This document shows positions 1 to 51,744 of a DNA stretch of 51,744 nucleotides, piece by piece (within the stretch, counting starts at the first letter, position 1; every line of letters starts with the position of its first letter). This DNA comes from Spirochaetaceae bacterium (GTDB lineage Bacteria; Spirochaetota; Spirochaetia; Treponematales; Rectinemataceae). The notes beneath the pieces were generated by a model. The model did no database searches. It had not been told where the DNA came from and saw only the letters and a program-made list of their open reading frames with translations. The stretch is from the NCBI GenBank assembly GCA_025355995.1, contig JANXYQ010000011.1, positions 1-51,744 of the forward strand, read 5' to 3'. Made by a program: the position numbers and the translations under genes.

Positions 1-2025
1 GTGAAAAAGCTGCCGTCCGAGGTCCTCGCCCAGTCCGAGCGCGCCGAGAAGCCGCACGAGCTCTGCGACCTCATATCCAATTCCCTCCCCATCAAGCCCG
101 AGCGCAAGCAGGCTCTCCTAGGCATCGCTGAACCCCTCGAGAGGCTCGAGGCCGTCGAGGCGGCGATCGAGGCAGAGACGGAGCTCGTGAACCTCCAGCG
201 CAAGATCAGCGCGAAGGTGAAGAACCGGATAGACCGCAACCAGCGCGAGTACTTCCTGGGCGAGCAGCTCAAAGAGATCAACCGCGAGCTCGGCAAGGAA
301 GGCGACGAGTCCGAAGTCAAGGAGATAGAGCGCTCCCTTCTGGCGAAGGGTCCCCCCGAGGAGGTCCTGGCCAAGGCCAAGCGGGAGCTGTCGCGACTGG
401 CCAAGCTCCAGGCCTTCTCGCCCGAGGCCGGAGTCCTGCGGGTCTACTGCGAGTGGCTCGCGGACCTGCCCTGGTCGATAAAGAGCAAGGACAACCGCGA
501 TATCGAGAAGGCCAGGCTCGCCCTCGACGAGGACCATTACGGGATGGAGAAGCCCAAGGAGCGCATCCTCGAGTTCATCGCGGTGCGGCAGCTCTCCGAC
601 AGGGCCAGGGGCCCCATACTCTGCCTGGTCGGTCCGCCCGGAACCGGGAAGACCTCCCTCGGCAGGAGCGTCGCGCGCGCCTTGGAGCGCAGCTTCGTAC
701 GGGTAAGCCTAGGCGGCGTTCGGGACGAGGCCGAGATCCGAGGGCATCGCAAGACCTACGTCGGCGCCCTGCCCGGCAAGATAATCCAGTCGATCCGCAA
801 GGCGGGCACCAACAACCCCGTCTTCCTCCTCGACGAGATAGACAAGATGTCCTCCGATTTCCGGGGCGACCCGGCGAGCGCCCTCCTCGAGGTGCTCGAC
901 CCGGAGCAGAATTCGACCTTCACCGACCACTACCTCGAGTTGCCCTTCGACCTCTCCAATGTAATGTTCATCACGACCGCGAATTCCCTGCACGGTATCC
1001 CCTTTCCCCTCCTCGACCGCATGGAGGTCATAGAGGTCCCGGGCTACTCGGAGTTCGAGAAGCTGGAGATCGCCAGGAAATTCCTCGTGCCCAAGCAAGT
1101 AGGGGAGAACGGGCTCGGCGACGCCTCGATCAAGTTCCGCGACGCCGCGATACTCGAGATCATCCGTCACTACACTATGGAGTCCGGCGTGCGCAACCTC
1201 GAGCGCGAGATAGCCCGCGTCGTCCGCAAGCTGGCGCAGGAGGCGGTAGAGCAGGGCCTCGCCGCCGAGCCGGCCAAGCTGGCCCTGTGGTCCGCGAACG
1301 TCACCGAGAAGAAGGCCGCCGCCCTCCTCGGCAAGCGCCGCCGAGAGGACGACGTGGTGTTCAAGGAGTCGCGCGCGGGCGTGGCCTACGGCCTCGCGTG
1401 GACGGAGGCGGGAGGCACGCTGCTTCCGGTGGAAGCCCTGGTTTTCGAGGGCGACGAGGGCCTCATCCTGACGGGCAACCTCGGCGACGTGATGAAGGAG
1501 AGCGCCAGGGCAGCCTTGAGCTTCATACGCTCCAAGGCTGCGGACTTCGGCTTGGGCGAGGATGACTTTCGCAAGAAGGCCGTCCACGTGCATGTCCCCG
1601 AGGGGGCGATACCCAAGGATGGCCCCTCCGCCGGCATCACCCTCGTCGCCAGCCTCGTCTCGGCCTTCACCAAGGCCCACCTCGAGCCTGGCCGTGCGAT
1701 GACCGGGGAGATAACGCTGACGGGCAGGATTCTCCCCATCGGCGGAGTGAAGGAAAAGGTCCTCGCAGCGCACCGCAGCTCGATTTTCGTAGTCCTCCTC
1801 CCCGAGGGGAACCGCAAGGACCTCGACGACATACCGCCTGAGGTCAAGGCGGCGATGACCTTCATCTTCGTGTCCAACGCCGCCGAGGCGCTCGAGGCCC
1901 TTTTCCCCAAAGGAGCCATAGGACCGAAGCGAGCCGCGACCGCACGCCGCAAGCCCGCTTCCGCGACGAGGGGAAAAACCGTTCGGGGCAAGAAACCAAG
2001 CGCCAATTCGAAGGCATCCCGCTAA
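1..2025 (+). CDS. lon: ATP-dependent protease Lon, 5' end outside the window
   Basis: Cytoplasmic AAA+ serine protease that unfolds and degrades damaged and regulatory proteins. The visible 674 residues hold the end of the N-terminal helical region, the AAA+ module with Walker A GPPGTGKT at 211-218 and Walker B FLLDEID near 275-281, and the proteolytic domain with the Ser-Lys dyad: S543 in GPSAG and K586 in GGVKEK. In E. coli Lon the Walker A lies about 145 residues further in, so the GTG at base 1 is almost certainly internal and the LON substrate-binding domain lies upstream of the window. The last 30-35 residues form an Arg/Lys/Ala/Ser-rich tail that ordinary Lon lacks. No strong terminator follows; a weak 5-bp stem (ACGCC/GGCGT, 2085-2098) is the only candidate. 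Confidence 0.97.
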   Translation: MKKLPSEVLAQSERAEKPHELCDLISNSLPIKPERKQALLGIAEPLERLEAVEAAIEAETELVNLQRKISAKVKNRIDRNQREYFLGEQLKEINRELGKEGDESEVKEIERSLLAKGPPEEVLAKAKRELSRLAKLQAFSPEAGVLRVYCEWLADLPWSIKSKDNRDIEKARLALDEDHYGMEKPKERILEFIAVRQLSDRARGPILCLVGPPGTGKTSLGRSVARALERSFVRVSLGGVRDEAEIRGHRKTYVGALPGKIIQSIRKAGTNNPVFLLDEIDKMSSDFRGDPASALLEVLDPEQNSTFTDHYLELPFDLSNVMFITTANSLHGIPFPLLDRMEVIEVPGYSEFEKLEIARKFLVPKQVGENGLGDASIKFRDAAILEIIRHYTMESGVRNLEREIARVVRKLAQEAVEQGLAAEPAKLALWSANVTEKKAAALLGKRRREDDVVFKESRAGVAYGLAWTEAGGTLLPVEALVFEGDEGLILTGNLGDVMKESARAALSFIRSKAADFGLGEDDFRKKAVHVHVPEGAIPKDGPSAGITLVASLVSAFTKAHLEPGRAMTGEITLTGRILPIGGVKEKVLAAHRSSIFVVLLPEGNRKDLDDIPPEVKAAMTFIFVSNAAEALEALFPKGAIGPKRAATARRKPASATRGKTVRGKKPSANSKASR

Positions 2026-2137
2026 GCGCCGCGAAGGTACGTAAAAAATACAAATCCCGTTTTTCGCTATAGAACCTACCCTTAACGCCCATTGGCGTCC
2101 TTTCGCGGTTTTCGTCCACTCGCGCTGGCCCCGCCCC

Positions 2138-2167
2138 TTGACCCTCGCCGGCTTCTTTCCGTATTTT
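2138..2167 (+). promoter_or_regulatory. sigma70-type promoter of the thi operon
   Basis: TTGACC at 2138-2143 and TATTTT at 2162-2167 are separated by 18 nt. Transcription would begin near 2174, right where the TPP riboswitch aptamer starts, so the two elements support each other. The rest of the lon-thiB gap (2026-2137) shows nothing else convincing. Confidence 0.5.
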
Positions 2168-2170
2168 AAA

Positions 2171-2267
2171 GACACAACCGGGGTGGCTCGGCTGGCCCGT
2201 CGGGCAAAGCCGTAGTCTGAGATCACACCCGCTGAACCTGATCCGGGTAATTCCGGCGGAGGGAGCC
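2171..2267 (+). promoter_or_regulatory. TPP riboswitch (THI element) ending in the thiB ribosome-binding site
   Basis: The conserved THI-box segments are present in order: CGGGGTGG (2179-2186), a variable hairpin around 2190-2212, the T-loop-like CTGAGATCACACCC (2217-2230), and TGAACCTGATCCGGGTAA (2233-2250) followed by TTCCGGCGGAGGGA (2251-2264). This matches the thiamine pyrophosphate aptamer consensus almost base for base. The 3' conserved GGAGGGA contains the GGAGG Shine-Dalgarno (2258-2262), five bases from the thiB ATG at 2268. Ligand-bound folding should therefore bury the ribosome-binding site, giving direct translational repression without a separate expression platform. This fits control of the downstream thiamine transporter. 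Confidence 0.95.
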
Positions 2268-3347
2268 ATGGTCCAATCCTACAAAGGCCGCGCTGGCGGT
2301 CGATCGATCAAATTCCTAACTTTCATCGCCCTCATTCTCTTCGGCTTCGCATGCCAGAGCGCGGCAGCCGCGCCCGCGGCTACTGCCGAAGGAAAACTCT
2401 CGGCTACCGCCGAAGAAAAAACCCTCGTCATCTATACCTACGATTCATTCGTCTCCGATTGGGGAGCCGGCCCGAAGATCGGACCGCTGTTCGAGGCGGC
2501 CACCGCCATAAAAATCAAGTTCGTCTCGAAAGGCGACGGCGGGCAGCTTCTCTCGTCGCTGCTCCTCGAAAAAGGGAGGTCGGAGGCGGATATCGCCCTC
2601 GGCCTGGACAATTTCCTGGCGCCTAAGGCCTTGAGCTCGGGCTTATTCCGCGCCTATGCGCCGGCGTCCTTCGCGGCCATCCCCGCGGATCTCAAGCTCG
2701 ATCCCAGCAATAGGCTCATCCCATTCGACTACGGCAATTTCGCCATCGTATGGGACAGCGCGAAGCTCGCGACGCCGCCAGCCAGCCTCGAGGACCTCAC
2801 GAAAAGCGCCTACGCCAAGAAACTCATCCTCCTCGACCCGAGGACCTCGACGCCGGGCCTGGGCTTCCTCGCGTGGACCAAGGCGGTCTACGGTTCAGCT
2901 TGGCGGGATTACTGGCGACGGCTTAGGCCCAGCGTGCTCATCCTCGCGCCAGGCTGGGACCAGGGCTACGGCCTCTTCACGAGCGGGGAGGCCCCGCTGG
3001 TGCTCTCCTACGCTACCGACGGGGCTTATGGCCTCGAAAACGAAAAATCCGAGCGCTACAAGGCCCTCGCCTTCACCGACGGCTTCGTGCGCCAAGTCGA
3101 GACGGCGGGGATCCTGGAAGCCGCGAGGCATCCAGGGAACGCCGAGAAATTCATGGACTTCCTCCTGTCCCCCGCCTGCCAGCGCGAGCTGCCCCTGACG
3201 CAGTGGATGTATCCCGTGGATCCCTCCGTCGCCCTGCCGGCGAGTTTCCGCGCGGCGGTCAGAGCCGTGAAAACCCTCGCGGCCGATCCTACGGGTCTCA
3301 CCGACGACGCCCTCGAGGCGGCCGAGATCCTCAGCTCGGGAAAGTAG
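2268..3347 (+). CDS. thiB: thiamine ABC transporter, substrate-binding protein
   Basis: Periplasmic or membrane-anchored thiamine/TPP-binding protein that delivers substrate to ThiPQ. The mature N-terminus carries the family hallmark: VIYTYDSF followed by DWGAGP, then an ADIALGLDN segment, as in E. coli TbpA. The 359-aa length is usual for the family. The leader has a hydrophobic core at about residues 16-28 ending in LFGFAC; Cys29 would make this a lipoprotein, acceptable for the relaxed spirochaete lipobox, but cleavage by signal peptidase I after the Ala run near 33-36 is an alternative. The ATG is fixed by the GGAGG five bases upstream inside the riboswitch. First gene of thiBPQ. Confidence 0.95.
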   Translation: MVQSYKGRAGGRSIKFLTFIALILFGFACQSAAAAPAATAEGKLSATAEEKTLVIYTYDSFVSDWGAGPKIGPLFEAATAIKIKFVSKGDGGQLLSSLLLEKGRSEADIALGLDNFLAPKALSSGLFRAYAPASFAAIPADLKLDPSNRLIPFDYGNFAIVWDSAKLATPPASLEDLTKSAYAKKLILLDPRTSTPGLGFLAWTKAVYGSAWRDYWRRLRPSVLILAPGWDQGYGLFTSGEAPLVLSYATDGAYGLENEKSERYKALAFTDGFVRQVETAGILEAARHPGNAEKFMDFLLSPACQRELPLTQWMYPVDPSVALPASFRAAVRAVKTLAADPTGLTDDALEAAEILSSGK

Positions 3348-3358
3348 GGATCGCCCAA

Positions 3359-5020
3359 TTGGCGGCGAGCCATGGAAGGGGCGTCGGCGCCCGCGATTCG
3401 GCGAGGGGGGCTCGGCTAGTCTCGAGCCTCTCCCTCCTCGCCTATTCCGGACTGGCCCTCGCGCCCCTCGCCGCCATCCTCATTCTGGCGCCTGCCTCCT
3501 CGCCCTCGGGCCCAGCGAGCCTCCTGGTCGCCCTCGCCCAGCCTCGAAGCCTTCGCGCGATCGGCTTCACCTTGGCGCAGGCCGGGACGAGCACCCTCGC
3601 GGCGCTGGCCATCGGCCTCCCCGGGGCAGCGTTGGTCGCTCGGTACAGGTTCCCCGGAAGGAAGGCGCTGAAGGCCCTCTCGATTCTGCCTTTCAGCGTC
3701 CCCTCGGTGCTCGTCGTACTCGCCTTCGTCCTCTTCTACGGCCAGTCGGGATATTTGAACCGCTTCCTGATGTGGGCCTTCTCCCTGCGCGAGCCGCCCT
3801 TGGGGTTCCTCTACACCTTCTGGGGCATCGTCCTCGTCCACGGCTTCTACGAATTCCCTATCGTCCTCCAGAACGTGGGCGAAGTCTGGGAGAGGCTGCC
3901 GCGGGATCGGGAGCAGGCGGCGCGCCTCCTCGGCGCCGGCAGGTTCCGCGCCTTCGCAGTCGGCGTCCTGCCTTCCCTCGTTCCCGCGATAGCCCAGGCC
4001 GCCGCCCTCTGCTTCCTGCTGTGCTTCTTCAGCTTCGCCGTCGTGATGGTATTCGGCGGGCTCGTCGGCTCCACGCTCGAGGTCGAGGTGTACAGGCGGG
4101 CGCGGCTCGAGGCCGATGCCTCCGGAGCGGCCGCGATCGCCATCGCGGAGACGGTCATCGCGATGGCCGTGGTCGCCCTGGTCGCCTTCACCGAGCGCAG
4201 GAGCGCGCGCGGGGCAGCCGCGGCGAAGGCTGCAGGCAGCCGCCTCGAGCTGAGCCAGCCGCGCTGGCCGGCAGTCGCCGCGATCGCGGCATACGCGCTT
4301 TTCCTCGCGGTCTTCTTCGGAGGCCCCATGCTATCCCTCCTCGTCCAGGCCTTCTCGGTCAGGAGCGGCCCCTTGGGGCCGTCCGTTCCCGGCCTGGGAA
4401 ATTTCGCGCGCCTCTTCGCGGGCGAGGGATCCGCCTTCACGAAGGCGCTGGCCGGCACGGCCGCGACCGCGCTGCCCGCGGCCCTCATCGCCACCGCGGT
4501 CGGCTGCGCAGGAGCCCTATCGCTCCGTCGAGCAGGGTCGCTCGCGAAGGCCGCGGCCGCCCTACCGCTCGCCGTCTCGGGCATCGTGGCCGCCCTCGGC
4601 TGGTCCCTCCTCTTCCCCCGGGGTGGGCTGGCCCTCATTCCGGTAGTCCAGGCCCTGGGCGCCCTGCCCTACGTCCTCAAATCCGTCGCCGCCGCCCTGT
4701 CGACCCTCGACCGGGGGCCGGCGGAGGCGGCGCGCACACTGGGAGCGGGCCGCGCCGCGGCGGCGCTGGGCGTCGAGCTCCCCGCGGTACTACCGGCCGT
4801 ACTGGCCGCCTTCGCCTTCGCCTTCGCCTCGTCCGCGGGTGACGTCAACGTCCCCCTCGTCCTCGGCCAGGGCGAGTTCGAGACCCTTCCGGTCTATCTC
4901 TTTCGCCTAACGTCTTCGTATCGCTTCCCCGAGGCCTGCGCCGCGGGCGTGATCCTCGCCCTGCTTACGTCGGCGGTATTCGCATTCAAGGAATGGAGGG
5001 GAGCGAATGCTCGAGGTTAA
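3359..5020 (+). CDS. thiP: thiamine ABC transporter, permease
   Basis: Inner-membrane channel of the thiamine importer, a fused two-domain permease with about 12 membrane segments. Each half carries an EAA-type loop that contacts the ATPase: EQAARLLGAGRFRAF in the first half and EAARTLGAGRAAAAL in the second. No ATG exists in frame before the first membrane segment. I chose TTG at 3359 because AGGGA (3346-3350, overlapping the thiB stop) sits eight bases upstream; this gives 553 aa, close to E. coli ThiP (536). The frame is open further upstream through the end of thiB but has no better start. The 3' end overlaps thiQ by 14 bases, so translation is probably coupled. Confidence 0.9.
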   Translation: MAASHGRGVGARDSARGARLVSSLSLLAYSGLALAPLAAILILAPASSPSGPASLLVALAQPRSLRAIGFTLAQAGTSTLAALAIGLPGAALVARYRFPGRKALKALSILPFSVPSVLVVLAFVLFYGQSGYLNRFLMWAFSLREPPLGFLYTFWGIVLVHGFYEFPIVLQNVGEVWERLPRDREQAARLLGAGRFRAFAVGVLPSLVPAIAQAAALCFLLCFFSFAVVMVFGGLVGSTLEVEVYRRARLEADASGAAAIAIAETVIAMAVVALVAFTERRSARGAAAAKAAGSRLELSQPRWPAVAAIAAYALFLAVFFGGPMLSLLVQAFSVRSGPLGPSVPGLGNFARLFAGEGSAFTKALAGTAATALPAALIATAVGCAGALSLRRAGSLAKAAAALPLAVSGIVAALGWSLLFPRGGLALIPVVQALGALPYVLKSVAAALSTLDRGPAEAARTLGAGRAAAALGVELPAVLPAVLAAFAFAFASSAGDVNVPLVLGQGEFETLPVYLFRLTSSYRFPEACAAGVILALLTSAVFAFKEWRGANARG

Positions 5021-6089
5021 GGGGCTTGCGAAGTCCTGGCCGGGATTCGGCCTCTCGCTCGAACTGAGCCTCGCCGAGGGCGAGGTCCTCGCCGTGCTCG
5101 GGCCCTCGGGCTGCGGCAAATCCACCTTGCTGAGGCTCGTCGCCGGCCTCGAGCGCCCCGACGCGGGTCGGCTTTTCCTGGGAGGTCGCGAGATAACCGG
5201 CCTGCCCCCGGAACGCAGGGGCATAGGGATGGTGTTCCAGGACCTCGCCCTCTTCCCCCATTTAAGCGTTAGGCGCAACATCGAATATGCGCCCAGGATG
5301 AGGGGACTCCCGCGCGGGTTGGCCAGGGAGACGGCCGAAGCCCTCGCCGCCTCCTTCGAGATATCCCCGATCCTCGACCGCGACCCCTATTCGCTGTCCG
5401 GCGGCGAGCAGCAGCGCGTAGCCCTCGCGAGGGCCCTGGCCGCGAGGCCCGCCCTCATGCTCCTCGACGAGCCCCTCTCCTCGCTGGACGCGTCCCTGCG
5501 CCGCCGCCTCAGGTCGGAGATAGCCGAAAGGATCAGGAGGGCCGGAATAGCCGCGATCCTCGTGACCCACGACGCCGAAGAGGCGCTCGCGGTGGCCGAT
5601 AGGATAGCTCTCATGCGCGCGGGCCGCATCGAGGCCGAAGGCTTCCCTCAGGAGCTGTACGACGCGCCTCCGACCGCGTGGAGCGCCGCCTTCCTCGGAC
5701 GGGGGCCCGTCCTGGAAATTCTATCCCTCGAGGACGGGGAGGGCTCGGCCCTTGCCCTCACGCCCCTCGGCCACTTCCGCTGCGCGAACAGGGGCGCAGG
5801 CGCCGTCGGGAAGGCCGCTTCGCTTTTTTTCCCCGCGGAGGCGCCTCGCTCGGCTCAGCGCGCGACGGCTTCCGAGGAAGCCGCCGTAAACCGGTTGTCC
5901 GGGCGAGTCGCCTCGAGCTATTTCGCGGGAAGGTACCGTCGCGTCGCTCTCGATTGCCCAATCGCCGCGGGTCCGTCGAAGGGCGGCAATTTCCGTCTCG
6001 AAATCGAGTTGCCCTCGCCTTTCGTCCCGCGCCCAGGCGAGCGGCTGGAGCTCGAAATACCCGAGGAATCGTGTTTCGCCCTGCCCTAA
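5007..6089 (+). CDS. thiQ: thiamine ABC transporter, ATP-binding protein
   Basis: Cytoplasmic ATPase energising ThiP. Motifs are complete: Walker A GPSGCGKST (32-40), Q-loop Q78, signature LSGGEQQ (130-136), Walker B LMLLDEP (150-156) and H-loop H188. At 360 aa it is some 125 residues longer than E. coli ThiQ (232 aa). The extra C-terminal part, about 235-360, looks like the TOBE-type regulatory domain of PotA/FbpC/ModC ATPases, although its closing segments are divergent. Start ATG follows GGAGGGGAG. The riboswitch and gene order fix the thiamine role; by sequence alone it could be called a generic Fe3+/spermidine/putrescine-type ATPase. Confidence 0.9.
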   Translation: MLEVKGLAKSWPGFGLSLELSLAEGEVLAVLGPSGCGKSTLLRLVAGLERPDAGRLFLGGREITGLPPERRGIGMVFQDLALFPHLSVRRNIEYAPRMRGLPRGLARETAEALAASFEISPILDRDPYSLSGGEQQRVALARALAARPALMLLDEPLSSLDASLRRRLRSEIAERIRRAGIAAILVTHDAEEALAVADRIALMRAGRIEAEGFPQELYDAPPTAWSAAFLGRGPVLEILSLEDGEGSALALTPLGHFRCANRGAGAVGKAASLFFPAEAPRSAQRATASEEAAVNRLSGRVASSYFAGRYRRVALDCPIAAGPSKGGNFRLEIELPSPFVPRPGERLELEIPEESCFALP

Positions 6090-6132
6090 GCGCATTACTT
6101 GCAGGAATAATCGCATTGTGCCGGGATCGTAC

Positions 6133-6160
6133 TTGATCGTCGGGCGGATAAGCCTATAAT
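6133..6160 (+). promoter_or_regulatory. sigma70-type promoter of the Memo/AMMECR1 pair
   Basis: TTGATC (6133-6138) and a perfect TATAAT (6155-6160) lie 16 nt apart. The predicted start of transcription is 6167-6168, which coincides with the first in-frame ATG (6168). Either the mRNA is leaderless from that ATG, or translation starts at the second ATG (6180), which has AAGGAG at 6171-6176. Confidence 0.6.
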
Positions 6161-6179
6161 TGAGCGTATGAAGGAGACT

Positions 6180-7010
6180 ATGGGCCAGGTTAAAGTGAGG
6201 GACGCCACGGTTGCGGGAATCTTCTATCCCGACGATCCATCGGAACTCGAGGCGCGGGTGGCATCCCTCCTCGAGGCGGCGAAACCCGGGACCAAGAACG
6301 CGAAAGCCATCCTCTCTCCCCACGCCGGGCTGGATTACTCCGGGGACCTCTCGGCCCTCGCCTGGAAGTCGGCTTCCGACCGGAATATCGACACCGTCCT
6401 CATCCTCTCGCCCCTCCATCGAGCCGAGGAGAACCAGATATTCCTCCCGGAGTCGGATTACTTCGAGATACCCACGGGAAGGATAATCGTCGACAGGGAC
6501 CTCGTCGACGAGATGAAGGATTGCGGGACCCTCATGAGCGTCAACGACATCCCACACTTCGAGGAGCACGGGATCGAGCTGCAGCTCCCCTTCATGACAG
6601 CGCTCTTCCCGGCGGCCCGGCTCGTTCCCGTGCTCATGGGCAAGCCGAGCCAGTCGACGGTCAAGGCCCTCAGCTCCGCGCTGTCCATCGTCTTCGCGAA
6701 TCGGATCGAAACCACGCTCGTCGTGCTGTCCTCCGACCTCGGCTCGGCGACCGAGGAGCATATCGCCGCCGCCTGCGCCGACCGCTTCCTGCGCAGCTTC
6801 CTCGCCGCGGACGCCAAGGCCCTCCTCGACGACCTCTCGACGGTCGAGGGCTGCGCCTGCGGCACCGGTTGCTCCTCCGCCTTCTTCTCGTCCGGCCTGT
6901 CGCGGGGGACCAAAGCCAGGTTGCTGGCCCGGCACGATTCCTCGGCGAGCAGGGAGACGGGCGAGGAGCGGCTCGTGCACTACGCCGCGATCGCCCTCAC
7001 CGATGACTGA
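6180..7010 (+). CDS. Memo-family protein (AmmeMemoRadiSam system protein B)
   Basis: Member of the Memo1 family, distantly related to class III non-haem-iron dioxygenases; the bacterial biochemical role is unknown. Recognisable features are the N-terminal TVAGIFYP, SPHAGLDYSG (with the conserved His of this metal-type site), LSPLH, the EEHGIELQLPF block containing a second conserved His, and a C-terminal Cys-rich CACGTGCSS segment. The length of 276 aa is normal for the family. The start is ambiguous: 6180 has AAGGAG but only a 3-base spacer, while 6168 is 12 bases earlier and lies at the predicted transcription start. The 3' end overlaps the AMMECR1 gene by 8 bases, marking the two as one unit. 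Confidence 0.88.
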   Translation: MGQVKVRDATVAGIFYPDDPSELEARVASLLEAAKPGTKNAKAILSPHAGLDYSGDLSALAWKSASDRNIDTVLILSPLHRAEENQIFLPESDYFEIPTGRIIVDRDLVDEMKDCGTLMSVNDIPHFEEHGIELQLPFMTALFPAARLVPVLMGKPSQSTVKALSSALSIVFANRIETTLVVLSSDLGSATEEHIAAACADRFLRSFLAADAKALLDDLSTVEGCACGTGCSSAFFSSGLSRGTKARLLARHDSSASRETGEERLVHYAAIALTDD

Positions 7011-7578
7011 TGCCTCGGTATTCTCCGAAATAAGCGAATCGGACGGGGCGGTGCTCCTCGCCAACGCCCGCGAGGCCATAGCCTCGCGGCTCGAGGGCAG
7101 GTCGTCCCGCTGGCCCGTGGCTGGCCTCTCCCTATCGGCGGAGCTCGGGGCCTTCGTCACGCTGCGCTCCGGCAAGGGTCCGGACGCCGCCCTCCGCGGT
7201 TGCATCGGCCGAATGGACGCGAAGGAATCCCTCGTCCGCACCGTGCGGGCGATGGCACTCTCCGCCGCCTTCGAGGATCCCCGCTTCCCTCCCCTCGAGC
7301 GAGGCGAGCTCTCGAAAACCTCGATAGAGGTCACCGTCCTGACGCCGATGAGGCAGATAGCGAGCGTCGCGCAGATCGAAGTGGGTCGCCACGGCGTCTA
7401 CCTTTCCAAGGGCTGGCATTCGGCGGTCTTCCTCCCCCAAGTCGCCACCGAGCAGGGTTGGGGACGGGACGAGCTATTGGTGAACCTATGCTACAAGGCG
7501 GGCCTTCCGGCGAACGCGTGGAAGGAAAGCGATACGAAGTACCAGGTCTTCGAGGGAAGGATCTTCCCGGAAGCCTAG
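7003..7578 (+). CDS. AMMECR1-domain protein (AmmeMemoRadiSam system protein A)
   Basis: AMMECR1-fold protein of 191 aa. The family signature LRGCIG is at residues 64-69, followed by the DPRFPPL block and the C-terminal segment GWHSAVFLPQVATEQGW with the nearby LCYKAG. AMMECR1, Memo and a radical-SAM enzyme form a conserved bacterial trio of unknown function. Only the first two are in this window: upstream is thiQ and downstream a convergent FemAB-like gene. Translation is likely coupled to the Memo gene (8-base overlap). It ends tail-to-tail with the next gene, sharing 4 bases. Confidence 0.92.
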   Translation: MTDASVFSEISESDGAVLLANAREAIASRLEGRSSRWPVAGLSLSAELGAFVTLRSGKGPDAALRGCIGRMDAKESLVRTVRAMALSAAFEDPRFPPLERGELSKTSIEVTVLTPMRQIASVAQIEVGRHGVYLSKGWHSAVFLPQVATEQGWGRDELLVNLCYKAGLPANAWKESDTKYQVFEGRIFPEA

Positions 7579-8678
7579 TTTCCCGCCCGAGCCGGCCTCT
7601 TCAACCGTTTCTTGAAATCCTTGAACCACCAGGCCCTCGCGGACTCCGCCGCCCTGAAGCAGGCGTAGGCGAACGGCATCAGGGGATAGTCCCAGGATCC
7701 GGCGCGATGCGCGATCTCGCCACCGAATCCCGTCTTGAACCGGTAGAGGCCCGCCATGGGATGCCCGGGGTCGTCGGTAGGCGGAATGCCGAAAAGGTCG
7801 TAGCGCGAGCAGCCCACGGCCTTGGCCGCTCGCATGGCCGACCACTGCAGGGCGTAGGCGGGCATGAGATTGCGTTTCTCGTCGGAGGATGCGCCGTAAA
7901 GATAGACCGCCTCGGCGCCGCGGTAGAGGGTCACTATCGCCGCCAGCGCCAGGCCCTCGTGCCGCGCGATGAATAACCTGATATCGGGAGTCCCGGGAAC
8001 GCCTGAGGCCCGGCGCTCGGCGGCCAGGGAGAAGAGCCGCGAATAATAGGCTTCAGGGTGAAGCGCGATCCGGTCTCTCCGCGCGGTCTCGCGATAGAGC
8101 GCGTAGAAATCATGTAAGGACCCGAGGCCGGTTTCCTCGACGACTACGCCCTTCTTCTCGGCAAGGCGCACGTTGTAGCGCCACTTGCTCTTCATCGCCG
8201 CGAGGATGGCGGCCTCGTCAGGCCGCAGGTCGACGAATACAGTGTCGGGAGGCTGGACGTCCGCCGCGGCGCGCCTGAGAGGCTGGCTTAGGCGCGGCCG
8301 CAGGCTTTCGACCTCGCGCGATCCGGCCCTCTCCTCGTCCCAGCCGATCGCCTCCGCGGCGTACCAGGGCGGGTCGAAGCGAACGAAGAGGCAGCGCGGC
8401 GGCAAGAAGGGCCGGAGCGCCTCGGATAGCTCGGCGAGAAAAGCGGTGCGCTCGGTCTCGGGCACTTCCACCTCCGGGCCGTGCGGCGAATAGGCGAAGC
8501 AGTATCCTGCGGGAAGGCGACGAACCAAGAGGAGGAAGGCGCCATGTGCCGAAGCGCCCTGAATAGAGAAGCGAAGAGGCCTCCATCCGTATTCGGACTT
8601 GAAATCGCCCCAGAAGGCCGACTGCAGGAAAGTCGCGGAGGAATCGCTTCCGTCGAGGAGAGAGACGCGCAGGCTCAT
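7575..8678 (-). CDS. FemAB-like peptidoglycan interpeptide-bridge aminoacyltransferase
   Basis: Cytoplasmic, membrane-associated GNAT-fold enzyme that by family would transfer an amino acid, usually glycine, from aminoacyl-tRNA to the stem peptide of lipid II. Landmarks are KSKWRYNVRLAEKKG (163-177), the double-GNAT motif YLYGASS (259-265), YDLFGIPP (293-300) and LYRFKTGFGG (311-320), all typical of FemX/FemA. At 367 aa it is shorter than S. aureus FemA (about 420), consistent with the single-protein FemX type, and I see no inserted coiled-coil arm. The start is 25 bases after the metG stop, so the two are probably cotranscribed. The amino acid and the tRNA it uses cannot be read from the sequence. 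Confidence 0.85.
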   Translation of the reverse strand: MSLRVSLLDGSDSSATFLQSAFWGDFKSEYGWRPLRFSIQGASAHGAFLLLVRRLPAGYCFAYSPHGPEVEVPETERTAFLAELSEALRPFLPPRCLFVRFDPPWYAAEAIGWDEERAGSREVESLRPRLSQPLRRAAADVQPPDTVFVDLRPDEAAILAAMKSKWRYNVRLAEKKGVVVEETGLGSLHDFYALYRETARRDRIALHPEAYYSRLFSLAAERRASGVPGTPDIRLFIARHEGLALAAIVTLYRGAEAVYLYGASSDEKRNLMPAYALQWSAMRAAKAVGCSRYDLFGIPPTDDPGHPMAGLYRFKTGFGGEIAHRAGSWDYPLMPFAYACFRAAESARAWWFKDFKKRLKRPARAGN

Positions 8679-8703
8679 TCGGCGATCCCCCGGTGCCCCT
8701 CCC

Positions 8704-11019
8704 CTAGCCTACCTCACCCTCTGGCACGCGGGTGATGACGAAGGGGCGTTCGCCGGCGACGAGCCGAGAGGCTCCGATAGTCGCGAAACCGCCTACGGCG
8801 GCTATGGGCACGGAGAAGAAGGCGTCGACATCGATTTCACCGACCTCGCCGGGAAGGGGCCTGCCCGCAAGGGAAACCCGCGTGCCCGGAGCCGCGTCGC
8901 CGGCGTCCAGAACCTCGACGGCCTCCTTGACGCTTGCGCCGCCTTCGCCCTCGACCTTTCTCGAGGCGGCGAGGAGCATGCCCCTAGACTCGACGCCGCG
9001 AAGCTTGGCGGGCTTGAGGTTGTTGACGAGCACGATGCTCTTGCCTAATAGCTCATCCTCTTTATAGAAGGGGACGAGGCCCGAGACGATCACGCGCTCG
9101 ACTCCCGTGCCGTCGTCGAGGGTCTCGATATACAGCTTGTCCGCCTTGGGATGGCGCTCGACCTTGATGATCTTCGCAACGCGAAGGTCGATGAGCCGTT
9201 CGAAGCGCTCCTCTACGGGCAGGCCCTCATAGGGAACCGGCTTGGGCTCCGGCGGAGCGGCCTTCACGGCGGCGGTCACGGCGGCAGCGGCTGTCGGTAC
9301 CGTCGCAGGGGCGGCGGCGGAGTCGCGCTCGGCCCTCTCCTTCTGCGTGCCCGAGTATTTTTCGCGGAGCTCGGCGATGCGGTCATCCTCGAGCTTGGAG
9401 AATAGGACCTCGGGAGCGGTGATCGCCCCGAGCCCGCCGAGGGTCCCGATATCGGCCCAGGAGAGCCCTCCGGCTCCGCCTATGGTTTTGCCGAAGAACG
9501 CGGCGAGCTTGGCCGCGGAAGCCGGCATGTAGGGATGGATCATTATTGCGAGGTCGCGGAGCAGGTAGCAAAGCTCGCCGATGAGGGCGGCGGCGGCGGC
9601 GGGATCGCTTGTCCTGGTCTTCCAGGGCTCGCTCTCCTGGAATCTCTTGTTGGCGAGGTCAGACAGCTCGAAGGCGGCGCGGAAGGCGTCTCGGAGCTCG
9701 GCGCGCTCGAGGTGGGCGGCCGCTCGCCTCGTTATCTCCTCGGCCTTGCCGCGGAAGGCCGGGTCGGAGGGTAGGGCGGGCGGCACGGGGACGGCGCCGC
9801 CGAAATAGCGCGCGACGAATGTTAGGGTCCTGTTGGCGAGGTTGCCGAGGTTGCCGATGAGCTCGCCGTTCACCTTTTCCTGGAAGTCGGCCCAGGTGAA
9901 TGTGGTGTCGCCCCGCTCGGGGCGATTGTAGAAGACGTAGAAGCGCCAGACGTCGGCCGGTATGCCCGACTCGACCGCGTCGGTCCCGAAGACGCCCACG
10001 CCCTTGGACTTGGAGAACTTGCCCGATTCGTAGTTGAGGTACTCCGAGCTCGACATGTGGTGGAGCATGGTCCAGTTCTCGCCCGAGCCCAGGAGGCTCG
10101 AGGGGAAGATGACCGTGTGGAAGGGGATGTTATCCTTGCCGATGAACTGGAATAGCTCGACGTCGTCGGGGCGCTGCCACCAGTACTTCCAGTCGAAGCC
10201 CTGCTCGTCGCCGGCGCAGGCGGTTATCGAAATATAGCCGATCGGCGCGTCGAACCAGACGTAGAAGACCTTGTCCTCGTAGCCCGCCTTCGGGACGGGT
10301 ATGCCCCACTTGAGGTCGCGGGTGATGGCCCGCTCCTTCAGGCCGTCGCGGATCCAGGCTTGGGTCATCTGGATCGCGTTGTTGGCCCAGAAGCCATCGA
10401 CACTCGCCTTCCTCATCCAGGTCTCGAGGGCCGGGCGTATCGCGGGAAGGTCGATATACAGGTGCGTGGTGCTCTTGGGCCGCGGCGTCGCGCCGCAGGT
10501 CGAGCACTTCGGGTCCTTGAGCTCGGTGGGATCGAGGAGCTTGCCGCAGCTCTCGCACTGGTCCCCGCGCGCGCCGTCGTAGCCGCAGTGGGGGCAGGTG
10601 CCGCGCACGTAGCGGTCGGCCAGGAAGCGCTTGTCGCTGTCGCAGTAGAGCTGCTCGATGGTCTGGCTCTTGACCAGCCCCCTCTTGTCGAGGTCAAGGA
10701 AGATAGCCTGCGTTATCTCGGTCTGGCGCTGGGTCGAGGTGCGCCCGAATTTATCGAAGGAGATGCCGAACCAGGAATAGATGTCGCGATGGATGGCGTG
10801 GAAGCGGTCGCAGAGCTCCCTCGGCGTGATCCCCTCCTCGAGGGCCTTGGTCTCGGTAGCGGTGCCGTATTCGTCGGTACCGCAGACATAGAGGGTCTCG
10901 TAGCCGCGAAGCCTGCAGAAGCGGGCGAAGACGTCTGCCGAGAGGACCTGTATGAGATTGCCGAGGTGGGGGACGTTGTTGACGTAGGGAAGCGCGGAGG
11001 TGATCAATCGTCGTTTCAT
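8704..11019 (-). CDS. metG: methionyl-tRNA synthetase with C-terminal tRNA-binding domain
   Basis: Class I synthetase charging initiator and elongator tRNA-Met. Class signatures are HLGN (18-21) and KFSKS (334-338, the KMSKS loop with Phe for Met). The connective region carries three CX2C pairs (C142/C145, C155/C158, C172/C175), enough for the zinc knuckles of the E. coli-type enzyme. After the anticodon-binding helices a roughly 40-residue Ala/Pro/Thr linker leads to a C-terminal EMAP/Trbp111 OB-fold (about residues 620-770; DLRVAKIIKVERHPKADKL) used for dimerisation and tRNA binding. Total length 771 aa. No Shine-Dalgarno is visible before the ATG, and the predicted transcription start is only 2-3 bases upstream. 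Confidence 0.97.
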   Translation of the reverse strand: MKRRLITSALPYVNNVPHLGNLIQVLSADVFARFCRLRGYETLYVCGTDEYGTATETKALEEGITPRELCDRFHAIHRDIYSWFGISFDKFGRTSTQRQTEITQAIFLDLDKRGLVKSQTIEQLYCDSDKRFLADRYVRGTCPHCGYDGARGDQCESCGKLLDPTELKDPKCSTCGATPRPKSTTHLYIDLPAIRPALETWMRKASVDGFWANNAIQMTQAWIRDGLKERAITRDLKWGIPVPKAGYEDKVFYVWFDAPIGYISITACAGDEQGFDWKYWWQRPDDVELFQFIGKDNIPFHTVIFPSSLLGSGENWTMLHHMSSSEYLNYESGKFSKSKGVGVFGTDAVESGIPADVWRFYVFYNRPERGDTTFTWADFQEKVNGELIGNLGNLANRTLTFVARYFGGAVPVPPALPSDPAFRGKAEEITRRAAAHLERAELRDAFRAAFELSDLANKRFQESEPWKTRTSDPAAAAALIGELCYLLRDLAIMIHPYMPASAAKLAAFFGKTIGGAGGLSWADIGTLGGLGAITAPEVLFSKLEDDRIAELREKYSGTQKERAERDSAAAPATVPTAAAAVTAAVKAAPPEPKPVPYEGLPVEERFERLIDLRVAKIIKVERHPKADKLYIETLDDGTGVERVIVSGLVPFYKEDELLGKSIVLVNNLKPAKLRGVESRGMLLAASRKVEGEGGASVKEAVEVLDAGDAAPGTRVSLAGRPLPGEVGEIDVDAFFSVPIAAVGGFATIGASRLVAGERPFVITRVPEGEVG

Positions 11020-11027
11020 AGGCGATC

Positions 11028-11057
11028 ACAATAAACGCGCCCCAGGCGCGCTGTCAA
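11028..11057 (-). promoter_or_regulatory. metG promoter overlapping a terminator hairpin
   Basis: Reading the minus strand, TTGACA (11057-11052) and TATTGT (11033-11028) are 18 nt apart. The expected transcription start is about 11021, two or three bases before the metG ATG (11019). The spacer contains the GC-rich hairpin that appears to end the upstream gene. Confidence 0.6.
11030..11051 (-). terminator. intrinsic terminator of the 1334-aa outer-membrane protein gene
   Basis: On the minus strand CGCGCC, TGG, GGCGCG (11050-11036) forms a 6-bp GC stem with a 3-nt loop, followed by TTTATT. It lies 17 bases beyond the stop codon of the gene ending at 11067, and inside the spacer of the metG promoter. 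Confidence 0.6.
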
Positions 11058-11066
11058 GGATTGCGG

Positions 11067-14000
11067 CTAAAACGAGATCACCGCGTTCAGACCGAGCTCG
11101 AGGGATAGCGAGAGGGCCTTGGTCGACGCGTCGAGGGATTGGCCCGACGCGACATCGACCTTGAAGGTGAGGCGCTCGGGTACGGTCAGCTTGGCCTCGT
11201 AGGACTCCGAGAAATTCCAGCCGGGGGAGTAGGAGGCCGCGTCCCCGGCGAGCCCGGAGAGCCCCGCCCGAGCCGTTATCGTCGTCCTCGCTATCGGCGT
11301 CCTCGTCGCGAGGTCCCTCAGGTAGAGGGAGGCTATCGACGCGGGCTTCCCCTCGCCTTCCCCAACGGGTTTCGGTGTGGGCTCGGCGGACTTGGCCGCG
11401 AGGGCGTACAGGTCCAGGAGGGGATGCCGGGCCTCCCTACGCGACAGTGAGAGCGAGATCGAGCCCGACCAATCGAGCTTGCCCGGCCCGTCGACGAGGG
11501 AGAGCTTGCCCTCGGCGTCCAGCTTGTCCGATTCCCCGGCGTAGAGCGTCGAGAGTCCGTGGTACTGGAGGTCGAGGCTCGACGCGCTGCCGTCCCTGGG
11601 CTCGTTGAGGCTCGCCTGCAGCGTGCTCAGGTACTCGTCGCTGTCGAAGGGAAGTCCGAGCGGGTAGGCGCCCATGGAGCCGAAGAGGTTCACTGCGGCG
11701 AACTTGGCGATCACCGACCAAAGCCCCGAGTCGGTCTGCTGGTCCGCCGATAGGGAAAGGACGCGGCGGAACGAGAACGAGAGGGCCGAGGGCGCCACGA
11801 AGTCGTACCACATCGATCCGTATTCCCGGGACAGGGTCAGGCCCGCCTCGGGCTCGAGGCTCGCCTCGAGTAGAGCGGTGCCGGCGCTCGCCGATTGGGA
11901 CGAGAAATCCTCGGCCGCCTTGGCCGAGGCGAGCTCGGCGAAGGGGAGACCCTGGTACAGGAGCGGCAGGCTCGAGATGTCCCCGAGCGCGGCGGCGGCG
12001 TCCCCCAGGATGCCGCTCGATAGCACCGATCGCTTATCAGTCCACGAGCGCGAGTAATAAGGCTCGATTTTCGCGTAGGCGGTCTCGAGAGGGAGGGCCA
12101 ACCTGATAGCGGCCGAATCGCGCCTCAAGGCCCCGCCCGCGGCTGCCGGCTCGGCGCTCTCGCCGAGCGAGGCGGAGAGATACTCCTTGGCGTCGGTTCC
12201 TTTGATCGAGAGCCGCGCCTTGGCCTCCCGCGCCTCCGACTCAGCCTCGAAAGCCGGTAACGCGTAGTCGAAGGCCCCGATCCAGGCCGCGCCGTAACCC
12301 GCGCCGGGGCCTCCCGGCGCGGCCGCGCTTTGGGGCCGCGATCGGTTGGCGGCCGAGATGCCGATCGTCGCGATCGAGGGCCCGAGGATTATGGAGCCGT
12401 TCCAGGACTGCGTCAGCATTCCCCGGTCGAGGATAGCCTGGGCCGGGACCCACTCGGTCGACTGTTCCGCGCTTATCGCTCCGACCTTCCCCGCCCGCAA
12501 AGCGGCGGAATCCGACCTCCCGAAGGCGCCGGTGCCGGGATCGAATTCGAAGCTGTCTTTTGCCTCCGCAGGGAAATCGGCGGCGGGAATCGCGATGGTA
12601 TGCCCGCCACTGAGGGATGCCGCGGAATCGGCGGCGACGACGGCTCGCGCCCGGACGCCGATCCGCGCGAATGGCACAGTGGCCTCGAGGGAGGCGTCCC
12701 CCGAGGCGTAGGGCGCCGCGTCGAGGGCCGCCTGCACGTCGGCCGAAGCGGAGAGGCCGGGATTCGCGTAGGCTGCCCGGCCCTGGAACAAAAGGGCCGC
12801 CCTGCCTATCGAATCCTCGAGCAGCACCTCGTCGACCCACGCGGATTCCGAGGCGAGGAGGCCCGTTACCGCGATAAAAAGCCGGGATCCCGTGCTCGAG
12901 AGCGCGGGCGTCGCGTCGATCGAAGCCAGGGCCAGGGCGGTCTCCGCGTCGCCTTCGGCGTCCTGGTAGGTCAAGCTCGCCGCGCTGCTCCCATAATGCA
13001 GGTAGAATCGCCGCCACGCGCCCGTCCCCGATCCCGCGCGCAGGCTGATCGCGATGCTCGAGGCCGGCGAGGCCGCGCCGTCGTCCAAGGCCAGGGACAG
13101 CGCGGTGGTAACCGGGAATTTCGCGAAAAATGAGATCGTCTTGAAGGATGCGTAGGGAGGAGCGGCCTCAACCTTGTATATGGCGGCCGAGCCCGAGGGC
13201 GAGAGGCCGGCGGCTATCTGGACGGCCCTCTGCGTCGAGCCGTCGGAGTGGAGGCTGGCGATTGTCTTGGGAAAGGCGACGGCGAGCTCCGTCTCGGCCT
13301 TCTCGGCGACCGAATAGCCCGTGGACGGGGGCGCGGTGTCCAATCTGAAAGTGGAGGAATAGGCGCTCGCCGACTCCATGCCCTCGATGCGATAGACTCC
13401 CGTCGCGTCGTCCCGCGAATACCTGGCGGCGATCGCGGCGTTGTGGGTAAAGGCGCCGTCCGCGTCCTTCTCGCCGGCCGTGAGATCGATGCTGCCGGGA
13501 GCGGTCCTGGAATCCGAGGCGAAGCTCGATCCGGGCAGGGACCAGGATGCGCCAAGGGCCGCCCAGGCGCTCAGGCCCTCGCCGAAGTCCCAGAAGCCGC
13601 CGAGGGCGCCTTCGAGGATCCCCGACCTTCGCTCGGTGCTCTGCTTCATGTAGGACACGACTATTTCTTCGGTCGCGCTCGGCGGGGGGACGAGGGTGAG
13701 CGTGCCCTTATCGGCATCGACGGAAAATGAATAGGCCGGAATTCCGTCGCGCGTCACCTCGATGGATCCGGCCACCAAGTCTTTGTCGATCGCTATGGTC
13801 TCGGAGGCGGAAAAGCTCCGGACGACCACCGATCGCGTATAGACGGGGGCGTTCCCGCTCTTCGCGTCGCTCGAGAAATCGGTCGTATAAAGCCAGTCCA
13901 TGCCGGCGTAGGCAGGGGACTCGAAGGGCCGCCTATACGCATTCCTCTGCGCGGCGTCGGTGGCGGAGGGGCTCCCGGCGTCCGCGCGAGTCACCTCCAC

Positions 14001-15071
14001 GTAGCCCTCCGAATCGATCGTCGCGGCGAAGGAGGGGTCCCTGAGGCCCGACGAGGGATTTCGCACGAAGGCCTCCGCGGAGCTCGCGCCGGCCGTGGTG
14101 GCGTAGCGGCTCAGCACCTGCAGCTTCGGGTCCAGGGAGACCGCCGTCGTCGGGTCGGCCGGCGGGTCGTAGAGGAGGTCGCAGGCGCCGATGCCGTCGA
14201 GGGCGACCGCGTCCGCGTCGCTCCCCGAGAGCGGATAATACGCGAGCACCCTCGTGGTCGCGGCCGTCGCGAGGACGGCCAGGCCCGTGATCGCCGAATA
14301 GGAATACTCGCCTGGATCGAGCTTTCTATAGTAGTCGGAGCCGCCGGCGATCGTGCCCGAAACGCTCTTAACGTAGATGGCTAGGTTGGTCGCGGGAGCC
14401 GCCCTCGTAAGGAAGAATTTACCCTGGACGAAAGCGTTGGGCGAGAGCTCCGTGTCGACGACCTCGGTGCGCCCCACGAAGCGCTTCACGACGCGATCGG
14501 CCTGGTCGTAGCGGACCATGGCCCTTCCAGTGAAGGACTCCGTACCTATCCAGGCGGCGGCGCCGAAGGATCGGTAGGAGACGTCGCCGAAGGCGAGGAA
14601 TGGAAGAGAGGGGAAGGATATTCCGTCGTTGCCCAGCCTCGCCTCGCGGAGGAGTTCCCCCTTCCCTCCCCTGTAGCCCATCGAGTACTTGGCTTGGGAA
14701 ATATCGTCGGCTATGCGCGCTTCGACGAATATCTTCTTGAGCAATAGAAAGGAGAGCGAGAGGTCCGGAGCCTGAGTGAAGAGGAGGGGCTGCGCCGAGG
14801 ACAGTACGAGGGTTCCCCCGGACTGGGCCTGCAGGTCGAGCGAGGCGAGGACCGTGGCCGACCAGGAGCCACTTATGAAAAGTTGGGCGTCGTCGTCGGG
14901 CCCCTTCCCGAGCTTGGCGCTGAATACGCTCGCGGGCGCTTCCTGCGGCAGGGCCGATTTCATGGGGGAAGGGATCGCGCCGACCCCGCCCTCGGCCGAC
15001 TCCTTGCCGATCGCCGTCGCCAAGAGCAGGGCGAACAGGGCCTCTCGCGCGCGGCGTCTTTCTTTTCGCAT
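11067..15071 (-). CDS. very large exported protein, probable beta-barrel outer-membrane protein
   Basis: I do not recognise a named family. The 1334-aa protein starts with a basic stretch (MRKERRRAREALF) and a hydrophobic leader consistent with export. The rest is Ala/Ser/Gly/Tyr/Asp-rich with frequent alternating beta-strand patterns and almost no cysteine. Around residues 430-480 a unit of the form VTRDGIPAYSFSVDADKG then LTLVPPP and IVVSYM resembles beta-sandwich repeats in SprA-like surface proteins; this is a weak resemblance. The C-terminus, LSLSLELGLNAVISF, ends in Phe after alternating hydrophobics, the classic signal read by the BAM complex. I infer an outer-membrane barrel or secretion component. 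The start is the only ATG before the leader; no Shine-Dalgarno is obvious. A hairpin with a T-tract follows the stop. Confidence 0.7.
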   Translation of the reverse strand: MRKERRRAREALFALLLATAIGKESAEGGVGAIPSPMKSALPQEAPASVFSAKLGKGPDDDAQLFISGSWSATVLASLDLQAQSGGTLVLSSAQPLLFTQAPDLSLSFLLLKKIFVEARIADDISQAKYSMGYRGGKGELLREARLGNDGISFPSLPFLAFGDVSYRSFGAAAWIGTESFTGRAMVRYDQADRVVKRFVGRTEVVDTELSPNAFVQGKFFLTRAAPATNLAIYVKSVSGTIAGGSDYYRKLDPGEYSYSAITGLAVLATAATTRVLAYYPLSGSDADAVALDGIGACDLLYDPPADPTTAVSLDPKLQVLSRYATTAGASSAEAFVRNPSSGLRDPSFAATIDSEGYVEVTRADAGSPSATDAAQRNAYRRPFESPAYAGMDWLYTTDFSSDAKSGNAPVYTRSVVVRSFSASETIAIDKDLVAGSIEVTRDGIPAYSFSVDADKGTLTLVPPPSATEEIVVSYMKQSTERRSGILEGALGGFWDFGEGLSAWAALGASWSLPGSSFASDSRTAPGSIDLTAGEKDADGAFTHNAAIAARYSRDDATGVYRIEGMESASAYSSTFRLDTAPPSTGYSVAEKAETELAVAFPKTIASLHSDGSTQRAVQIAAGLSPSGSAAIYKVEAAPPYASFKTISFFAKFPVTTALSLALDDGAASPASSIAISLRAGSGTGAWRRFYLHYGSSAASLTYQDAEGDAETALALASIDATPALSSTGSRLFIAVTGLLASESAWVDEVLLEDSIGRAALLFQGRAAYANPGLSASADVQAALDAAPYASGDASLEATVPFARIGVRARAVVAADSAASLSGGHTIAIPAADFPAEAKDSFEFDPGTGAFGRSDSAALRAGKVGAISAEQSTEWVPAQAILDRGMLTQSWNGSIILGPSIATIGISAANRSRPQSAAAPGGPGAGYGAAWIGAFDYALPAFEAESEAREAKARLSIKGTDAKEYLSASLGESAEPAAAGGALRRDSAAIRLALPLETAYAKIEPYYSRSWTDKRSVLSSGILGDAAAALGDISSLPLLYQGLPFAELASAKAAEDFSSQSASAGTALLEASLEPEAGLTLSREYGSMWYDFVAPSALSFSFRRVLSLSADQQTDSGLWSVIAKFAAVNLFGSMGAYPLGLPFDSDEYLSTLQASLNEPRDGSASSLDLQYHGLSTLYAGESDKLDAEGKLSLVDGPGKLDWSGSISLSLSRREARHPLLDLYALAAKSAEPTPKPVGEGEGKPASIASLYLRDLATRTPIARTTITARAGLSGLAGDAASYSPGWNFSESYEAKLTVPERLTFKVDVASGQSLDASTKALSLSLELGLNAVISF

Positions 15072-15132
15072 CGATTATGGCTATGATAACCCGGAAAATG
15101 AGCAATGGGAAGAATCGGCCGGAGCCGAGCCT
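15072..15132. promoter_or_regulatory. divergent promoter region between the OMP gene and the YlxP gene
   Basis: On the minus strand TTCCCA (15111-15106) and TATCAT (15088-15083) are 17 nt apart, leaving 11 bases to the ATG of the large OMP gene. On the plus strand TATGAT (15082-15087), at nearly the same bases, could be a -10 for the YlxP gene, but I see no good -35. The two -10 boxes would overlap, so the promoters would compete. Confidence 0.35.
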
Positions 15133-15420
15133 ATGGTAGTCTCGATGCTCGACATCGTGATGGAACTCCCCGAGGCGACCTCCATCAAGGACAAGCGCCG
15201 CGTGGTCTCCTCCCTGAAGACCCGGCTGCGCACGAAATTCCGAATTTCATGCGCCGAGGTAGGGCTCCTGGACTCCCTCGCCTTCGCGGAGATAGGCGCC
15301 GCCCTCGTCTCCAATTCGAAAGAATTCGGGGAGGGGGTGATGCACAAGGCCCTTGCCGTAGTAGAGGACGAATTGGGCGTCCGCATCCACGACGCCCAAA
15401 TCCATTCGGAAGTTTATTGA
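15133..15420 (+). CDS. YlxP-like DUF503 family protein
   Basis: Small protein of 95 aa with the full DUF503 signature: an MLDIVMELPEATSIKDKRRVV-type start (ATSIKDKRRVV visible), then SLKTRLRTKFRISCAEVG, then VVEDELGVRI. Family members are ferredoxin-fold proteins sometimes linked to ribosome maturation (YlxP/RbfB in Bacillus); that role is knowledge of the family, not visible here. In Firmicutes ylxP sits within the nusA-infB operon; here it is some 33 kb away from it. GGAG at 15121-15124 precedes the ATG by eight bases. The frame is open upstream but lies antisense to the OMP gene, so I reject earlier starts. Confidence 0.88.
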   Translation: MVVSMLDIVMELPEATSIKDKRRVVSSLKTRLRTKFRISCAEVGLLDSLAFAEIGAALVSNSKEFGEGVMHKALAVVEDELGVRIHDAQIHSEVY

Positions 15421-15465
15421 GGTCCTTTGGTGTATAGTATCGATATCCGGAATAGGGGGTACACC

Positions 15466-16572
15466 GTGCGCCTTTCCCGCATCGCCTTGAGCCTGCTTCT
15501 GCCCATCGCCGCCCTGTCGGCGGCCCCGAGTCCCGCCGCGACCGCATCGCCCGCGGTAGCGGAGATGAGCGCCTACCTTTCCAAGGCCCAGGACGCAGCC
15601 GACTCGAATCACCTCGCCGAGGCTATTCGGTCGTACGTGACCGTGCTGGCCCTCGCGGACGAAAGCCCCTCGACCGACGCGAAGGCGAAGGCCGACGCGG
15701 CCTCGGCCGAGCTCGCGCGGATCGGCACGAGGCTCACCCTGGAGCCCAGCTCCGAATGGATCGACGCGAAGGGGACTCAAGCGGCGGGAAGCTCGAGGAG
15801 CCTCGGCAAGGAGGGCGGCCTCTCCCCGGCGGTCTACCTGTTCGACAGCTTCGGCTCCGGCAAATCGCCGGTCGCCGACGCGCCCATCTTTTTCCAATTC
15901 GTCAAGAATACCGGCTCCCTCGTCTCCTTCGTCACGACGGATGCCTACGGCAAGGCCAACACCACCGTAGCCAAGGTAGGCGAGCCGGGCAGCGACGCGG
16001 TCATACGGGCCTTCCCCGTCTTCAAGGCCCGGGGGAAATCCTACGCCTTCCAGTCAGTCTTCAGGGACTTCGCCTACTTGCCGCCGGCCAACGTGGTCAA
16101 GATCCTCGCGCTCGAGAGCTCCGAGCTGGGCCTGAGCGACAATCCCCGGACGGTGGACCCGGCCGCGGCGGCGCTCAAGCAAACCGGACTGCAAATACTG
16201 CCTTTCAACGCGAAACTGGCGCCCGAGGTTTTCCGCAGGGCCTACGGGGGCGAGGTCAAGGCCCTCTCGGCCCTCGGCGTCGACGCGACATCCCCCTACG
16301 CGGCCTTCGCCCTCGTGGAGGTCGCCGCCGCGAGGCAGATGGAGCTCAATGGGAAGAAGTACAACATCTACACGGCGACCGCGCCCCTGAGCTTCAGGCT
16401 GGTCCGGGCGGACGGAACCATCGTGTACGCCCTGTCCCTGGACAACATCAAGGGACAGGGCGGGACCAAGGAAGCCGCCATAGCCGACGCCTACAAGCGG
16501 GCCGGCGACGCGATCGGGCCCGAGCTGACCAAGAGGCTCGACGATATCCGCTCTTCCTTGACGAAGGAATAG
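15466..16572 (+). CDS. exported protein of unknown function
   Basis: A 368-aa protein with a clear signal peptide: RLSRIALSLLLPIAALSAAPSPAATA, probably cleaved near residue 20-25. A short helical, TPR-like stretch (about 40-85) is followed by a beta-rich domain. The C-terminal 120 residues (AAFALVEVAAARQMELNGKKYNIYTATAPL, here split as AAFALVEVAAA and NGKKYNIYTATAPLSF) recall LPP20/FlgP-type outer-envelope proteins, but I would not name it. I chose GTG at 15466 because AGGGGGT (15454-15460) lies five bases upstream; a TTG at 15427 would add 13 hydrophilic residues in front of the signal peptide. It ends 7 bases from the convergent dinB. Confidence 0.72.
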   Translation: MRLSRIALSLLLPIAALSAAPSPAATASPAVAEMSAYLSKAQDAADSNHLAEAIRSYVTVLALADESPSTDAKAKADAASAELARIGTRLTLEPSSEWIDAKGTQAAGSSRSLGKEGGLSPAVYLFDSFGSGKSPVADAPIFFQFVKNTGSLVSFVTTDAYGKANTTVAKVGEPGSDAVIRAFPVFKARGKSYAFQSVFRDFAYLPPANVVKILALESSELGLSDNPRTVDPAAAALKQTGLQILPFNAKLAPEVFRRAYGGEVKALSALGVDATSPYAAFALVEVAAARQMELNGKKYNIYTATAPLSFRLVRADGTIVYALSLDNIKGQGGTKEAAIADAYKRAGDAIGPELTKRLDDIRSSLTKE

Positions 16573-16579
16573 CCGTTCC

Positions 16580-17812
16580 CTAAGGCGCCGGCTCGCCGCC
16601 TCGCGGGCCGGGGCGCCCGCGGTTCTCGCGCCGGCCGACGAGGCGGGCCCGCGTGACCTTCCCCAGGCCGCTCCGCTCTATCTCGAAGACGGCTCCCTCC
16701 GCCCTGCGCGACCGCGCCGTACCCTCTCCCGAAAGGCCGTCGGCGAAGAGCTCGCCCTGCTCGCAGGAGCCCCGGCTCTCGAGATCCGAGAAGCATAGGC
16801 CGAGCAGGCGTATCTCGGTCCTGCCGTCCCAGGCCTTCTCGAGGAGGGCGAGCGCGTCCTTGAACGAATCCGAGGAGGATAGATAATAGGAGCCCCTCGA
16901 CATCCGGCGCGATAGCGTCGTGAAATCGTGAAGCCTGAGCTTCAGGGCGAGCGTACGGGATCGATAGCCCTCCGCCCAGAGCCTGTAGGAGAGCTCTCCC
17001 GCGAGGGAAAGCAGCACGTCCTCGACGCATTCGCGGTCCGAGCAGTCGCGCTCGAAGGTAGTCTCCGCGCTCATGGAGCGCGGACCCTGGTCCGACGAGG
17101 TCATCATGCCCGAGTCCCGCCCGCGGGCCGCGCCGTAGAGGAAGGCCCCGCCGGCCTTGCCGAAGAGGGACGCGAGGCGGGCCTCGCTGAACGAGGCGAG
17201 CTCCGCGACGGATCGGATGCCGAGCTCGCGGAAGCGCTCCTGGGTTTTCTCCCCCGCGCCCCAGAGCTTAGCCAGGGGCAGCTCGAGCATGAAGGCCTCC
17301 GTGCCTTCTGGATGCACGACTACGAGCCCATTCGGCTTGCGTAGCCCCGAGGCGATCTTGGCGACGTAATGATTGGGCGCTATGCCGATGGATATGCTGA
17401 GGCCCGTCGCGGAGGCTACCTTCGCCTTCAATAACGCGGCGGCGTCCACGGGCGGCCCCCATAGCCGCTCGGTCCCGGTCATGTCGAGGAAGGCCTCGTC
17501 GATGGACACGCGCTGCACCTCCGGCGTAAACGAGGAGAAGACGTCCATGACCGCGGCGGAGAGCTCGGAGTAGCGCTCTATGCGCGGCACGAGATAGATC
17601 CCCTGGGGACAGCGTCGGAAAGCCTCCGAGATCGGCATGGCCGAGCGTATCCCGAAGGCCCTCGCCTCGTAGGAGCAGGTGGAAACCACCCCCCGATGGC
17701 CGGGCAGGGCGCCGACGATGACGGGCTTCCCCCTGATGCTGGGATCGTCGTTCTGCTCGACCGAGGCGAAGAAGGCATCGAGATCGACGTGGAAGATTAC
17801 CTTGGGCGTCAT
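16580..17812 (-). CDS. dinB: DNA polymerase IV (Y-family translesion polymerase)
   Basis: Error-prone polymerase for lesion bypass. The catalytic acidic residues are D10 in HVDLDAFF and D105/E106 in SIDEAFLD; F15 matches the steric-gate position that excludes ribonucleotides. Palm, fingers, thumb and little-finger domains are all present within 410 aa, against 351 in E. coli. A clamp-binding motif QGELF sits at 352-356 and is not terminal: some 50 more residues, Arg/Gly-rich, follow it. The ATG overlaps the stop of the upstream membrane gene by 4 bases (ATGA), so translation is probably coupled. I see no LexA-type operator. Transcription entering from upstream would first have to pass the intragenic terminator at 18428-18457. 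Confidence 0.95.
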   Translation of the reverse strand: MTPKVIFHVDLDAFFASVEQNDDPSIRGKPVIVGALPGHRGVVSTCSYEARAFGIRSAMPISEAFRRCPQGIYLVPRIERYSELSAAVMDVFSSFTPEVQRVSIDEAFLDMTGTERLWGPPVDAAALLKAKVASATGLSISIGIAPNHYVAKIASGLRKPNGLVVVHPEGTEAFMLELPLAKLWGAGEKTQERFRELGIRSVAELASFSEARLASLFGKAGGAFLYGAARGRDSGMMTSSDQGPRSMSAETTFERDCSDRECVEDVLLSLAGELSYRLWAEGYRSRTLALKLRLHDFTTLSRRMSRGSYYLSSSDSFKDALALLEKAWDGRTEIRLLGLCFSDLESRGSCEQGELFADGLSGEGTARSRRAEGAVFEIERSGLGKVTRARLVGRRENRGRPGPRGGEPAP

Positions 17813-20136
17813 TTGGGGCCCGAGCCGATGGAGAAGCTCGCCCTCACGGAGAGGCCGTTGTCCGCGAGGGGCGAGAGCGAGGACTGCGCGTATGCGTCGA
17901 GCGACGAGAGGTACCGCGACGTTACGACGAGCCGCGATCGGAACGAGGCGGGCACGGTGAGCGAAAGGTCGAGCTCGGGCCCCGGGTTAACCCCCGAGTA
18001 GATGATCGCGCTTTTACCGTCGACCGCCACCTTGTATGGAAGGTTGCAATCGTAGATAAGCATCGCCGCCTCGGACTCGAGGGCGATATCGACTCGATAG
18101 GGCCGCGTCGCGAAACGGATCGCAACGGACTCGTCGACGCGGTCGAGGAAGGGGCTCGACTTCTCGGTCATGCCGATCCTCACCTCGTTGTCAGCGCCCT
18201 TCAGGTAGGCCCTATCGCCGAGGGAATCGTACTCGAGCCGCGCCCCGCCGCGCTCGATGTAGCCCTTCCCGAGCCTTCTCCGGCCCGAGAGCTCCAGCTG
18301 GAATTCTCCCGCGTCCTGGTCTATCGCCTCGGATACGGCGAGGTCCTTGCGTCGGGGTCCCGATAGAGGGGCCGACAGCCCGGCGTACGCGAGGGCCAGG
18401 ACCTCGACGGCGATCGCGCAGGCGGCGAAAAAAAAGACCGCCCTTTTTCGGGCGGCCGCGCCGGGGCGGGCGAAGAAAAGCAGGGGGCTCGCGGTGAAGG
18501 CGAAAAAGGGGAGAGTCAGCGCGGAGAGCGCGAGGACGCCCAGGTATTCCGGCGCGATGAGCTTCCCGAAGGTGGAGAGCTCCGGACGCGCCGCGAGCTC
18601 CGCCGCGATCACCAGGAGGGGCAGGTACATGAGGGCGTAGGCGAGGAGGGTCACCCATCGCCTCCTCGCCGCCAGGGACAGCTCGACGAAGACGAGGGCC
18701 CATATGAAATAGAAGGAGGCCGAGAGATCGACCGCCGAGAAGACGAGGGAATCTATCGCGAGGCAGACCAGGGCGGCGAATTCGTAGAAATAGGGGTTGG
18801 GCGTGAGGATACGCTTCTCCACGAGATAGGAGAGCATCGATAGGAAGAGCAGGAAGGAGAAGAGTATGCGCGCCGCGGCGAAGATCCGAGGGGAGAGCCT
18901 CCACGCCTCGGCCGACCCGAGGGCGGCCGCGTCTAGCCATGCGATGCCCTTCCCCGCGATAAACACGAGGGCGAGGGCTGCGAAGAGCGCCAGGATCTCC
19001 GCTGCGATGACGGGCACCCGCCGCAACAGCCGCCGAGAGGCGGACCTGCGGGCGACCGTCGCGATCAAGAAAGAGCTCGCGACGAGGGCGAAGGCAATTA
19101 CGAGGAAGGCCACGTAGGATCCCTCGCGAAGCGCGACGCTAAGCTTCGCCAGCTGGAAGATGAAATAGTGCCTATCCCAGGTGTCGGCGAAACCACCCCG
19201 CTCCTGGTTCGCGAAGGCTCCTACGAAGGTAGCGAACCAGCTCGCAGCGGGCTCACCCATCGCCGCCTCGCCGGCCGCCATCTCGCCCCGCAGCTCGATC
19301 GCTGGGATTCCGGCCTCGAGATAAGGGGCGGCGGGGCCGTAATCGCTCGCGAGGGCGAGCCTGTAGGCCTGTAGCCGGTTGGTCTCGATGCCGTAGGCTA
19401 TGCCCGAGCCCTCCAGCGCCCTGCCCGTCCCCTCGTAATACCAATAGGGCGCGATGACTCCCGAGCCGGCGCCGCGCGCCGTGACTCTCGCCGGGACGTC
19501 GTCCATGCTCAGGTAAAGGACCGCGAGGCGCGTCCTGCCCTCCTGCCGAGCTATCCAGGCGCTCGACCCGAGGGCGCTTACCGCGTGGTCGGAGGCCCTG
19601 CCCCGCTTCTCCGCCCCGAGAAAGACGAACCTGAGGCTTATCGGACAAACGGCTCCCGCGCGGACCTCGGCCGACAGCCGAGCGGCCTCGTCGAGGGCCA
19701 AGGCGATGCCGTAAGCTCCCTCGGCGGACTTCGGCGAGCGGGCCGGCGAGTCCACCCACGTGCTCACGGGCACGATTACAGCGAGTTCGTCCTCGCGGGC
19801 GCCTTTCGCCCTCGCCTCCACGATCCGCGAGTTGGAGAAATTCGCGTCCGCGTCGGAGAAGCCGCGCGCCGAGGGCTCCAGGCCGGCCGCCTTCAACTCC
19901 CTCTCGATATACGCGAAGGCGGCGGCCTCGCCCTCCGAGCCTTCCGCCCTGGGCCCTAGCGCGGATATCGCCGCGACACGTTCGCCGATGTCCGGCGCGT
20001 CGAGGGACGGCGCGACGATGGGTGACGCCGCGGGGCCGGGGGCCGCGTAGAGGGCCGACGCGAGGAGCAAGGCAGACGCGGCCAGGCGATGTTTTCCCAC
20101 GCTTCGAGCATAGGAAGGGGCCGAGGACTTCGTCAA
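17809..20136 (-). CDS. membrane protein with a degenerate M28 peptidase domain
   Basis: 775-aa protein: signal segment or first membrane helix (15-35), an extracytoplasmic M28-like domain (about 45-330), about eight membrane segments (about 345-590) and a beta-rich C-terminal domain. The peptidase fold is recognisable from AFAYIERELKAAGLE, FVFLGAEKRG and YLEAGIPAIELRG. The metal site is not: the usual H-x-D has become W127-V-D129, the GADDN segment reads SAEGA (137-141), the Glu pair is E176-K177, and the late SDH reads SDY. I infer a pseudo-enzyme that binds peptide or has a structural role. Start TTG at 20136 has GAGGT nine to ten bases upstream; no in-frame ATG exists before the signal segment. 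It overlaps dinB by 4 bases. Confidence 0.75.
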   Translation of the reverse strand: MTKSSAPSYARSVGKHRLAASALLLASALYAAPGPAASPIVAPSLDAPDIGERVAAISALGPRAEGSEGEAAAFAYIERELKAAGLEPSARGFSDADANFSNSRIVEARAKGAREDELAVIVPVSTWVDSPARSPKSAEGAYGIALALDEAARLSAEVRAGAVCPISLRFVFLGAEKRGRASDHAVSALGSSAWIARQEGRTRLAVLYLSMDDVPARVTARGAGSGVIAPYWYYEGTGRALEGSGIAYGIETNRLQAYRLALASDYGPAAPYLEAGIPAIELRGEMAAGEAAMGEPAASWFATFVGAFANQERGGFADTWDRHYFIFQLAKLSVALREGSYVAFLVIAFALVASSFLIATVARRSASRRLLRRVPVIAAEILALFAALALVFIAGKGIAWLDAAALGSAEAWRLSPRIFAAARILFSFLLFLSMLSYLVEKRILTPNPYFYEFAALVCLAIDSLVFSAVDLSASFYFIWALVFVELSLAARRRWVTLLAYALMYLPLLVIAAELAARPELSTFGKLIAPEYLGVLALSALTLPFFAFTASPLLFFARPGAAARKRAVFFFAACAIAVEVLALAYAGLSAPLSGPRRKDLAVSEAIDQDAGEFQLELSGRRRLGKGYIERGGARLEYDSLGDRAYLKGADNEVRIGMTEKSSPFLDRVDESVAIRFATRPYRVDIALESEAAMLIYDCNLPYKVAVDGKSAIIYSGVNPGPELDLSLTVPASFRSRLVVTSRYLSSLDAYAQSSLSPLADNGLSVRASFSIGSGPK
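18428..18457 (-). terminator. intrinsic terminator inside the M28-like gene
   Basis: On the minus strand, the sense direction of the gene, GGCCGCCC (18457-18450), loop GAAAAA, GGGCGGTC (18443-18436) forms an 8-bp stem with one G-U pair, followed at once by eight T (18435-18428). It lies at about codon 565 of 775, so it would truncate the transcript before the last 200 codons and before dinB. It encodes the ARKRAVFFF boundary of a membrane helix, so chance through codon choice remains possible. Confidence 0.6.
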
Positions 20137-20141
20137 TACTG

Positions 20142-20170
20142 TTTACCTCGTGCCGATAATGACATATACT
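20142..20170 (+). promoter_or_regulatory. sigma70-type promoter of the 386-aa hypothetical gene
   Basis: TTTACC (20142-20147) and TATACT (20165-20170) are 17 nt apart. The predicted transcription start is near 20177, giving a leader of about 16 nt with AAGGGCGAGGG before the ATG at 20193. The elements lie just upstream of the divergent M28-like gene (TTG at 20136). Confidence 0.6.
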
Positions 20171-20192
20171 GCTCGGAACGAAGGGCGAGGGC

Positions 20193-21353
20193 ATGCAGGA
20201 GAGGAAAAGCGTCATCGATCTGCCGGTTAAGCTCGTGCTCACCGAGGAAGGGACGTCCTTCTTCATCCGCAAGGGCAAGAACCTCAAGAAATTCAAGCTG
20301 GCCGACAACGTAGAGGAATACGGGATAGTGCTCGATACCTTTACCCCGGCTTCGCTGCAGCGCATGATGCTCGTCGATTATGTCTCGAAGGTCGAGATAT
20401 CCAAGAGCGAGTTCATGTCCACCCGCCAAGAGATAATGGATCTCTCAAAGCTCGTGGTCTATTCGATGCTCTACCGGCAGTACGACGCGTATATATTCGC
20501 GCGCGTGCTCGCGAGCGACGTCATCAAGAAATGGAACCGGCTCAATCCCGCCAACATCATCGACGACAGGACCAAGATAAACGACACATTCCTGCAGAAC
20601 GTCCTCAAGGAGAAGGAGAAGGACCTCCTCGAGATCAAGCAGGAGATACTGGCCCCCATGTACGCCTACATCAGCAAGAACTCCTCCCTACTGCCCGAGG
20701 AGAAGAACGTCCAGCTGCTCCTGTCGGAGAAATTCCTCAATAACCTGCGCCCCTTCACCTGGTTCATCATCGCCAAGTTCAAGGGCTCCGACGGCTACGA
20801 TCTCCTGATCAAGGACGTCAGGACCTCCCTGGCGGAGTACATGGAGAAGTCCAAGATCGCGGAGTACGTCTCCCTTATGGTGATAGAGCTCGCGATGAAC
20901 GCGGAGAATTCCAACCTGAAGCGCGAGGCGAAGGCCATCTTCAAGGGCGCGGTCGACATGAACGCGGTGCTCTTCGACCCGAACATCCGGAGGCAGGTGA
21001 TAGAGTCCCTCGAGCGCAAGGGCGAGCTCGTCTACCTCTCGTGGAAGATGGGCTCGAGGGGCGTCAGCGTGGGCATGCAGGGCAGGCTTCAGATAACGCT
21101 CTACAACAAGGAATCCGAGTACCAGACGGTCAAGGAGACCTTCGAGGACCGCAAGAGCGCCGATCTGAAGAAGAAGAGCCTGCAAGACTTCTACAAGCAG
21201 CTCCCCGAGGGCGAGGCGAACACCGAGCTCGGCCTATACTACCTGTCCTATCTCTCCGAGGCCTGCGAGAAGGTCAACGTGAAGTTCGAGTCCCTGGTCA
21301 ACCAGATGACGGGCTCGGACCTCACCGTGATTACGCTCGCCTTGAGCCTATAG
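20193..21353 (+). CDS. conserved hypothetical protein, spirochaete type, upstream of ppdK
   Basis: 386 aa, soluble, mixed alpha/beta, charged, without signal peptide or membrane segment; I recognise no catalytic motif. The N-terminus (LPVKLVLTEEGTSFFI, then RKGKNLKKFKLADNVEEYG) looks like a compact beta domain, followed by a helical body from about residue 75. Similar genes sit beside ppdK in treponemes as far as I recall, so it appears lineage-conserved. Codon use matches its neighbours and it has its own good promoter. It ends about 90 bases before the ppdK promoter, behind a hairpin, so the two are probably separate transcription units. No function is proposed. Confidence 0.85.
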   Translation: MQERKSVIDLPVKLVLTEEGTSFFIRKGKNLKKFKLADNVEEYGIVLDTFTPASLQRMMLVDYVSKVEISKSEFMSTRQEIMDLSKLVVYSMLYRQYDAYIFARVLASDVIKKWNRLNPANIIDDRTKINDTFLQNVLKEKEKDLLEIKQEILAPMYAYISKNSSLLPEEKNVQLLLSEKFLNNLRPFTWFIIAKFKGSDGYDLLIKDVRTSLAEYMEKSKIAEYVSLMVIELAMNAENSNLKREAKAIFKGAVDMNAVLFDPNIRRQVIESLERKGELVYLSWKMGSRGVSVGMQGRLQITLYNKESEYQTVKETFEDRKSADLKKKSLQDFYKQLPEGEANTELGLYYLSYLSEACEKVNVKFESLVNQMTGSDLTVITLALSL

Positions 21354-21359
21354 ACCCGA

Positions 21360-21385
21360 GGGCGATCCAGCCGGCCGGCTCGCCC
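21360..21385 (+). terminator. terminator-like hairpin after the hypothetical gene
   Basis: GGGCG (21360-21364) pairs with CGCCC (21381-21385), and inside it AGCC pairs with GGCT around a GGCC loop. An A/T-rich stretch (TATTAGCGATATTTTAATTA) follows, but there is no clean T-run. It begins 6 bases after the stop codon. Confidence 0.4.
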
Positions 21386-21434
21386 TATTAGCGATATTTT
21401 AATTACGCGGTGGAAGCGGGCTCTCGGGAGGGCT

Positions 21435-21468
21435 CCATTCCTTGACAGGGAATGGCCTTTCCTATATT
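21435..21468 (+). promoter_or_regulatory. ppdK promoter with a palindrome centred on the -35 box
   Basis: A consensus TTGACA (21442-21447) is followed 15 nt later by TATATT (21463-21468), or 17 nt later by TATTTT (21465-21470). CCATTCC (21435-21441) and its exact complement GGAATGG (21449-21455) flank the -35 symmetrically, leaving TTGACAG as the centre. A dimeric regulator bound there would cover the -35, so this is a candidate operator. The leader is about 40 nt, with GGAGGAA at 21502-21508. Confidence 0.6.
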
Positions 21469-21516
21469 TTTATTGGCAGCCATCATTTTCAATCGATATA
21501 CGGAGGAATACACTTT

Positions 21517-24393
<2,877 letters not shown>

Positions 24394-24420
24394 GGCAATC
24401 CGCGGTCGCGAGACCGCAAA

Positions 24421-24450
24421 GGCCGCGCGGATTTACCGCGCGGCCTTTTT
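24421..24450 (+). terminator. strong intrinsic terminator of ppdK, possibly bidirectional
   Basis: GGCCGCGCGG (24421-24430), loop ATTTA, CCGCGCGGCC (24436-24445) is a perfect 10-bp stem followed by five T. A second small hairpin, GCGGTC-GCGA-GACCGC (24402-24417) with a GNRA-type loop, precedes it. The convergent gene stops inside the T-run, and on that strand the same stem is followed by TTT, so it may serve both genes. Confidence 0.93.
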
Positions 24451-24823
24451 ATTTGCCGAGGAGTGCGGCAGCCACCGCCCCAGCCGCGAGGAGAAGCTTT
24501 AAAATGTCGACGGCCAGCAAGCCGCTATTCGCGCAGAACGGATGCTTGCCGCCGGCCGCATACTCGATCGCCCTCGCGCCGCAGCCAATCGCCATCGCGC
24601 CCAAGGCGAGTTGTGCATACCACGTATCGCCTTTTTTTCCGAGTTCGAGCGCCCCCACGCCGAGGCCGAAAGCGATGTCCGTAGCGGAGTAAGCGACATT
24701 GGAGGCGGTCATCCAGGAGGAAGGCCCCGCGCCGTCCCTCATACCGACCAGGAGAGCGCCTGCTTCCCCCGCGCTAATGATGGAAGCGCAGAGCTCTAGC
24801 CCGCCCGGGGACCCTAGTCCCAA
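24449..24823 (-). CDS. small membrane protein of unknown function
   Basis: About 124 aa, mostly hydrophobic, with three to four probable membrane segments (LELCASIISAGEAGALLVG; WMTASNVAYSATDIAFGLGV; YAQLALGAMAIGCGARAI; DILKLLLAAGAVAAALLG). No family is recognised. I placed the start at TTG 24823 because AAGGAG lies five bases upstream. The frame stays open to a TTG at 24904, which would add 27 hydrophilic residues overlapping the upstream stretch that reads as coding on the other strand. The stop codon is inside the ppdK terminator T-run. Reality as a gene is moderately supported by the hydrophobic pattern and the Shine-Dalgarno. Confidence 0.5.
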   Translation of the reverse strand: MGLGSPGGLELCASIISAGEAGALLVGMRDGAGPSSWMTASNVAYSATDIAFGLGVGALELGKKGDTWYAQLALGAMAIGCGARAIEYAAGGKHPFCANSGLLAVDILKLLLAAGAVAAALLGK

Positions 24824-25021
24824 TTCATCTCCTTCCTCGAGCACTCCAGGGCGAGGGGCGATGAAGTCAGGGCGGCGGCCCACGACCTTGTATGGGAGGA
24901 TCAAGCAGGCCTGTGCAATTACCCGGGGCCGCGGCCCCTGCTCGGAGGCTGGGCGCCCGCCTGGGCAGTAGATCCGATCATCAAGCTCCTCCTGCTCTCG
25001 TGGAATGCCGGGGCCAAGCGT
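24824..25021 (+). other. coding-like stretch in frame with the downstream glycosyltransferase
   Basis: After a stop at 24815-24817 this frame is open into the next gene but has no convincing start codon. It translates to sequence such as EHSRARGDEVRAAAHDL and IIKLLLLSWNAGAKRM, which resembles the N-terminal part of a glycosyltransferase. This suggests that the following gene has lost its 5' end. The first 80 bases may instead belong to the opposite-strand gene if that one starts at 24904. Confidence 0.35.
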
Positions 25022-25705
25022 ATGCGCATACGGAGCTTCGAGCAGGTAGTCGCCTCACTCGGGCTCGCTAGTCCGCGCTACTTTTACCCGGACATGGGGG
25101 CGGTTTCTTCGGCCATCGAGAACTTCCGCCCCGACGCCCTCGTAGCTGGCCGGCATTCGGCCCTCCTGGCCGGAAAATCGAAGCGCCTGCCCGTCGTGGC
25201 AGTCCTGGACAAGCCTCAACTCCCTTCCTTCGCCTCGTCGCCCGAGCGCACCCGAAGGCTCCGCGCTTCCCTCTCGCGGCGTGGCCTGGGCGACTTCGAG
25301 AGCATCCTGGATATCGCCTATCGTGCCGACCTGATCGTCGTGCCGAACCTGAGGGAATTCTCCGATATCGGGCTCGCGAACGCGGTTTATGTTGGGCCAT
25401 TGGGTGCCGCGAGCTCGAGCGGGAATGCCGCCCGGCGCGGAGCCGCCGTCGCTCGCGACAGCATCCTCTGCTATGATTGCCTCCTCGAAGGCAATCCTCA
25501 AATCGCCGTGCCGCGCGAGCATTTCGAGCGTGCCTCCAACGCGCGCGCGACGGAGGCGGCGGGGGCAGGGCTCGTTTGGGACCCCGCGCTGGGAGACGAC
25601 GCGTTATGCGAAAGCGTTCGTCGCGCCATCTCCGATCCGGCTTTCGCAGCCAGGGAGGCCGCCCTCGACGCGATCGCCTCGCTCGTAGGGGCCGAAAAGC
25701 CGTGA
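25022..25705 (+). CDS. truncated glycosyltransferase (MGT/GT1-like), probably decaying
   Basis: 227 aa from ATG at 25022. The first 130 residues read like the second half of an MGT-type N-domain (FRPDALVAGRHSALLAG, VVAVLDKPQLPSF, ADLIVVPNLREFSDIG, NAVYVGPLG). The last 80 residues match the end of the C-domain that binds the nucleotide-sugar (SILCYDCLLEGNPQIAVPREHFERASNA is the relevant block, seen as LLEGNPQIAVPREH and GAGLVW). The roughly 100 residues expected between them, and some 120 at the N-terminus, are missing, where intact family members are near 400 aa. I infer an internally deleted, 5'-truncated enzyme, unlikely to be active. It shares GTGA with the TetR gene. Confidence 0.55.
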   Translation: MRIRSFEQVVASLGLASPRYFYPDMGAVSSAIENFRPDALVAGRHSALLAGKSKRLPVVAVLDKPQLPSFASSPERTRRLRASLSRRGLGDFESILDIAYRADLIVVPNLREFSDIGLANAVYVGPLGAASSSGNAARRGAAVARDSILCYDCLLEGNPQIAVPREHFERASNARATEAAGAGLVWDPALGDDALCESVRRAISDPAFAAREAALDAIASLVGAEKP

Positions 25706-26334
25706 AAAAAGAACTGAGGGGCGAGCGACGGCGCCGGATCGTCGAGACCGCGAGGGCTGCCTTCGCCGCCAGCGGCTTCGGGGCCGTCGGCATGGCCTCG
25801 ATGGCGAGGGACGCGGGCATGGCGGCGGGGACGCTCTACAACTACTTTCCCTCGAAGGAATCCCTCCTCCTCGCCGTCTTCGAGTTCGAGATAGCCGAGC
25901 TCCTCGAGGGGCCGAGGATCGAGGATGGCTTGGCCGGCTGGGCGAGGGCCTCGCTGACGACCTACGCCCGTTTCCCCCGCGAACGCTGGCGCGAGTTCAT
26001 GGCCGCCTTCTACCGCGGCAGCCCAGAGGACGGCCGGGGTTTCTACTCGACCCAGGCCCCCCTCGTCGCGGCCCTCGACAAGGCCATCGAAGGGCAACGG
26101 GGATCGGGATGCCAAGCCGATCCTCGCCTTCGCCGCGTGCTGTTCGCGGTCTTCTACCGGGGCTTCCTGCGCTGGGTCAATGCGGGGCCGGAACTAGAGG
26201 GGTTGATCGAAGAGGTATCGGGCGATCTCGAGGCGACGGCGGCCGCGTGGCCCTGCCCCGACAATCCGCGAAAGCTAGGGCGATCGGAGGGAGGGATGGT
26301 TAAAAGGCCTTCTTCGAATCGAGGAGTATGGTGA
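25702..26334 (+). CDS. TetR/AcrR-family transcriptional regulator
   Basis: 210-aa one-component repressor. The N-terminal DNA-binding domain is clear: RRRRIVETARAAFAASGF, then VGMASMARDAGMAAGTLYNYF and PSKESLLLAVFE (residues about 8-58), the standard TetR helix-turn-helix. The C-terminal ligand domain is not assignable, so the effector is unknown. GTG at 25702 overlaps the preceding stop (GTGA), with AGGGG about ten bases upstream; longer starts in this frame lie inside the glycosyltransferase gene and are rejected. No palindromic operator is evident in the nearby gap. The 3' end overlaps the convergent dtd gene by 35 bases. Confidence 0.9.
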   Translation: MKKELRGERRRRIVETARAAFAASGFGAVGMASMARDAGMAAGTLYNYFPSKESLLLAVFEFEIAELLEGPRIEDGLAGWARASLTTYARFPRERWREFMAAFYRGSPEDGRGFYSTQAPLVAALDKAIEGQRGSGCQADPRLRRVLFAVFYRGFLRWVNAGPELEGLIEEVSGDLEATAAAWPCPDNPRKLGRSEGGMVKRPSSNRGVW

Positions 26335-26749
26335 CGGGCCCTACATTCGTGTAAGTCACGCGCATCTCGGCCTGGAATACCCCGGTATCGACCCACGGGA
26401 CGAAAGATTTAAGGCGCCCGACGAAGAGCTCGTAGAGGTGTCGCGCGGCCTCCGGCGGCGCGGCATCCGAATAGGAGGGCCTGCGTCCCTTCCTTGCGTC
26501 GGCCAGGAGGGTGAATTGGGAAATGACGAGGGCGGAGCCTCCCTCGTCGACTACCGATCGGTTCATCGCGCCCGCCGCATCCTCGAAGATCCGCAGCATG
26601 GCCGCCTTCTCCGCGAGCCAGGTCGCATCCACCTCGGAATCGCCTAACGCGACACCGACGTAGACCAGGATGCCTCGATCCACCGATCCCCGAACGATCC
26701 CGTCGACCTCTACGCTCGCGTCCGCGACCCTCTGGACGACCGCTCTCAA
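26300..26749 (-). CDS. dtd: D-aminoacyl-tRNA deacylase
   Basis: Homodimeric proofreading enzyme that removes D-amino acids, and glycine from tRNA-Ala, keeping translation homochiral. Both family signatures are present: SQFTLLADARKGRRPS and the Gly-cisPro motif in TNVGPVTI. The N-terminus RAVVQRVADASVEVDG is typical. TTG at 26749 gives 149 aa, near E. coli Dtd (145 aa); it overlaps the upstream stop codon as TTGA, with AAAAGG close by. The frame continues further upstream inside the TPR gene and those starts are rejected. Last gene of the rpe cluster. Confidence 0.95.
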   Translation of the reverse strand: MRAVVQRVADASVEVDGIVRGSVDRGILVYVGVALGDSEVDATWLAEKAAMLRIFEDAAGAMNRSVVDEGGSALVISQFTLLADARKGRRPSYSDAAPPEAARHLYELFVGRLKSFVPWVDTGVFQAEMRVTYTNVGPVTILLDSKKAF

Positions 26750-27846
26750 GGGGCCTTTTCCGGCGACAGCTGATGTATGGCCGCGCAGTCCATGGAAAGG
26801 CCGCCCCTCGCGGAGCGCAATGTCGCTAGTATCTCGAGGGGCCGGTCCATGGGCACTTCGGCGCCGCTGATCCTGGCGGGAACGAGGCCCTCGAGGCGCT
26901 TCTTGTCCTGGTAGCCGACGAGGAAATCGAAGGCGATCGCCCCGGCGCCGGCGTCGGGCCTGACGTTGGCGGCCATGCCCTTCCACGCTACCGAGCAGCC
27001 GTCGTAGAGCCCGGGATCGGCCTGGGCTTCGGCATAGGACGGGGAATCCCGAATCGTCCTGAAGTCGGGTTGCCCGACGAAGGCTCGAAGCGACTTGACC
27101 TTCTCCTTGAGCGAAGGGCTGGCGTTGGAGCCCAGGAGGCGGTTGATCTCGATCATCGCGGCGTTGTCGCGGTAGGCCTGGAAATAATCCTTCGCCAGCT
27201 CGAAGGACTTCAAGGCCTGCCTCTCGGTGAGGACGTAGCGGAAGCTACCCCCTGTCTGCACCGGAGAGTCGCGCTCCGACGGGCTCAAGGTGACGGCGGC
27301 GACTTCCGGCCTCGCCGCCCTCGGCCTCGAGACGGATTCCAGCAGGGCCGCTCCTAACGGAAGCGCCAGGTATACGGCCGCCGTGGCCGCGAGGACTATC
27401 GCAACGGGCAGAGCGAAGCGCGGCATGGGTCGATGCCCGGGGTAAAGACGCTCGATCCGCCCCGTCTCGACGAGGCGGGCCAGCCCTTCGGGGCCCCCGT
27501 CCTTACGAAGGACGGCGAGGCAGGCCCGCGCGCGCCGGTCTCCCGGCTTGTCCTCCAGGATGCGGAGATAGTAATCGATCGCTCGCTCGGTCTCCCCCTT
27601 CCTGACTGCCAAGGCGGCCAGGGCGAGCATAGTGTCCGGATTCGAGGGAGAGAGCTGCTCGGCGCGCTTCAAATAGGTCGCGGCCCCGCCGGGATCCCCG
27701 GCCCTCAGGCAGGACGATCCGAGCAGGTAGTAAAAACGCTGGGATTCCCTATAGATCGGGACCTGCGGCTCGAGGAGGGAGATCAGCTCGGCGAAGCGCC
27801 CGCTCGCGAAGAGCCTCTCGGCGCGGTCGAGCGCTGTGCGCGCCAT
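26746..27846 (-). CDS. TPR protein with one membrane segment
   Basis: 366 aa. Tandem TPR-like helices occupy about residues 3-105 (FYYLLGSSCLRAGDPGGAATYLKRAEQL-like units). A single membrane helix, FALPVAIVLAATAAVYLALPLGAALL, spans about 144-169, followed by a roughly 195-residue domain of unknown fold, on the opposite side of the membrane. By topology the TPRs would be cytoplasmic and the C-domain outside. ATG at 27846 was chosen because it opens the first TPR, lies 8 bases after the upstream stop, and has an AGG some nine bases before it. Its position between an exported protein and dtd, in a cluster with a CpoB-like protein, suggests an envelope role; this is inference. Confidence 0.85.
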   Translation of the reverse strand: MARTALDRAERLFASGRFAELISLLEPQVPIYRESQRFYYLLGSSCLRAGDPGGAATYLKRAEQLSPSNPDTMLALAALAVRKGETERAIDYYLRILEDKPGDRRARACLAVLRKDGGPEGLARLVETGRIERLYPGHRPMPRFALPVAIVLAATAAVYLALPLGAALLESVSRPRAARPEVAAVTLSPSERDSPVQTGGSFRYVLTERQALKSFELAKDYFQAYRDNAAMIEINRLLGSNASPSLKEKVKSLRAFVGQPDFRTIRDSPSYAEAQADPGLYDGCSVAWKGMAANVRPDAGAGAIAFDFLVGYQDKKRLEGLVPARISGAEVPMDRPLEILATLRSARGGLSMDCAAIHQLSPEKAP

Positions 27847-27854
27847 GGCTTTGC

Positions 27855-28886
27855 CTAATACCCTTTCTTCCGCTCCTCGAGGCGGTCCAGTATCTTCCTC
27901 CAGGCGGCGAGCTCGTCGTCGGAGATCGTCCCGCCCTCGGCGACGGCCCTGTCGATGCGCGCGACCAGGTCCCTGACCGCGACCAGGTCGGCCGACATCG
28001 ATGTCAGCGCGTCCGGAGGGCTCGTCCCCAGGACGGTCGACGCGAAGATCGCGTCGGTGGCGGTCTTCGAGCTGGAGGCGGGATAGCCCCTCTCGTTGAG
28101 GCTTCCCATCGCGAAGCTCATGCGCCTCGTCGCGCCGCGGGCGACCGGAGCCGGCTGCCAGAAGAGGGCGATGGCGGAATCGTTGATCGAATAGGGAACG
28201 AGCGTGAAATTCCGCTGGGGATTCACGTCGAAGCTCCATGGAGTGTCGGTCAGGCGCTTCCAGTTGGCGATCACCACTTGATCGGGGCGATCCACGCCCG
28301 GTCCTGCGAACTGGACCATGAGGCTCGCCCTGTCCCCGGGGGTGGCTACCCAGGCATCCTCGGCGGCGGGCAGGATGGCCGTCTCCTCGGCGATTCGCGG
28401 CTTCTTGTCGGTGAAGAAGGGAGTCCCGGACTTCTCGCCGAGCCAGGTGTCGATCAGGTAGCGCAGGCCGAGCGAGTACTCTCGCTCGGAGACGTTCTCG
28501 AGCTCCATGGTCACGCGCAGGCCGTCGGCCAGGGCCGAACCCTCGGACTTGGCGAAATCCAGGAGCTGCCTCACGACTATCGAGCTGGAGCGGAATTCTA
28601 TCCTGACGCCCGTGTCCGTGCGCGCAGCGGTTAGGCGGAATTCGGAGGCGTCGCCGAGCTTGGACAGGCGGCCGTCCGCGCTCAGCGTGATGAAGCTGGT
28701 TCGCGGATCCTGGTCGAAGACGAGGGGCTCGTACCGCCCCTTCGCCACGTCAATCAGCTTATAGATCGAAACGCGGGCCGTAGTCTCGTTCACCACGACC
28801 TTCACGAGCCCTTCCCTGGCCTCGAGGGCCGAGAGCCCGACGACGCAGGACAGGAGGAGGACGGCCGAGCCGATTATTCGCATCAT
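27855..28886 (-). CDS. exported conserved hypothetical protein
   Basis: 343 aa with a signal peptide (RIIGSAVLLLSCVVGLSALEA, probably cleaved after SAL near residue 20; a Cys at 14 lies inside the hydrophobic core and is not a good lipobox). The rest is beta-rich: repeated strand patterns and a motif YSLGLRYLIDTWLGEKSGTP, split here as YSLGLRYLIDTW. The last 50 residues are helical and charged. No family recognised. ATG overlaps the stop of the CpoB-like gene as ATGA, so it is translationally coupled to it. Probably periplasmic or at the cell surface. Confidence 0.82.
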   Translation of the reverse strand: MMRIIGSAVLLLSCVVGLSALEAREGLVKVVVNETTARVSIYKLIDVAKGRYEPLVFDQDPRTSFITLSADGRLSKLGDASEFRLTAARTDTGVRIEFRSSSIVVRQLLDFAKSEGSALADGLRVTMELENVSEREYSLGLRYLIDTWLGEKSGTPFFTDKKPRIAEETAILPAAEDAWVATPGDRASLMVQFAGPGVDRPDQVVIANWKRLTDTPWSFDVNPQRNFTLVPYSINDSAIALFWQPAPVARGATRRMSFAMGSLNERGYPASSSKTATDAIFASTVLGTSPPDALTSMSADLVAVRDLVARIDRAVAEGGTISDDELAAWRKILDRLEERKKGY

Positions 28887-29938
28887 TTGCTCCCGTCCTT
28901 CGGCTGCACCGTGGCGATGCGCTCTATGTAGAAGCCGAGGAGGTCGAGCGCCCTCGCCTTGGCTTCCAACGCTGCGGCCTTGTCGTCCTTGTCCATCGCG
29001 GCCGCTCGGGGGCCAGGAGCGGCATTGGCGAGCGGCGAAGGCGCAGCGGCCGCCTGGGCGGCGCTAGCCTGGGCCGCCGCGAGGGAGGCGCGAAGCGCGT
29101 CCGCCTCGGCCTGGGCGGACGCGAACTTGGCCTCGCTAGCGGCCAGCCTGGATCCCAGGTCGGCTACCTGGGCGCGAAGGTCGACCAAGGTCTTGTCCTG
29201 GTCGCTCGCCGCGCCCCTTTTCGACTCGGATATCTGTTTTTGGTACAAGGCGATAGAGGATTCATACGCCTTTTCGCGGCGCCTGAAATCCTCCACCGAC
29301 CTGAGCGCTTCCTCGTGGCTCCATGTCAGCAGCTTGAGCAATTCGCGCTGGCGGTATTCCAGGCCGATTAACGAGATCCTGTAGGTGGCGGCTTCCACCT
29401 TCACGCTGGAGGGATAACCCTGCGTTATCGCCGTGAACGCCCGCTCGGCCTCCTCGAGGCGGCCGAGGGCGTAGAGGCACTCTCCGCTCCAGTACAGGGC
29501 GGAAGGCAGGAGGTCGCTCGACGGGGACGAAGCCGTGAAGGCGGAGAATACCTTGAGGGCGCTCTCGTAGTCGCCCTTGGAATATAGTATGCGCCCTCGC
29601 TGGTAGAGGAGGTCGGGTACACGAGGGCTCGTGGGATAGGCCGAGATGAAGGCGTCGATGGACGCTGCCGCGGTGGCCTGGTCCCCCGCGGCCAGGTAGG
29701 CGAGGACGGACCAGTACGCCGCCTCGGGCCTCTCGGCGGTCGCCTTGGAGTCGGACATCACCTTGCCGAAAAGGTCGAGAGCCTCGCGGTATTTTTCCTG
29801 GCCGAAGAGCTCGACACCGCGATCGAGGCTGGCCTTCGCGCCCGTCGGCGGCGAGGCTTGCTGTGCGTAGGCCTGCGCCCCGACGACCGCCGCAAAGAGG
29901 AGCGCGAGGAGAAGGGGCTTGGGTACGTGCATGGGCAT
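28883..29938 (-). CDS. periplasmic TPR protein resembling CpoB/YbgF
   Basis: About 351 aa. Signal peptide (PKPLLLALLFAAVVGAQAYAQ, cleaved near AYAQ), then four to five TPR units (about 35-180) with the spacing of the Tol-associated CpoB: VELFGQEKYREALDLFGKV, YPTSPRVPDLLYQRGRILYS and YALGRLEEAERAF are recognisable. A coiled-coil region with Ala-rich heptads follows (about 215-310). In CpoB the coiled coil is N-terminal, so the order is reversed here and the name is tentative; no tol or pal gene is in the window. Start: ATG 29938 has GGAGG three bases away, ATG 29932 has the same box nine bases away; both are possible. Confidence 0.8.
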   Translation of the reverse strand: MPMHVPKPLLLALLFAAVVGAQAYAQQASPPTGAKASLDRGVELFGQEKYREALDLFGKVMSDSKATAERPEAAYWSVLAYLAAGDQATAAASIDAFISAYPTSPRVPDLLYQRGRILYSKGDYESALKVFSAFTASSPSSDLLPSALYWSGECLYALGRLEEAERAFTAITQGYPSSVKVEAATYRISLIGLEYRQRELLKLLTWSHEEALRSVEDFRRREKAYESSIALYQKQISESKRGAASDQDKTLVDLRAQVADLGSRLAASEAKFASAQAEADALRASLAAAQASAAQAAAAPSPLANAAPGPRAAAMDKDDKAAALEAKARALDLLGFYIERIATVQPKDGSK

Positions 29939-29976
29939 ATGCCTCCGATCGATTATCGGCTTACCGGGGCTAAAAC

Positions 29977-30648
29977 TCAACGCCGGGCGGCCTTAAAGGC
30001 GTCGCGGGCCTTCCGGAGCGCCGCGGCGGGGTCGTCGGCCGAGAAGAACGCGGAACCCATCACGAGGACGTCGGCGCCCGCGCGGGAGGCCAGGGGAATG
30101 GTCTCGGCGTTGATGCCGCCGTCCAGTGATATAAGAAAGGATAGGCCGCGCTCGGCGCGTTGAGCGGCGAGGGCCGCGCATTTCTCGAGGCAGGACAGGA
30201 TAAGGTGCTGCCCGCCCTGGCCGGGATCGACCGTCATGACGAGGACGAGGTCGACGAGGGGCAGCAGCTCGGCGAGGAGGGAGGCGGGAGTAGAGGGGAC
30301 AATCGCTATTCCCGGTTTCGCCCCCGAGGATCGGATCGTCTCCACGAGCCGGTGGGCGTGGACGCAGGCCTCGAGATGGAAACTCAGGTAATCCGCGCCT
30401 GCCGCGGCGAAGGCGGGCACGAGCCTCTCGGGCTCGACGGTCATGAGATGCACGTCGAGGGGAAGCCGAGTATGCGGCTTGAGGTCGGCGGCCATTTTGG
30501 GGCCAAAGGTGAGGTTGGGAACGAAGCGCCCGTCCATCACGTCGAAGTGCACCCAATCCGCGCCGGCGGCCTCGATGAGCGCGAGCGCGGAGCGCATATC
30601 TGAGAAATCCGCGGAGAGGAGGGAGGGCGCGAGGAGGGGCTCTTCCAT
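29977..30648 (-). CDS. rpe: ribulose-phosphate 3-epimerase
   Basis: Pentose phosphate enzyme interconverting ribulose 5-phosphate and xylulose 5-phosphate; a metal-dependent TIM barrel. Key residues are present: S12 in LAPSLLSADF, H34 and D36 in HFDVMDG, H67 in DVHLM, D176 in SLDGGIN; the phosphate-binding loop reads MTVDPGQGGQ where MTVNPGFGGQ is usual. 223 aa is the normal length. An upstream in-frame ATG at 30666 lies inside the predicted promoter, so I prefer 30648, which gives the conventional N-terminus; it has no clear Shine-Dalgarno. Confidence 0.95.
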   Translation of the reverse strand: MEEPLLAPSLLSADFSDMRSALALIEAAGADWVHFDVMDGRFVPNLTFGPKMAADLKPHTRLPLDVHLMTVEPERLVPAFAAAGADYLSFHLEACVHAHRLVETIRSSGAKPGIAIVPSTPASLLAELLPLVDLVLVMTVDPGQGGQHLILSCLEKCAALAAQRAERGLSFLISLDGGINAETIPLASRAGADVLVMGSAFFSADDPAAALRKARDAFKAARR

Positions 30649-30658
30649 GAGGCCGTAT

Positions 30659-30686
30659 AGTATCATACAGGCCCGTCCTTCGCCAA
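30659..30686 (-). promoter_or_regulatory. possible promoter of the rpe cluster
   Basis: On the minus strand TTGGCG (30686-30681) and GATACT (30664-30659) are 16 nt apart; each matches four of six consensus bases. Transcription would start near 30652, only a few bases before the ATG at 30648. Confidence 0.3.
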
Positions 30687-30772
30687 GGTTTCCGCGGCGC
30701 GATTCGTGCGGATTTCCTTCTCCAGAAGCGATTTTATGCGCTCAGGCATTGGTTTTACGGCCGCCCCGACGA

Positions 30773-30802
30773 TTGACCAAGGACCGTATCCCGAGATATT
30801 AT
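30773..30802 (+). promoter_or_regulatory. sigma70-type promoter of the TPR-greA-VWA unit
   Basis: TTGACC (30773-30778) and TATTAT (30797-30802) are 18 nt apart (or GATATT at 30795-30800 with 16). The start of transcription would be about 30809, about 32 nt before the ATG at 30841. The rest of the 192-base gap back to rpe shows nothing else. Confidence 0.5.
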
Positions 30803-30840
30803 CGAAGCGTTATATCCCTAAGTCGTATACCCGGAAGAGC

Positions 30841-31779
30841 ATGATCGAGCAGGAAAACGTCGCCGTATTTTTGTCGAGCGCATACGAAAGCCTCAAGTGC
30901 GTCGACCTGCGCGGTGCGACCGATGCGCTCGAGCGCGCTCTCTCCGTCGACTTCGAGTCTCCCGAAGTCCTCTGGTCGCTCAAGTGCGCCAATTTCTGGT
31001 CCGAGCGGGTCGCCCGGATCGAAGCCGCGCCCAATCCCTTCGAGCGGGGAGAAAGCGCGATCGCCCAATGGAAGGCCTTCTCCTCCTTCGCTTCCAAGCT
31101 GGAAGGCGATTTCGAGCCCGCCCTCTTCGCCTACAAGAGCTATGCCTTCTCGCTCGCGCTTTCGCATTACGCGTCCCTCCCCCCCGACGAGAAGGAATCG
31201 CACGAGGCCGACCTCGCGCTGCGCGTCGGCATCTGCCTCAAGGGCGCGGGCGACTACGACGGGGCGCTGCGATCCCTCGAGGCCGCCGCCCGCGAGAGGA
31301 AGGAGGACGCCGAGGTCCTCGCCCAGCTCGCGGACGCCTACGCCCTGCAAGGCGATGAGCGCAGCTCCAAGGCGCTCTTCCGCGAGGCCTTTTTCGTCGC
31401 GCCGCAGCGCGTCGACCTGGAGCTCCTCGAATCGGGCCTCATCCGCCGCCTCGCCGCGAGGGTCGCCTCGCTCGGCTACAAGGGGAGCGAGCTCGTCGAG
31501 TGGATTCCCGTCTACGGCGCCGTCCTCGGCGTCTTCACCATCAAGCGCGAGCTCAAGGCGGTCGAGGCGGCCAAGCTGCGCCAATCCATCTACCAGCTCG
31601 AGAACGAGGCGAAAGAGGGGGGCGACGACAGGGCGTCCCTCGCGCCTCGCCTGATCAACCGCTATTTCTGGCTGATCGACCACTATATCGCGGCCAAGGA
31701 AGACAGGGCCAGGATCGACGAGGTCCTGCTCAAGGTCAGGCTGCTCGATCAGTCCATCTATAAGCAGTACACAGCCTAG
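30841..31779 (+). CDS. TPR-repeat protein upstream of greA
   Basis: 312 aa, no signal peptide or membrane segment, so probably cytoplasmic. Helical throughout; TPR-type pairs are clearest at about 10-45 and 115-200 (DLALRVGICLKGAGDYDGAL; AEVLAQLADAYALQGDERSS). The C-terminus (ERSIYQLENEA-type, LRQSIYQLENEAKEGGDD) is charged and helical. ATG at 30841 has GGAAGAGC just upstream; an earlier ATG at 30706 would place coding sequence across the promoter. The stop is 14 bases before greA, so the two are cotranscribed and may act together. I know of no function. Confidence 0.85.
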   Translation: MIEQENVAVFLSSAYESLKCVDLRGATDALERALSVDFESPEVLWSLKCANFWSERVARIEAAPNPFERGESAIAQWKAFSSFASKLEGDFEPALFAYKSYAFSLALSHYASLPPDEKESHEADLALRVGICLKGAGDYDGALRSLEAAARERKEDAEVLAQLADAYALQGDERSSKALFREAFFVAPQRVDLELLESGLIRRLAARVASLGYKGSELVEWIPVYGAVLGVFTIKRELKAVEAAKLRQSIYQLENEAKEGGDDRASLAPRLINRYFWLIDHYIAAKEDRARIDEVLLKVRLLDQSIYKQYTA

Positions 31780-31793
31780 GAGAGGAGAGCAAT

Positions 31794-34478
31794 ATGGCCG
31801 AATCGCAGATCGCCCAGAAAATCCAGGAGATGCTCAACGAGGAGAAGTGGACTCGCGCCTCGTTGAGCGCCTATTCGGCGGCCAACCTCAAGGAGCTCGA
31901 CGCCCTCGCGCAGGAAGCGCTGCGGGAGAAGATAATCGAAGAGGTCAAGGTGCTCTGCGACGAGCACCTCGCCCATACGAAGACGAGCATCATCGCGCTC
32001 TACCTGTCGGGCATCTTCGCCCTCATGCGCCAGCAGATCGACGACTCGGCCATGGTCGCGCTGCTCGACCTCTTCGCGGACAACAAGAAGTGGAGCGTCG
32101 TCGAGTTCGTCTGCCTGCGCATCCTCGACTACGGCGAGAACCGCACCGCCCTCCGACGCCTCGCCGAGTGCTACGAGAGCGACAGCCGCCCCGAGGACAT
32201 GTTCGCAATCTGGGAGCGACTGATCCGCGTCGATTACGAGGAAGCGGACATCGTCAAGGCCCTCGCCGAGAAGCGCGAGAAGGAGGGCAAGACCGACGAG
32301 GCGGTGGACTTCTACAAGAAGGCGCTCCACCGCTACATAAACAAGGGCCTCACGACCAACGTGAAGGAGATCTGGGCCAAGCTCGTCGAGTACTGCCCGG
32401 AGGACATCGACTTCTTCTTCCACGTCCAGCGCAAGATCGCCAAGCAGATTTCCGAGGACAAGGCGGCCGGCCTCCTCCTAGACCTCTTCCGCCACTACAA
32501 GGAGAAGGAGGACTGGAACACCGGCCTCGACATCCTCAAGGTCGTGATCGATTACGACGAGAAGAGCCCGTCGCTCCGCAAGGACGTCATCGAGTGCTAT
32601 AAGGGCAAGTACAAGGACCACTCCCACCTCGACGACTACATCAGGCTCTCCAACATAGCCCAGTCCTACCGCGCGATGCACGAGGCGATGGCCGACTTCG
32701 AGAAGCACATCGCCTTCGACGCCGGCAATTTCGTCTATCATAGGACCTGGAACATCGGCCGCATCGCGAGCATCAAAGGCGATGACATCGTAATCGACTT
32801 CGCCAAGAGCCGCGGCCACAAAATGTCGCTCAAGATGGCCATAGACAGCCTCACCACCCTCTCCAAGGAGCATATCTGGGTCCTCAAGGCCGTCTGGACC
32901 AAGGAGAAGCTCCGCGAAAAGGTGAAGGGCGATCCCGCCTGGGCCCTGCGCATCATCATCAAGAGCTTCGACAACCGGGCCGACCTCAAGCACATCAAGG
33001 CCGAGCTCGTCCCTTCCGTCCTCACCGCGAGCGAGTGGAACTCCTGGAGCGCCAAGGCCAGAGAGGTGCTCAAGACCGACTCGATCTTCGGCAACGCGAC
33101 CGACAACATCGCGGCCTTCATCGTGCGCGACAGGCCCCTCTCCTTCGAGGAGAAGGTCTACAACCAGTTCAAGGCCGAGAAGAACTTCTTCTCCCGCGTC
33201 CAATATCTCCGCGACTTCCTCGAGTCCGGCGAACCCGATTCCGAGTTCTTCACGGAGATGCTCGCGTTCTTCACGGGCTTCGTGCGTTCCTACCAGCAGG
33301 CCAACGAGACGGTGGTCGCCTCCTACCTCTTCTTGAAGGAGCTCGCCGCCAAGTACAGCCACCTCAAGGGCGCGGCCACCCTCGGATTCGCCGAGCTCTT
33401 CGAGGAGATCGAGGATCCCATCTCGATCTACGAGGCGATCAAGGACGCGGAGCTGCGGCGGGCCTTCCTCCTCCATATCAAGAACTTCGTCCCCGACTGG
33501 GCCGATATCTACGTGAAGCTCTTCCCGTATTCGCTCAACGCGCCCATGCTCGAGGTATTGAAGGCGGGGGGCTACGACGAGAAGCTCAGGCGCATGGTCC
33601 TCGACATCGTCGAGAACTACCGCGACCACCGCGAGGCCTTTATCTGGGTGGTCAAGAACCTCAAGGACGAGACCTGGTTCACGAGTCTGGGCCTCTCCTA
33701 CGAGAAGATCATGATCACCCTCGTCCACATACTCGACCTCACCTTCAAGGAGATCGACAGCCATCGGGACACTACCGAGAACCGCAAGATCAACAAGCAA
33801 GTGCAGGCGATACTCTTCAAGGACTCGGCCCTCGAGGCCTTCCTCATGGAGTCGAAGGCGGAGACCATTGAGCGCGTCTACACGCTCGTCGGCGACGTCA
33901 AGGACCTCGACCCCGCGCTCAAGCTGTCCCTCCGGCGCAAGATCATGGAGAAGTTCCCCGAATTCCACTTCGGCGGAGAAGAAGAGAAGATGGTCGTCTC
34001 GCGCGGGCTCATGGTCACTTCCGACAAGTACAGCGAGAAGCAGGACCTCCTGGCCGAGATCCTCAATATCGAGGTGCCGACCAACCAGAAGGAGATCGCC
34101 TACGCGCTCTCCCTGGGCGACCTCCGCGAGAACGCCGAGTACAAGGCCGCGAAGGAGAAGCAGGACGAGCTCAACTCCAAGGTCGCGAAGCTCAAGAACG
34201 AGATCGAGCGCGCGCAGATCTTCGACAAGTCCTCCGTCTCCGTGAACAAGGTATCCTTCGGGACGATCGTGAAGCTCACGAACGAGATCTCCGGCGAGCC
34301 GGAAGCCTACACGATCCTGGGACCATGGGAATCCGACCCCTCGAACAACGTCATCTCCTACCTTTCGCCCCTCGGCAAGAAGCTCCTCAACCACAAGCCC
34401 GGAGAGCACCTGAGCTTCCTAATCCACGAGCGCAAGTTCCAATACAAGGTCGAGCAGATCGAGGCCGCCAAGCTCTGA
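31794..34478 (+). CDS. greA: long-form transcription elongation factor GreA with a ~730-residue N-terminal extension
   Basis: The last 150 residues are GreA: a coiled-coil finger with the catalytic tip motif GDLRENAEY (775-783; D776 and E779 match E. coli D41 and E44) followed by the FKBP-like domain (FGTIVKLTNEISGEPEAYTILG, visible as two halves). It rescues backtracked RNA polymerase by stimulating transcript cleavage. The N-terminal 730 residues are helical repeats, with a small beta segment at about 310-350 (NFVYHRTWNIGRIASIKGDD, then IVIDFAKSRGHKMSL) resembling the Tudor/SH3 RNAP-binding modules of CarD or UvrD/PcrA. Chlamydia and spirochaetes carry such long GreA proteins; the extension has no known role. 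RBS GGAGAG lies before the ATG. Confidence 0.93.
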   Translation: MAESQIAQKIQEMLNEEKWTRASLSAYSAANLKELDALAQEALREKIIEEVKVLCDEHLAHTKTSIIALYLSGIFALMRQQIDDSAMVALLDLFADNKKWSVVEFVCLRILDYGENRTALRRLAECYESDSRPEDMFAIWERLIRVDYEEADIVKALAEKREKEGKTDEAVDFYKKALHRYINKGLTTNVKEIWAKLVEYCPEDIDFFFHVQRKIAKQISEDKAAGLLLDLFRHYKEKEDWNTGLDILKVVIDYDEKSPSLRKDVIECYKGKYKDHSHLDDYIRLSNIAQSYRAMHEAMADFEKHIAFDAGNFVYHRTWNIGRIASIKGDDIVIDFAKSRGHKMSLKMAIDSLTTLSKEHIWVLKAVWTKEKLREKVKGDPAWALRIIIKSFDNRADLKHIKAELVPSVLTASEWNSWSAKAREVLKTDSIFGNATDNIAAFIVRDRPLSFEEKVYNQFKAEKNFFSRVQYLRDFLESGEPDSEFFTEMLAFFTGFVRSYQQANETVVASYLFLKELAAKYSHLKGAATLGFAELFEEIEDPISIYEAIKDAELRRAFLLHIKNFVPDWADIYVKLFPYSLNAPMLEVLKAGGYDEKLRRMVLDIVENYRDHREAFIWVVKNLKDETWFTSLGLSYEKIMITLVHILDLTFKEIDSHRDTTENRKINKQVQAILFKDSALEAFLMESKAETIERVYTLVGDVKDLDPALKLSLRRKIMEKFPEFHFGGEEEKMVVSRGLMVTSDKYSEKQDLLAEILNIEVPTNQKEIAYALSLGDLRENAEYKAAKEKQDELNSKVAKLKNEIERAQIFDKSSVSVNKVSFGTIVKLTNEISGEPEAYTILGPWESDPSNNVISYLSPLGKKLLNHKPGEHLSFLIHERKFQYKVEQIEAAKL

Positions 34479-34506
34479 CGCATTCGAAGCCCGAAGGAGT
34501 AAAAAA

Positions 34507-36582
34507 ATGGCGAAAAGACATTTCGCGGCCGCGGCCGCATTAGCACTCGCGCTCGCGGCCGCCCTCCCGGCCGCCGTCCCGGCCGCCGTCCCGGCGAAGG
34601 CCGCGCCGGCACCCGCCCAGGCTCGGCCCGAGGGCGAATCGGACGCCGCCGACGTCATCGTCCTCCTCGACGTCTCGCAGAGCGCCCTGCCCTATTTCCA
34701 GGACGTCACCGATTACGTCGTGTCGTCGGTGGTAAAGGACTACCTGCGTTACGGCGATACCTTCCACCTGCTCAGCTTCGGAGAGACCACGCAATCGGAG
34801 ATCGCCCAACGCATGTCGAGCGAGGCCGACGTGAAGTCGGTGCTCGGCAGGCTCTACCTCCTATACCCCCTCGCCCGGTACAGCGACCTCGTGGGCGCGC
34901 TCGGCTACCTCTACCAGTATACGGCCGACCTCCCCGAGTCGAGGCGCAAGGTGGTCGTCGTCATCACCGACGGAGTCCATAATCCGCCCCCGTCCAGCTC
35001 CACCTTCGGGCTGCCCCCCGACAAGGTCCAGGCCGAGATCGAGGCCGCGGCCGCGAGGATCCGCGCCAACGGCTGGCCCGTCAATATCATCAAGCTGCCC
35101 TTCCCCAAGCCTGGAGAGCCGGGCGCGCCTTCCTCCGGGAGCGCCGAGGCGCAGGGCAAGTCCTATATCGAATCGGTCGCCAAGGCCCTCGGCGCGGAAG
35201 TCTCCGAGTTCTCGCGCGACGGAAAGGCCGACATCGCGAGGAAGAGCCTTGCCCTCCCCTCCGCGGCATTCCCCGGCCCCCTCGGCAAGAAGGACTACTC
35301 CTTCTCCTTCCCCCTCAAGCTGAGCAACGGTTCGGATTCGCCCGTCGGGCTCGAGCTGGACCGGGTCCGGCTAGGCGACGCCGACATCTTGACCAAGAAA
35401 GCCTTCCTTACCCTCCAGAGCGGCAGGACGGGCACCCTGGACGTCCCCGTCCTCATACCCGATTCCGTGCCGCAAGGGGAGGCCAAGCTCGAGGTCAGGC
35501 TGCACTTCGCCAACGGCGTCCGGGTCAGCCCGGATACCGGCTTGCTCGACCTCACGCTCGCGCGCAACCCTATCGCGGCCCTCCTGCGCTCGGGCGCCCG
35601 AATAGCCCTCTTCGCCGTCGTCCTAGTCCTCGGCCTGGCGTCCATGCTCGGCATCGTGCTGATGCTCAGGCGCATGCCGAGGGCCGCCGAGGCCCCTATC
35701 GCCGCGGCCGTACTGGAGGCGGAGGCCTCCTCGGCTACCTCGTCCACCGCCGCCCGCGGCGCCAAGGCCGCCCTCGGAGCGGCCGCCGCTAGCTCATCCG
35801 CGAGCGAGGGCGAGCGCTCCGCCTCGGCAACGGCCTCGGCCAAGGAAATTGCGGCCGGCAGGAGGGAGGAAGCGGCGCGTTCCGCCGCCCTCCTCGCGGA
35901 GGCCGCGAGGGCCTCGAAGGAAAGCTCCTCGGCGAGGGCCCTGGCCGCGTCGGCGGGCGAAGCCGCTCCCGGGACCCCGCCCCCTCGCGGACGGGGAGTC
36001 TTCAGTCGCTCGAAGGATACGAGGGAGGCCTCTGTCGAAGGGAGCGCCGCCGCCCTGGTCGCCCAGAACAAGGCGGAGGCGGAGCGTAGGGTGGCCATCC
36101 TCGCCGAGGCTTCCGGCCGACGCACGCCGGCGGCCCGCCCCTCGAGCGAATCGGAGGCCAAGGCGCGAGCTACCGCCGCCGCCTACGCCCCCCGGGTCGT
36201 CAAGCCCGGCACGCTCGATGTCGAGCTCCGCGTCTCCGATCAGAATCCCCATATCGGCGCGCGCAACGTCAATAAGCTGTCCGCGGGAGGATCTAAATCC
36301 GTGGGCGGGGGCGCTAGCGACTTCCTCGTCTTCCTCGTCAACGTGCCGAGAAGGTCGGCCGAGCTCCACTTCGACGGGGAGAAGCTGACCTTCGTCCCGC
36401 TGCGGCCCGAGCTCTTCCCCGAGCTCCAAGGTCCCCTGGAGGACTGCCTCGGGAAGGACATCCCGATGATCTCGAGGTCCGGATATCCGCTCAGTCTGCG
36501 CTTCTCGGTCTACGAGAAGCCTGCCGACACGATCAACAGGCTGCTGCACTGCATCGATACCGCCGGAGTGATACAAGCCTAA
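34507..36582 (+). CDS. VWA-domain membrane protein
   Basis: 691 aa. Very Ala-rich leader (residues 6-30) as signal or membrane anchor; VWA domain (about 48-235) with MIDAS motif D55-V-S57-Q-S59 and VVITDGVHN (D155); a beta-sandwich (about 265-355); a membrane helix ARIALFAVVLVLGLASMLGI (about 370-390); a long Ala/Ser/Glu-rich helical, low-complexity segment (about 395-555); and a C-terminal domain (about 560-691) that looks globular, FHA-like in strand pattern at best. Metal-dependent ligand binding outside the membrane is inferred from the MIDAS. AAGGAG precedes the ATG. Third gene after the TPR protein and greA. The partner proteins are unknown. Confidence 0.85.
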   Translation: MAKRHFAAAAALALALAAALPAAVPAAVPAKAAPAPAQARPEGESDAADVIVLLDVSQSALPYFQDVTDYVVSSVVKDYLRYGDTFHLLSFGETTQSEIAQRMSSEADVKSVLGRLYLLYPLARYSDLVGALGYLYQYTADLPESRRKVVVVITDGVHNPPPSSSTFGLPPDKVQAEIEAAAARIRANGWPVNIIKLPFPKPGEPGAPSSGSAEAQGKSYIESVAKALGAEVSEFSRDGKADIARKSLALPSAAFPGPLGKKDYSFSFPLKLSNGSDSPVGLELDRVRLGDADILTKKAFLTLQSGRTGTLDVPVLIPDSVPQGEAKLEVRLHFANGVRVSPDTGLLDLTLARNPIAALLRSGARIALFAVVLVLGLASMLGIVLMLRRMPRAAEAPIAAAVLEAEASSATSSTAARGAKAALGAAAASSSASEGERSASATASAKEIAAGRREEAARSAALLAEAARASKESSSARALAASAGEAAPGTPPPRGRGVFSRSKDTREASVEGSAAALVAQNKAEAERRVAILAEASGRRTPAARPSSESEAKARATAAAYAPRVVKPGTLDVELRVSDQNPHIGARNVNKLSAGGSKSVGGGASDFLVFLVNVPRRSAELHFDGEKLTFVPLRPELFPELQGPLEDCLGKDIPMISRSGYPLSLRFSVYEKPADTINRLLHCIDTAGVIQA

Positions 36583-36611
36583 GGGAAGAAGAGAAACCAA
36601 GGGATTCCCTC

Positions 36612-36675
36612 GAAGGGACGCGAAGTAGCGCCAAATAGTAATGGGAATTCGCGTATAGTCCCTTCGCGTCCCTTC
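36612..36675. repeat. 14-bp perfect inverted repeat between convergent genes
   Basis: GAAGGGACGCGAAG (36612-36625) and its exact complement CTTCGCGTCCCTTC (36662-36675) flank a 36-base A/T-richer loop. It lies between the stops of the VWA gene (36582) and the HEAT-repeat gene (36703). No T-run follows on either strand, so it may be a bidirectional, Rho-dependent or stabilising hairpin rather than a classical terminator. The 120-base gap holds no gene. Confidence 0.7.
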
Positions 36676-36702
36676 TCGTAGCTTCGCGGTACTCTTCGCT
36701 CG

Positions 36703-38109
36703 TCAATATGTCTTCAACGCGTCGGCGGCGCGCTTCTTGATCATATCCGAGGGATCGTCCGCGGCGAGGCGCTCGAGGTCGGCCTTCAGGTCCTGGGATC
36801 TGTTCTTTCGCGCCCATTCTATGCCGGCGACTCGAATCAGGTACTCCTTGTCCGATAGAAGCACGCGCGCCAGGGATCCTATGCCGGGAGCCTTGTCGGC
36901 GTTGGCGACCTCTCGCGCGAGGGCGGTATAGAAGCTCCTCTCCTTCTCGGCAGCCTGGGCGACCAAGAGCCTTTCGAGCGCCTGTCGCGAACCTTCCGGA
37001 TCGTAGCGCGACAGCAGGCCGAAGCAGAGGGTCCTGAGCGTCAAATCCTCTTTCGGGTCCTCGAGCCTCTCCCGCAGGAAGGAGAAGGAATCCCCGCCTA
37101 GTATGGCCAGGGACCGGCAAGCCTCGGACCTCACGGCCTTCTCGGGGTCGCTCTGCGCCTTGTACTTCAGGAAGGGCAGGGCCTGGACCACCCGGCCTGA
37201 CGCCGCGGCCTTGCATGCCGCTATGCGGGCGTTCGCGAAGGAATCCCTCAGGGCCTCCGCGATAGCCCCTCTGGCCGCATCGCCGGGCGCGCCCGTGCCG
37301 TCCGCGAAGGAACCGAGCGCCCCTATAGCCGAAGTGCGGACGTTCGGGTCGGCGTCGTTGGCTGCCTTGACGAGGGACTCGACCGAGGAGCCGTCCTTGA
37401 TCTTGGCCAAGGAGGCGCAGGCGAACATCCTCGCAGCCTTTCCTGCCGTCGTATCCCGCACGAGCTTTCCGAGGCGCTCCGCCGCCTTGGCGGAGCCGAT
37501 GTCGCCCAGGGCCTTGATGGCTTCTTCCTTCAGCGCCGGCGTGGCCGAGTCGCCGTCGAACCAGCCGAGGAGGAGGTCCTCCTCCGCCGCCCCGCCCGCC
37601 CTTCCCATGAGGCGCACGAGGGAAGGCAGGAGCTTCTTGTTGTCCTCTTTGATGATCGGGTCCGAGAGCCGGAGGGCTTCCTTCGACCTGATGGCCGCCA
37701 AATAGGACAGGGCCGTCCCTACGAGATCCGCGTCCTCGTTGTCCCTATTGTCCAGGAGCGCGAGGGCGAGCTTCTCGGCCCCTTGCCACTCGAGGGAGGC
37801 GAAGAAATCCAGGATCGCCGCCCGGAGCTTGGGGCTCCGCGAATTTTTGAGGAGGGCCGCGAGCTCGTCGTTATATTTCCCATCCTTCTCGGCGGTCAGG
37901 TCTTTGACGAGATCTCCGATCTCCGCGTCTATGCCGTAGCGTATCGTATCCCGCCTCTGCGCCAAGGCCCGCGCCGCGGGGTCGACCGCCGCCTCGGCGC
38001 CCTTGGCCGCGGAATCGGCGACTACCTGAGCCCAGGCGCCGGGGACGGGGACGGCGCATAGCGCGAGGGCTAGCGCCGCGCCCGCTAGGGCGCGAGCTCG
38101 GGCGTTCAC
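36703..38109 (-). CDS. exported HEAT-repeat protein
   Basis: 468 aa with a signal peptide (RARALAGAALALALCAVPVPGAWAQ, cleaved near AWAQ). The body, about 90-460, is built of helical HEAT/PBS-lyase-type repeats with recurring patterns such as LKEEAIKALGDIGSAKAAERL and DPNVRTSAIGALGSFADG. Such arrays are scaffolds for protein contacts; no enzyme motif is seen, and the PBS-lyase label would be misleading. GTG at 38109 has GGAATAGG three bases upstream and opens exactly at the signal peptide; longer frames lie inside tgt. Four bases separate it from the tgt stop, so it is the last gene of the long operon. Confidence 0.85.
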   Translation of the reverse strand: MNARARALAGAALALALCAVPVPGAWAQVVADSAAKGAEAAVDPAARALAQRRDTIRYGIDAEIGDLVKDLTAEKDGKYNDELAALLKNSRSPKLRAAILDFFASLEWQGAEKLALALLDNRDNEDADLVGTALSYLAAIRSKEALRLSDPIIKEDNKKLLPSLVRLMGRAGGAAEEDLLLGWFDGDSATPALKEEAIKALGDIGSAKAAERLGKLVRDTTAGKAARMFACASLAKIKDGSSVESLVKAANDADPNVRTSAIGALGSFADGTGAPGDAARGAIAEALRDSFANARIAACKAAASGRVVQALPFLKYKAQSDPEKAVRSEACRSLAILGGDSFSFLRERLEDPKEDLTLRTLCFGLLSRYDPEGSRQALERLLVAQAAEKERSFYTALAREVANADKAPGIGSLARVLLSDKEYLIRVAGIEWARKNRSQDLKADLERLAADDPSDMIKKRAADALKTY

Positions 38110-38113
38110 CGGC

Positions 38114-39268
38114 CTATTCCTTGCTTCCGGTATAGGTCGCGAGGAAGCCGCGCTTGAAGCCGGCGAAATCGCCGCGCCGTATGCTCGCCCGTATCTGGGC
38201 GACGAGGTCGTGGAGGAAGTAGAGATTGTGGTAGGTCGCAAGCATCGCATAGAGGATCTCCTCGCACTTGTACAGGTGCCTGAGGTAGGAGCGGCTGTTG
38301 CCGCCGTGGCCGTCTCGGCCACGGCAGACGCGGCAGCCGCACTCCGGGTCGAGGGGGCCGAAATCCCTCTCGTAGACGGCCTTCTTTATCGCTATCGGCC
38401 CGCGGGAAGTAAATATTAGCCCGTTGCGAGCCGTCCGCGTCGGAAAGACGCAATCGAAAATGTCGATGCCGTTCTCGACCGCCTCGAGGATGTAGTCGGG
38501 CGTGCCGATGCCCATCAGGTAGCGTGGCTTGTCCTCGGGCAGGAGGGCCGCCGTGTAGGCGAGGAATTCGGAGAAGGTCTCGAAGGGCTCCCCGACCGAG
38601 AGGCCGCCGATCGCGATTCCCGGGAGGTCGAGCGCAGAGATCTCGGCCGCGCTCCTCGCGCGCAGGTCCTTGTAGAAGTTGCCTTGGACGATGCCGAATA
38701 GCTCTCCCGCATATCCCTCGCCCCGCTTGGCCAGCCAGCGCTCCTTGGCCCGGCCCGCCCATCGGGTCGTGAGGTCGGAGGCCTTCCTCGCCTCCCCCGC
38801 CTCGGTCTCCCAGGGCGTGCACACGTCGAGCTGCATCTGCACGTCGCTGTTGAAGGCGGTCTGCGCCTCGACGGCCTCCTCGGGGCTTATGAATTTCAGG
38901 GCGCCGTCGACGTGCGAGCGGAAGCGGACGCCCTCCTCGCTGAGCTTCCTCAGGGCCGGTAGGGAGAATATCTGGAAGCCGCCCGAGTCTGTGAGGAAGT
39001 TGCCGTTCCATCCAGTGAAGCCGTGGAGTCCGCCGGCCTCGCGGATAAGCTCGTGCCCCGGCCTGAGGTAGAGGTGATAGGTATTAGCGAGGATTATCGG
39101 GAAGCCTATCTCGGCGAGGGACTCCGGCCCTATGGCCTTCACCGTCGCGTTGGTACCCACGGGCATGAAGGCGGGGGTCTCGAACTCCCCGTGGGGCAGC
39201 CTGATCCGTCCAGTCCTCGCCCTAGTCGAAGCATCCGAGGCCTCTTTAGTGAAAATGCCGAGATCCAT
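38114..39268 (-). CDS. tgt: queuine (preQ1) tRNA-ribosyltransferase
   Basis: Exchanges guanine-34 of tRNA-Asp/Asn/His/Tyr for preQ1 on the way to queuosine. Catalytic D94 (LTDSGGFQ) and the nucleophile D272 (DCVFPTRTARNG) are present. The zinc site is C310, C312, C315 and H347, with a 31-residue gap before the His where E. coli has 25: a short Gly-rich insertion (RGRDGHGGN) sits just after the third Cys. 384 aa. GGAGCGGC precedes the ATG. No queA or other queuosine genes are in the window. Confidence 0.96.
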   Translation of the reverse strand: MDLGIFTKEASDASTRARTGRIRLPHGEFETPAFMPVGTNATVKAIGPESLAEIGFPIILANTYHLYLRPGHELIREAGGLHGFTGWNGNFLTDSGGFQIFSLPALRKLSEEGVRFRSHVDGALKFISPEEAVEAQTAFNSDVQMQLDVCTPWETEAGEARKASDLTTRWAGRAKERWLAKRGEGYAGELFGIVQGNFYKDLRARSAAEISALDLPGIAIGGLSVGEPFETFSEFLAYTAALLPEDKPRYLMGIGTPDYILEAVENGIDIFDCVFPTRTARNGLIFTSRGPIAIKKAVYERDFGPLDPECGCRVCRGRDGHGGNSRSYLRHLYKCEEILYAMLATYHNLYFLHDLVAQIRASIRRGDFAGFKRGFLATYTGSKE

Positions 39269-39319
39269 TGCCGCTCCTATTGGGTTGCGCGAGATGCGAT
39301 GCGCGTTGTGCGAGGCTCA

Positions 39320-40411
39320 TCAGGTCCGCGCCGTCCTGAAGAGAAGGACGCCGGCCGCTATGAACACGACGAGTGGCGCCCAGGCCCCGAGGCGAGGGTC
39401 GATCGCTCCCGTCTTGGCGAGCAGCATCGTTATCATTTGCGCGACGTAGTAGAGCGTCGCGGCTATCAGGCTCGTGAGGAGGCTGGCGAGGAGCACGTTC
39501 TTCCGAAACCGCCCGCCGGCGGCGCCCGCGAGGAGCACGACGACCAATGGCGTGAACGCGAAGCTGTAGCGCTTGTTCCTCTCGGCCTGGGCGGCGGCGA
39601 AGGGAAGCCCGGCACGCCTCAGGAACGAGACATAGACCCCGAGTTCCGAGGCGGACAGCTCGTTCAAGTCCCTGTTCTGGCTTCGGAAGGCGTCGGGCCT
39701 CTCGTCGAGCCGCTCGCTCGTCCAGCTGCCGTACGAGAGGTCGTTCCACGAGCCGTCCAAGGCCCTCTCGAAGCGCCGCACCCGGCCGAAGACCCAACGG
39801 GAACCGTCCCAGCGGGCGGTGGCCGCCTCCGTCCTCGCCGCTGGCTCTCCCTTGTCGTCGCGCTCGATCACCGTGACTCCCGAGAGGCTCATGCTCGCGT
39901 CGTCGTAGAACTGGACTCGATAGACGATCGCGCCGTCCCTCGCGATGACGGTGACGTCGGGGTTGCTCAGCGAGCTCTTCTGGTTGAGGAGCTGCCGCGA
40001 GAGCTCGTTCTTGCTCTTGACCGTCCGCAGGACGACGCCGTCGTCGAAGAAGAAGGATAGCGCGCATAGGGCGAGGGCCGCCGCGAAGAGCGGCGCGGTG
40101 AAACGCGCGAGCGAGACGCCGGAGCCGAAGATGACCGTGAGCTCGTTGCCCGCGTACAGCGAGGCGAGGCTGTAGGAGGCCGCGAACAGAAGGGCGATGG
40201 GCAGGCCGTTGGAGACCGCCGTCGGCAGGTAAAGGGCCATGACCTTGAGGACGGCCAGCAGGGGGGCCTCTTGCGCGAGGTAGCGCCAAAGGTTCCCGAA
40301 CAGGTCCACCAGTTCGAGGATGAGGGCGAATAGGCCCAGCGAGGCGCCGAGCGCGGGCAGGAAGATACGCAGGAGGTAGCCCCTCAGAATCCTGGTCTTC
40401 GCGCGGCCCAT
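39320..40411 (-). CDS. LptF/LptG (YjgP/YjgQ) family permease, LptG-like
   Basis: Inner-membrane subunit of an Lpt-type ABC exporter that lifts lipopolysaccharide toward the outer membrane. Three N-terminal helices (about 15-115), a periplasmic beta-jellyroll domain (about 125-265), and three C-terminal helices (about 285-360) give the family architecture; 363 aa matches LptG. AGGGAGGG sits just before the ATG, overlapping the end of the partner gene. Which of the pair is F and which G cannot be settled here. LptB and LptC are not in the window. Confidence 0.83.
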   Translation of the reverse strand: MGRAKTRILRGYLLRIFLPALGASLGLFALILELVDLFGNLWRYLAQEAPLLAVLKVMALYLPTAVSNGLPIALLFAASYSLASLYAGNELTVIFGSGVSLARFTAPLFAAALALCALSFFFDDGVVLRTVKSKNELSRQLLNQKSSLSNPDVTVIARDGAIVYRVQFYDDASMSLSGVTVIERDDKGEPAARTEAATARWDGSRWVFGRVRRFERALDGSWNDLSYGSWTSERLDERPDAFRSQNRDLNELSASELGVYVSFLRRAGLPFAAAQAERNKRYSFAFTPLVVVLLAGAAGGRFRKNVLLASLLTSLIAATLYYVAQMITMLLAKTGAIDPRLGAWAPLVVFIAAGVLLFRTART

Positions 40412-40421
40412 GAACCCTCCC

Positions 40422-41765
40422 TCACTTGGTCCGCAGCCGCGCCGCCCAGAGCGCCAGCCCGGCGGCCAGGACGACGAGGTTCGGCGCCCAGGTCGACCAG
40501 AAGGGCGACCATGAGAGCCTCGTCCCGAAGGTCTGCCCGCCGAGGAGGAGGGCCCAGTAGATGACGGCGATCAGGATGCCCAGGCCGAAGCCCATGGTCC
40601 TGCCGGATTTTTTCGCGAGCAGCCCGAGGGGAAAGGCGAGCACGACGAAGAAGAGCGCTCCGAAGGGTATGGAGAATTTCTTGTCGTATTCGAGCCTGTA
40701 TACCTGGAGGGTCCTGTCGGCAGGCTGGGCGGTCCCGTATGATCGAAGGGTGGCGAGGGCGGGACCGAGCCGCTCGGCCGAGTTGGGCCAGGGGGAAACC
40801 CCTCCCGCCTCGGCGTCGTAGGCAGCGGAGAGGGAGGCGCGCGCGAAGGCTATGTCCTCGTCCCGCTTCATCACCCTCACAGCCAGGGCCGAAGCCTTCT
40901 CCGCGATGATCTTGGCCAGGTCGACGGAGGGCATGTCCCGGGGGCCAAGGGTCGAGGAATCGGAGCCCTCCTCGCGCATCGAGATCCTGTACTGCATGTT
41001 CGAGGCACGGGCCCATTCGAAACGATCCGTCTCGCCCTTCTTCACGGTCTGCTGCCAGACATCCGAGAGCTCGTGCACGACGTCGAGCCGGGCCTCGTCG
41101 ACCGCGAGGCTCGCCTCCCCTGCGGATATCACCCGCTCGCTGCCCTCCTCGCTCCTATCGAAGATGATGAGGTTCTTGATCTTCGATCCGACCATGTCGC
41201 CCGTAACCACGGTTACGTCCTTGTACCTGCGCGAGGACCAGGGCCGGAGCTCCAGCGCGGGCGTGGACGCCACGAGCTTGCGGGAGAGCTTGGTGAATTC
41301 GATGCTCCCCCTCGGCAGGAAGTAGTCGTTCATCGCGAAGGACACGAGGGAGAAGGCTAACCCCAGGGCGAGGAAGGGGGCGAAAGCCCGCCGCGGAGGG
41401 ATGCCCGCGGCCATCACCGCCAGCATCTCGCTGTCCGAGGCCAATCGTCCCGCGGCCATGAGGGCGCCCACGAGCGATGCGAAGGGAAAGGACATGGCGA
41501 TGACGGAAGGCATCGCGTACACGAGGAGGAGGGCGACGTCCTTGATCGGCGCCTTGCGCGACAGGATGTCCTCGGCCATGAGGAGGATCTGGTTGACGAA
41601 GAAGACGGCGAAGAAAAACAGGAAGCATACGAAAAAACCGAAGAGGAATTCCCGGGCGACGTAGCGGGAGACGACCGAGTAATGCGACCTTCCCCTGAAT
41701 GCCCTCGCGCCGGGAGCCTCGGGCGGAGGAACGCCGATCAGGGCGGCGGCTTCGTCGGCCATCAT
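40422..41765 (-). CDS. LptF/LptG (YjgP/YjgQ) family permease, LptF-like
   Basis: Partner of the previous permease. An N-terminal cytoplasmic stretch of about 28 residues is followed by the family's first helix [21 protein letters not shown]; the [23 protein letters not shown] loop, characteristic of YjgP, is seen as [15 protein letters not shown] and [13 protein letters not shown] larger periplasmic domain (about 165-340) makes it 447 aa, longer than E. coli LptF (366). The ATG overlaps the dut stop (ATGA); a second ATG directly after (41762) has GGGGAA nearby and may be the actual start. Confidence 0.87.
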
Positions 41766-42202
41766 TTCCCCGTCGAGCCGAAGCCGCCCGCCCCCCGCTC
41801 GGTGCTCCCAAGCGAGGGCGACGATTCGAAAACCGCGCGGGAAACGGGCGCGAGGACGAGTTGCGCGATCCTGTCGCCGTCGGCAATCGTCACGGCCGCC
41901 TCTCCGAGGTTCACGAGTAGGACCCTCAGCTCGCCCCTGTAGTCCGAGTCGATGGTGCCCGGCGAGTTGAGGCAGGTGATCCCCTTCTCCAGGGCCAGGC
42001 CGGAGCGCGGCCGCACCTGAGCCTCGTATCCCGGCGGCAGCTCGATGCGTAGGCCCGTGGGCACGGCCGCCCTCTCCCCGGGAGCGAGCGTGAGGGTATC
42101 CCCGATGCGCGCGCGCAGGTCGGCGCCGGCGCTGCCGCCGGTCTTGTACTCGGGCGCGCGGGCTCCCTCCTCGGCCGAGAATCGCACGACCACCTCATCC
42201 AC
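41762..42202 (-). CDS. dut: dUTP diphosphatase
   Basis: Trimeric dUTPase that hydrolyses dUTP to dUMP + PPi, keeping uracil out of DNA and supplying dTMP synthesis. All five motifs are present: [24 protein letters not shown] with the catalytic Asp, RIAQLVL and the C-terminal [11 protein letters not shown]-loop-like arm. 146 aa is standard. GTG at 42202 begins with DEVVVRF, the usual N-terminal strand; it overlaps the M16 gene by 8 bases. Longer frames lie inside that gene. Confidence 0.95.
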
Positions 42203-43577
42203 GGCGCGCCGCCTTCGCGAGGCCCGGGCGCCCAGTTTCCGAGGGCTTCGCCGCGACGAGCCCGCTGGCCCTGGCCGTGCGCCGACTGAGCGATCCGTAG
42301 GCGAATCGCGCCCGTTCCCGGCCCTCGAGGAGCCTCGAGCAGACGGCGTTGAGGTCGCCTTGATCGAGCCTCGCCATGCTGGCGCGAGCCTCGTCGGGCT
42401 CCTGGGCGCCCGCGGCACCATCGGCATCCCCGGTGCCGCCGGAGAACAATACTTGGCGCGCGATCCGGCGCATCCGGAAATCGGTGTCCTCGAGGGCCAG
42501 GTCGAAGGAGCCCACGAGGCGGCTGACCGCGTCCGCGCTCTCCTCCTCCGTGAGCCCTCCTTCGGCCGCCTCGTCGAGCAGCCTGTCCATCTCGGCGGAC
42601 AGGGCGGGCAGCTGCGCCTCGGAGACGTTCGCCGAGGCCATCCAGAGGCACTCGGTCCTGGACATGGCGAAGGCGCTATAGACCGAGTAGCAGAGCCCCT
42701 TGTCCTCCCTGAGCGACAGGAATAGCCGCGAGCTCGACGCCTCGCCGAGGGCTCCGTTGAAGGCGGCCAAGGCGTAGTAGTCCTCCTCGCTGAAGGGGGA
42801 ATCGAGCTGGATCGCCTCGTAGAAATGCACCTGCTCCATATCGGCGCGCGAGAAGCCGCGCGTCGCGGAAAAGCGCGGCGCCACGCAGGCCCTCTGGGCG
42901 CCCCCCGGCTCGCCGCCCTCCCTCGCCCCGCCTACCGCGCCCGCGTCGGCTCCGCTCGCGAAGGCGAGGCGCGACAGCTCCTCCGCCAGGTCGGCCACGG
43001 GCACAGGTCCCGAGGCCGTCACGAGGAGGCTGCGCGGCGAGAATTCCGCCCGATAGAAGCCATAGAGCTCATCGCGCGTTATGCGACGGATGTCCTCGGG
43101 CTCGCCAGCGATCTTTCGCGCCAGCGGGTCCGAAGGCCAGATCGAGCCGAGGAACTCGTCGTGCGAGCGCTCCTCGGGATCGTCCCTGGCCGAGAGGATC
43201 TCGTTCACGATCACCTCGCGCTCGCGCTCGAAATCCTCAGCCTTGAAAACCGAGTTGAACGCCATGTCGGAGAGGACGTCGAGCGCGAGCCTCCAGCGCG
43301 ATGCCGGGACCTGGCAGTGGATGCAAATGGAATCCCGGTCGGTGAAGGCGTTGAGGTAGCCGCCGACCCGGTCAATCTCGCGCGATATGGCGGCGGCGCT
43401 TCGCCCCGACGTACCCTTGAAGGCCATGTGCTCGACGAAATGCACAAAGCCCCGCTCGCGCGGGGCCTCGTGCCGGGAGCCTATGGGAAACCAGAAGCCC
43501 GCCGCGAAGGACCTCGCCCCCTCCGCGGTTTCCGCCGCGAGGGCGGCGCCGCAGGGGAGGCGTAGGGTCGGTATCAT
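42195..43577 (-). CDS. M16 family zinc metallopeptidase
   Basis: 460 aa pitrilysin/processing-protease type. Inverted zinc motif H46-F-V-E49-H50 and the distal ligand E126 in VNEIL are intact in the N-terminal half, so it should be active. The C-terminal half (about 230-420) carries the matching non-catalytic M16 domain with [13 protein letters not shown]. Short single-chain form, like B. subtilis YmxG/MlpA, which likewise neighbours pnp and dut. GGAGGAGATAGG precedes the ATG at 43577 and overlaps the pnp stop codon. The final 40 residues are Arg/Ala-rich. Confidence 0.94.
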
Positions 43578-43578
43578 C

Positions 43579-45816
43579 CTATCTCCTCCGGGAATCGTCC
43601 CTCCGGGGACCTCTGTCTCCGCGATCGCCCGAACCGTGAGGGCGATCGCCCTGGGGTCGGTCGCCGTAGGAGGGCCTTCGCTCCCCGCGGTCGCCACCCT
43701 CATCCCTGTGCTCGGGAGGGGCCGGGACGTTGCCGTTCTCGTCCAGCGCGTCGACGGCCGCCAGGTTGAGCCTGCCGAGCCTGTCGACCTCGAGGAGCTT
43801 GACCTTGATCTTGTCGCCCTCGTGCACGACGTCGGTAACCTTCTCGACCCGGGTCTTGGAGAGCCTCGATATATGGCAGAGGCCTTCCTTGCCGGGGAGT
43901 ATCTCGATGAAGGCGCCGAAGTCCATCACGCGCTTGACGGTGCCCTCGTAGACGGTGCCCGTGATCGGGTCCTCGACGATGCCCATGATGGCTTCCTTGG
44001 CGTCGTAGGCCGCCTTGTGGTTGGATCCGTAGATGGTCACCGATCCGTCGTCGTCTACGTTGATCTTGACCTGGAACATCTCGCAGAGGGCCTTGATGTT
44101 CTTGCCGCCCGGCCCGATGATCGCGCCGATCTTCTCGACGTCGACCTTGGTCGACACGACCTTGGGAGCGTACTCGGAGATCTCGGCGGAGGGGGTGGAG
44201 ATGGTCTGCTCCATGATGCCGAGGATGTGCAGCCTTCCCCGCTTGGCCTGGGCGAGCGCCGCCGTGAGGATCTCCGTGGAGACGCCCGCGATCTTGATGT
44301 CCATCTGGAAGCCGGTGATGCCGCGCGTGGAGCCCGCGACCTTGAAGTCCATGTCGCCGAGGTGGTCCTCGTCGCCGAGGATGTCGGACAGCACGGCGAA
44401 GCGCTTGCCCTCGGTGATGAGGCCCATCGCGATGCCCGCGACCGGCATCTTGAGGGGAACTCCCGCCTGGAGCAGGGACAACGTGCCGGCGCAGACCGTG
44501 GCCATAGAGGACGAGCCGTTGGACTCGAGCACCTCGGAGACGACGCGGATGGTGTAGGGGAATTGCTCCTTGGTCGGGAGCACCTCCTCGATCGCGCGGC
44601 GGGCGAGGTGCCCGTGGCCGATCTCGCGCCTGCCCGTGCCGAGTCTGCCCACCTCGCCGACCGAGAAGGGCGGGAAGTTGTAGTGGAGCATGAAGCGGTC
44701 GCGCCTGTCGCCCTCGATGTCGTCGAGGATCTGTTCGTCGAAGACCGTGCCCAGCGTGGTGATGCCGAGGGCCTGTGTCTCGCCGCGGGTGAACAGGGCC
44801 GAGCCGTGCGTGCGCTTGAGTACGTTGATCTCGCAGGCGATGGGGCGGATGTCCTCGGTGCCTCGGCCGTCGACGCGGATGCCCTTGTCGAGTATGCCGC
44901 CGCGGAGGATCTCGTACTGCAGATCCTCCATGAGGGCGGCGAAGAGCTTCTTCTGTGTGTCGTCGGTGAATACCTCGGCGAATTTGGCCTTAGTGTCGCT
45001 TATTGCGGCCCCGACGGCGGCGTAGCGCTCCTGCTTGACCTTCGTGAAAAGGGCCTTGGACAGGAGGGCGTGAGCGTAGGCGCGAATATCCGCGGCCTTC
45101 TGCAGCTCCACCTTGAGCGGGGAGAGGGGGAGCTTCTCCTTGCCGCAGAGCTCGCGGAGCTTGACGATGAGGGCGCAGATCTCGGAGATGGGCTTCTTGG
45201 CCACCTCGATAGCGCCCAGCATCTCCTCCTCGGAGGCCTCCGAGGCGTGTCCCTCGACCATCGTTATGCCTTCGGCGGTGCCGGCCACGACGATCTCGAG
45301 CTTGGACTTCTTGATCTGGTCCTGTGTCGGGTTGATCACGTAAGCCCCGTCGAAGAGGCAGACGCGGACGCCGGCGATGGGCCCGGCGAAGGGAATGTCG
45401 GAGATGTGCACGGCGGCACTGGCGGCGATGAGGCCGATAACGTCCGGGGGCACGACGCCGTCGAAGGAGATGCAGGTCGGGACGACCTGGAGCTCGCGTC
45501 CGAAGGACTTGTCGAAGAGAGGCCTCATGGGCCTGTCGATGATGCGCGACACGAGGATCTCGCGGTCCTTCGGCCGGGTCTCCCTCTTGACGAAACCGCC
45601 GGGGATCTTGCCCGCGGCGTAGAATTTCTCGTTGTACTCGACGGTGAGGGGCACGAAATCGAGCCCTTCCTTCGCCTCGGCGGAGCAGCAGGCGGTCGCA
45701 ATGATGGACGTGCCCCCGCAGGTCGCGAAGACGGCGCCGTTGGCCTGCTTGGCCATGCGGCCGGTCTCGAGAATGAGTTCCTCTTCCCCGATCTTACATG
45801 TCAGCTTGTGTACCAT
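43579..45816 (-). CDS. pnp: polyribonucleotide nucleotidyltransferase (PNPase)
   Basis: Trimeric 3'-5' phosphorolytic exoribonuclease in mRNA decay. Two RNase PH domains (about 5-220 and 300-540) with the active-site segments of the second (FTRGETQALG, ILGDEDHLGDMDFKVAG), a KH domain (GAIIGPGGKNIKAL) and an S1 domain (GTVKRVMDFGAFIEI, LCHISRLS). After S1 comes a tail of about 40 residues rich in Arg, Asp, Gly and Pro ([16 protein letters not shown]), likely RNA-binding or disordered. 745 aa. ATG at 45816 has AGGGAA; earlier in-frame starts would lie in the hairpin region. Autoregulation through the upstream hairpins is suggested. Confidence 0.97.
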   Translation of the reverse strand: MVHKLTCKIGEEELILETGRMAKQANGAVFATCGGTSIIATACCSAEAKEGLDFVPLTVEYNEKFYAAGKIPGGFVKRETRPKDREILVSRIIDRPMRPLFDKSFGRELQVVPTCISFDGVVPPDVIGLIAASAAVHISDIPFAGPIAGVRVCLFDGAYVINPTQDQIKKSKLEIVVAGTAEGITMVEGHASEASEEEMLGAIEVAKKPISEICALIVKLRELCGKEKLPLSPLKVELQKAADIRAYAHALLSKALFTKVKQERYAAVGAAISDTKAKFAEVFTDDTQKKLFAALMEDLQYEILRGGILDKGIRVDGRGTEDIRPIACEINVLKRTHGSALFTRGETQALGITTLGTVFDEQILDDIEGDRRDRFMLHYNFPPFSVGEVGRLGTGRREIGHGHLARRAIEEVLPTKEQFPYTIRVVSEVLESNGSSSMATVCAGTLSLLQAGVPLKMPVAGIAMGLITEGKRFAVLSDILGDEDHLGDMDFKVAGSTRGITGFQMDIKIAGVSTEILTAALAQAKRGRLHILGIMEQTISTPSAEISEYAPKVVSTKVDVEKIGAIIGPGGKNIKALCEMFQVKINVDDDGSVTIYGSNHKAAYDAKEAIMGIVEDPITGTVYEGTVKRVMDFGAFIEILPGKEGLCHISRLSKTRVEKVTDVVHEGDKIKVKLLEVDRLGRLNLAAVDALDENGNVPAPPEHRDEGGDRGERRPSYGDRPQGDRPHGSGDRGDRGPRRDDSRRR

Positions 45817-45845
45817 ATTTCCCTTCTTTAGAGTGAACCAACGCA

Positions 45846-45902
45846 AATAGGCCCGAACCCTGCCGAAGGGTATTTGCCCCTTCGGCGCGGCCGGGCCCTA
45901 TT
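45846..45902 (-). promoter_or_regulatory. hairpin B, nearest to pnp, in the rpsO-pnp gap
   Basis: Two nested stems: GCCGAAGGG (45862-45870) with CCCTTCGGC (45878-45886), 9 bp, and outside it GGCCCG (45850-45855) with CGGGCC (45892-45897), which can extend through AATA/TATT to 45846-45902 with one bulged base. Together with the neighbouring hairpin it fills the intergenic region. Candidate RNase III substrate or PNPase control element. Confidence 0.65.
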
Positions 45903-45965
45903 ATCCGCGCGGCGGACGTCCCTGCGGGAATATCCCCTCGGGGGCCGCAGGGTCGTCGCGCGGAT
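45903..45965 (-). promoter_or_regulatory. hairpin A, directly after rpsO
   Basis: ATCCGCGCG (45903-45911) pairs perfectly with CGCGCGGAT (45957-45965), 9 bp, and CCCTGCGG (45920-45927) with CCGCAGGG (45945-45952), 8 bp; a competing CCCC/GGGG stem lies in the apical loop. It starts 1 base beyond the rpsO stop codon. No T-run follows, so simple intrinsic termination is unlikely. Confidence 0.65.
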
Positions 45966-45966
45966 G

Positions 45967-46236
45967 CTATTTGCGGATACCGAGCTTCTCGATGAGCTCA
46001 CGATAGCCTGTCAAGTTCGTGCGCTGCATGTACTTGAGCAGGCGACGGCGCTGGCCTACGAGCTTGAGAAGTCCGCGCCTCGAATTGGTGTCCTTCTTAT
46101 GGACCTTGAAATGCTCGGTGAGCATGGTAATACGCTCGGTAAGCAGGGCGATCTGAGTCTCGGCGGCGCCGGTGTTCTTTTCGCTCTTCCCGTGCTCGAG
46201 CACGACCCGGGCCTTGTCCTCTTTGGTCAACGCCAT
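45967..46236 (-). CDS. rpsO: 30S ribosomal protein S15
   Basis: 89-aa four-helix protein that binds the central domain of 16S rRNA early in 30S assembly. Textbook S15: [45 protein letters not shown]. Normal length. GGAGATAGAG precedes the ATG. It sits between ribF and pnp, the common rpsO-pnp arrangement. Confidence 0.98.
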
Positions 46237-46251
46237 CTTCTCTATCTCCTT

Positions 46252-47055
46252 CTATCCTCTTGATACCATAGCGACGAGGCGCAGGCTCAGTAGAGCCGGA
46301 TCCTCGGGGCCCGTGACGGCTTCGCCGGGAAGGACCCAAGCGCCGTCCGAGCCTAGCCTTGCGACGGCGCGCGACTCGCCCGAGCCGGCCGCGCGGACGA
46401 TCACGGACTCGTAGGCGCCGATCGGTGGACAAGCTTGGCCGCCGATCGGCCTTAGGGCTCCACCCTCCTCGCGTAGGGCGCCCCTCAGGTCTATCTCGTA
46501 ATGCCGGCCCAGCATGCTGGCCGCGTCCCCCAGCCGCCCCTCGAGGATAGCCTTGCGGATCCTGCTCGAGCTCACGGGATGACCCGACCACTGCACCGCG
46601 CCCAACAGCTCGACATCGATCGATCGCTCGGCGCAGAACTCCCGGATACCGCTCGCGTCGGTGTCCAATCTATGCCCGCAGCGGAAATCCGAACCCACCG
46701 CGAGGTACCGAAGCTTCCCTCGATCGCTAAGCTCCGTCAGGAAATGCCTCCCAGGCAGTTTACTGAAATCGCCGGAAAAGTCAATGAGCAGGCAGAGCTC
46801 GACTCCCATTGAGCCTATGAGGGATAGCCTTTGCTCGAGGGTCGAAAGCTCTCCGTGGAAGGTCGAGGGCGAGAGCAGGCGCTTGGGATTCTCCTTGAAC
46901 GTGACTACCGCCGAGGCCAGGCCCTCGCGGCCGAGCACGCGGCCTATGAGCTCGCGATGGCCTATATGCAGTCCGTCGAACACGCCTATGGCGGCGGCTA
47001 GCGGCGCGCCGGATCCCTGCCGGGAGCCAAGCTCTTCCCAGGCTACTATCTTCAT
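46252..47055 (-). CDS. ribF: RibF-type FAD synthetase with a divergent riboflavin-kinase half
   Basis: The N-terminal nucleotidyltransferase is intact: GVFDGLHIGH (24-33, with H30 and H33), the conserved FKENPKRLLSP block, and SSSRIRKAI (162-170). It should form FAD from FMN and ATP. The C-terminal part (about 183-267) should be riboflavin kinase, but the hallmark GFPTAN and its preceding GxGRGxxLG are absent; only the strand pattern IGAYESVIVRA recalls the domain. The protein is 267 aa where bifunctional RibF is about 305-315. FMN would then have to come from another kinase or from uptake. ATG overlaps the truB stop by 4 bases. Confidence 0.88.
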   Translation of the reverse strand: MKIVAWEELGSRQGSGAPLAAAIGVFDGLHIGHRELIGRVLGREGLASAVVTFKENPKRLLSPSTFHGELSTLEQRLSLIGSMGVELCLLIDFSGDFSKLPGRHFLTELSDRGKLRYLAVGSDFRCGHRLDTDASGIREFCAERSIDVELLGAVQWSGHPVSSSRIRKAILEGRLGDAASMLGRHYEIDLRGALREEGGALRPIGGQACPPIGAYESVIVRAAGSGESRAVARLGSDGAWVLPGEAVTGPEDPALLSLRLVAMVSRG

Positions 47056-47996
47056 GTGCCGCCGGGCGTCCCCGCGGGAACCGCGTGGGAGGGCATGACC
47101 ATCCTGTACGCGGGTCCCCCGGCCTCGAGGAGGATGATCCCCAGCAGCGCTCCGTAGGGCCCGAAGACCGCCGCCTCCGAGCCGACGGCGCTCCCTCTTC
47201 CGTCCATCGCCGCGAAGTCCTCATGCGCGAGCCTGCCGCCGTTCGCGAAGCGCGCGGCGAGGGCCTCGTCGCCCAGGCGCAGCGTCCGGAGGCCTAGGCT
47301 CGAGGCCTCCGCGGGGCCGAAGGCCCGAAGGTCGGTTCGAGGATCGAAGGCATCGGGGCTGACGGCGTCCTCGACCTTATAAGGGCCGATCGAAAGGCGC
47401 TCTAGCGCGCGCAAGTGGGATCTCGACCCGCAGGCCAGGGCGATATCGCGGGCGAGGGATCGTATGTAGGTTCCGCTCGAGCAGCGGATTTCGACGAGGG
47501 CCTCCCCGTCCGCGTACGACAGGAGCTCCAGGGAATGGATCTGGACGCGCCTCTCCTTGAGTTCGGGCAGCTTTCCCTCCAGCGCGAGCTTGTAGGCCCG
47601 CTTGCCCCCCACGTGGACCGCGGAATAGGCGGGAGGCCTTTGCATGATTGGCCCCCTGAATGCGGGCAAGGCCGCCTCGAGGGCGCCGCGCGTCGGGACG
47701 GGCGCGACCGCGATCACCTCGCCCTCGGGATCGAGCGTGTCGGTCTCGGAGCCGAAGGCGATGAGCCCGCGGTAGGTCTTCTCCCCCGAGACGACGTAGG
47801 ACGCGAGCCGCGAATAGGGTCCGGCCAGCACCACAAGTAGCCCGCAGGCGAAGCGGTCCAGGGTTCCGGCGTGGCCGACCTTGCCCGAGGATAGCGCGTG
47901 CTTGATTGGGGAGAGGGCCTGGAACGAAGTGATGCCTTCGGGTTTGCGCAGGAGCGCCAGTCCCGAGCGGGGCCGGTTTCCTGCATCCTCGCTCAC
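47052..47996 (-). CDS. truB: tRNA pseudouridine-55 synthase
   Basis: Converts U55 to pseudouridine in the T-loop of tRNAs. Catalytic D47 in GHAGTLDRFACGLL; also KTYRGLIAFG, RPPAYSAVHVGGKRAY and SSGTYIRSLARD. 314 aa, with a C-terminal extension in place of a full PUA domain. GTG start overlaps the rbfA stop as GTGA, with AGGGA upstream. Confidence 0.96.
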   Translation of the reverse strand: MSEDAGNRPRSGLALLRKPEGITSFQALSPIKHALSSGKVGHAGTLDRFACGLLVVLAGPYSRLASYVVSGEKTYRGLIAFGSETDTLDPEGEVIAVAPVPTRGALEAALPAFRGPIMQRPPAYSAVHVGGKRAYKLALEGKLPELKERRVQIHSLELLSYADGEALVEIRCSSGTYIRSLARDIALACGSRSHLRALERLSIGPYKVEDAVSPDAFDPRTDLRAFGPAEASSLGLRTLRLGDEALAARFANGGRLAHEDFAAMDGRGSAVGSEAAVFGPYGALLGIILLEAGGPAYRMVMPSHAVPAGTPGGT

Positions 47997-48367
47997 GAGA
48001 ATAGTCCCTTCATCCTCTCATTGAGCTCGAAGCCTTCTTTTATGCCCTTGTCGGCTATGAAATGGAGGTGAGGCGTCAGCCTGGTCTTCATCCGCTTGGC
48101 CACCTGGGACTGGATGAAGCCGGCGGCGTTGCTGAGCCCTGCCGCGGCGAGCTCGATCGCGTCGTCTCCACCCTCGGCCGGCGATGCGTCGCCGGCAGGG
48201 AAGGCCGACACGAAGACCTTGGCTACCGAGAGGTCCCTCGCGGCCTCTACCCTCGTGATCGATATGAATGGCCCCACGCGGGGATCCTTGATCTGCCCGC
48301 CGAGGATCAGCGACGCGATCACGTCGCGCAGCTGCTCCTCGACGCGCCTACGCCTTATCTCGTCCAC
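47993..48367 (-). CDS. rbfA: ribosome-binding factor A
   Basis: Small KH-like factor for maturation of the 16S rRNA 5' end and cold adaptation. 124 aa with [42 protein letters not shown] (read as DPRVGPFISITRVE and DLSVAKVFVS) and a C-terminal RLTPHLHFIADKG. GTG at 48367 overlaps the infB end by 20 bases, a long but in-order coupling. Position between infB and truB is conserved. Confidence 0.95.
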   Translation of the reverse strand: MDEIRRRRVEEQLRDVIASLILGGQIKDPRVGPFISITRVEAARDLSVAKVFVSAFPAGDASPAEGGDDAIELAAAGLSNAAGFIQSQVAKRMKTRLTPHLHFIADKGIKEGFELNERMKGLFS

Positions 48368-51300
48368 TCTCGCTCCCCGCGCCCGCCTCCGCCTTCGCGG
48401 ATCCGCCGTCGTACTTGGCGGCCGCGGCGTCTTGCTTGGCGGCGGAGCCCAGCGTGCGGGCGATCTCGATGGTCTCGAACACCTCGAGGATGTCGCCGAC
48501 CTTGAGGTCGTTGCAGTCCTCGATGCCGATGCCGCACTCGAAGCCCGCGAGTACCTCCCTGGCGTCGTCCTTGAAGCGCTTGAGCGAGGTCAGCTTGCCG
48601 TGGAATATCTCGACGGCCTCGCGGATGACGCGGACCTGGCTGTTGCGCCTGACCGCACCCTCGAGGACGAAGGAGCCCGCGACGATGCCGATCTTCGGCA
48701 CCTTGTAGATCTCGCGGACCTCAACCTTGCCGATCTCGTTCTCCTTGAGCTCGGGGGCCAGCATGCCCTCCATGGCCTTCCGGATCTCTTCCTCGGCGCG
48801 GTAGATGATGTTGTACTTGCGGATGTCGACCTTCTCGCGGTCGGCCAGGAGCTTGGCCGCGGGGCTCGGCCTGACGTTGAAAGCGATCACGATGGCGTCG
48901 GAAGTCGAGGCCAGCATGACGTCGTCCTCGGTTATGGCGCCGGCCGCCGCGCGGAGGACGTTGAGCCTGACCTCGGCGGTGGACAGCTTCTCGAGGAGGC
49001 CGCGTAGCGCCTCTGCCGAGCCCTGCACGTCGGACTTGATGAGGACCTTCAGCTCCTTGACGTCCCCGGCCTTGATGGTGCTGTAGAGGTTGTCGAGGGT
49101 GACCTTCTTTACGTTCTTGCCTTCCTCGTATTTCTTCAGCTCCTGGCGCTTGTCGGAGATCGCGCGGGCGAATTTCTCGTCCACGACCGCCTCGAAAGGA
49201 TCGCCCGCGTTGGGCATTCCCTCGAAGCCGATCACCTCGACCGGCATGGAAGGAGGAGCCTCTTCTATTCGCTCGCCCTTGTCGTTGAACATGGCCCGGA
49301 CCTTGCCGGGGAAGATGCCCGCGACGAAGGAGTCGCCGATGTGGAGGGTGCCCCTCTGGGAGATGACCGTCGCTACGATGCCTCGGCCCTGGTCGATGCG
49401 CGACTCGATGACCTTGCCCTCGGACCGGCGCGTGGTGCTGGCGGTGAGCTCGAGCACCTCGGCCTGAAGGAGGATGGCGTCCAGCAACTCCGCGATGCCC
49501 TGCTTCTTGAGGGCGGAAATCTCGCAGAAGATGTTCGTGCCGCCCCATTCCTCGGGCTGGAGCCCGAGCTCGGAGAGCTGGGTCTTGACCCTGTCGATAT
49601 TCGCGTCGGGGAGGTCGACCTTGTTGATGGCTACGATTATGGGGACCTTGGCCGCCTTCGCGTGGTCGATGGCCTCGCGGGTCTGGGGCATCACGCCGTC
49701 GTTCGCAGCAACGACCAGGACGACGATATCCGTGATATCGGCTCCGCGCGCCCTCATCTTGGTGAAGGCCGCATGGCCCGGCGTGTCGAGGAAGGTGATC
49801 TTGCCCTTGGGCGTCTCGACCTGGTACGCGCCGATGTGCTGAGTAATCCCGCCGAACTCGCCCGCGACGACGTCGGTCTTGCGAACCGCGTCGAGGAGCT
49901 TGGTCTTTCCGTGGTCGACGTGGCCCATCACCGTGACGATAGGGGCGCGATGGATCAGGTCCTCGGGCTTGTCCGCGGCCTTCTCGATCACGGTCTCGTC
50001 GTACAGCGATACTATATGCACGGCGCAGCCGTATTCCTCGGCGAGGATGGTCGCCGTGTCGGCGTCGATCTTCTGGTTGATCGTTGCCATGACGCCGAGG
50101 GCCATGAGCTTGGCGATGAGCTCCGCCGGCTTGATGTTCATCTTCTTGGCGAGCTCGGAGACGGAGATGTTCTCCATGATGTCGATCTCTTTCGGGATCG
50201 CCATCGCCCGGGCTTCGGCCTTCTTCTTGAGCTGGAGGGCCTTCTCGGCCTCGTCCTCCCGCTTGTTGAACGAAGGCTTGCGCCTGGATATGGGCTTGCG
50301 CATGGCCGTCTTGCCGGAGCCGATGACGGGCGGGCCGCCGGGACCCGGCCTTCCGCCGGGACCGCCCCTGTTCGGACCGCCGTAGCCGCCGCCCGGCCTT
50401 CCGGGTCCGCTTCCGTAGCCTGGACGCGCGCCGCCGTAGCCGCCGCCCTGTCCTTGGTAGCCGCCGGGACGGGGAGCGCCGCCCTGGTAGCCGCCGGGCC
50501 TGGGCGCGCCGCCCTGATAGCCGCCTCCGCCCTGGTATCCGCCCGGACGAGGCGCGCCGTAGCCGCCGCCGCTCGGACCCTGGCCCTGGTATCCGCCGGG
50601 ACGGGGAGAAGAGCCCTGATAGCCGCCGCCTTGGTAGCCGCCGCTCGGGCGCGGCGCGCCGTAGCCGCCGCCGCTCGGGCCCTGGCCTTGCCCCTGGTAG
50701 CCGCCTGAACGGCCTCCGCCTGCCCCGCCGTAGCCGCTCGGGCCCTGGCCCTGATAGCCGCCGGGACGGGGAGAAGAGCCCTGGTAGCCGCTGCCGCCTT
50801 GGTATCCGCTCGGCCGCTGGCCCTGGTAACCCGGGCGCGGGCCCGGAGCGCCCTGGCTGGAGCTGGGACCGTATGACCTATCCGTGCTGGGGTATCGGGA
50901 ATCGCCGTAGCCCGCGGGCCGGGGACCGGAAGGGGCGCCGCCCTGCCCGTAGGTCCTATCCGAGCCGTTGCTCGGCTGCTGAGGCCGGGGAGGAGGCCTG
51001 TCGCCGTAGCTCGGGCGAGGGGCCGCCGGCCTTTCGGCGGAAGCGGGCGCAGTGCCCGCGGCGTGGGGAGCCTGGGGCCTGGGACCCTCGGGACGGGCCG
51101 CCTCGGGATGCGCGGCTTCGGACTGTACCGCGCCCGCGCGCGGCGCGGTCTCGGCGCTCGGAGCCTCTCCGGCTGGAGCCTCGGCTCGAGGCGCCTCGGA
51201 CTCGGTCGCCTGGGCGCGCTCCTCGATGGGAGAGCCGCCTTCCTCGTGATGGGCGACGACTCTAGCCTGCGCCTTCTTGACGACTATCTTCTTCTTGACG

Positions 51301-51488
51301 ACGACGACCTTGCGCTTCTCGCCGGAAGCGTCGTGTTCGGCCGACGCAGGGCTACCCGCGCCGGCGGGAGCGGCAGGCACCGCATCGGTGGATTCCTGCG
51401 CCGCAGCCTGCGGCCCCGCGAGGGGGCGGGCCTTAGGCTGCTTTATGAGATTCGCCTTCTTCTGCGGATTCTCGGTATTGTCCGTCAT
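48348..51488 (-). CDS. infB: translation initiation factor IF-2 with a long Gly/Tyr/Gln-rich N-terminus
   Basis: GTPase that places fMet-tRNA on the ribosome. The G domain begins at G1 GHVDHGKT (522-529), with DTPGHAAF (G3) and NKVD (G4); domains II, III and the C-terminal tRNA-binding C2 domain follow. An IF2-N module ([20 protein letters not shown]) lies at about 433-480. The first 430 residues are low-complexity: Ala/Glu/Pro-rich (about 20-170), then repeats of the kind [13 protein letters not shown] (about 210-376). 1046 aa in total. GGGAG precedes the ATG, 9 bases after nusA. Confidence 0.97.
50360..50860 (-). repeat. DNA-level tandem repeats encoding Gly-Tyr-Gln-Gly units in IF-2
   Basis: Irregular in-frame repeats encode variants of [13 protein letters not shown] and [10 protein letters not shown]. 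Some are near-identical in DNA: a 23-base block is the same at 50596-50618 and 50761-50783, 165 bases apart. Such repeats favour slippage and length variation. They are within infB and are not CRISPR. Confidence 0.85.
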
Positions 51489-51497
51489 ACGCTCCCT

Positions 51498-51744
51498 TTA
51501 CGCTTCCTGGTCGTCCTCGTACTCGAAACTAAGCTCAACGCCGCAATTCGGGCAGCGCGTCATCTCCGGCGATACGGGGGACCCGCAGTCGGGGCACTCG
51601 TAGACGTCGGCTGATTCGGAAGTCGCCTCAGCGGGCTCCTCCCTCTGGTCCTCTACGACCTCGACGTTCTCATCGATGATCGCCTGTATTTTTTCGGCCA
51701 CCTCCGCCGAGATGCCCTCGACGGCGGCTATTGCCTCTTTGGAT
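51498..51744 (-). CDS. nusA: C-terminus of NusA with an added zinc ribbon, cut by the right edge
   Basis: Reading to the window edge the frame is open (SKEAIAAVEGISAEVAEKI), which is the last helix-hairpin-helix unit of NusA-type proteins, in the position expected for nusA just before infB. It is followed by an acidic linker and CPDC-x10-CPNC (within YECPDCGSPVSPEMTRC), a four-Cys zinc-ribbon-like motif, then an acidic end. An internal GTG at 51701 is not the true start. The NusA assignment rests on gene order and on this short segment; the S1 and KH domains are beyond the edge. Confidence 0.75.
   Translation of the reverse strand, partial: SKEAIAAVEGISAEVAEKIQAIIDENVEVVEDQREEPAEATSESADVYECPDCGSPVSPEMTRCPNCGVELSFEYEDDQEA

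Follow-up and report, generated by a model that had tools for sequence, protein, structure and literature searches.

Background

The Type 9 secretion system (T9SS) moves proteins through the outer membrane by way of a giant pore, SprA/Sov (TIGR04189), represented by the 2403-residue SprA of Flavobacterium johnsoniae (PDB: 6H3I and 8GL6). In this organism SprA is a capped 36-strand barrel with a lateral opening, where PorV docks, binds the C-terminal domain (CTD) of the substrate in the pore and carries the substrate out (PMC10994853). Published surveys place the T9SS only in Bacteroidetes (PMC4793230, with 60 systems and none in other clades; PMC7463736) or in the Bacteroidetes-Chlorobi-Fibrobacteres superphylum (PMC12421860), and we found no description of SprA or the T9SS in spirochaetes in the open-access literature, though subscription papers and preprints were not covered. 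Two other groups of outer-membrane proteins are relevant here, namely LptD, which is also a large barrel, and the UPF0164/FadL-like proteins of treponemes (PF03687).

Here we examine a large gene in a 51,744-nucleotide stretch of DNA from an uncultivated spirochaete (henceforth the window). We show that it encodes a remote homologue of SprA/Sov, and that it co-occurs across genomes of its class with a PorV-like barrel and, often, with one giant exported protein ending in a Por-secretion/FlgD-Ig-like domain. These observations suggest a divergent Type-9-like export pathway in a phylum in which that system has been reported absent.

Results and discussion

A conserved spirochaete gene for a large protein predicted to be exported and beta-rich

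A sequence-only reading of the window had proposed that this gene codes for a barrel-like surface protein of no recognised family, with an export leader, a beta-rich body low in cysteine, SprA-like sandwich repeats at best and a C-terminal strand ending in Phe, which might be a major outer-membrane component or a secretion channel. The interval indeed holds a single uninterrupted frame, on the minus strand, which that reading had not stated (Table 1). Although the DNA is GC-rich (66% GC), it is a real gene rather than a chance frame, as the nearest relative keeps it at 60% identity over its full length without stops. The leader (MRKERRRAREALFALLLATAIG...) is Sec-like by eye, and the protein contains one cysteine in 1334 residues. 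The gene is single-copy in its own genome, and no related gene was found in the plasmids of PLSDB. The divergent intergenic region upstream (15072-15426; 355 bp) exists as claimed, but the gene's own terminator that was also claimed was not found: no terminator-like site follows the stop in our scan, and metG starts 48 bp further on the same strand.

Table 1. Features of the SprA-like gene and its neighbours in the window
Coordinates	Strand	Feature	Support
11067..15071	-	SprA-like outer-membrane barrel protein (predicted), 1334 aa	open frame; homologues in 21/39 relatives
14979..15071	-	signal-peptide-like leader, residues 1-31 (boundary approximate)	basic then hydrophobic N-terminus kept in homologues
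13632..14891	-	residues about 61-480, block most clearly homologous to SprA	profile alignment to SprA-like proteins of other Spirochaetota classes
14295..14783	-	residues 97-259, aligned to solved SprA residues 170-305 (GN...P, SFG, RYDQ, GxxFFL motifs)	profile alignment; invariant columns G135, G170, R187, G200, F220
13647..13769	-	residues 435-475, GSIEVTRDG..FSVDADKGTLTL....IVVSYM strand-pair motif shared with the SprA-like profile	aligned in both profile comparisons; V439 and I470 nearly invariant
12801..13316	-	residues about 586-757, beta-rich middle domain	model strands; Laminin_G_3 hit (E 3.1e-4) in 1 of 16 members
11070..12884	-	residues about 730-1334, predicted C-terminal barrel of long antiparallel strands	AlphaFold model strands of 10-17 residues; generic porin barrels align
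11070..11108	-	C-terminal strand LSLELGLNAVISF with terminal Phe (outer-membrane-protein assembly signal type)	F1334 invariant in 16 sequences
15427..16572	+	divergent neighbour, 381 aa exported protein conserved beside SprA-like genes (neighbourhood cluster c6)	gene-neighbourhood clustering; no Pfam hit
16580..17812	-	dinB (DNA polymerase IV), conserved upstream neighbour	Pfam IMS 9.9e-49
17809..20136	-	multi-TM protein conserved upstream of dinB and the SprA-like gene (neighbourhood cluster c1)	gene-neighbourhood clustering; no Pfam hit
8704..11019	-	metG, methionyl-tRNA synthetase	Pfam tRNA-synt_1g 1.4e-157

Profile comparisons reveal remote homology to SprA/Sov

Searches of Pfam, NCBIfam and PDB with the single protein recovered nothing, including any SprA model, so that the absence of a recognised family holds for single-sequence searches; however, it is false at the profile and fold levels. 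A profile of 16 homologues detected the family in 204 of 395 genomes of its class and, more thinly, in other classes of the phylum, with lengths running from about 1140 to 2000 residues. Two of the 16 members matched TIGR04189 weakly, and four other genomes matched it weakly in the same N-terminal region. In contrast, members from other classes of the phylum matched it strongly in this region (E = 1.4e-33, 1.2e-23 and 5.6e-7 for the homologues L049, L051 and L055), albeit all below the curated 200-bit cut-off. We then compared the family profile (A1) with a profile of such SprA-like proteins from other Spirochaetota classes (A7) using hhalign and obtained an alignment with a probability of 99.9% and an E-value of 1e-31 over 709 columns; a tighter profile without the most distant members (A2) gave E = 1.9e-20. 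Directly against solved SprA residues 170-305, profile A1 scored E = 1.4e-5 in the same register, while reversed and shuffled controls gave 0.26-0.93. A profile of the distant members (A6) run against PDB gave no SprA hit by sequence, and direct support for SprA accordingly rests on TIGR04189, the 170-305 segment and the predicted fold. Thus, the similarity to SprA extends well beyond the sandwich repeats of the sequence-only reading. Nevertheless, the protein is 1334 rather than 2403 residues long, and no class member that was scanned reaches the TIGR04189 cut-off (0 of 60 class genomes). Accordingly, we place it in the SprA superfamily as a remote member by homology, and not in the TIGR04189 equivalog, whose cut-off it does not reach.

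The predicted structure is closest to SprA

We modelled residues 55-1254 with AlphaFold from nine aligned sequences and without templates, so that this evidence is separate from the sequence link, though both rest on the same family alignment. The model is of middling confidence (pLDDT 67, pTM 0.43) and lacks the last 80 residues; a second model, of the homologue L047, is weaker (pLDDT 63). The first model displays N-terminal strands, a beta-rich middle domain and then a long run of antiparallel strands typical of outer-membrane barrels, with roughly 28 strands of 9 or more residues plus shorter ones. The first three PDB hits recovered by Foldseek are the SprA structures 8gl6, 8gl8 and 6h3i (E = 8.6e-20, 5.3e-19 and 2.1e-18), followed by LptD at 6.2e-6. 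A second fold aligner ranks generic porin barrels first (Z about 14), because the C-terminal barrel dominates its list, but aligns SprA over 808-832 residues spanning model residues 45-1092, i.e. almost the whole model (Z 11-12). No support emerged for an enzyme or a soluble fold.

The position of LptD as the second fold family raises the alternative of an LptD-like lipid transporter of the spirochaete outer membrane. We consider this very unlikely, since SprA is 13 orders of magnitude better, the homology to SprA extends over about 700 columns, and no LptD-type Pfam domain was detected in any of the 33 members scanned (16 and 17 in two sets). Another alternative is a structural or porin-like surface barrel or adhesin that merely descends from SprA and has no translocation function. 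The truncation relative to SprA and the match of the C-terminal half alone to generic porins would be in line with this. However, it appears improbable, given that the most distant relatives keep the SprA-homologous N-terminal block rather than the C-terminal barrel, and that a PorV-like partner co-occurs with the gene, as described below.

Co-occurrence with a PorV-like barrel and a giant exported protein

We next searched for candidate partners elsewhere in the genomes, which the sequence-only reading had missed. Among 30 relatives, hits to the curated PorV_fam model (NF033709) at E<1e-10 occur in all 19 genomes with the SprA-like gene and in one of 11 without it. These reach 8.4e-22 in close relatives; the own genome has a hit at E = 2.7e-18, below the curated cut-off of the model. 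The PorV-like gene in the own genome (G000) lies elsewhere in the genome (G000:C100:36181-37413), and the PorV-like barrel belongs to the UPF0164 family of Pfam (PF03687; E = 5.5e-46), although the PorV-like profile hits solved PorV only at E = 0.33. A large TPR-like protein of 1000-1085 aa encoded beside the PorV-like gene was examined as a SprE candidate, but showed only generic TPR similarity in PDB, which leaves its role open.

The T9SS sorting-domain model TIGR04183 (Por_Secre_tail) likewise detected a single domain per genome in nearly all matching genomes, over its cut-off in 10 of 30, including the own genome. The domain sits at the extreme C-terminus of a giant ORF, which in the own genome (contig C106) codes for at least 2788 aa of a repeat-rich protein; a complete example (L084, 2269 aa) starts with a signal-like leader. 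The assignment as a T9SS CTD should be viewed with caution, because by PDB sequence search the domain is closest to FlgD Ig domains and not to solved T9SS CTDs.

Profiles built from these proteins were then run over 198 class genomes. The PorV-like profile, with one strong copy per genome, gave counts of 109/8/7/74 (both, SprA-like only, partner only and neither; P = 2e-36), and the CTD profile, with nearly always one strong hit per genome at the end of long ORFs, gave 76/41/5/76 (P = 2e-18). Seventy-three genomes have all three genes and 73 have none. The P-values are not corrected for phylogeny and are only indicative; presence and absence switch together within several families (in our numbering, family f1, treponeme genus g25, and f16 genus g55 against g92), and most of the few discordant genomes are fragmented assemblies. 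Both partners are unlinked to the SprA-like gene.

A possible Type-9-like translocon

Taken together, these results favour the secretion-channel reading. The most likely function of this protein, to which we assign a probability of about 0.7, is that of a translocon in a divergent Type-9-like pathway dedicated to the giant CTD-bearing protein. Under this proposal it is exported by Sec, inserted through its C-terminal Phe strand and forms a wide pore; by analogy with SprA, the PorV-like barrel would dock on it and take the giant protein by its C-terminal domain, and the latter would leave through the pore to the cell surface. The lateral gate, the docking, the translocation and the energy source are all inferences. 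No GldM-type motor was found with TIGR03517 in the own genome or across 30 relatives, though this search was silent in its controls too. A C25/PorU sortase is not conserved, with no PF01364 match in the own genome and a strong one in only one of 30 relatives. The absence of hits for these components would also be in line with the porin-like alternative above. Relative to the T9SS of F. johnsoniae, the present system would comprise a shortened translocon and apparently one cargo instead of many.

It remains possible, though less likely, that a barrel with the SprA fold does a different job, exporting or inserting something else such as lipid, polysaccharide or lipoproteins, with the CTD protein being unrelated. 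The lack of a CTD hit in 41 of 117 SprA-like genomes, the failure to find a GldM motor, the LptD fold match and the FlgD-Ig-like nature of the CTD are consistent with this. On the other hand, the PorV-like barrel, whose counterpart is the direct partner of SprA in Bacteroidota, co-occurs almost one to one, and CTD proteins are nearly confined to SprA-like genomes, with 5 exceptions of which 4 have the PorV-like gene.

More speculatively, and about as likely as not, Spirochaetota might possess an unrecognised, phylum-wide pathway of this type, with a shortened SprA translocon, a single PorV/UPF0164 carrier and one dedicated giant CTD adhesin, possibly without the GldLM motor. A 1.1-Mb treponeme-family genome (its size is consistent with T. 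pallidum, an identity that is inferred) has neither the SprA-like gene nor the CTD but several divergent UPF0164 genes; on this view, its expanded FadL-like antigens would be relics of the carrier. Such a system would give treponemes and their relatives a route for putting giant proteins on the surface, would suggest that the T9SS core is older or more widely spread than thought, and would offer a possible origin for the UPF0164/FadL-like outer-membrane antigens studied in syphilis vaccine work.

Gene neighbourhood and a single ORF with dinB

Examination of the gene contexts showed that dinB and the multi-TM protein recur beside the SprA-like gene in several families. Interestingly, in five treponeme-family genomes dinB and the SprA-like gene form a single ORF of about 1970-2094 aa, and in two of these no in-frame start codon lies between DinB and the end of the signal-like stretch, an arrangement for which we have no explanation.

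Gene contexts of the SprA-like family

Examination of the gene contexts revealed that DNA polymerase IV (DinB) and the SprA-like outer-membrane protein form one continuous ORF in five treponeme-family genomes (Table). In two of the respective loci, L073 and L075, no in-frame start codon lies between DinB and the end of the signal-like stretch, so internal initiation at ATG/GTG/TTG cannot separate the two; processing by signal peptidase is one possible resolution. In the window, an exported 381-aa protein of unknown family is conserved divergently beside the SprA-like gene, and in other genomes a small lipoprotein (neighborhood cluster c3) lies between them. In contrast, in other orders the SprA-like gene is followed by a 450-500 aa exported protein with no Pfam hit and a FecR-domain protein, often with mutL next, an operon-like arrangement that is absent from the window.

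Potential partners encoded elsewhere in the genome

The giant repeat-rich ORF of the window's own genome (G000) codes for at least 2788 aa, being cut by the contig end, and ends in a conserved FlgD-Ig/Por-secretion-like domain, of which there is nearly always one strong copy per genome. The PorV-like barrel is part of a conserved locus, in which it is divergent from a 1000-1085 aa TPR-like protein and then, where complete, a 1530-1600 aa exported sensor with BNR, HAMP and SpoIIE phosphatase domains. Interestingly, a 1.1-Mb genome (G034), whose size is consistent with T. pallidum, has several divergent UPF0164/PorV-like genes although the SprA-like gene and the CTD protein are absent, raising the possibility that the FadL-like antigens derive from a lost secretion carrier. 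We also recovered a strong Peptidase_C25 (gingipain/PorU-type) match (E 1.3e-48) in one treponeme-family genome (G029), which is absent from its same-genus relative G026.

Table. Locations of the features discussed in the text (L, extracted locus; G, genome; C, contig)
Feature	Source	Coordinates	Strand
DinB/SprA-like continuous ORF	L024	2434-8382	-
DinB/SprA-like continuous ORF	L073	4658-10675	-
DinB/SprA-like continuous ORF	L074	4319-10468	-
DinB/SprA-like continuous ORF	L075	4595-10510	-
DinB/SprA-like continuous ORF	L080	3276-9560	+
Exported 381-aa protein	window	15427-16572	+
SprA-like gene followed by exported protein and FecR-domain protein	L023, L048, L064, L067, L069-L071
Giant repeat-rich ORF	G000:C106 (L081)	61442-69804 (2437-10803 in L081)	- (in L081)
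PorV-like barrel, TPR-like protein and (where complete) sensor locus	L101 (own genome C100)	170-9630	
PorV-like barrel, TPR-like protein and (where complete) sensor locus	L102, L103, L091		
Divergent UPF0164/PorV-like genes	G034:C1	593450-594553, 934860-938791, 944973-946094	
Peptidase_C25 match	G029:C1	2368092-2369168

Follow-up and report, generated by a model that had tools for sequence, protein, structure and literature searches.

A long GreA of spirochaetes with a predicted alpha-solenoid scaffold and an internal Tudor-like barrel that may dock on RNA polymerase

Within the window (the whole stretch of DNA analysed, 51,744 nucleotides), a gene encoding a long GreA of 894 amino acids lies on the forward strand at 31794..34478 as a single uninterrupted open frame, and its product matches the NCBIfam model NF011309 (PRK14720). 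On the same strand, it is preceded by a gene for a TPR protein of 312 residues (30841..31779, with its ATG at 30841; TPR_19, E 1.9e-6) and followed by a gene at 34507..36582 whose product was assigned as von Willebrand A-like (VWA) by eye, not by family search; this downstream gene lies within 400 nt of long greA in 38 of the 46 loci with enough flank. Only 14 nt separate the stop of the TPR gene from greA, with no same-strand terminator-like site between them, and a strong forward-strand ribosome-binding site (AGGAGAGGAG, 31778-31787) overlaps that stop codon and precedes the greA ATG. Upstream of the TPR gene, the forward strand carries a sigma-70-like promoter match, by consensus only (TTGACC-18-TATTAT, 30773..30802). 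This organization suggests that the TPR gene and greA are likely cotranscribed. The pairing of the two genes, first proposed in a sequence-only reading of this DNA, was upheld in its relatives: a TPR homologue was found directly upstream and on the same strand in all 56 close relatives examined (of 80 fetched).

The C-terminal end of the protein, residues 740-890 (34011..34463), was recognized by Pfam, AlphaFold2, and Foldseek as a Gre domain composed of a coiled coil (residues 743-806) and a globular domain. GreA_GreB_N (PF03449) matched residues 740-809 with 57.5 bits and GreA_GreB (PF01272) residues 818-890 with 72.6 bits, both above their cut-offs; the 894-residue protein also scored 141.8 bits with TIGR01462, for which the cut-off is 139. 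With Foldseek, the Gre fold was matched to 9a7t (GreA; TMt 0.79) and 1grj (TMt 0.78). As the sequence-only reading had held, the catalytic tip of this domain is intact while the domain itself makes up only the last sixth of the protein: the motif GDLRENAEY (residues 775-783; 34116..34142) is complete, and its columns G775, D776, E779, N780, and Y783 are kept in 52 of 52 aligned relatives. D776 and E779 presumably correspond to D41 and E44 of E. coli GreA. Judged by its domains, fold, and acidic tip, the 894-residue protein is a Gre transcript cleavage factor, its cleavage activity being predicted from sequence. The Gre fold is common to long GreA, E. coli GreA and GreB, and Thermus Gfh1, and the tip of long GreA is GreA-like; however, these other factors comprise approximately 155-160 residues without a scaffold, in contrast to the 894 residues with a scaffold of long GreA. 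Production of a free GreA from an internal start at M740 was considered and ruled out; Met is found at this position in just 32 of 52 rows, and its ribosome site scores no better on average (1.84) than those of other internal Met codons (1.86; n=604), compared to 4.42 at the true start.

The remainder of the protein is predicted to be a helical scaffold that is interrupted by a small barrel. A full-length AlphaFold2 model, based on 52 aligned sequences, had a mean pLDDT of 86.1 and a pTM of 0.57, the latter value indicating that the arrangement of the domains is uncertain. A first alpha-solenoid spans residues 5-306 (31806..32711), as seen in model helices, a weak TPR signal at residues 119-184, and Foldseek matches to TPR solenoids; model helices define a second one at residues 361-720 (32874..33953). 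This is joined to the Gre domain by a flexible linker at residues 721-738 (33954..34007), with pLDDT values below 50 at residues 727-737 of the full-length model. A TPR-like helical scaffold had been anticipated from sequence and was recovered in the model; as no Pfam TPR family matched the scaffold above its cut-off (best E 0.016), the description "TPR-like" rests on the predicted fold. The full-length Foldseek search returned Ctr9, Ski3, and OGT with rmsd values of approximately 14-38 over long stretches, and these matches are taken to mean only that the model resembles a TPR-like superhelix. The barrel occupies residues 313-356 (32730..32861) and is composed of five predicted strands (313-316, 320-328, 331-336, 342-345, and 354-356) with pLDDT values of about 87-90 in the full-length model. 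An independent model of residues 288-440 (pLDDT 85.3, pTM 0.74) contained the same barrel, with a pLDDT of about 90 there. An SH3/Tudor-like segment had been proposed at about residues 310-350, with the absence of a barrel from a prediction named beforehand as the result that would count against it; both models place one there, and its assignment also draws on Foldseek, VIA-align, hhalign, and a sub-threshold match to PF21196.

The fusion of GreA to this scaffold is real. It is not the local oddity that it might have seemed from one locus, but a catalogued long GreA found nearly throughout the spirochaete phylum. NF011309 (PRK14720), the NCBI equivalog "transcription elongation factor GreA" of 906 positions, was matched with 1055.3 bits (cut-off 714) by residues 7-894 over model positions 6-905, and the N-terminal 735 residues alone scored 846 bits. 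Given this whole-length match, the fusion constitutes a known annotation and not a discovery. However, the NF011309 entry names GreA only; the Tudor barrel, the split form, and the TPR partner are absent from it. A related family, NF004969 (PRK06330; "transcript cleavage factor/unknown domain fusion protein"), which we take to be chlamydial, aligned with both the scaffold and the Gre domain of the whole protein (E 4.8e-55), with the scaffold alone (E 2.5e-22), and with segment 285-435 alone (E 1.6e-10). The NF004969 model is shorter, with 718 positions, and long GreA reached 187 bits against its cut-off of 697. A search confined to open-licence literature, and hence not proof of absence, turned up no publication that deals with the N-terminal region of long GreA; within that literature, the Tudor assignment, the stand-alone scaffold, and the linked TPR partner appear to be unreported.

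Some match to the family was detected in 242 of 247 genomes of the spirochaete phylum, including all 182 with a completeness of 90% or more and a contamination of 5% or less. Fused and split classes were tallied by hand from the match coordinates in the 247 genomes. Scaffold and Gre domain were fused in 194, either in one frame or as one piece across the junction; the neighbouring split matches of G152 and G183 were counted among these. The scaffold alone was present in 37 genomes, ending near model position 693-736 (those of G072, G098, and G159 reach 765-768 solely through stop codons), and a separate Gre match was found in 34 of the 37, with none in G012, G044, and G163. The Gre domain only was found in six genomes (G025, G036, G122, G186, G213, and G225) and neither part in another six (G054, the match of which is a weak TPR, G114, G164, G205, G214, and G223), while four with matches at contig ends or as fragments (G033, G145, G207, and G208) were left unclassed. 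At the 11 scaffold-only loci examined (L162, L163, and L165-L173), the open frames encode 725-757 residues and end at ordinary stops, and the Gre tip motif GDLxEN is absent from every frame of the scaffold strand in all 11. The possibility that the scaffold-only genes are products of frameshifts or contig ends was ruled out by these stops, which lie inside contigs, together with the absence of GDLxEN and the separate GreA in 34 of 37 genomes. In a tree built from 44 scaffold rows with the Gre domain left out, the 11 scaffold-only rows fell on one side of a branch with support of 85/94, such that either a single fusion or a single fission would suffice to account for them.

The TPR gene accompanies both forms. 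By profile, it was detected in 29 of 43 divergent loci, including all 11 that are scaffold-only, where it immediately precedes the scaffold gene; in L152, L179, and L183 the match is present but non-adjacent. The other 14 divergent loci gave no profile match, and one of these (L150) is cut by a contig end. This conservation across fused and scaffold-only loci indicates that the tightest unit is the TPR gene plus the scaffold, with or without Gre.

Likeness of the barrel to the RNAP-binding modules of CarD/Mfd and UvrD/PcrA, as had been suggested from sequence, was recovered by structure comparisons, with modest scores, and by profile comparison. When the barrel segment was compared using Foldseek with 350,542 PDB chains, the first three ranks were taken by 4kbm (CarD on RNAP beta), 5dma (the PcrA Tudor; probability 1.00, rmsd 2.0), and 7egt (the UvrD Tudor with UvrB; probability 1.00, rmsd 1.2). 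The top ten further included 9dqs (UvrD1), 6aca (Mfd), and 6yi2 (UvrD), and 7pik (TnsB) likewise appeared; the rmsd of the barrel to 7egt, 6yi2, and 5dma was 1.2-2.0. With E values of 0.0076 to 0.08, none being 0.001 or lower, no match is significant by E alone. VIA-align gave Z scores of 7.0 for 7egt, 6.7 for both 7egs (the UvrD CTD on the RNAP lobe) and 9dqs, and 6.4 for 5dma; all Z scores were below 8, and eukaryotic Tudors and other small SH3-like barrels lay within 1-2 Z units. Structure alone is thus to be read as "Tudor-like," without saying which kind. The comparison with the CarD-CdnL-TRCF and UvrD families that had been recommended as a check gave a divided answer, positive for the Mfd RID by hhalign and negative at the Pfam cut-offs. 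PF21196 (PcrA_UvrD_tudor) matched at 14.7 bits and E 0.029, below its cut-off of 23.9, and PF02559 (CarD_TRCF_RID; cut-off 23 bits) was unlisted at E values up to 10 in the Pfam search. A profile of the segment run against PDB found 7egt and 5dma at E values of about 1, behind three unrelated chains at 0.07-0.19. With hhalign, 44 divergent barrels compared to 17 spirochaete Mfd RID sequences gave 89.7%, a value that none of 100 column shuffles attained (maximum 6.2%); for the reversed profile the value was 0.5%, and it did not exceed 1.3% in any of 12 scaffold windows lacking the full barrel. The relation to the CarD/CdnL/Mfd RID (PF02559) is accordingly one at the level of profiles, and the barrel of long GreA differs in being shorter and in lacking a helicase or a CarD C-domain. 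By comparison, hhalign reached no more than 21.8% between the barrel and three sub-threshold spirochaete UvrD tails.

The Tudor of spirochaete UvrD itself was above the cut-off in 0 of 39 genomes, and three genomes have sub-threshold matches that are Tudor-like by eye. The statement that spirochaete UvrD lacks a Tudor was rejected as too strong given these three, and UvrD-like Tudors may be under-detected in spirochaetes. Loci L113, L114, and L115, with open frames of 751-775 residues, scored approximately 22 bits, just below the PF21196 cut-off.

The five-strand barrel is common to the C-terminal Tudor of PcrA/UvrD (PF21196; 5dma, 7egt, and 6yi2) and long GreA, being only predicted in the latter, and comparison with PcrA identifies a candidate RNAP-binding face. 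According to one study, RNAP binding by the PcrA domain is severely impaired by each of the substitutions H681A, W684A, K712A, and L714A (PMC5397179). In HMMER alignments, these four residues align with H316, W319, H342, and M344 of long GreA, the equivalence of H342 and M344 being obtained via the T. thermophilus UvrD row in an alignment read by eye. Hence the H and W of the RNAP-binding face are kept, whereas H and M take the place of PcrA K712 and L714; the location also differs, the PcrA/UvrD Tudor standing at the end of a helicase and the barrel of long GreA inside a solenoid. Each of the four columns is invariant across the 52 rows. Among 44 divergent rows, H316 is retained in 43, H342 in 34, and M344 in 36, and position 319 is W in 27 rows and F in another 10; the change from W to F is found in 9 of the 11 scaffold-only loci. 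Of all 20-residue bins along the protein, 301-320, which contains the first strand and the HRTW motif, is the most conserved, with a value of 0.799 compared to 0.778 for the bin of the Gre tip. In two fused proteins of family f12 (L161 and L164), the barrel motif HRTWGxG is eroded, and docking may have been lost there.

A second study describes docking of PcrA on the TGE hairpin of RpoB SI1 (PMC8318588). The RpoB of this organism has NGE where this TGE aligns, and the position is variable among the 30 spirochaete RpoBs examined; docking of the PcrA type via the TGE of SI1 is thus unsupported. The barrel, if it docks on RNAP, may instead use the beta1 site of the CarD/Mfd type.

Gre factors enter the secondary channel of RNAP and stimulate cleavage of backtracked RNA. 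With its intact motif and fold, the Gre domain of long GreA would be expected to do the same and so rescue backtracked RNA, while the Tudor barrel would dock on the RNAP beta subunit and provide the scaffold with a second RNAP contact. The scaffold would tether the Gre domain through the flexible linker at residues 721-738, thereby raising the local concentration of Gre, and it could couple Gre to the product of the adjoining upstream TPR gene. Docking of the barrel on RNAP, with the scaffold tethering the Gre domain, is favoured by a little over even chances; a complex with the TPR partner would be a further element of the model. The occurrence of fused and split forms, in 194 and 37 of 247 genomes, respectively, is a Rosetta-stone pattern and was counted in favour of docking. 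Counted against it were the lack of any Pfam Tudor or RID match above cut-off, the modest structural scores, the degenerate RpoB SI1 motif, W319F in scaffold-only loci, the eroded barrel motif of L161 and L164, the low pTM, and the 14 divergent loci without a profile match to the TPR gene.

Tudor folds bind non-RNAP partners too, and the barrel may dock on a protein outside the RNAP core, such as UvrB, NusA/NusG, a ribosomal protein, or the upstream TPR protein; long GreA would then act as an adaptor that connects backtrack rescue with repair or translation, instead of as an RNAP factor with two contacts. In favour of this, the UvrD Tudor in 7egt, the closest solved match, is complexed with UvrB, spirochaete RpoBs do not conserve the motif on which PcrA docks, and the TPR partner gene is strongly linked; however, the strongest profile match is to the Mfd RID, a beta-binding module, and the fusion to Gre already puts the protein on RNAP, so that a non-RNAP partner is considered rather unlikely. 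It is improbable that the barrel acts as a structural spacer within a solenoid that has degenerated, with the scaffold serving mainly to position parts or to self-associate and the likeness to RNAP-binding Tudors reflecting generic similarity among small barrels. Z scores below 8, the many unrelated SH3-like folds within 1-2 Z units, and the failure to reach any family cut-off are all in keeping with a spacer, but the profile match is specific to the barrel window at the level of sequence, and a spacer would not be expected to hold the most conserved bin of the protein.

A function of the scaffold and its TPR partner outside transcription elongation, with the fusion to GreA incidental, could be argued from the 37 genomes with a stand-alone scaffold and from the 11 such loci in which the TPR gene precedes the scaffold and the Gre tip motif is absent. 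This is thought very improbable, given that the fusion is kept in 194 genomes with the tip intact in nearly all rows checked, and that the related fusion family NF004969 matches the N-terminal part alone. RNAP docking by the barrel with tethering of Gre is thus retained as the preferred reading. In one spirochaete branch, the scaffold and TPR partner would act from a separate gene beside free GreA, and this arrangement leads to the proposal that the scaffold is an elongation-complex module by itself. The term "multi-contact elongation factor" may consequently describe a two-protein system as well as the fusion, since the scaffold exists without GreA in that branch. More broadly, and as a tentative suggestion given less than even chances, spirochaetes (and, according to NF004969, another lineage) would possess a phylum-wide elongation scaffold comprised of an alpha-solenoid, an RNAP-docking Tudor, and a dedicated TPR partner, with GreA fused to it as an arm in most lineages and free beside it in the branch where the fusion was lost or never arose. 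If true, this scaffold would be a bacterial counterpart, in kind and not by descent, of eukaryotic solenoid scaffolds such as Ctr9.

The usual picture of Gre factors is one of small proteins that act alone in the secondary channel. Nearly all of the spirochaetes sampled carry the scaffold, mostly fused to GreA, and hence a large multi-contact machine may carry out backtrack rescue in most or all of the phylum. The barrel, with its H316 and W319, and the natural split forms make the question of docking directly testable, and they provide a testable function for the region that a catalogued protein family lists as an "unknown domain."

Departures from the intact Gre tip were observed at two further loci. 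In L160 (G052:C4:63977-66655), a fused long GreA, the tip is deleted, approximately nine residues being gone at the place of GDLRENAEY, and its sequence suggests a non-cleaving long Gre factor. The genome that carries the long greA described here also has a second, short Gre-like gene, L001 (G000:C46:28263-28478), located after a gene that is M3-peptidase-like by eye. Its Gre C-domain was matched with an E value of 3e-23 and its tip is without GDLxEN; it may therefore be a Gfh1-like or anti-Gre paralogue.
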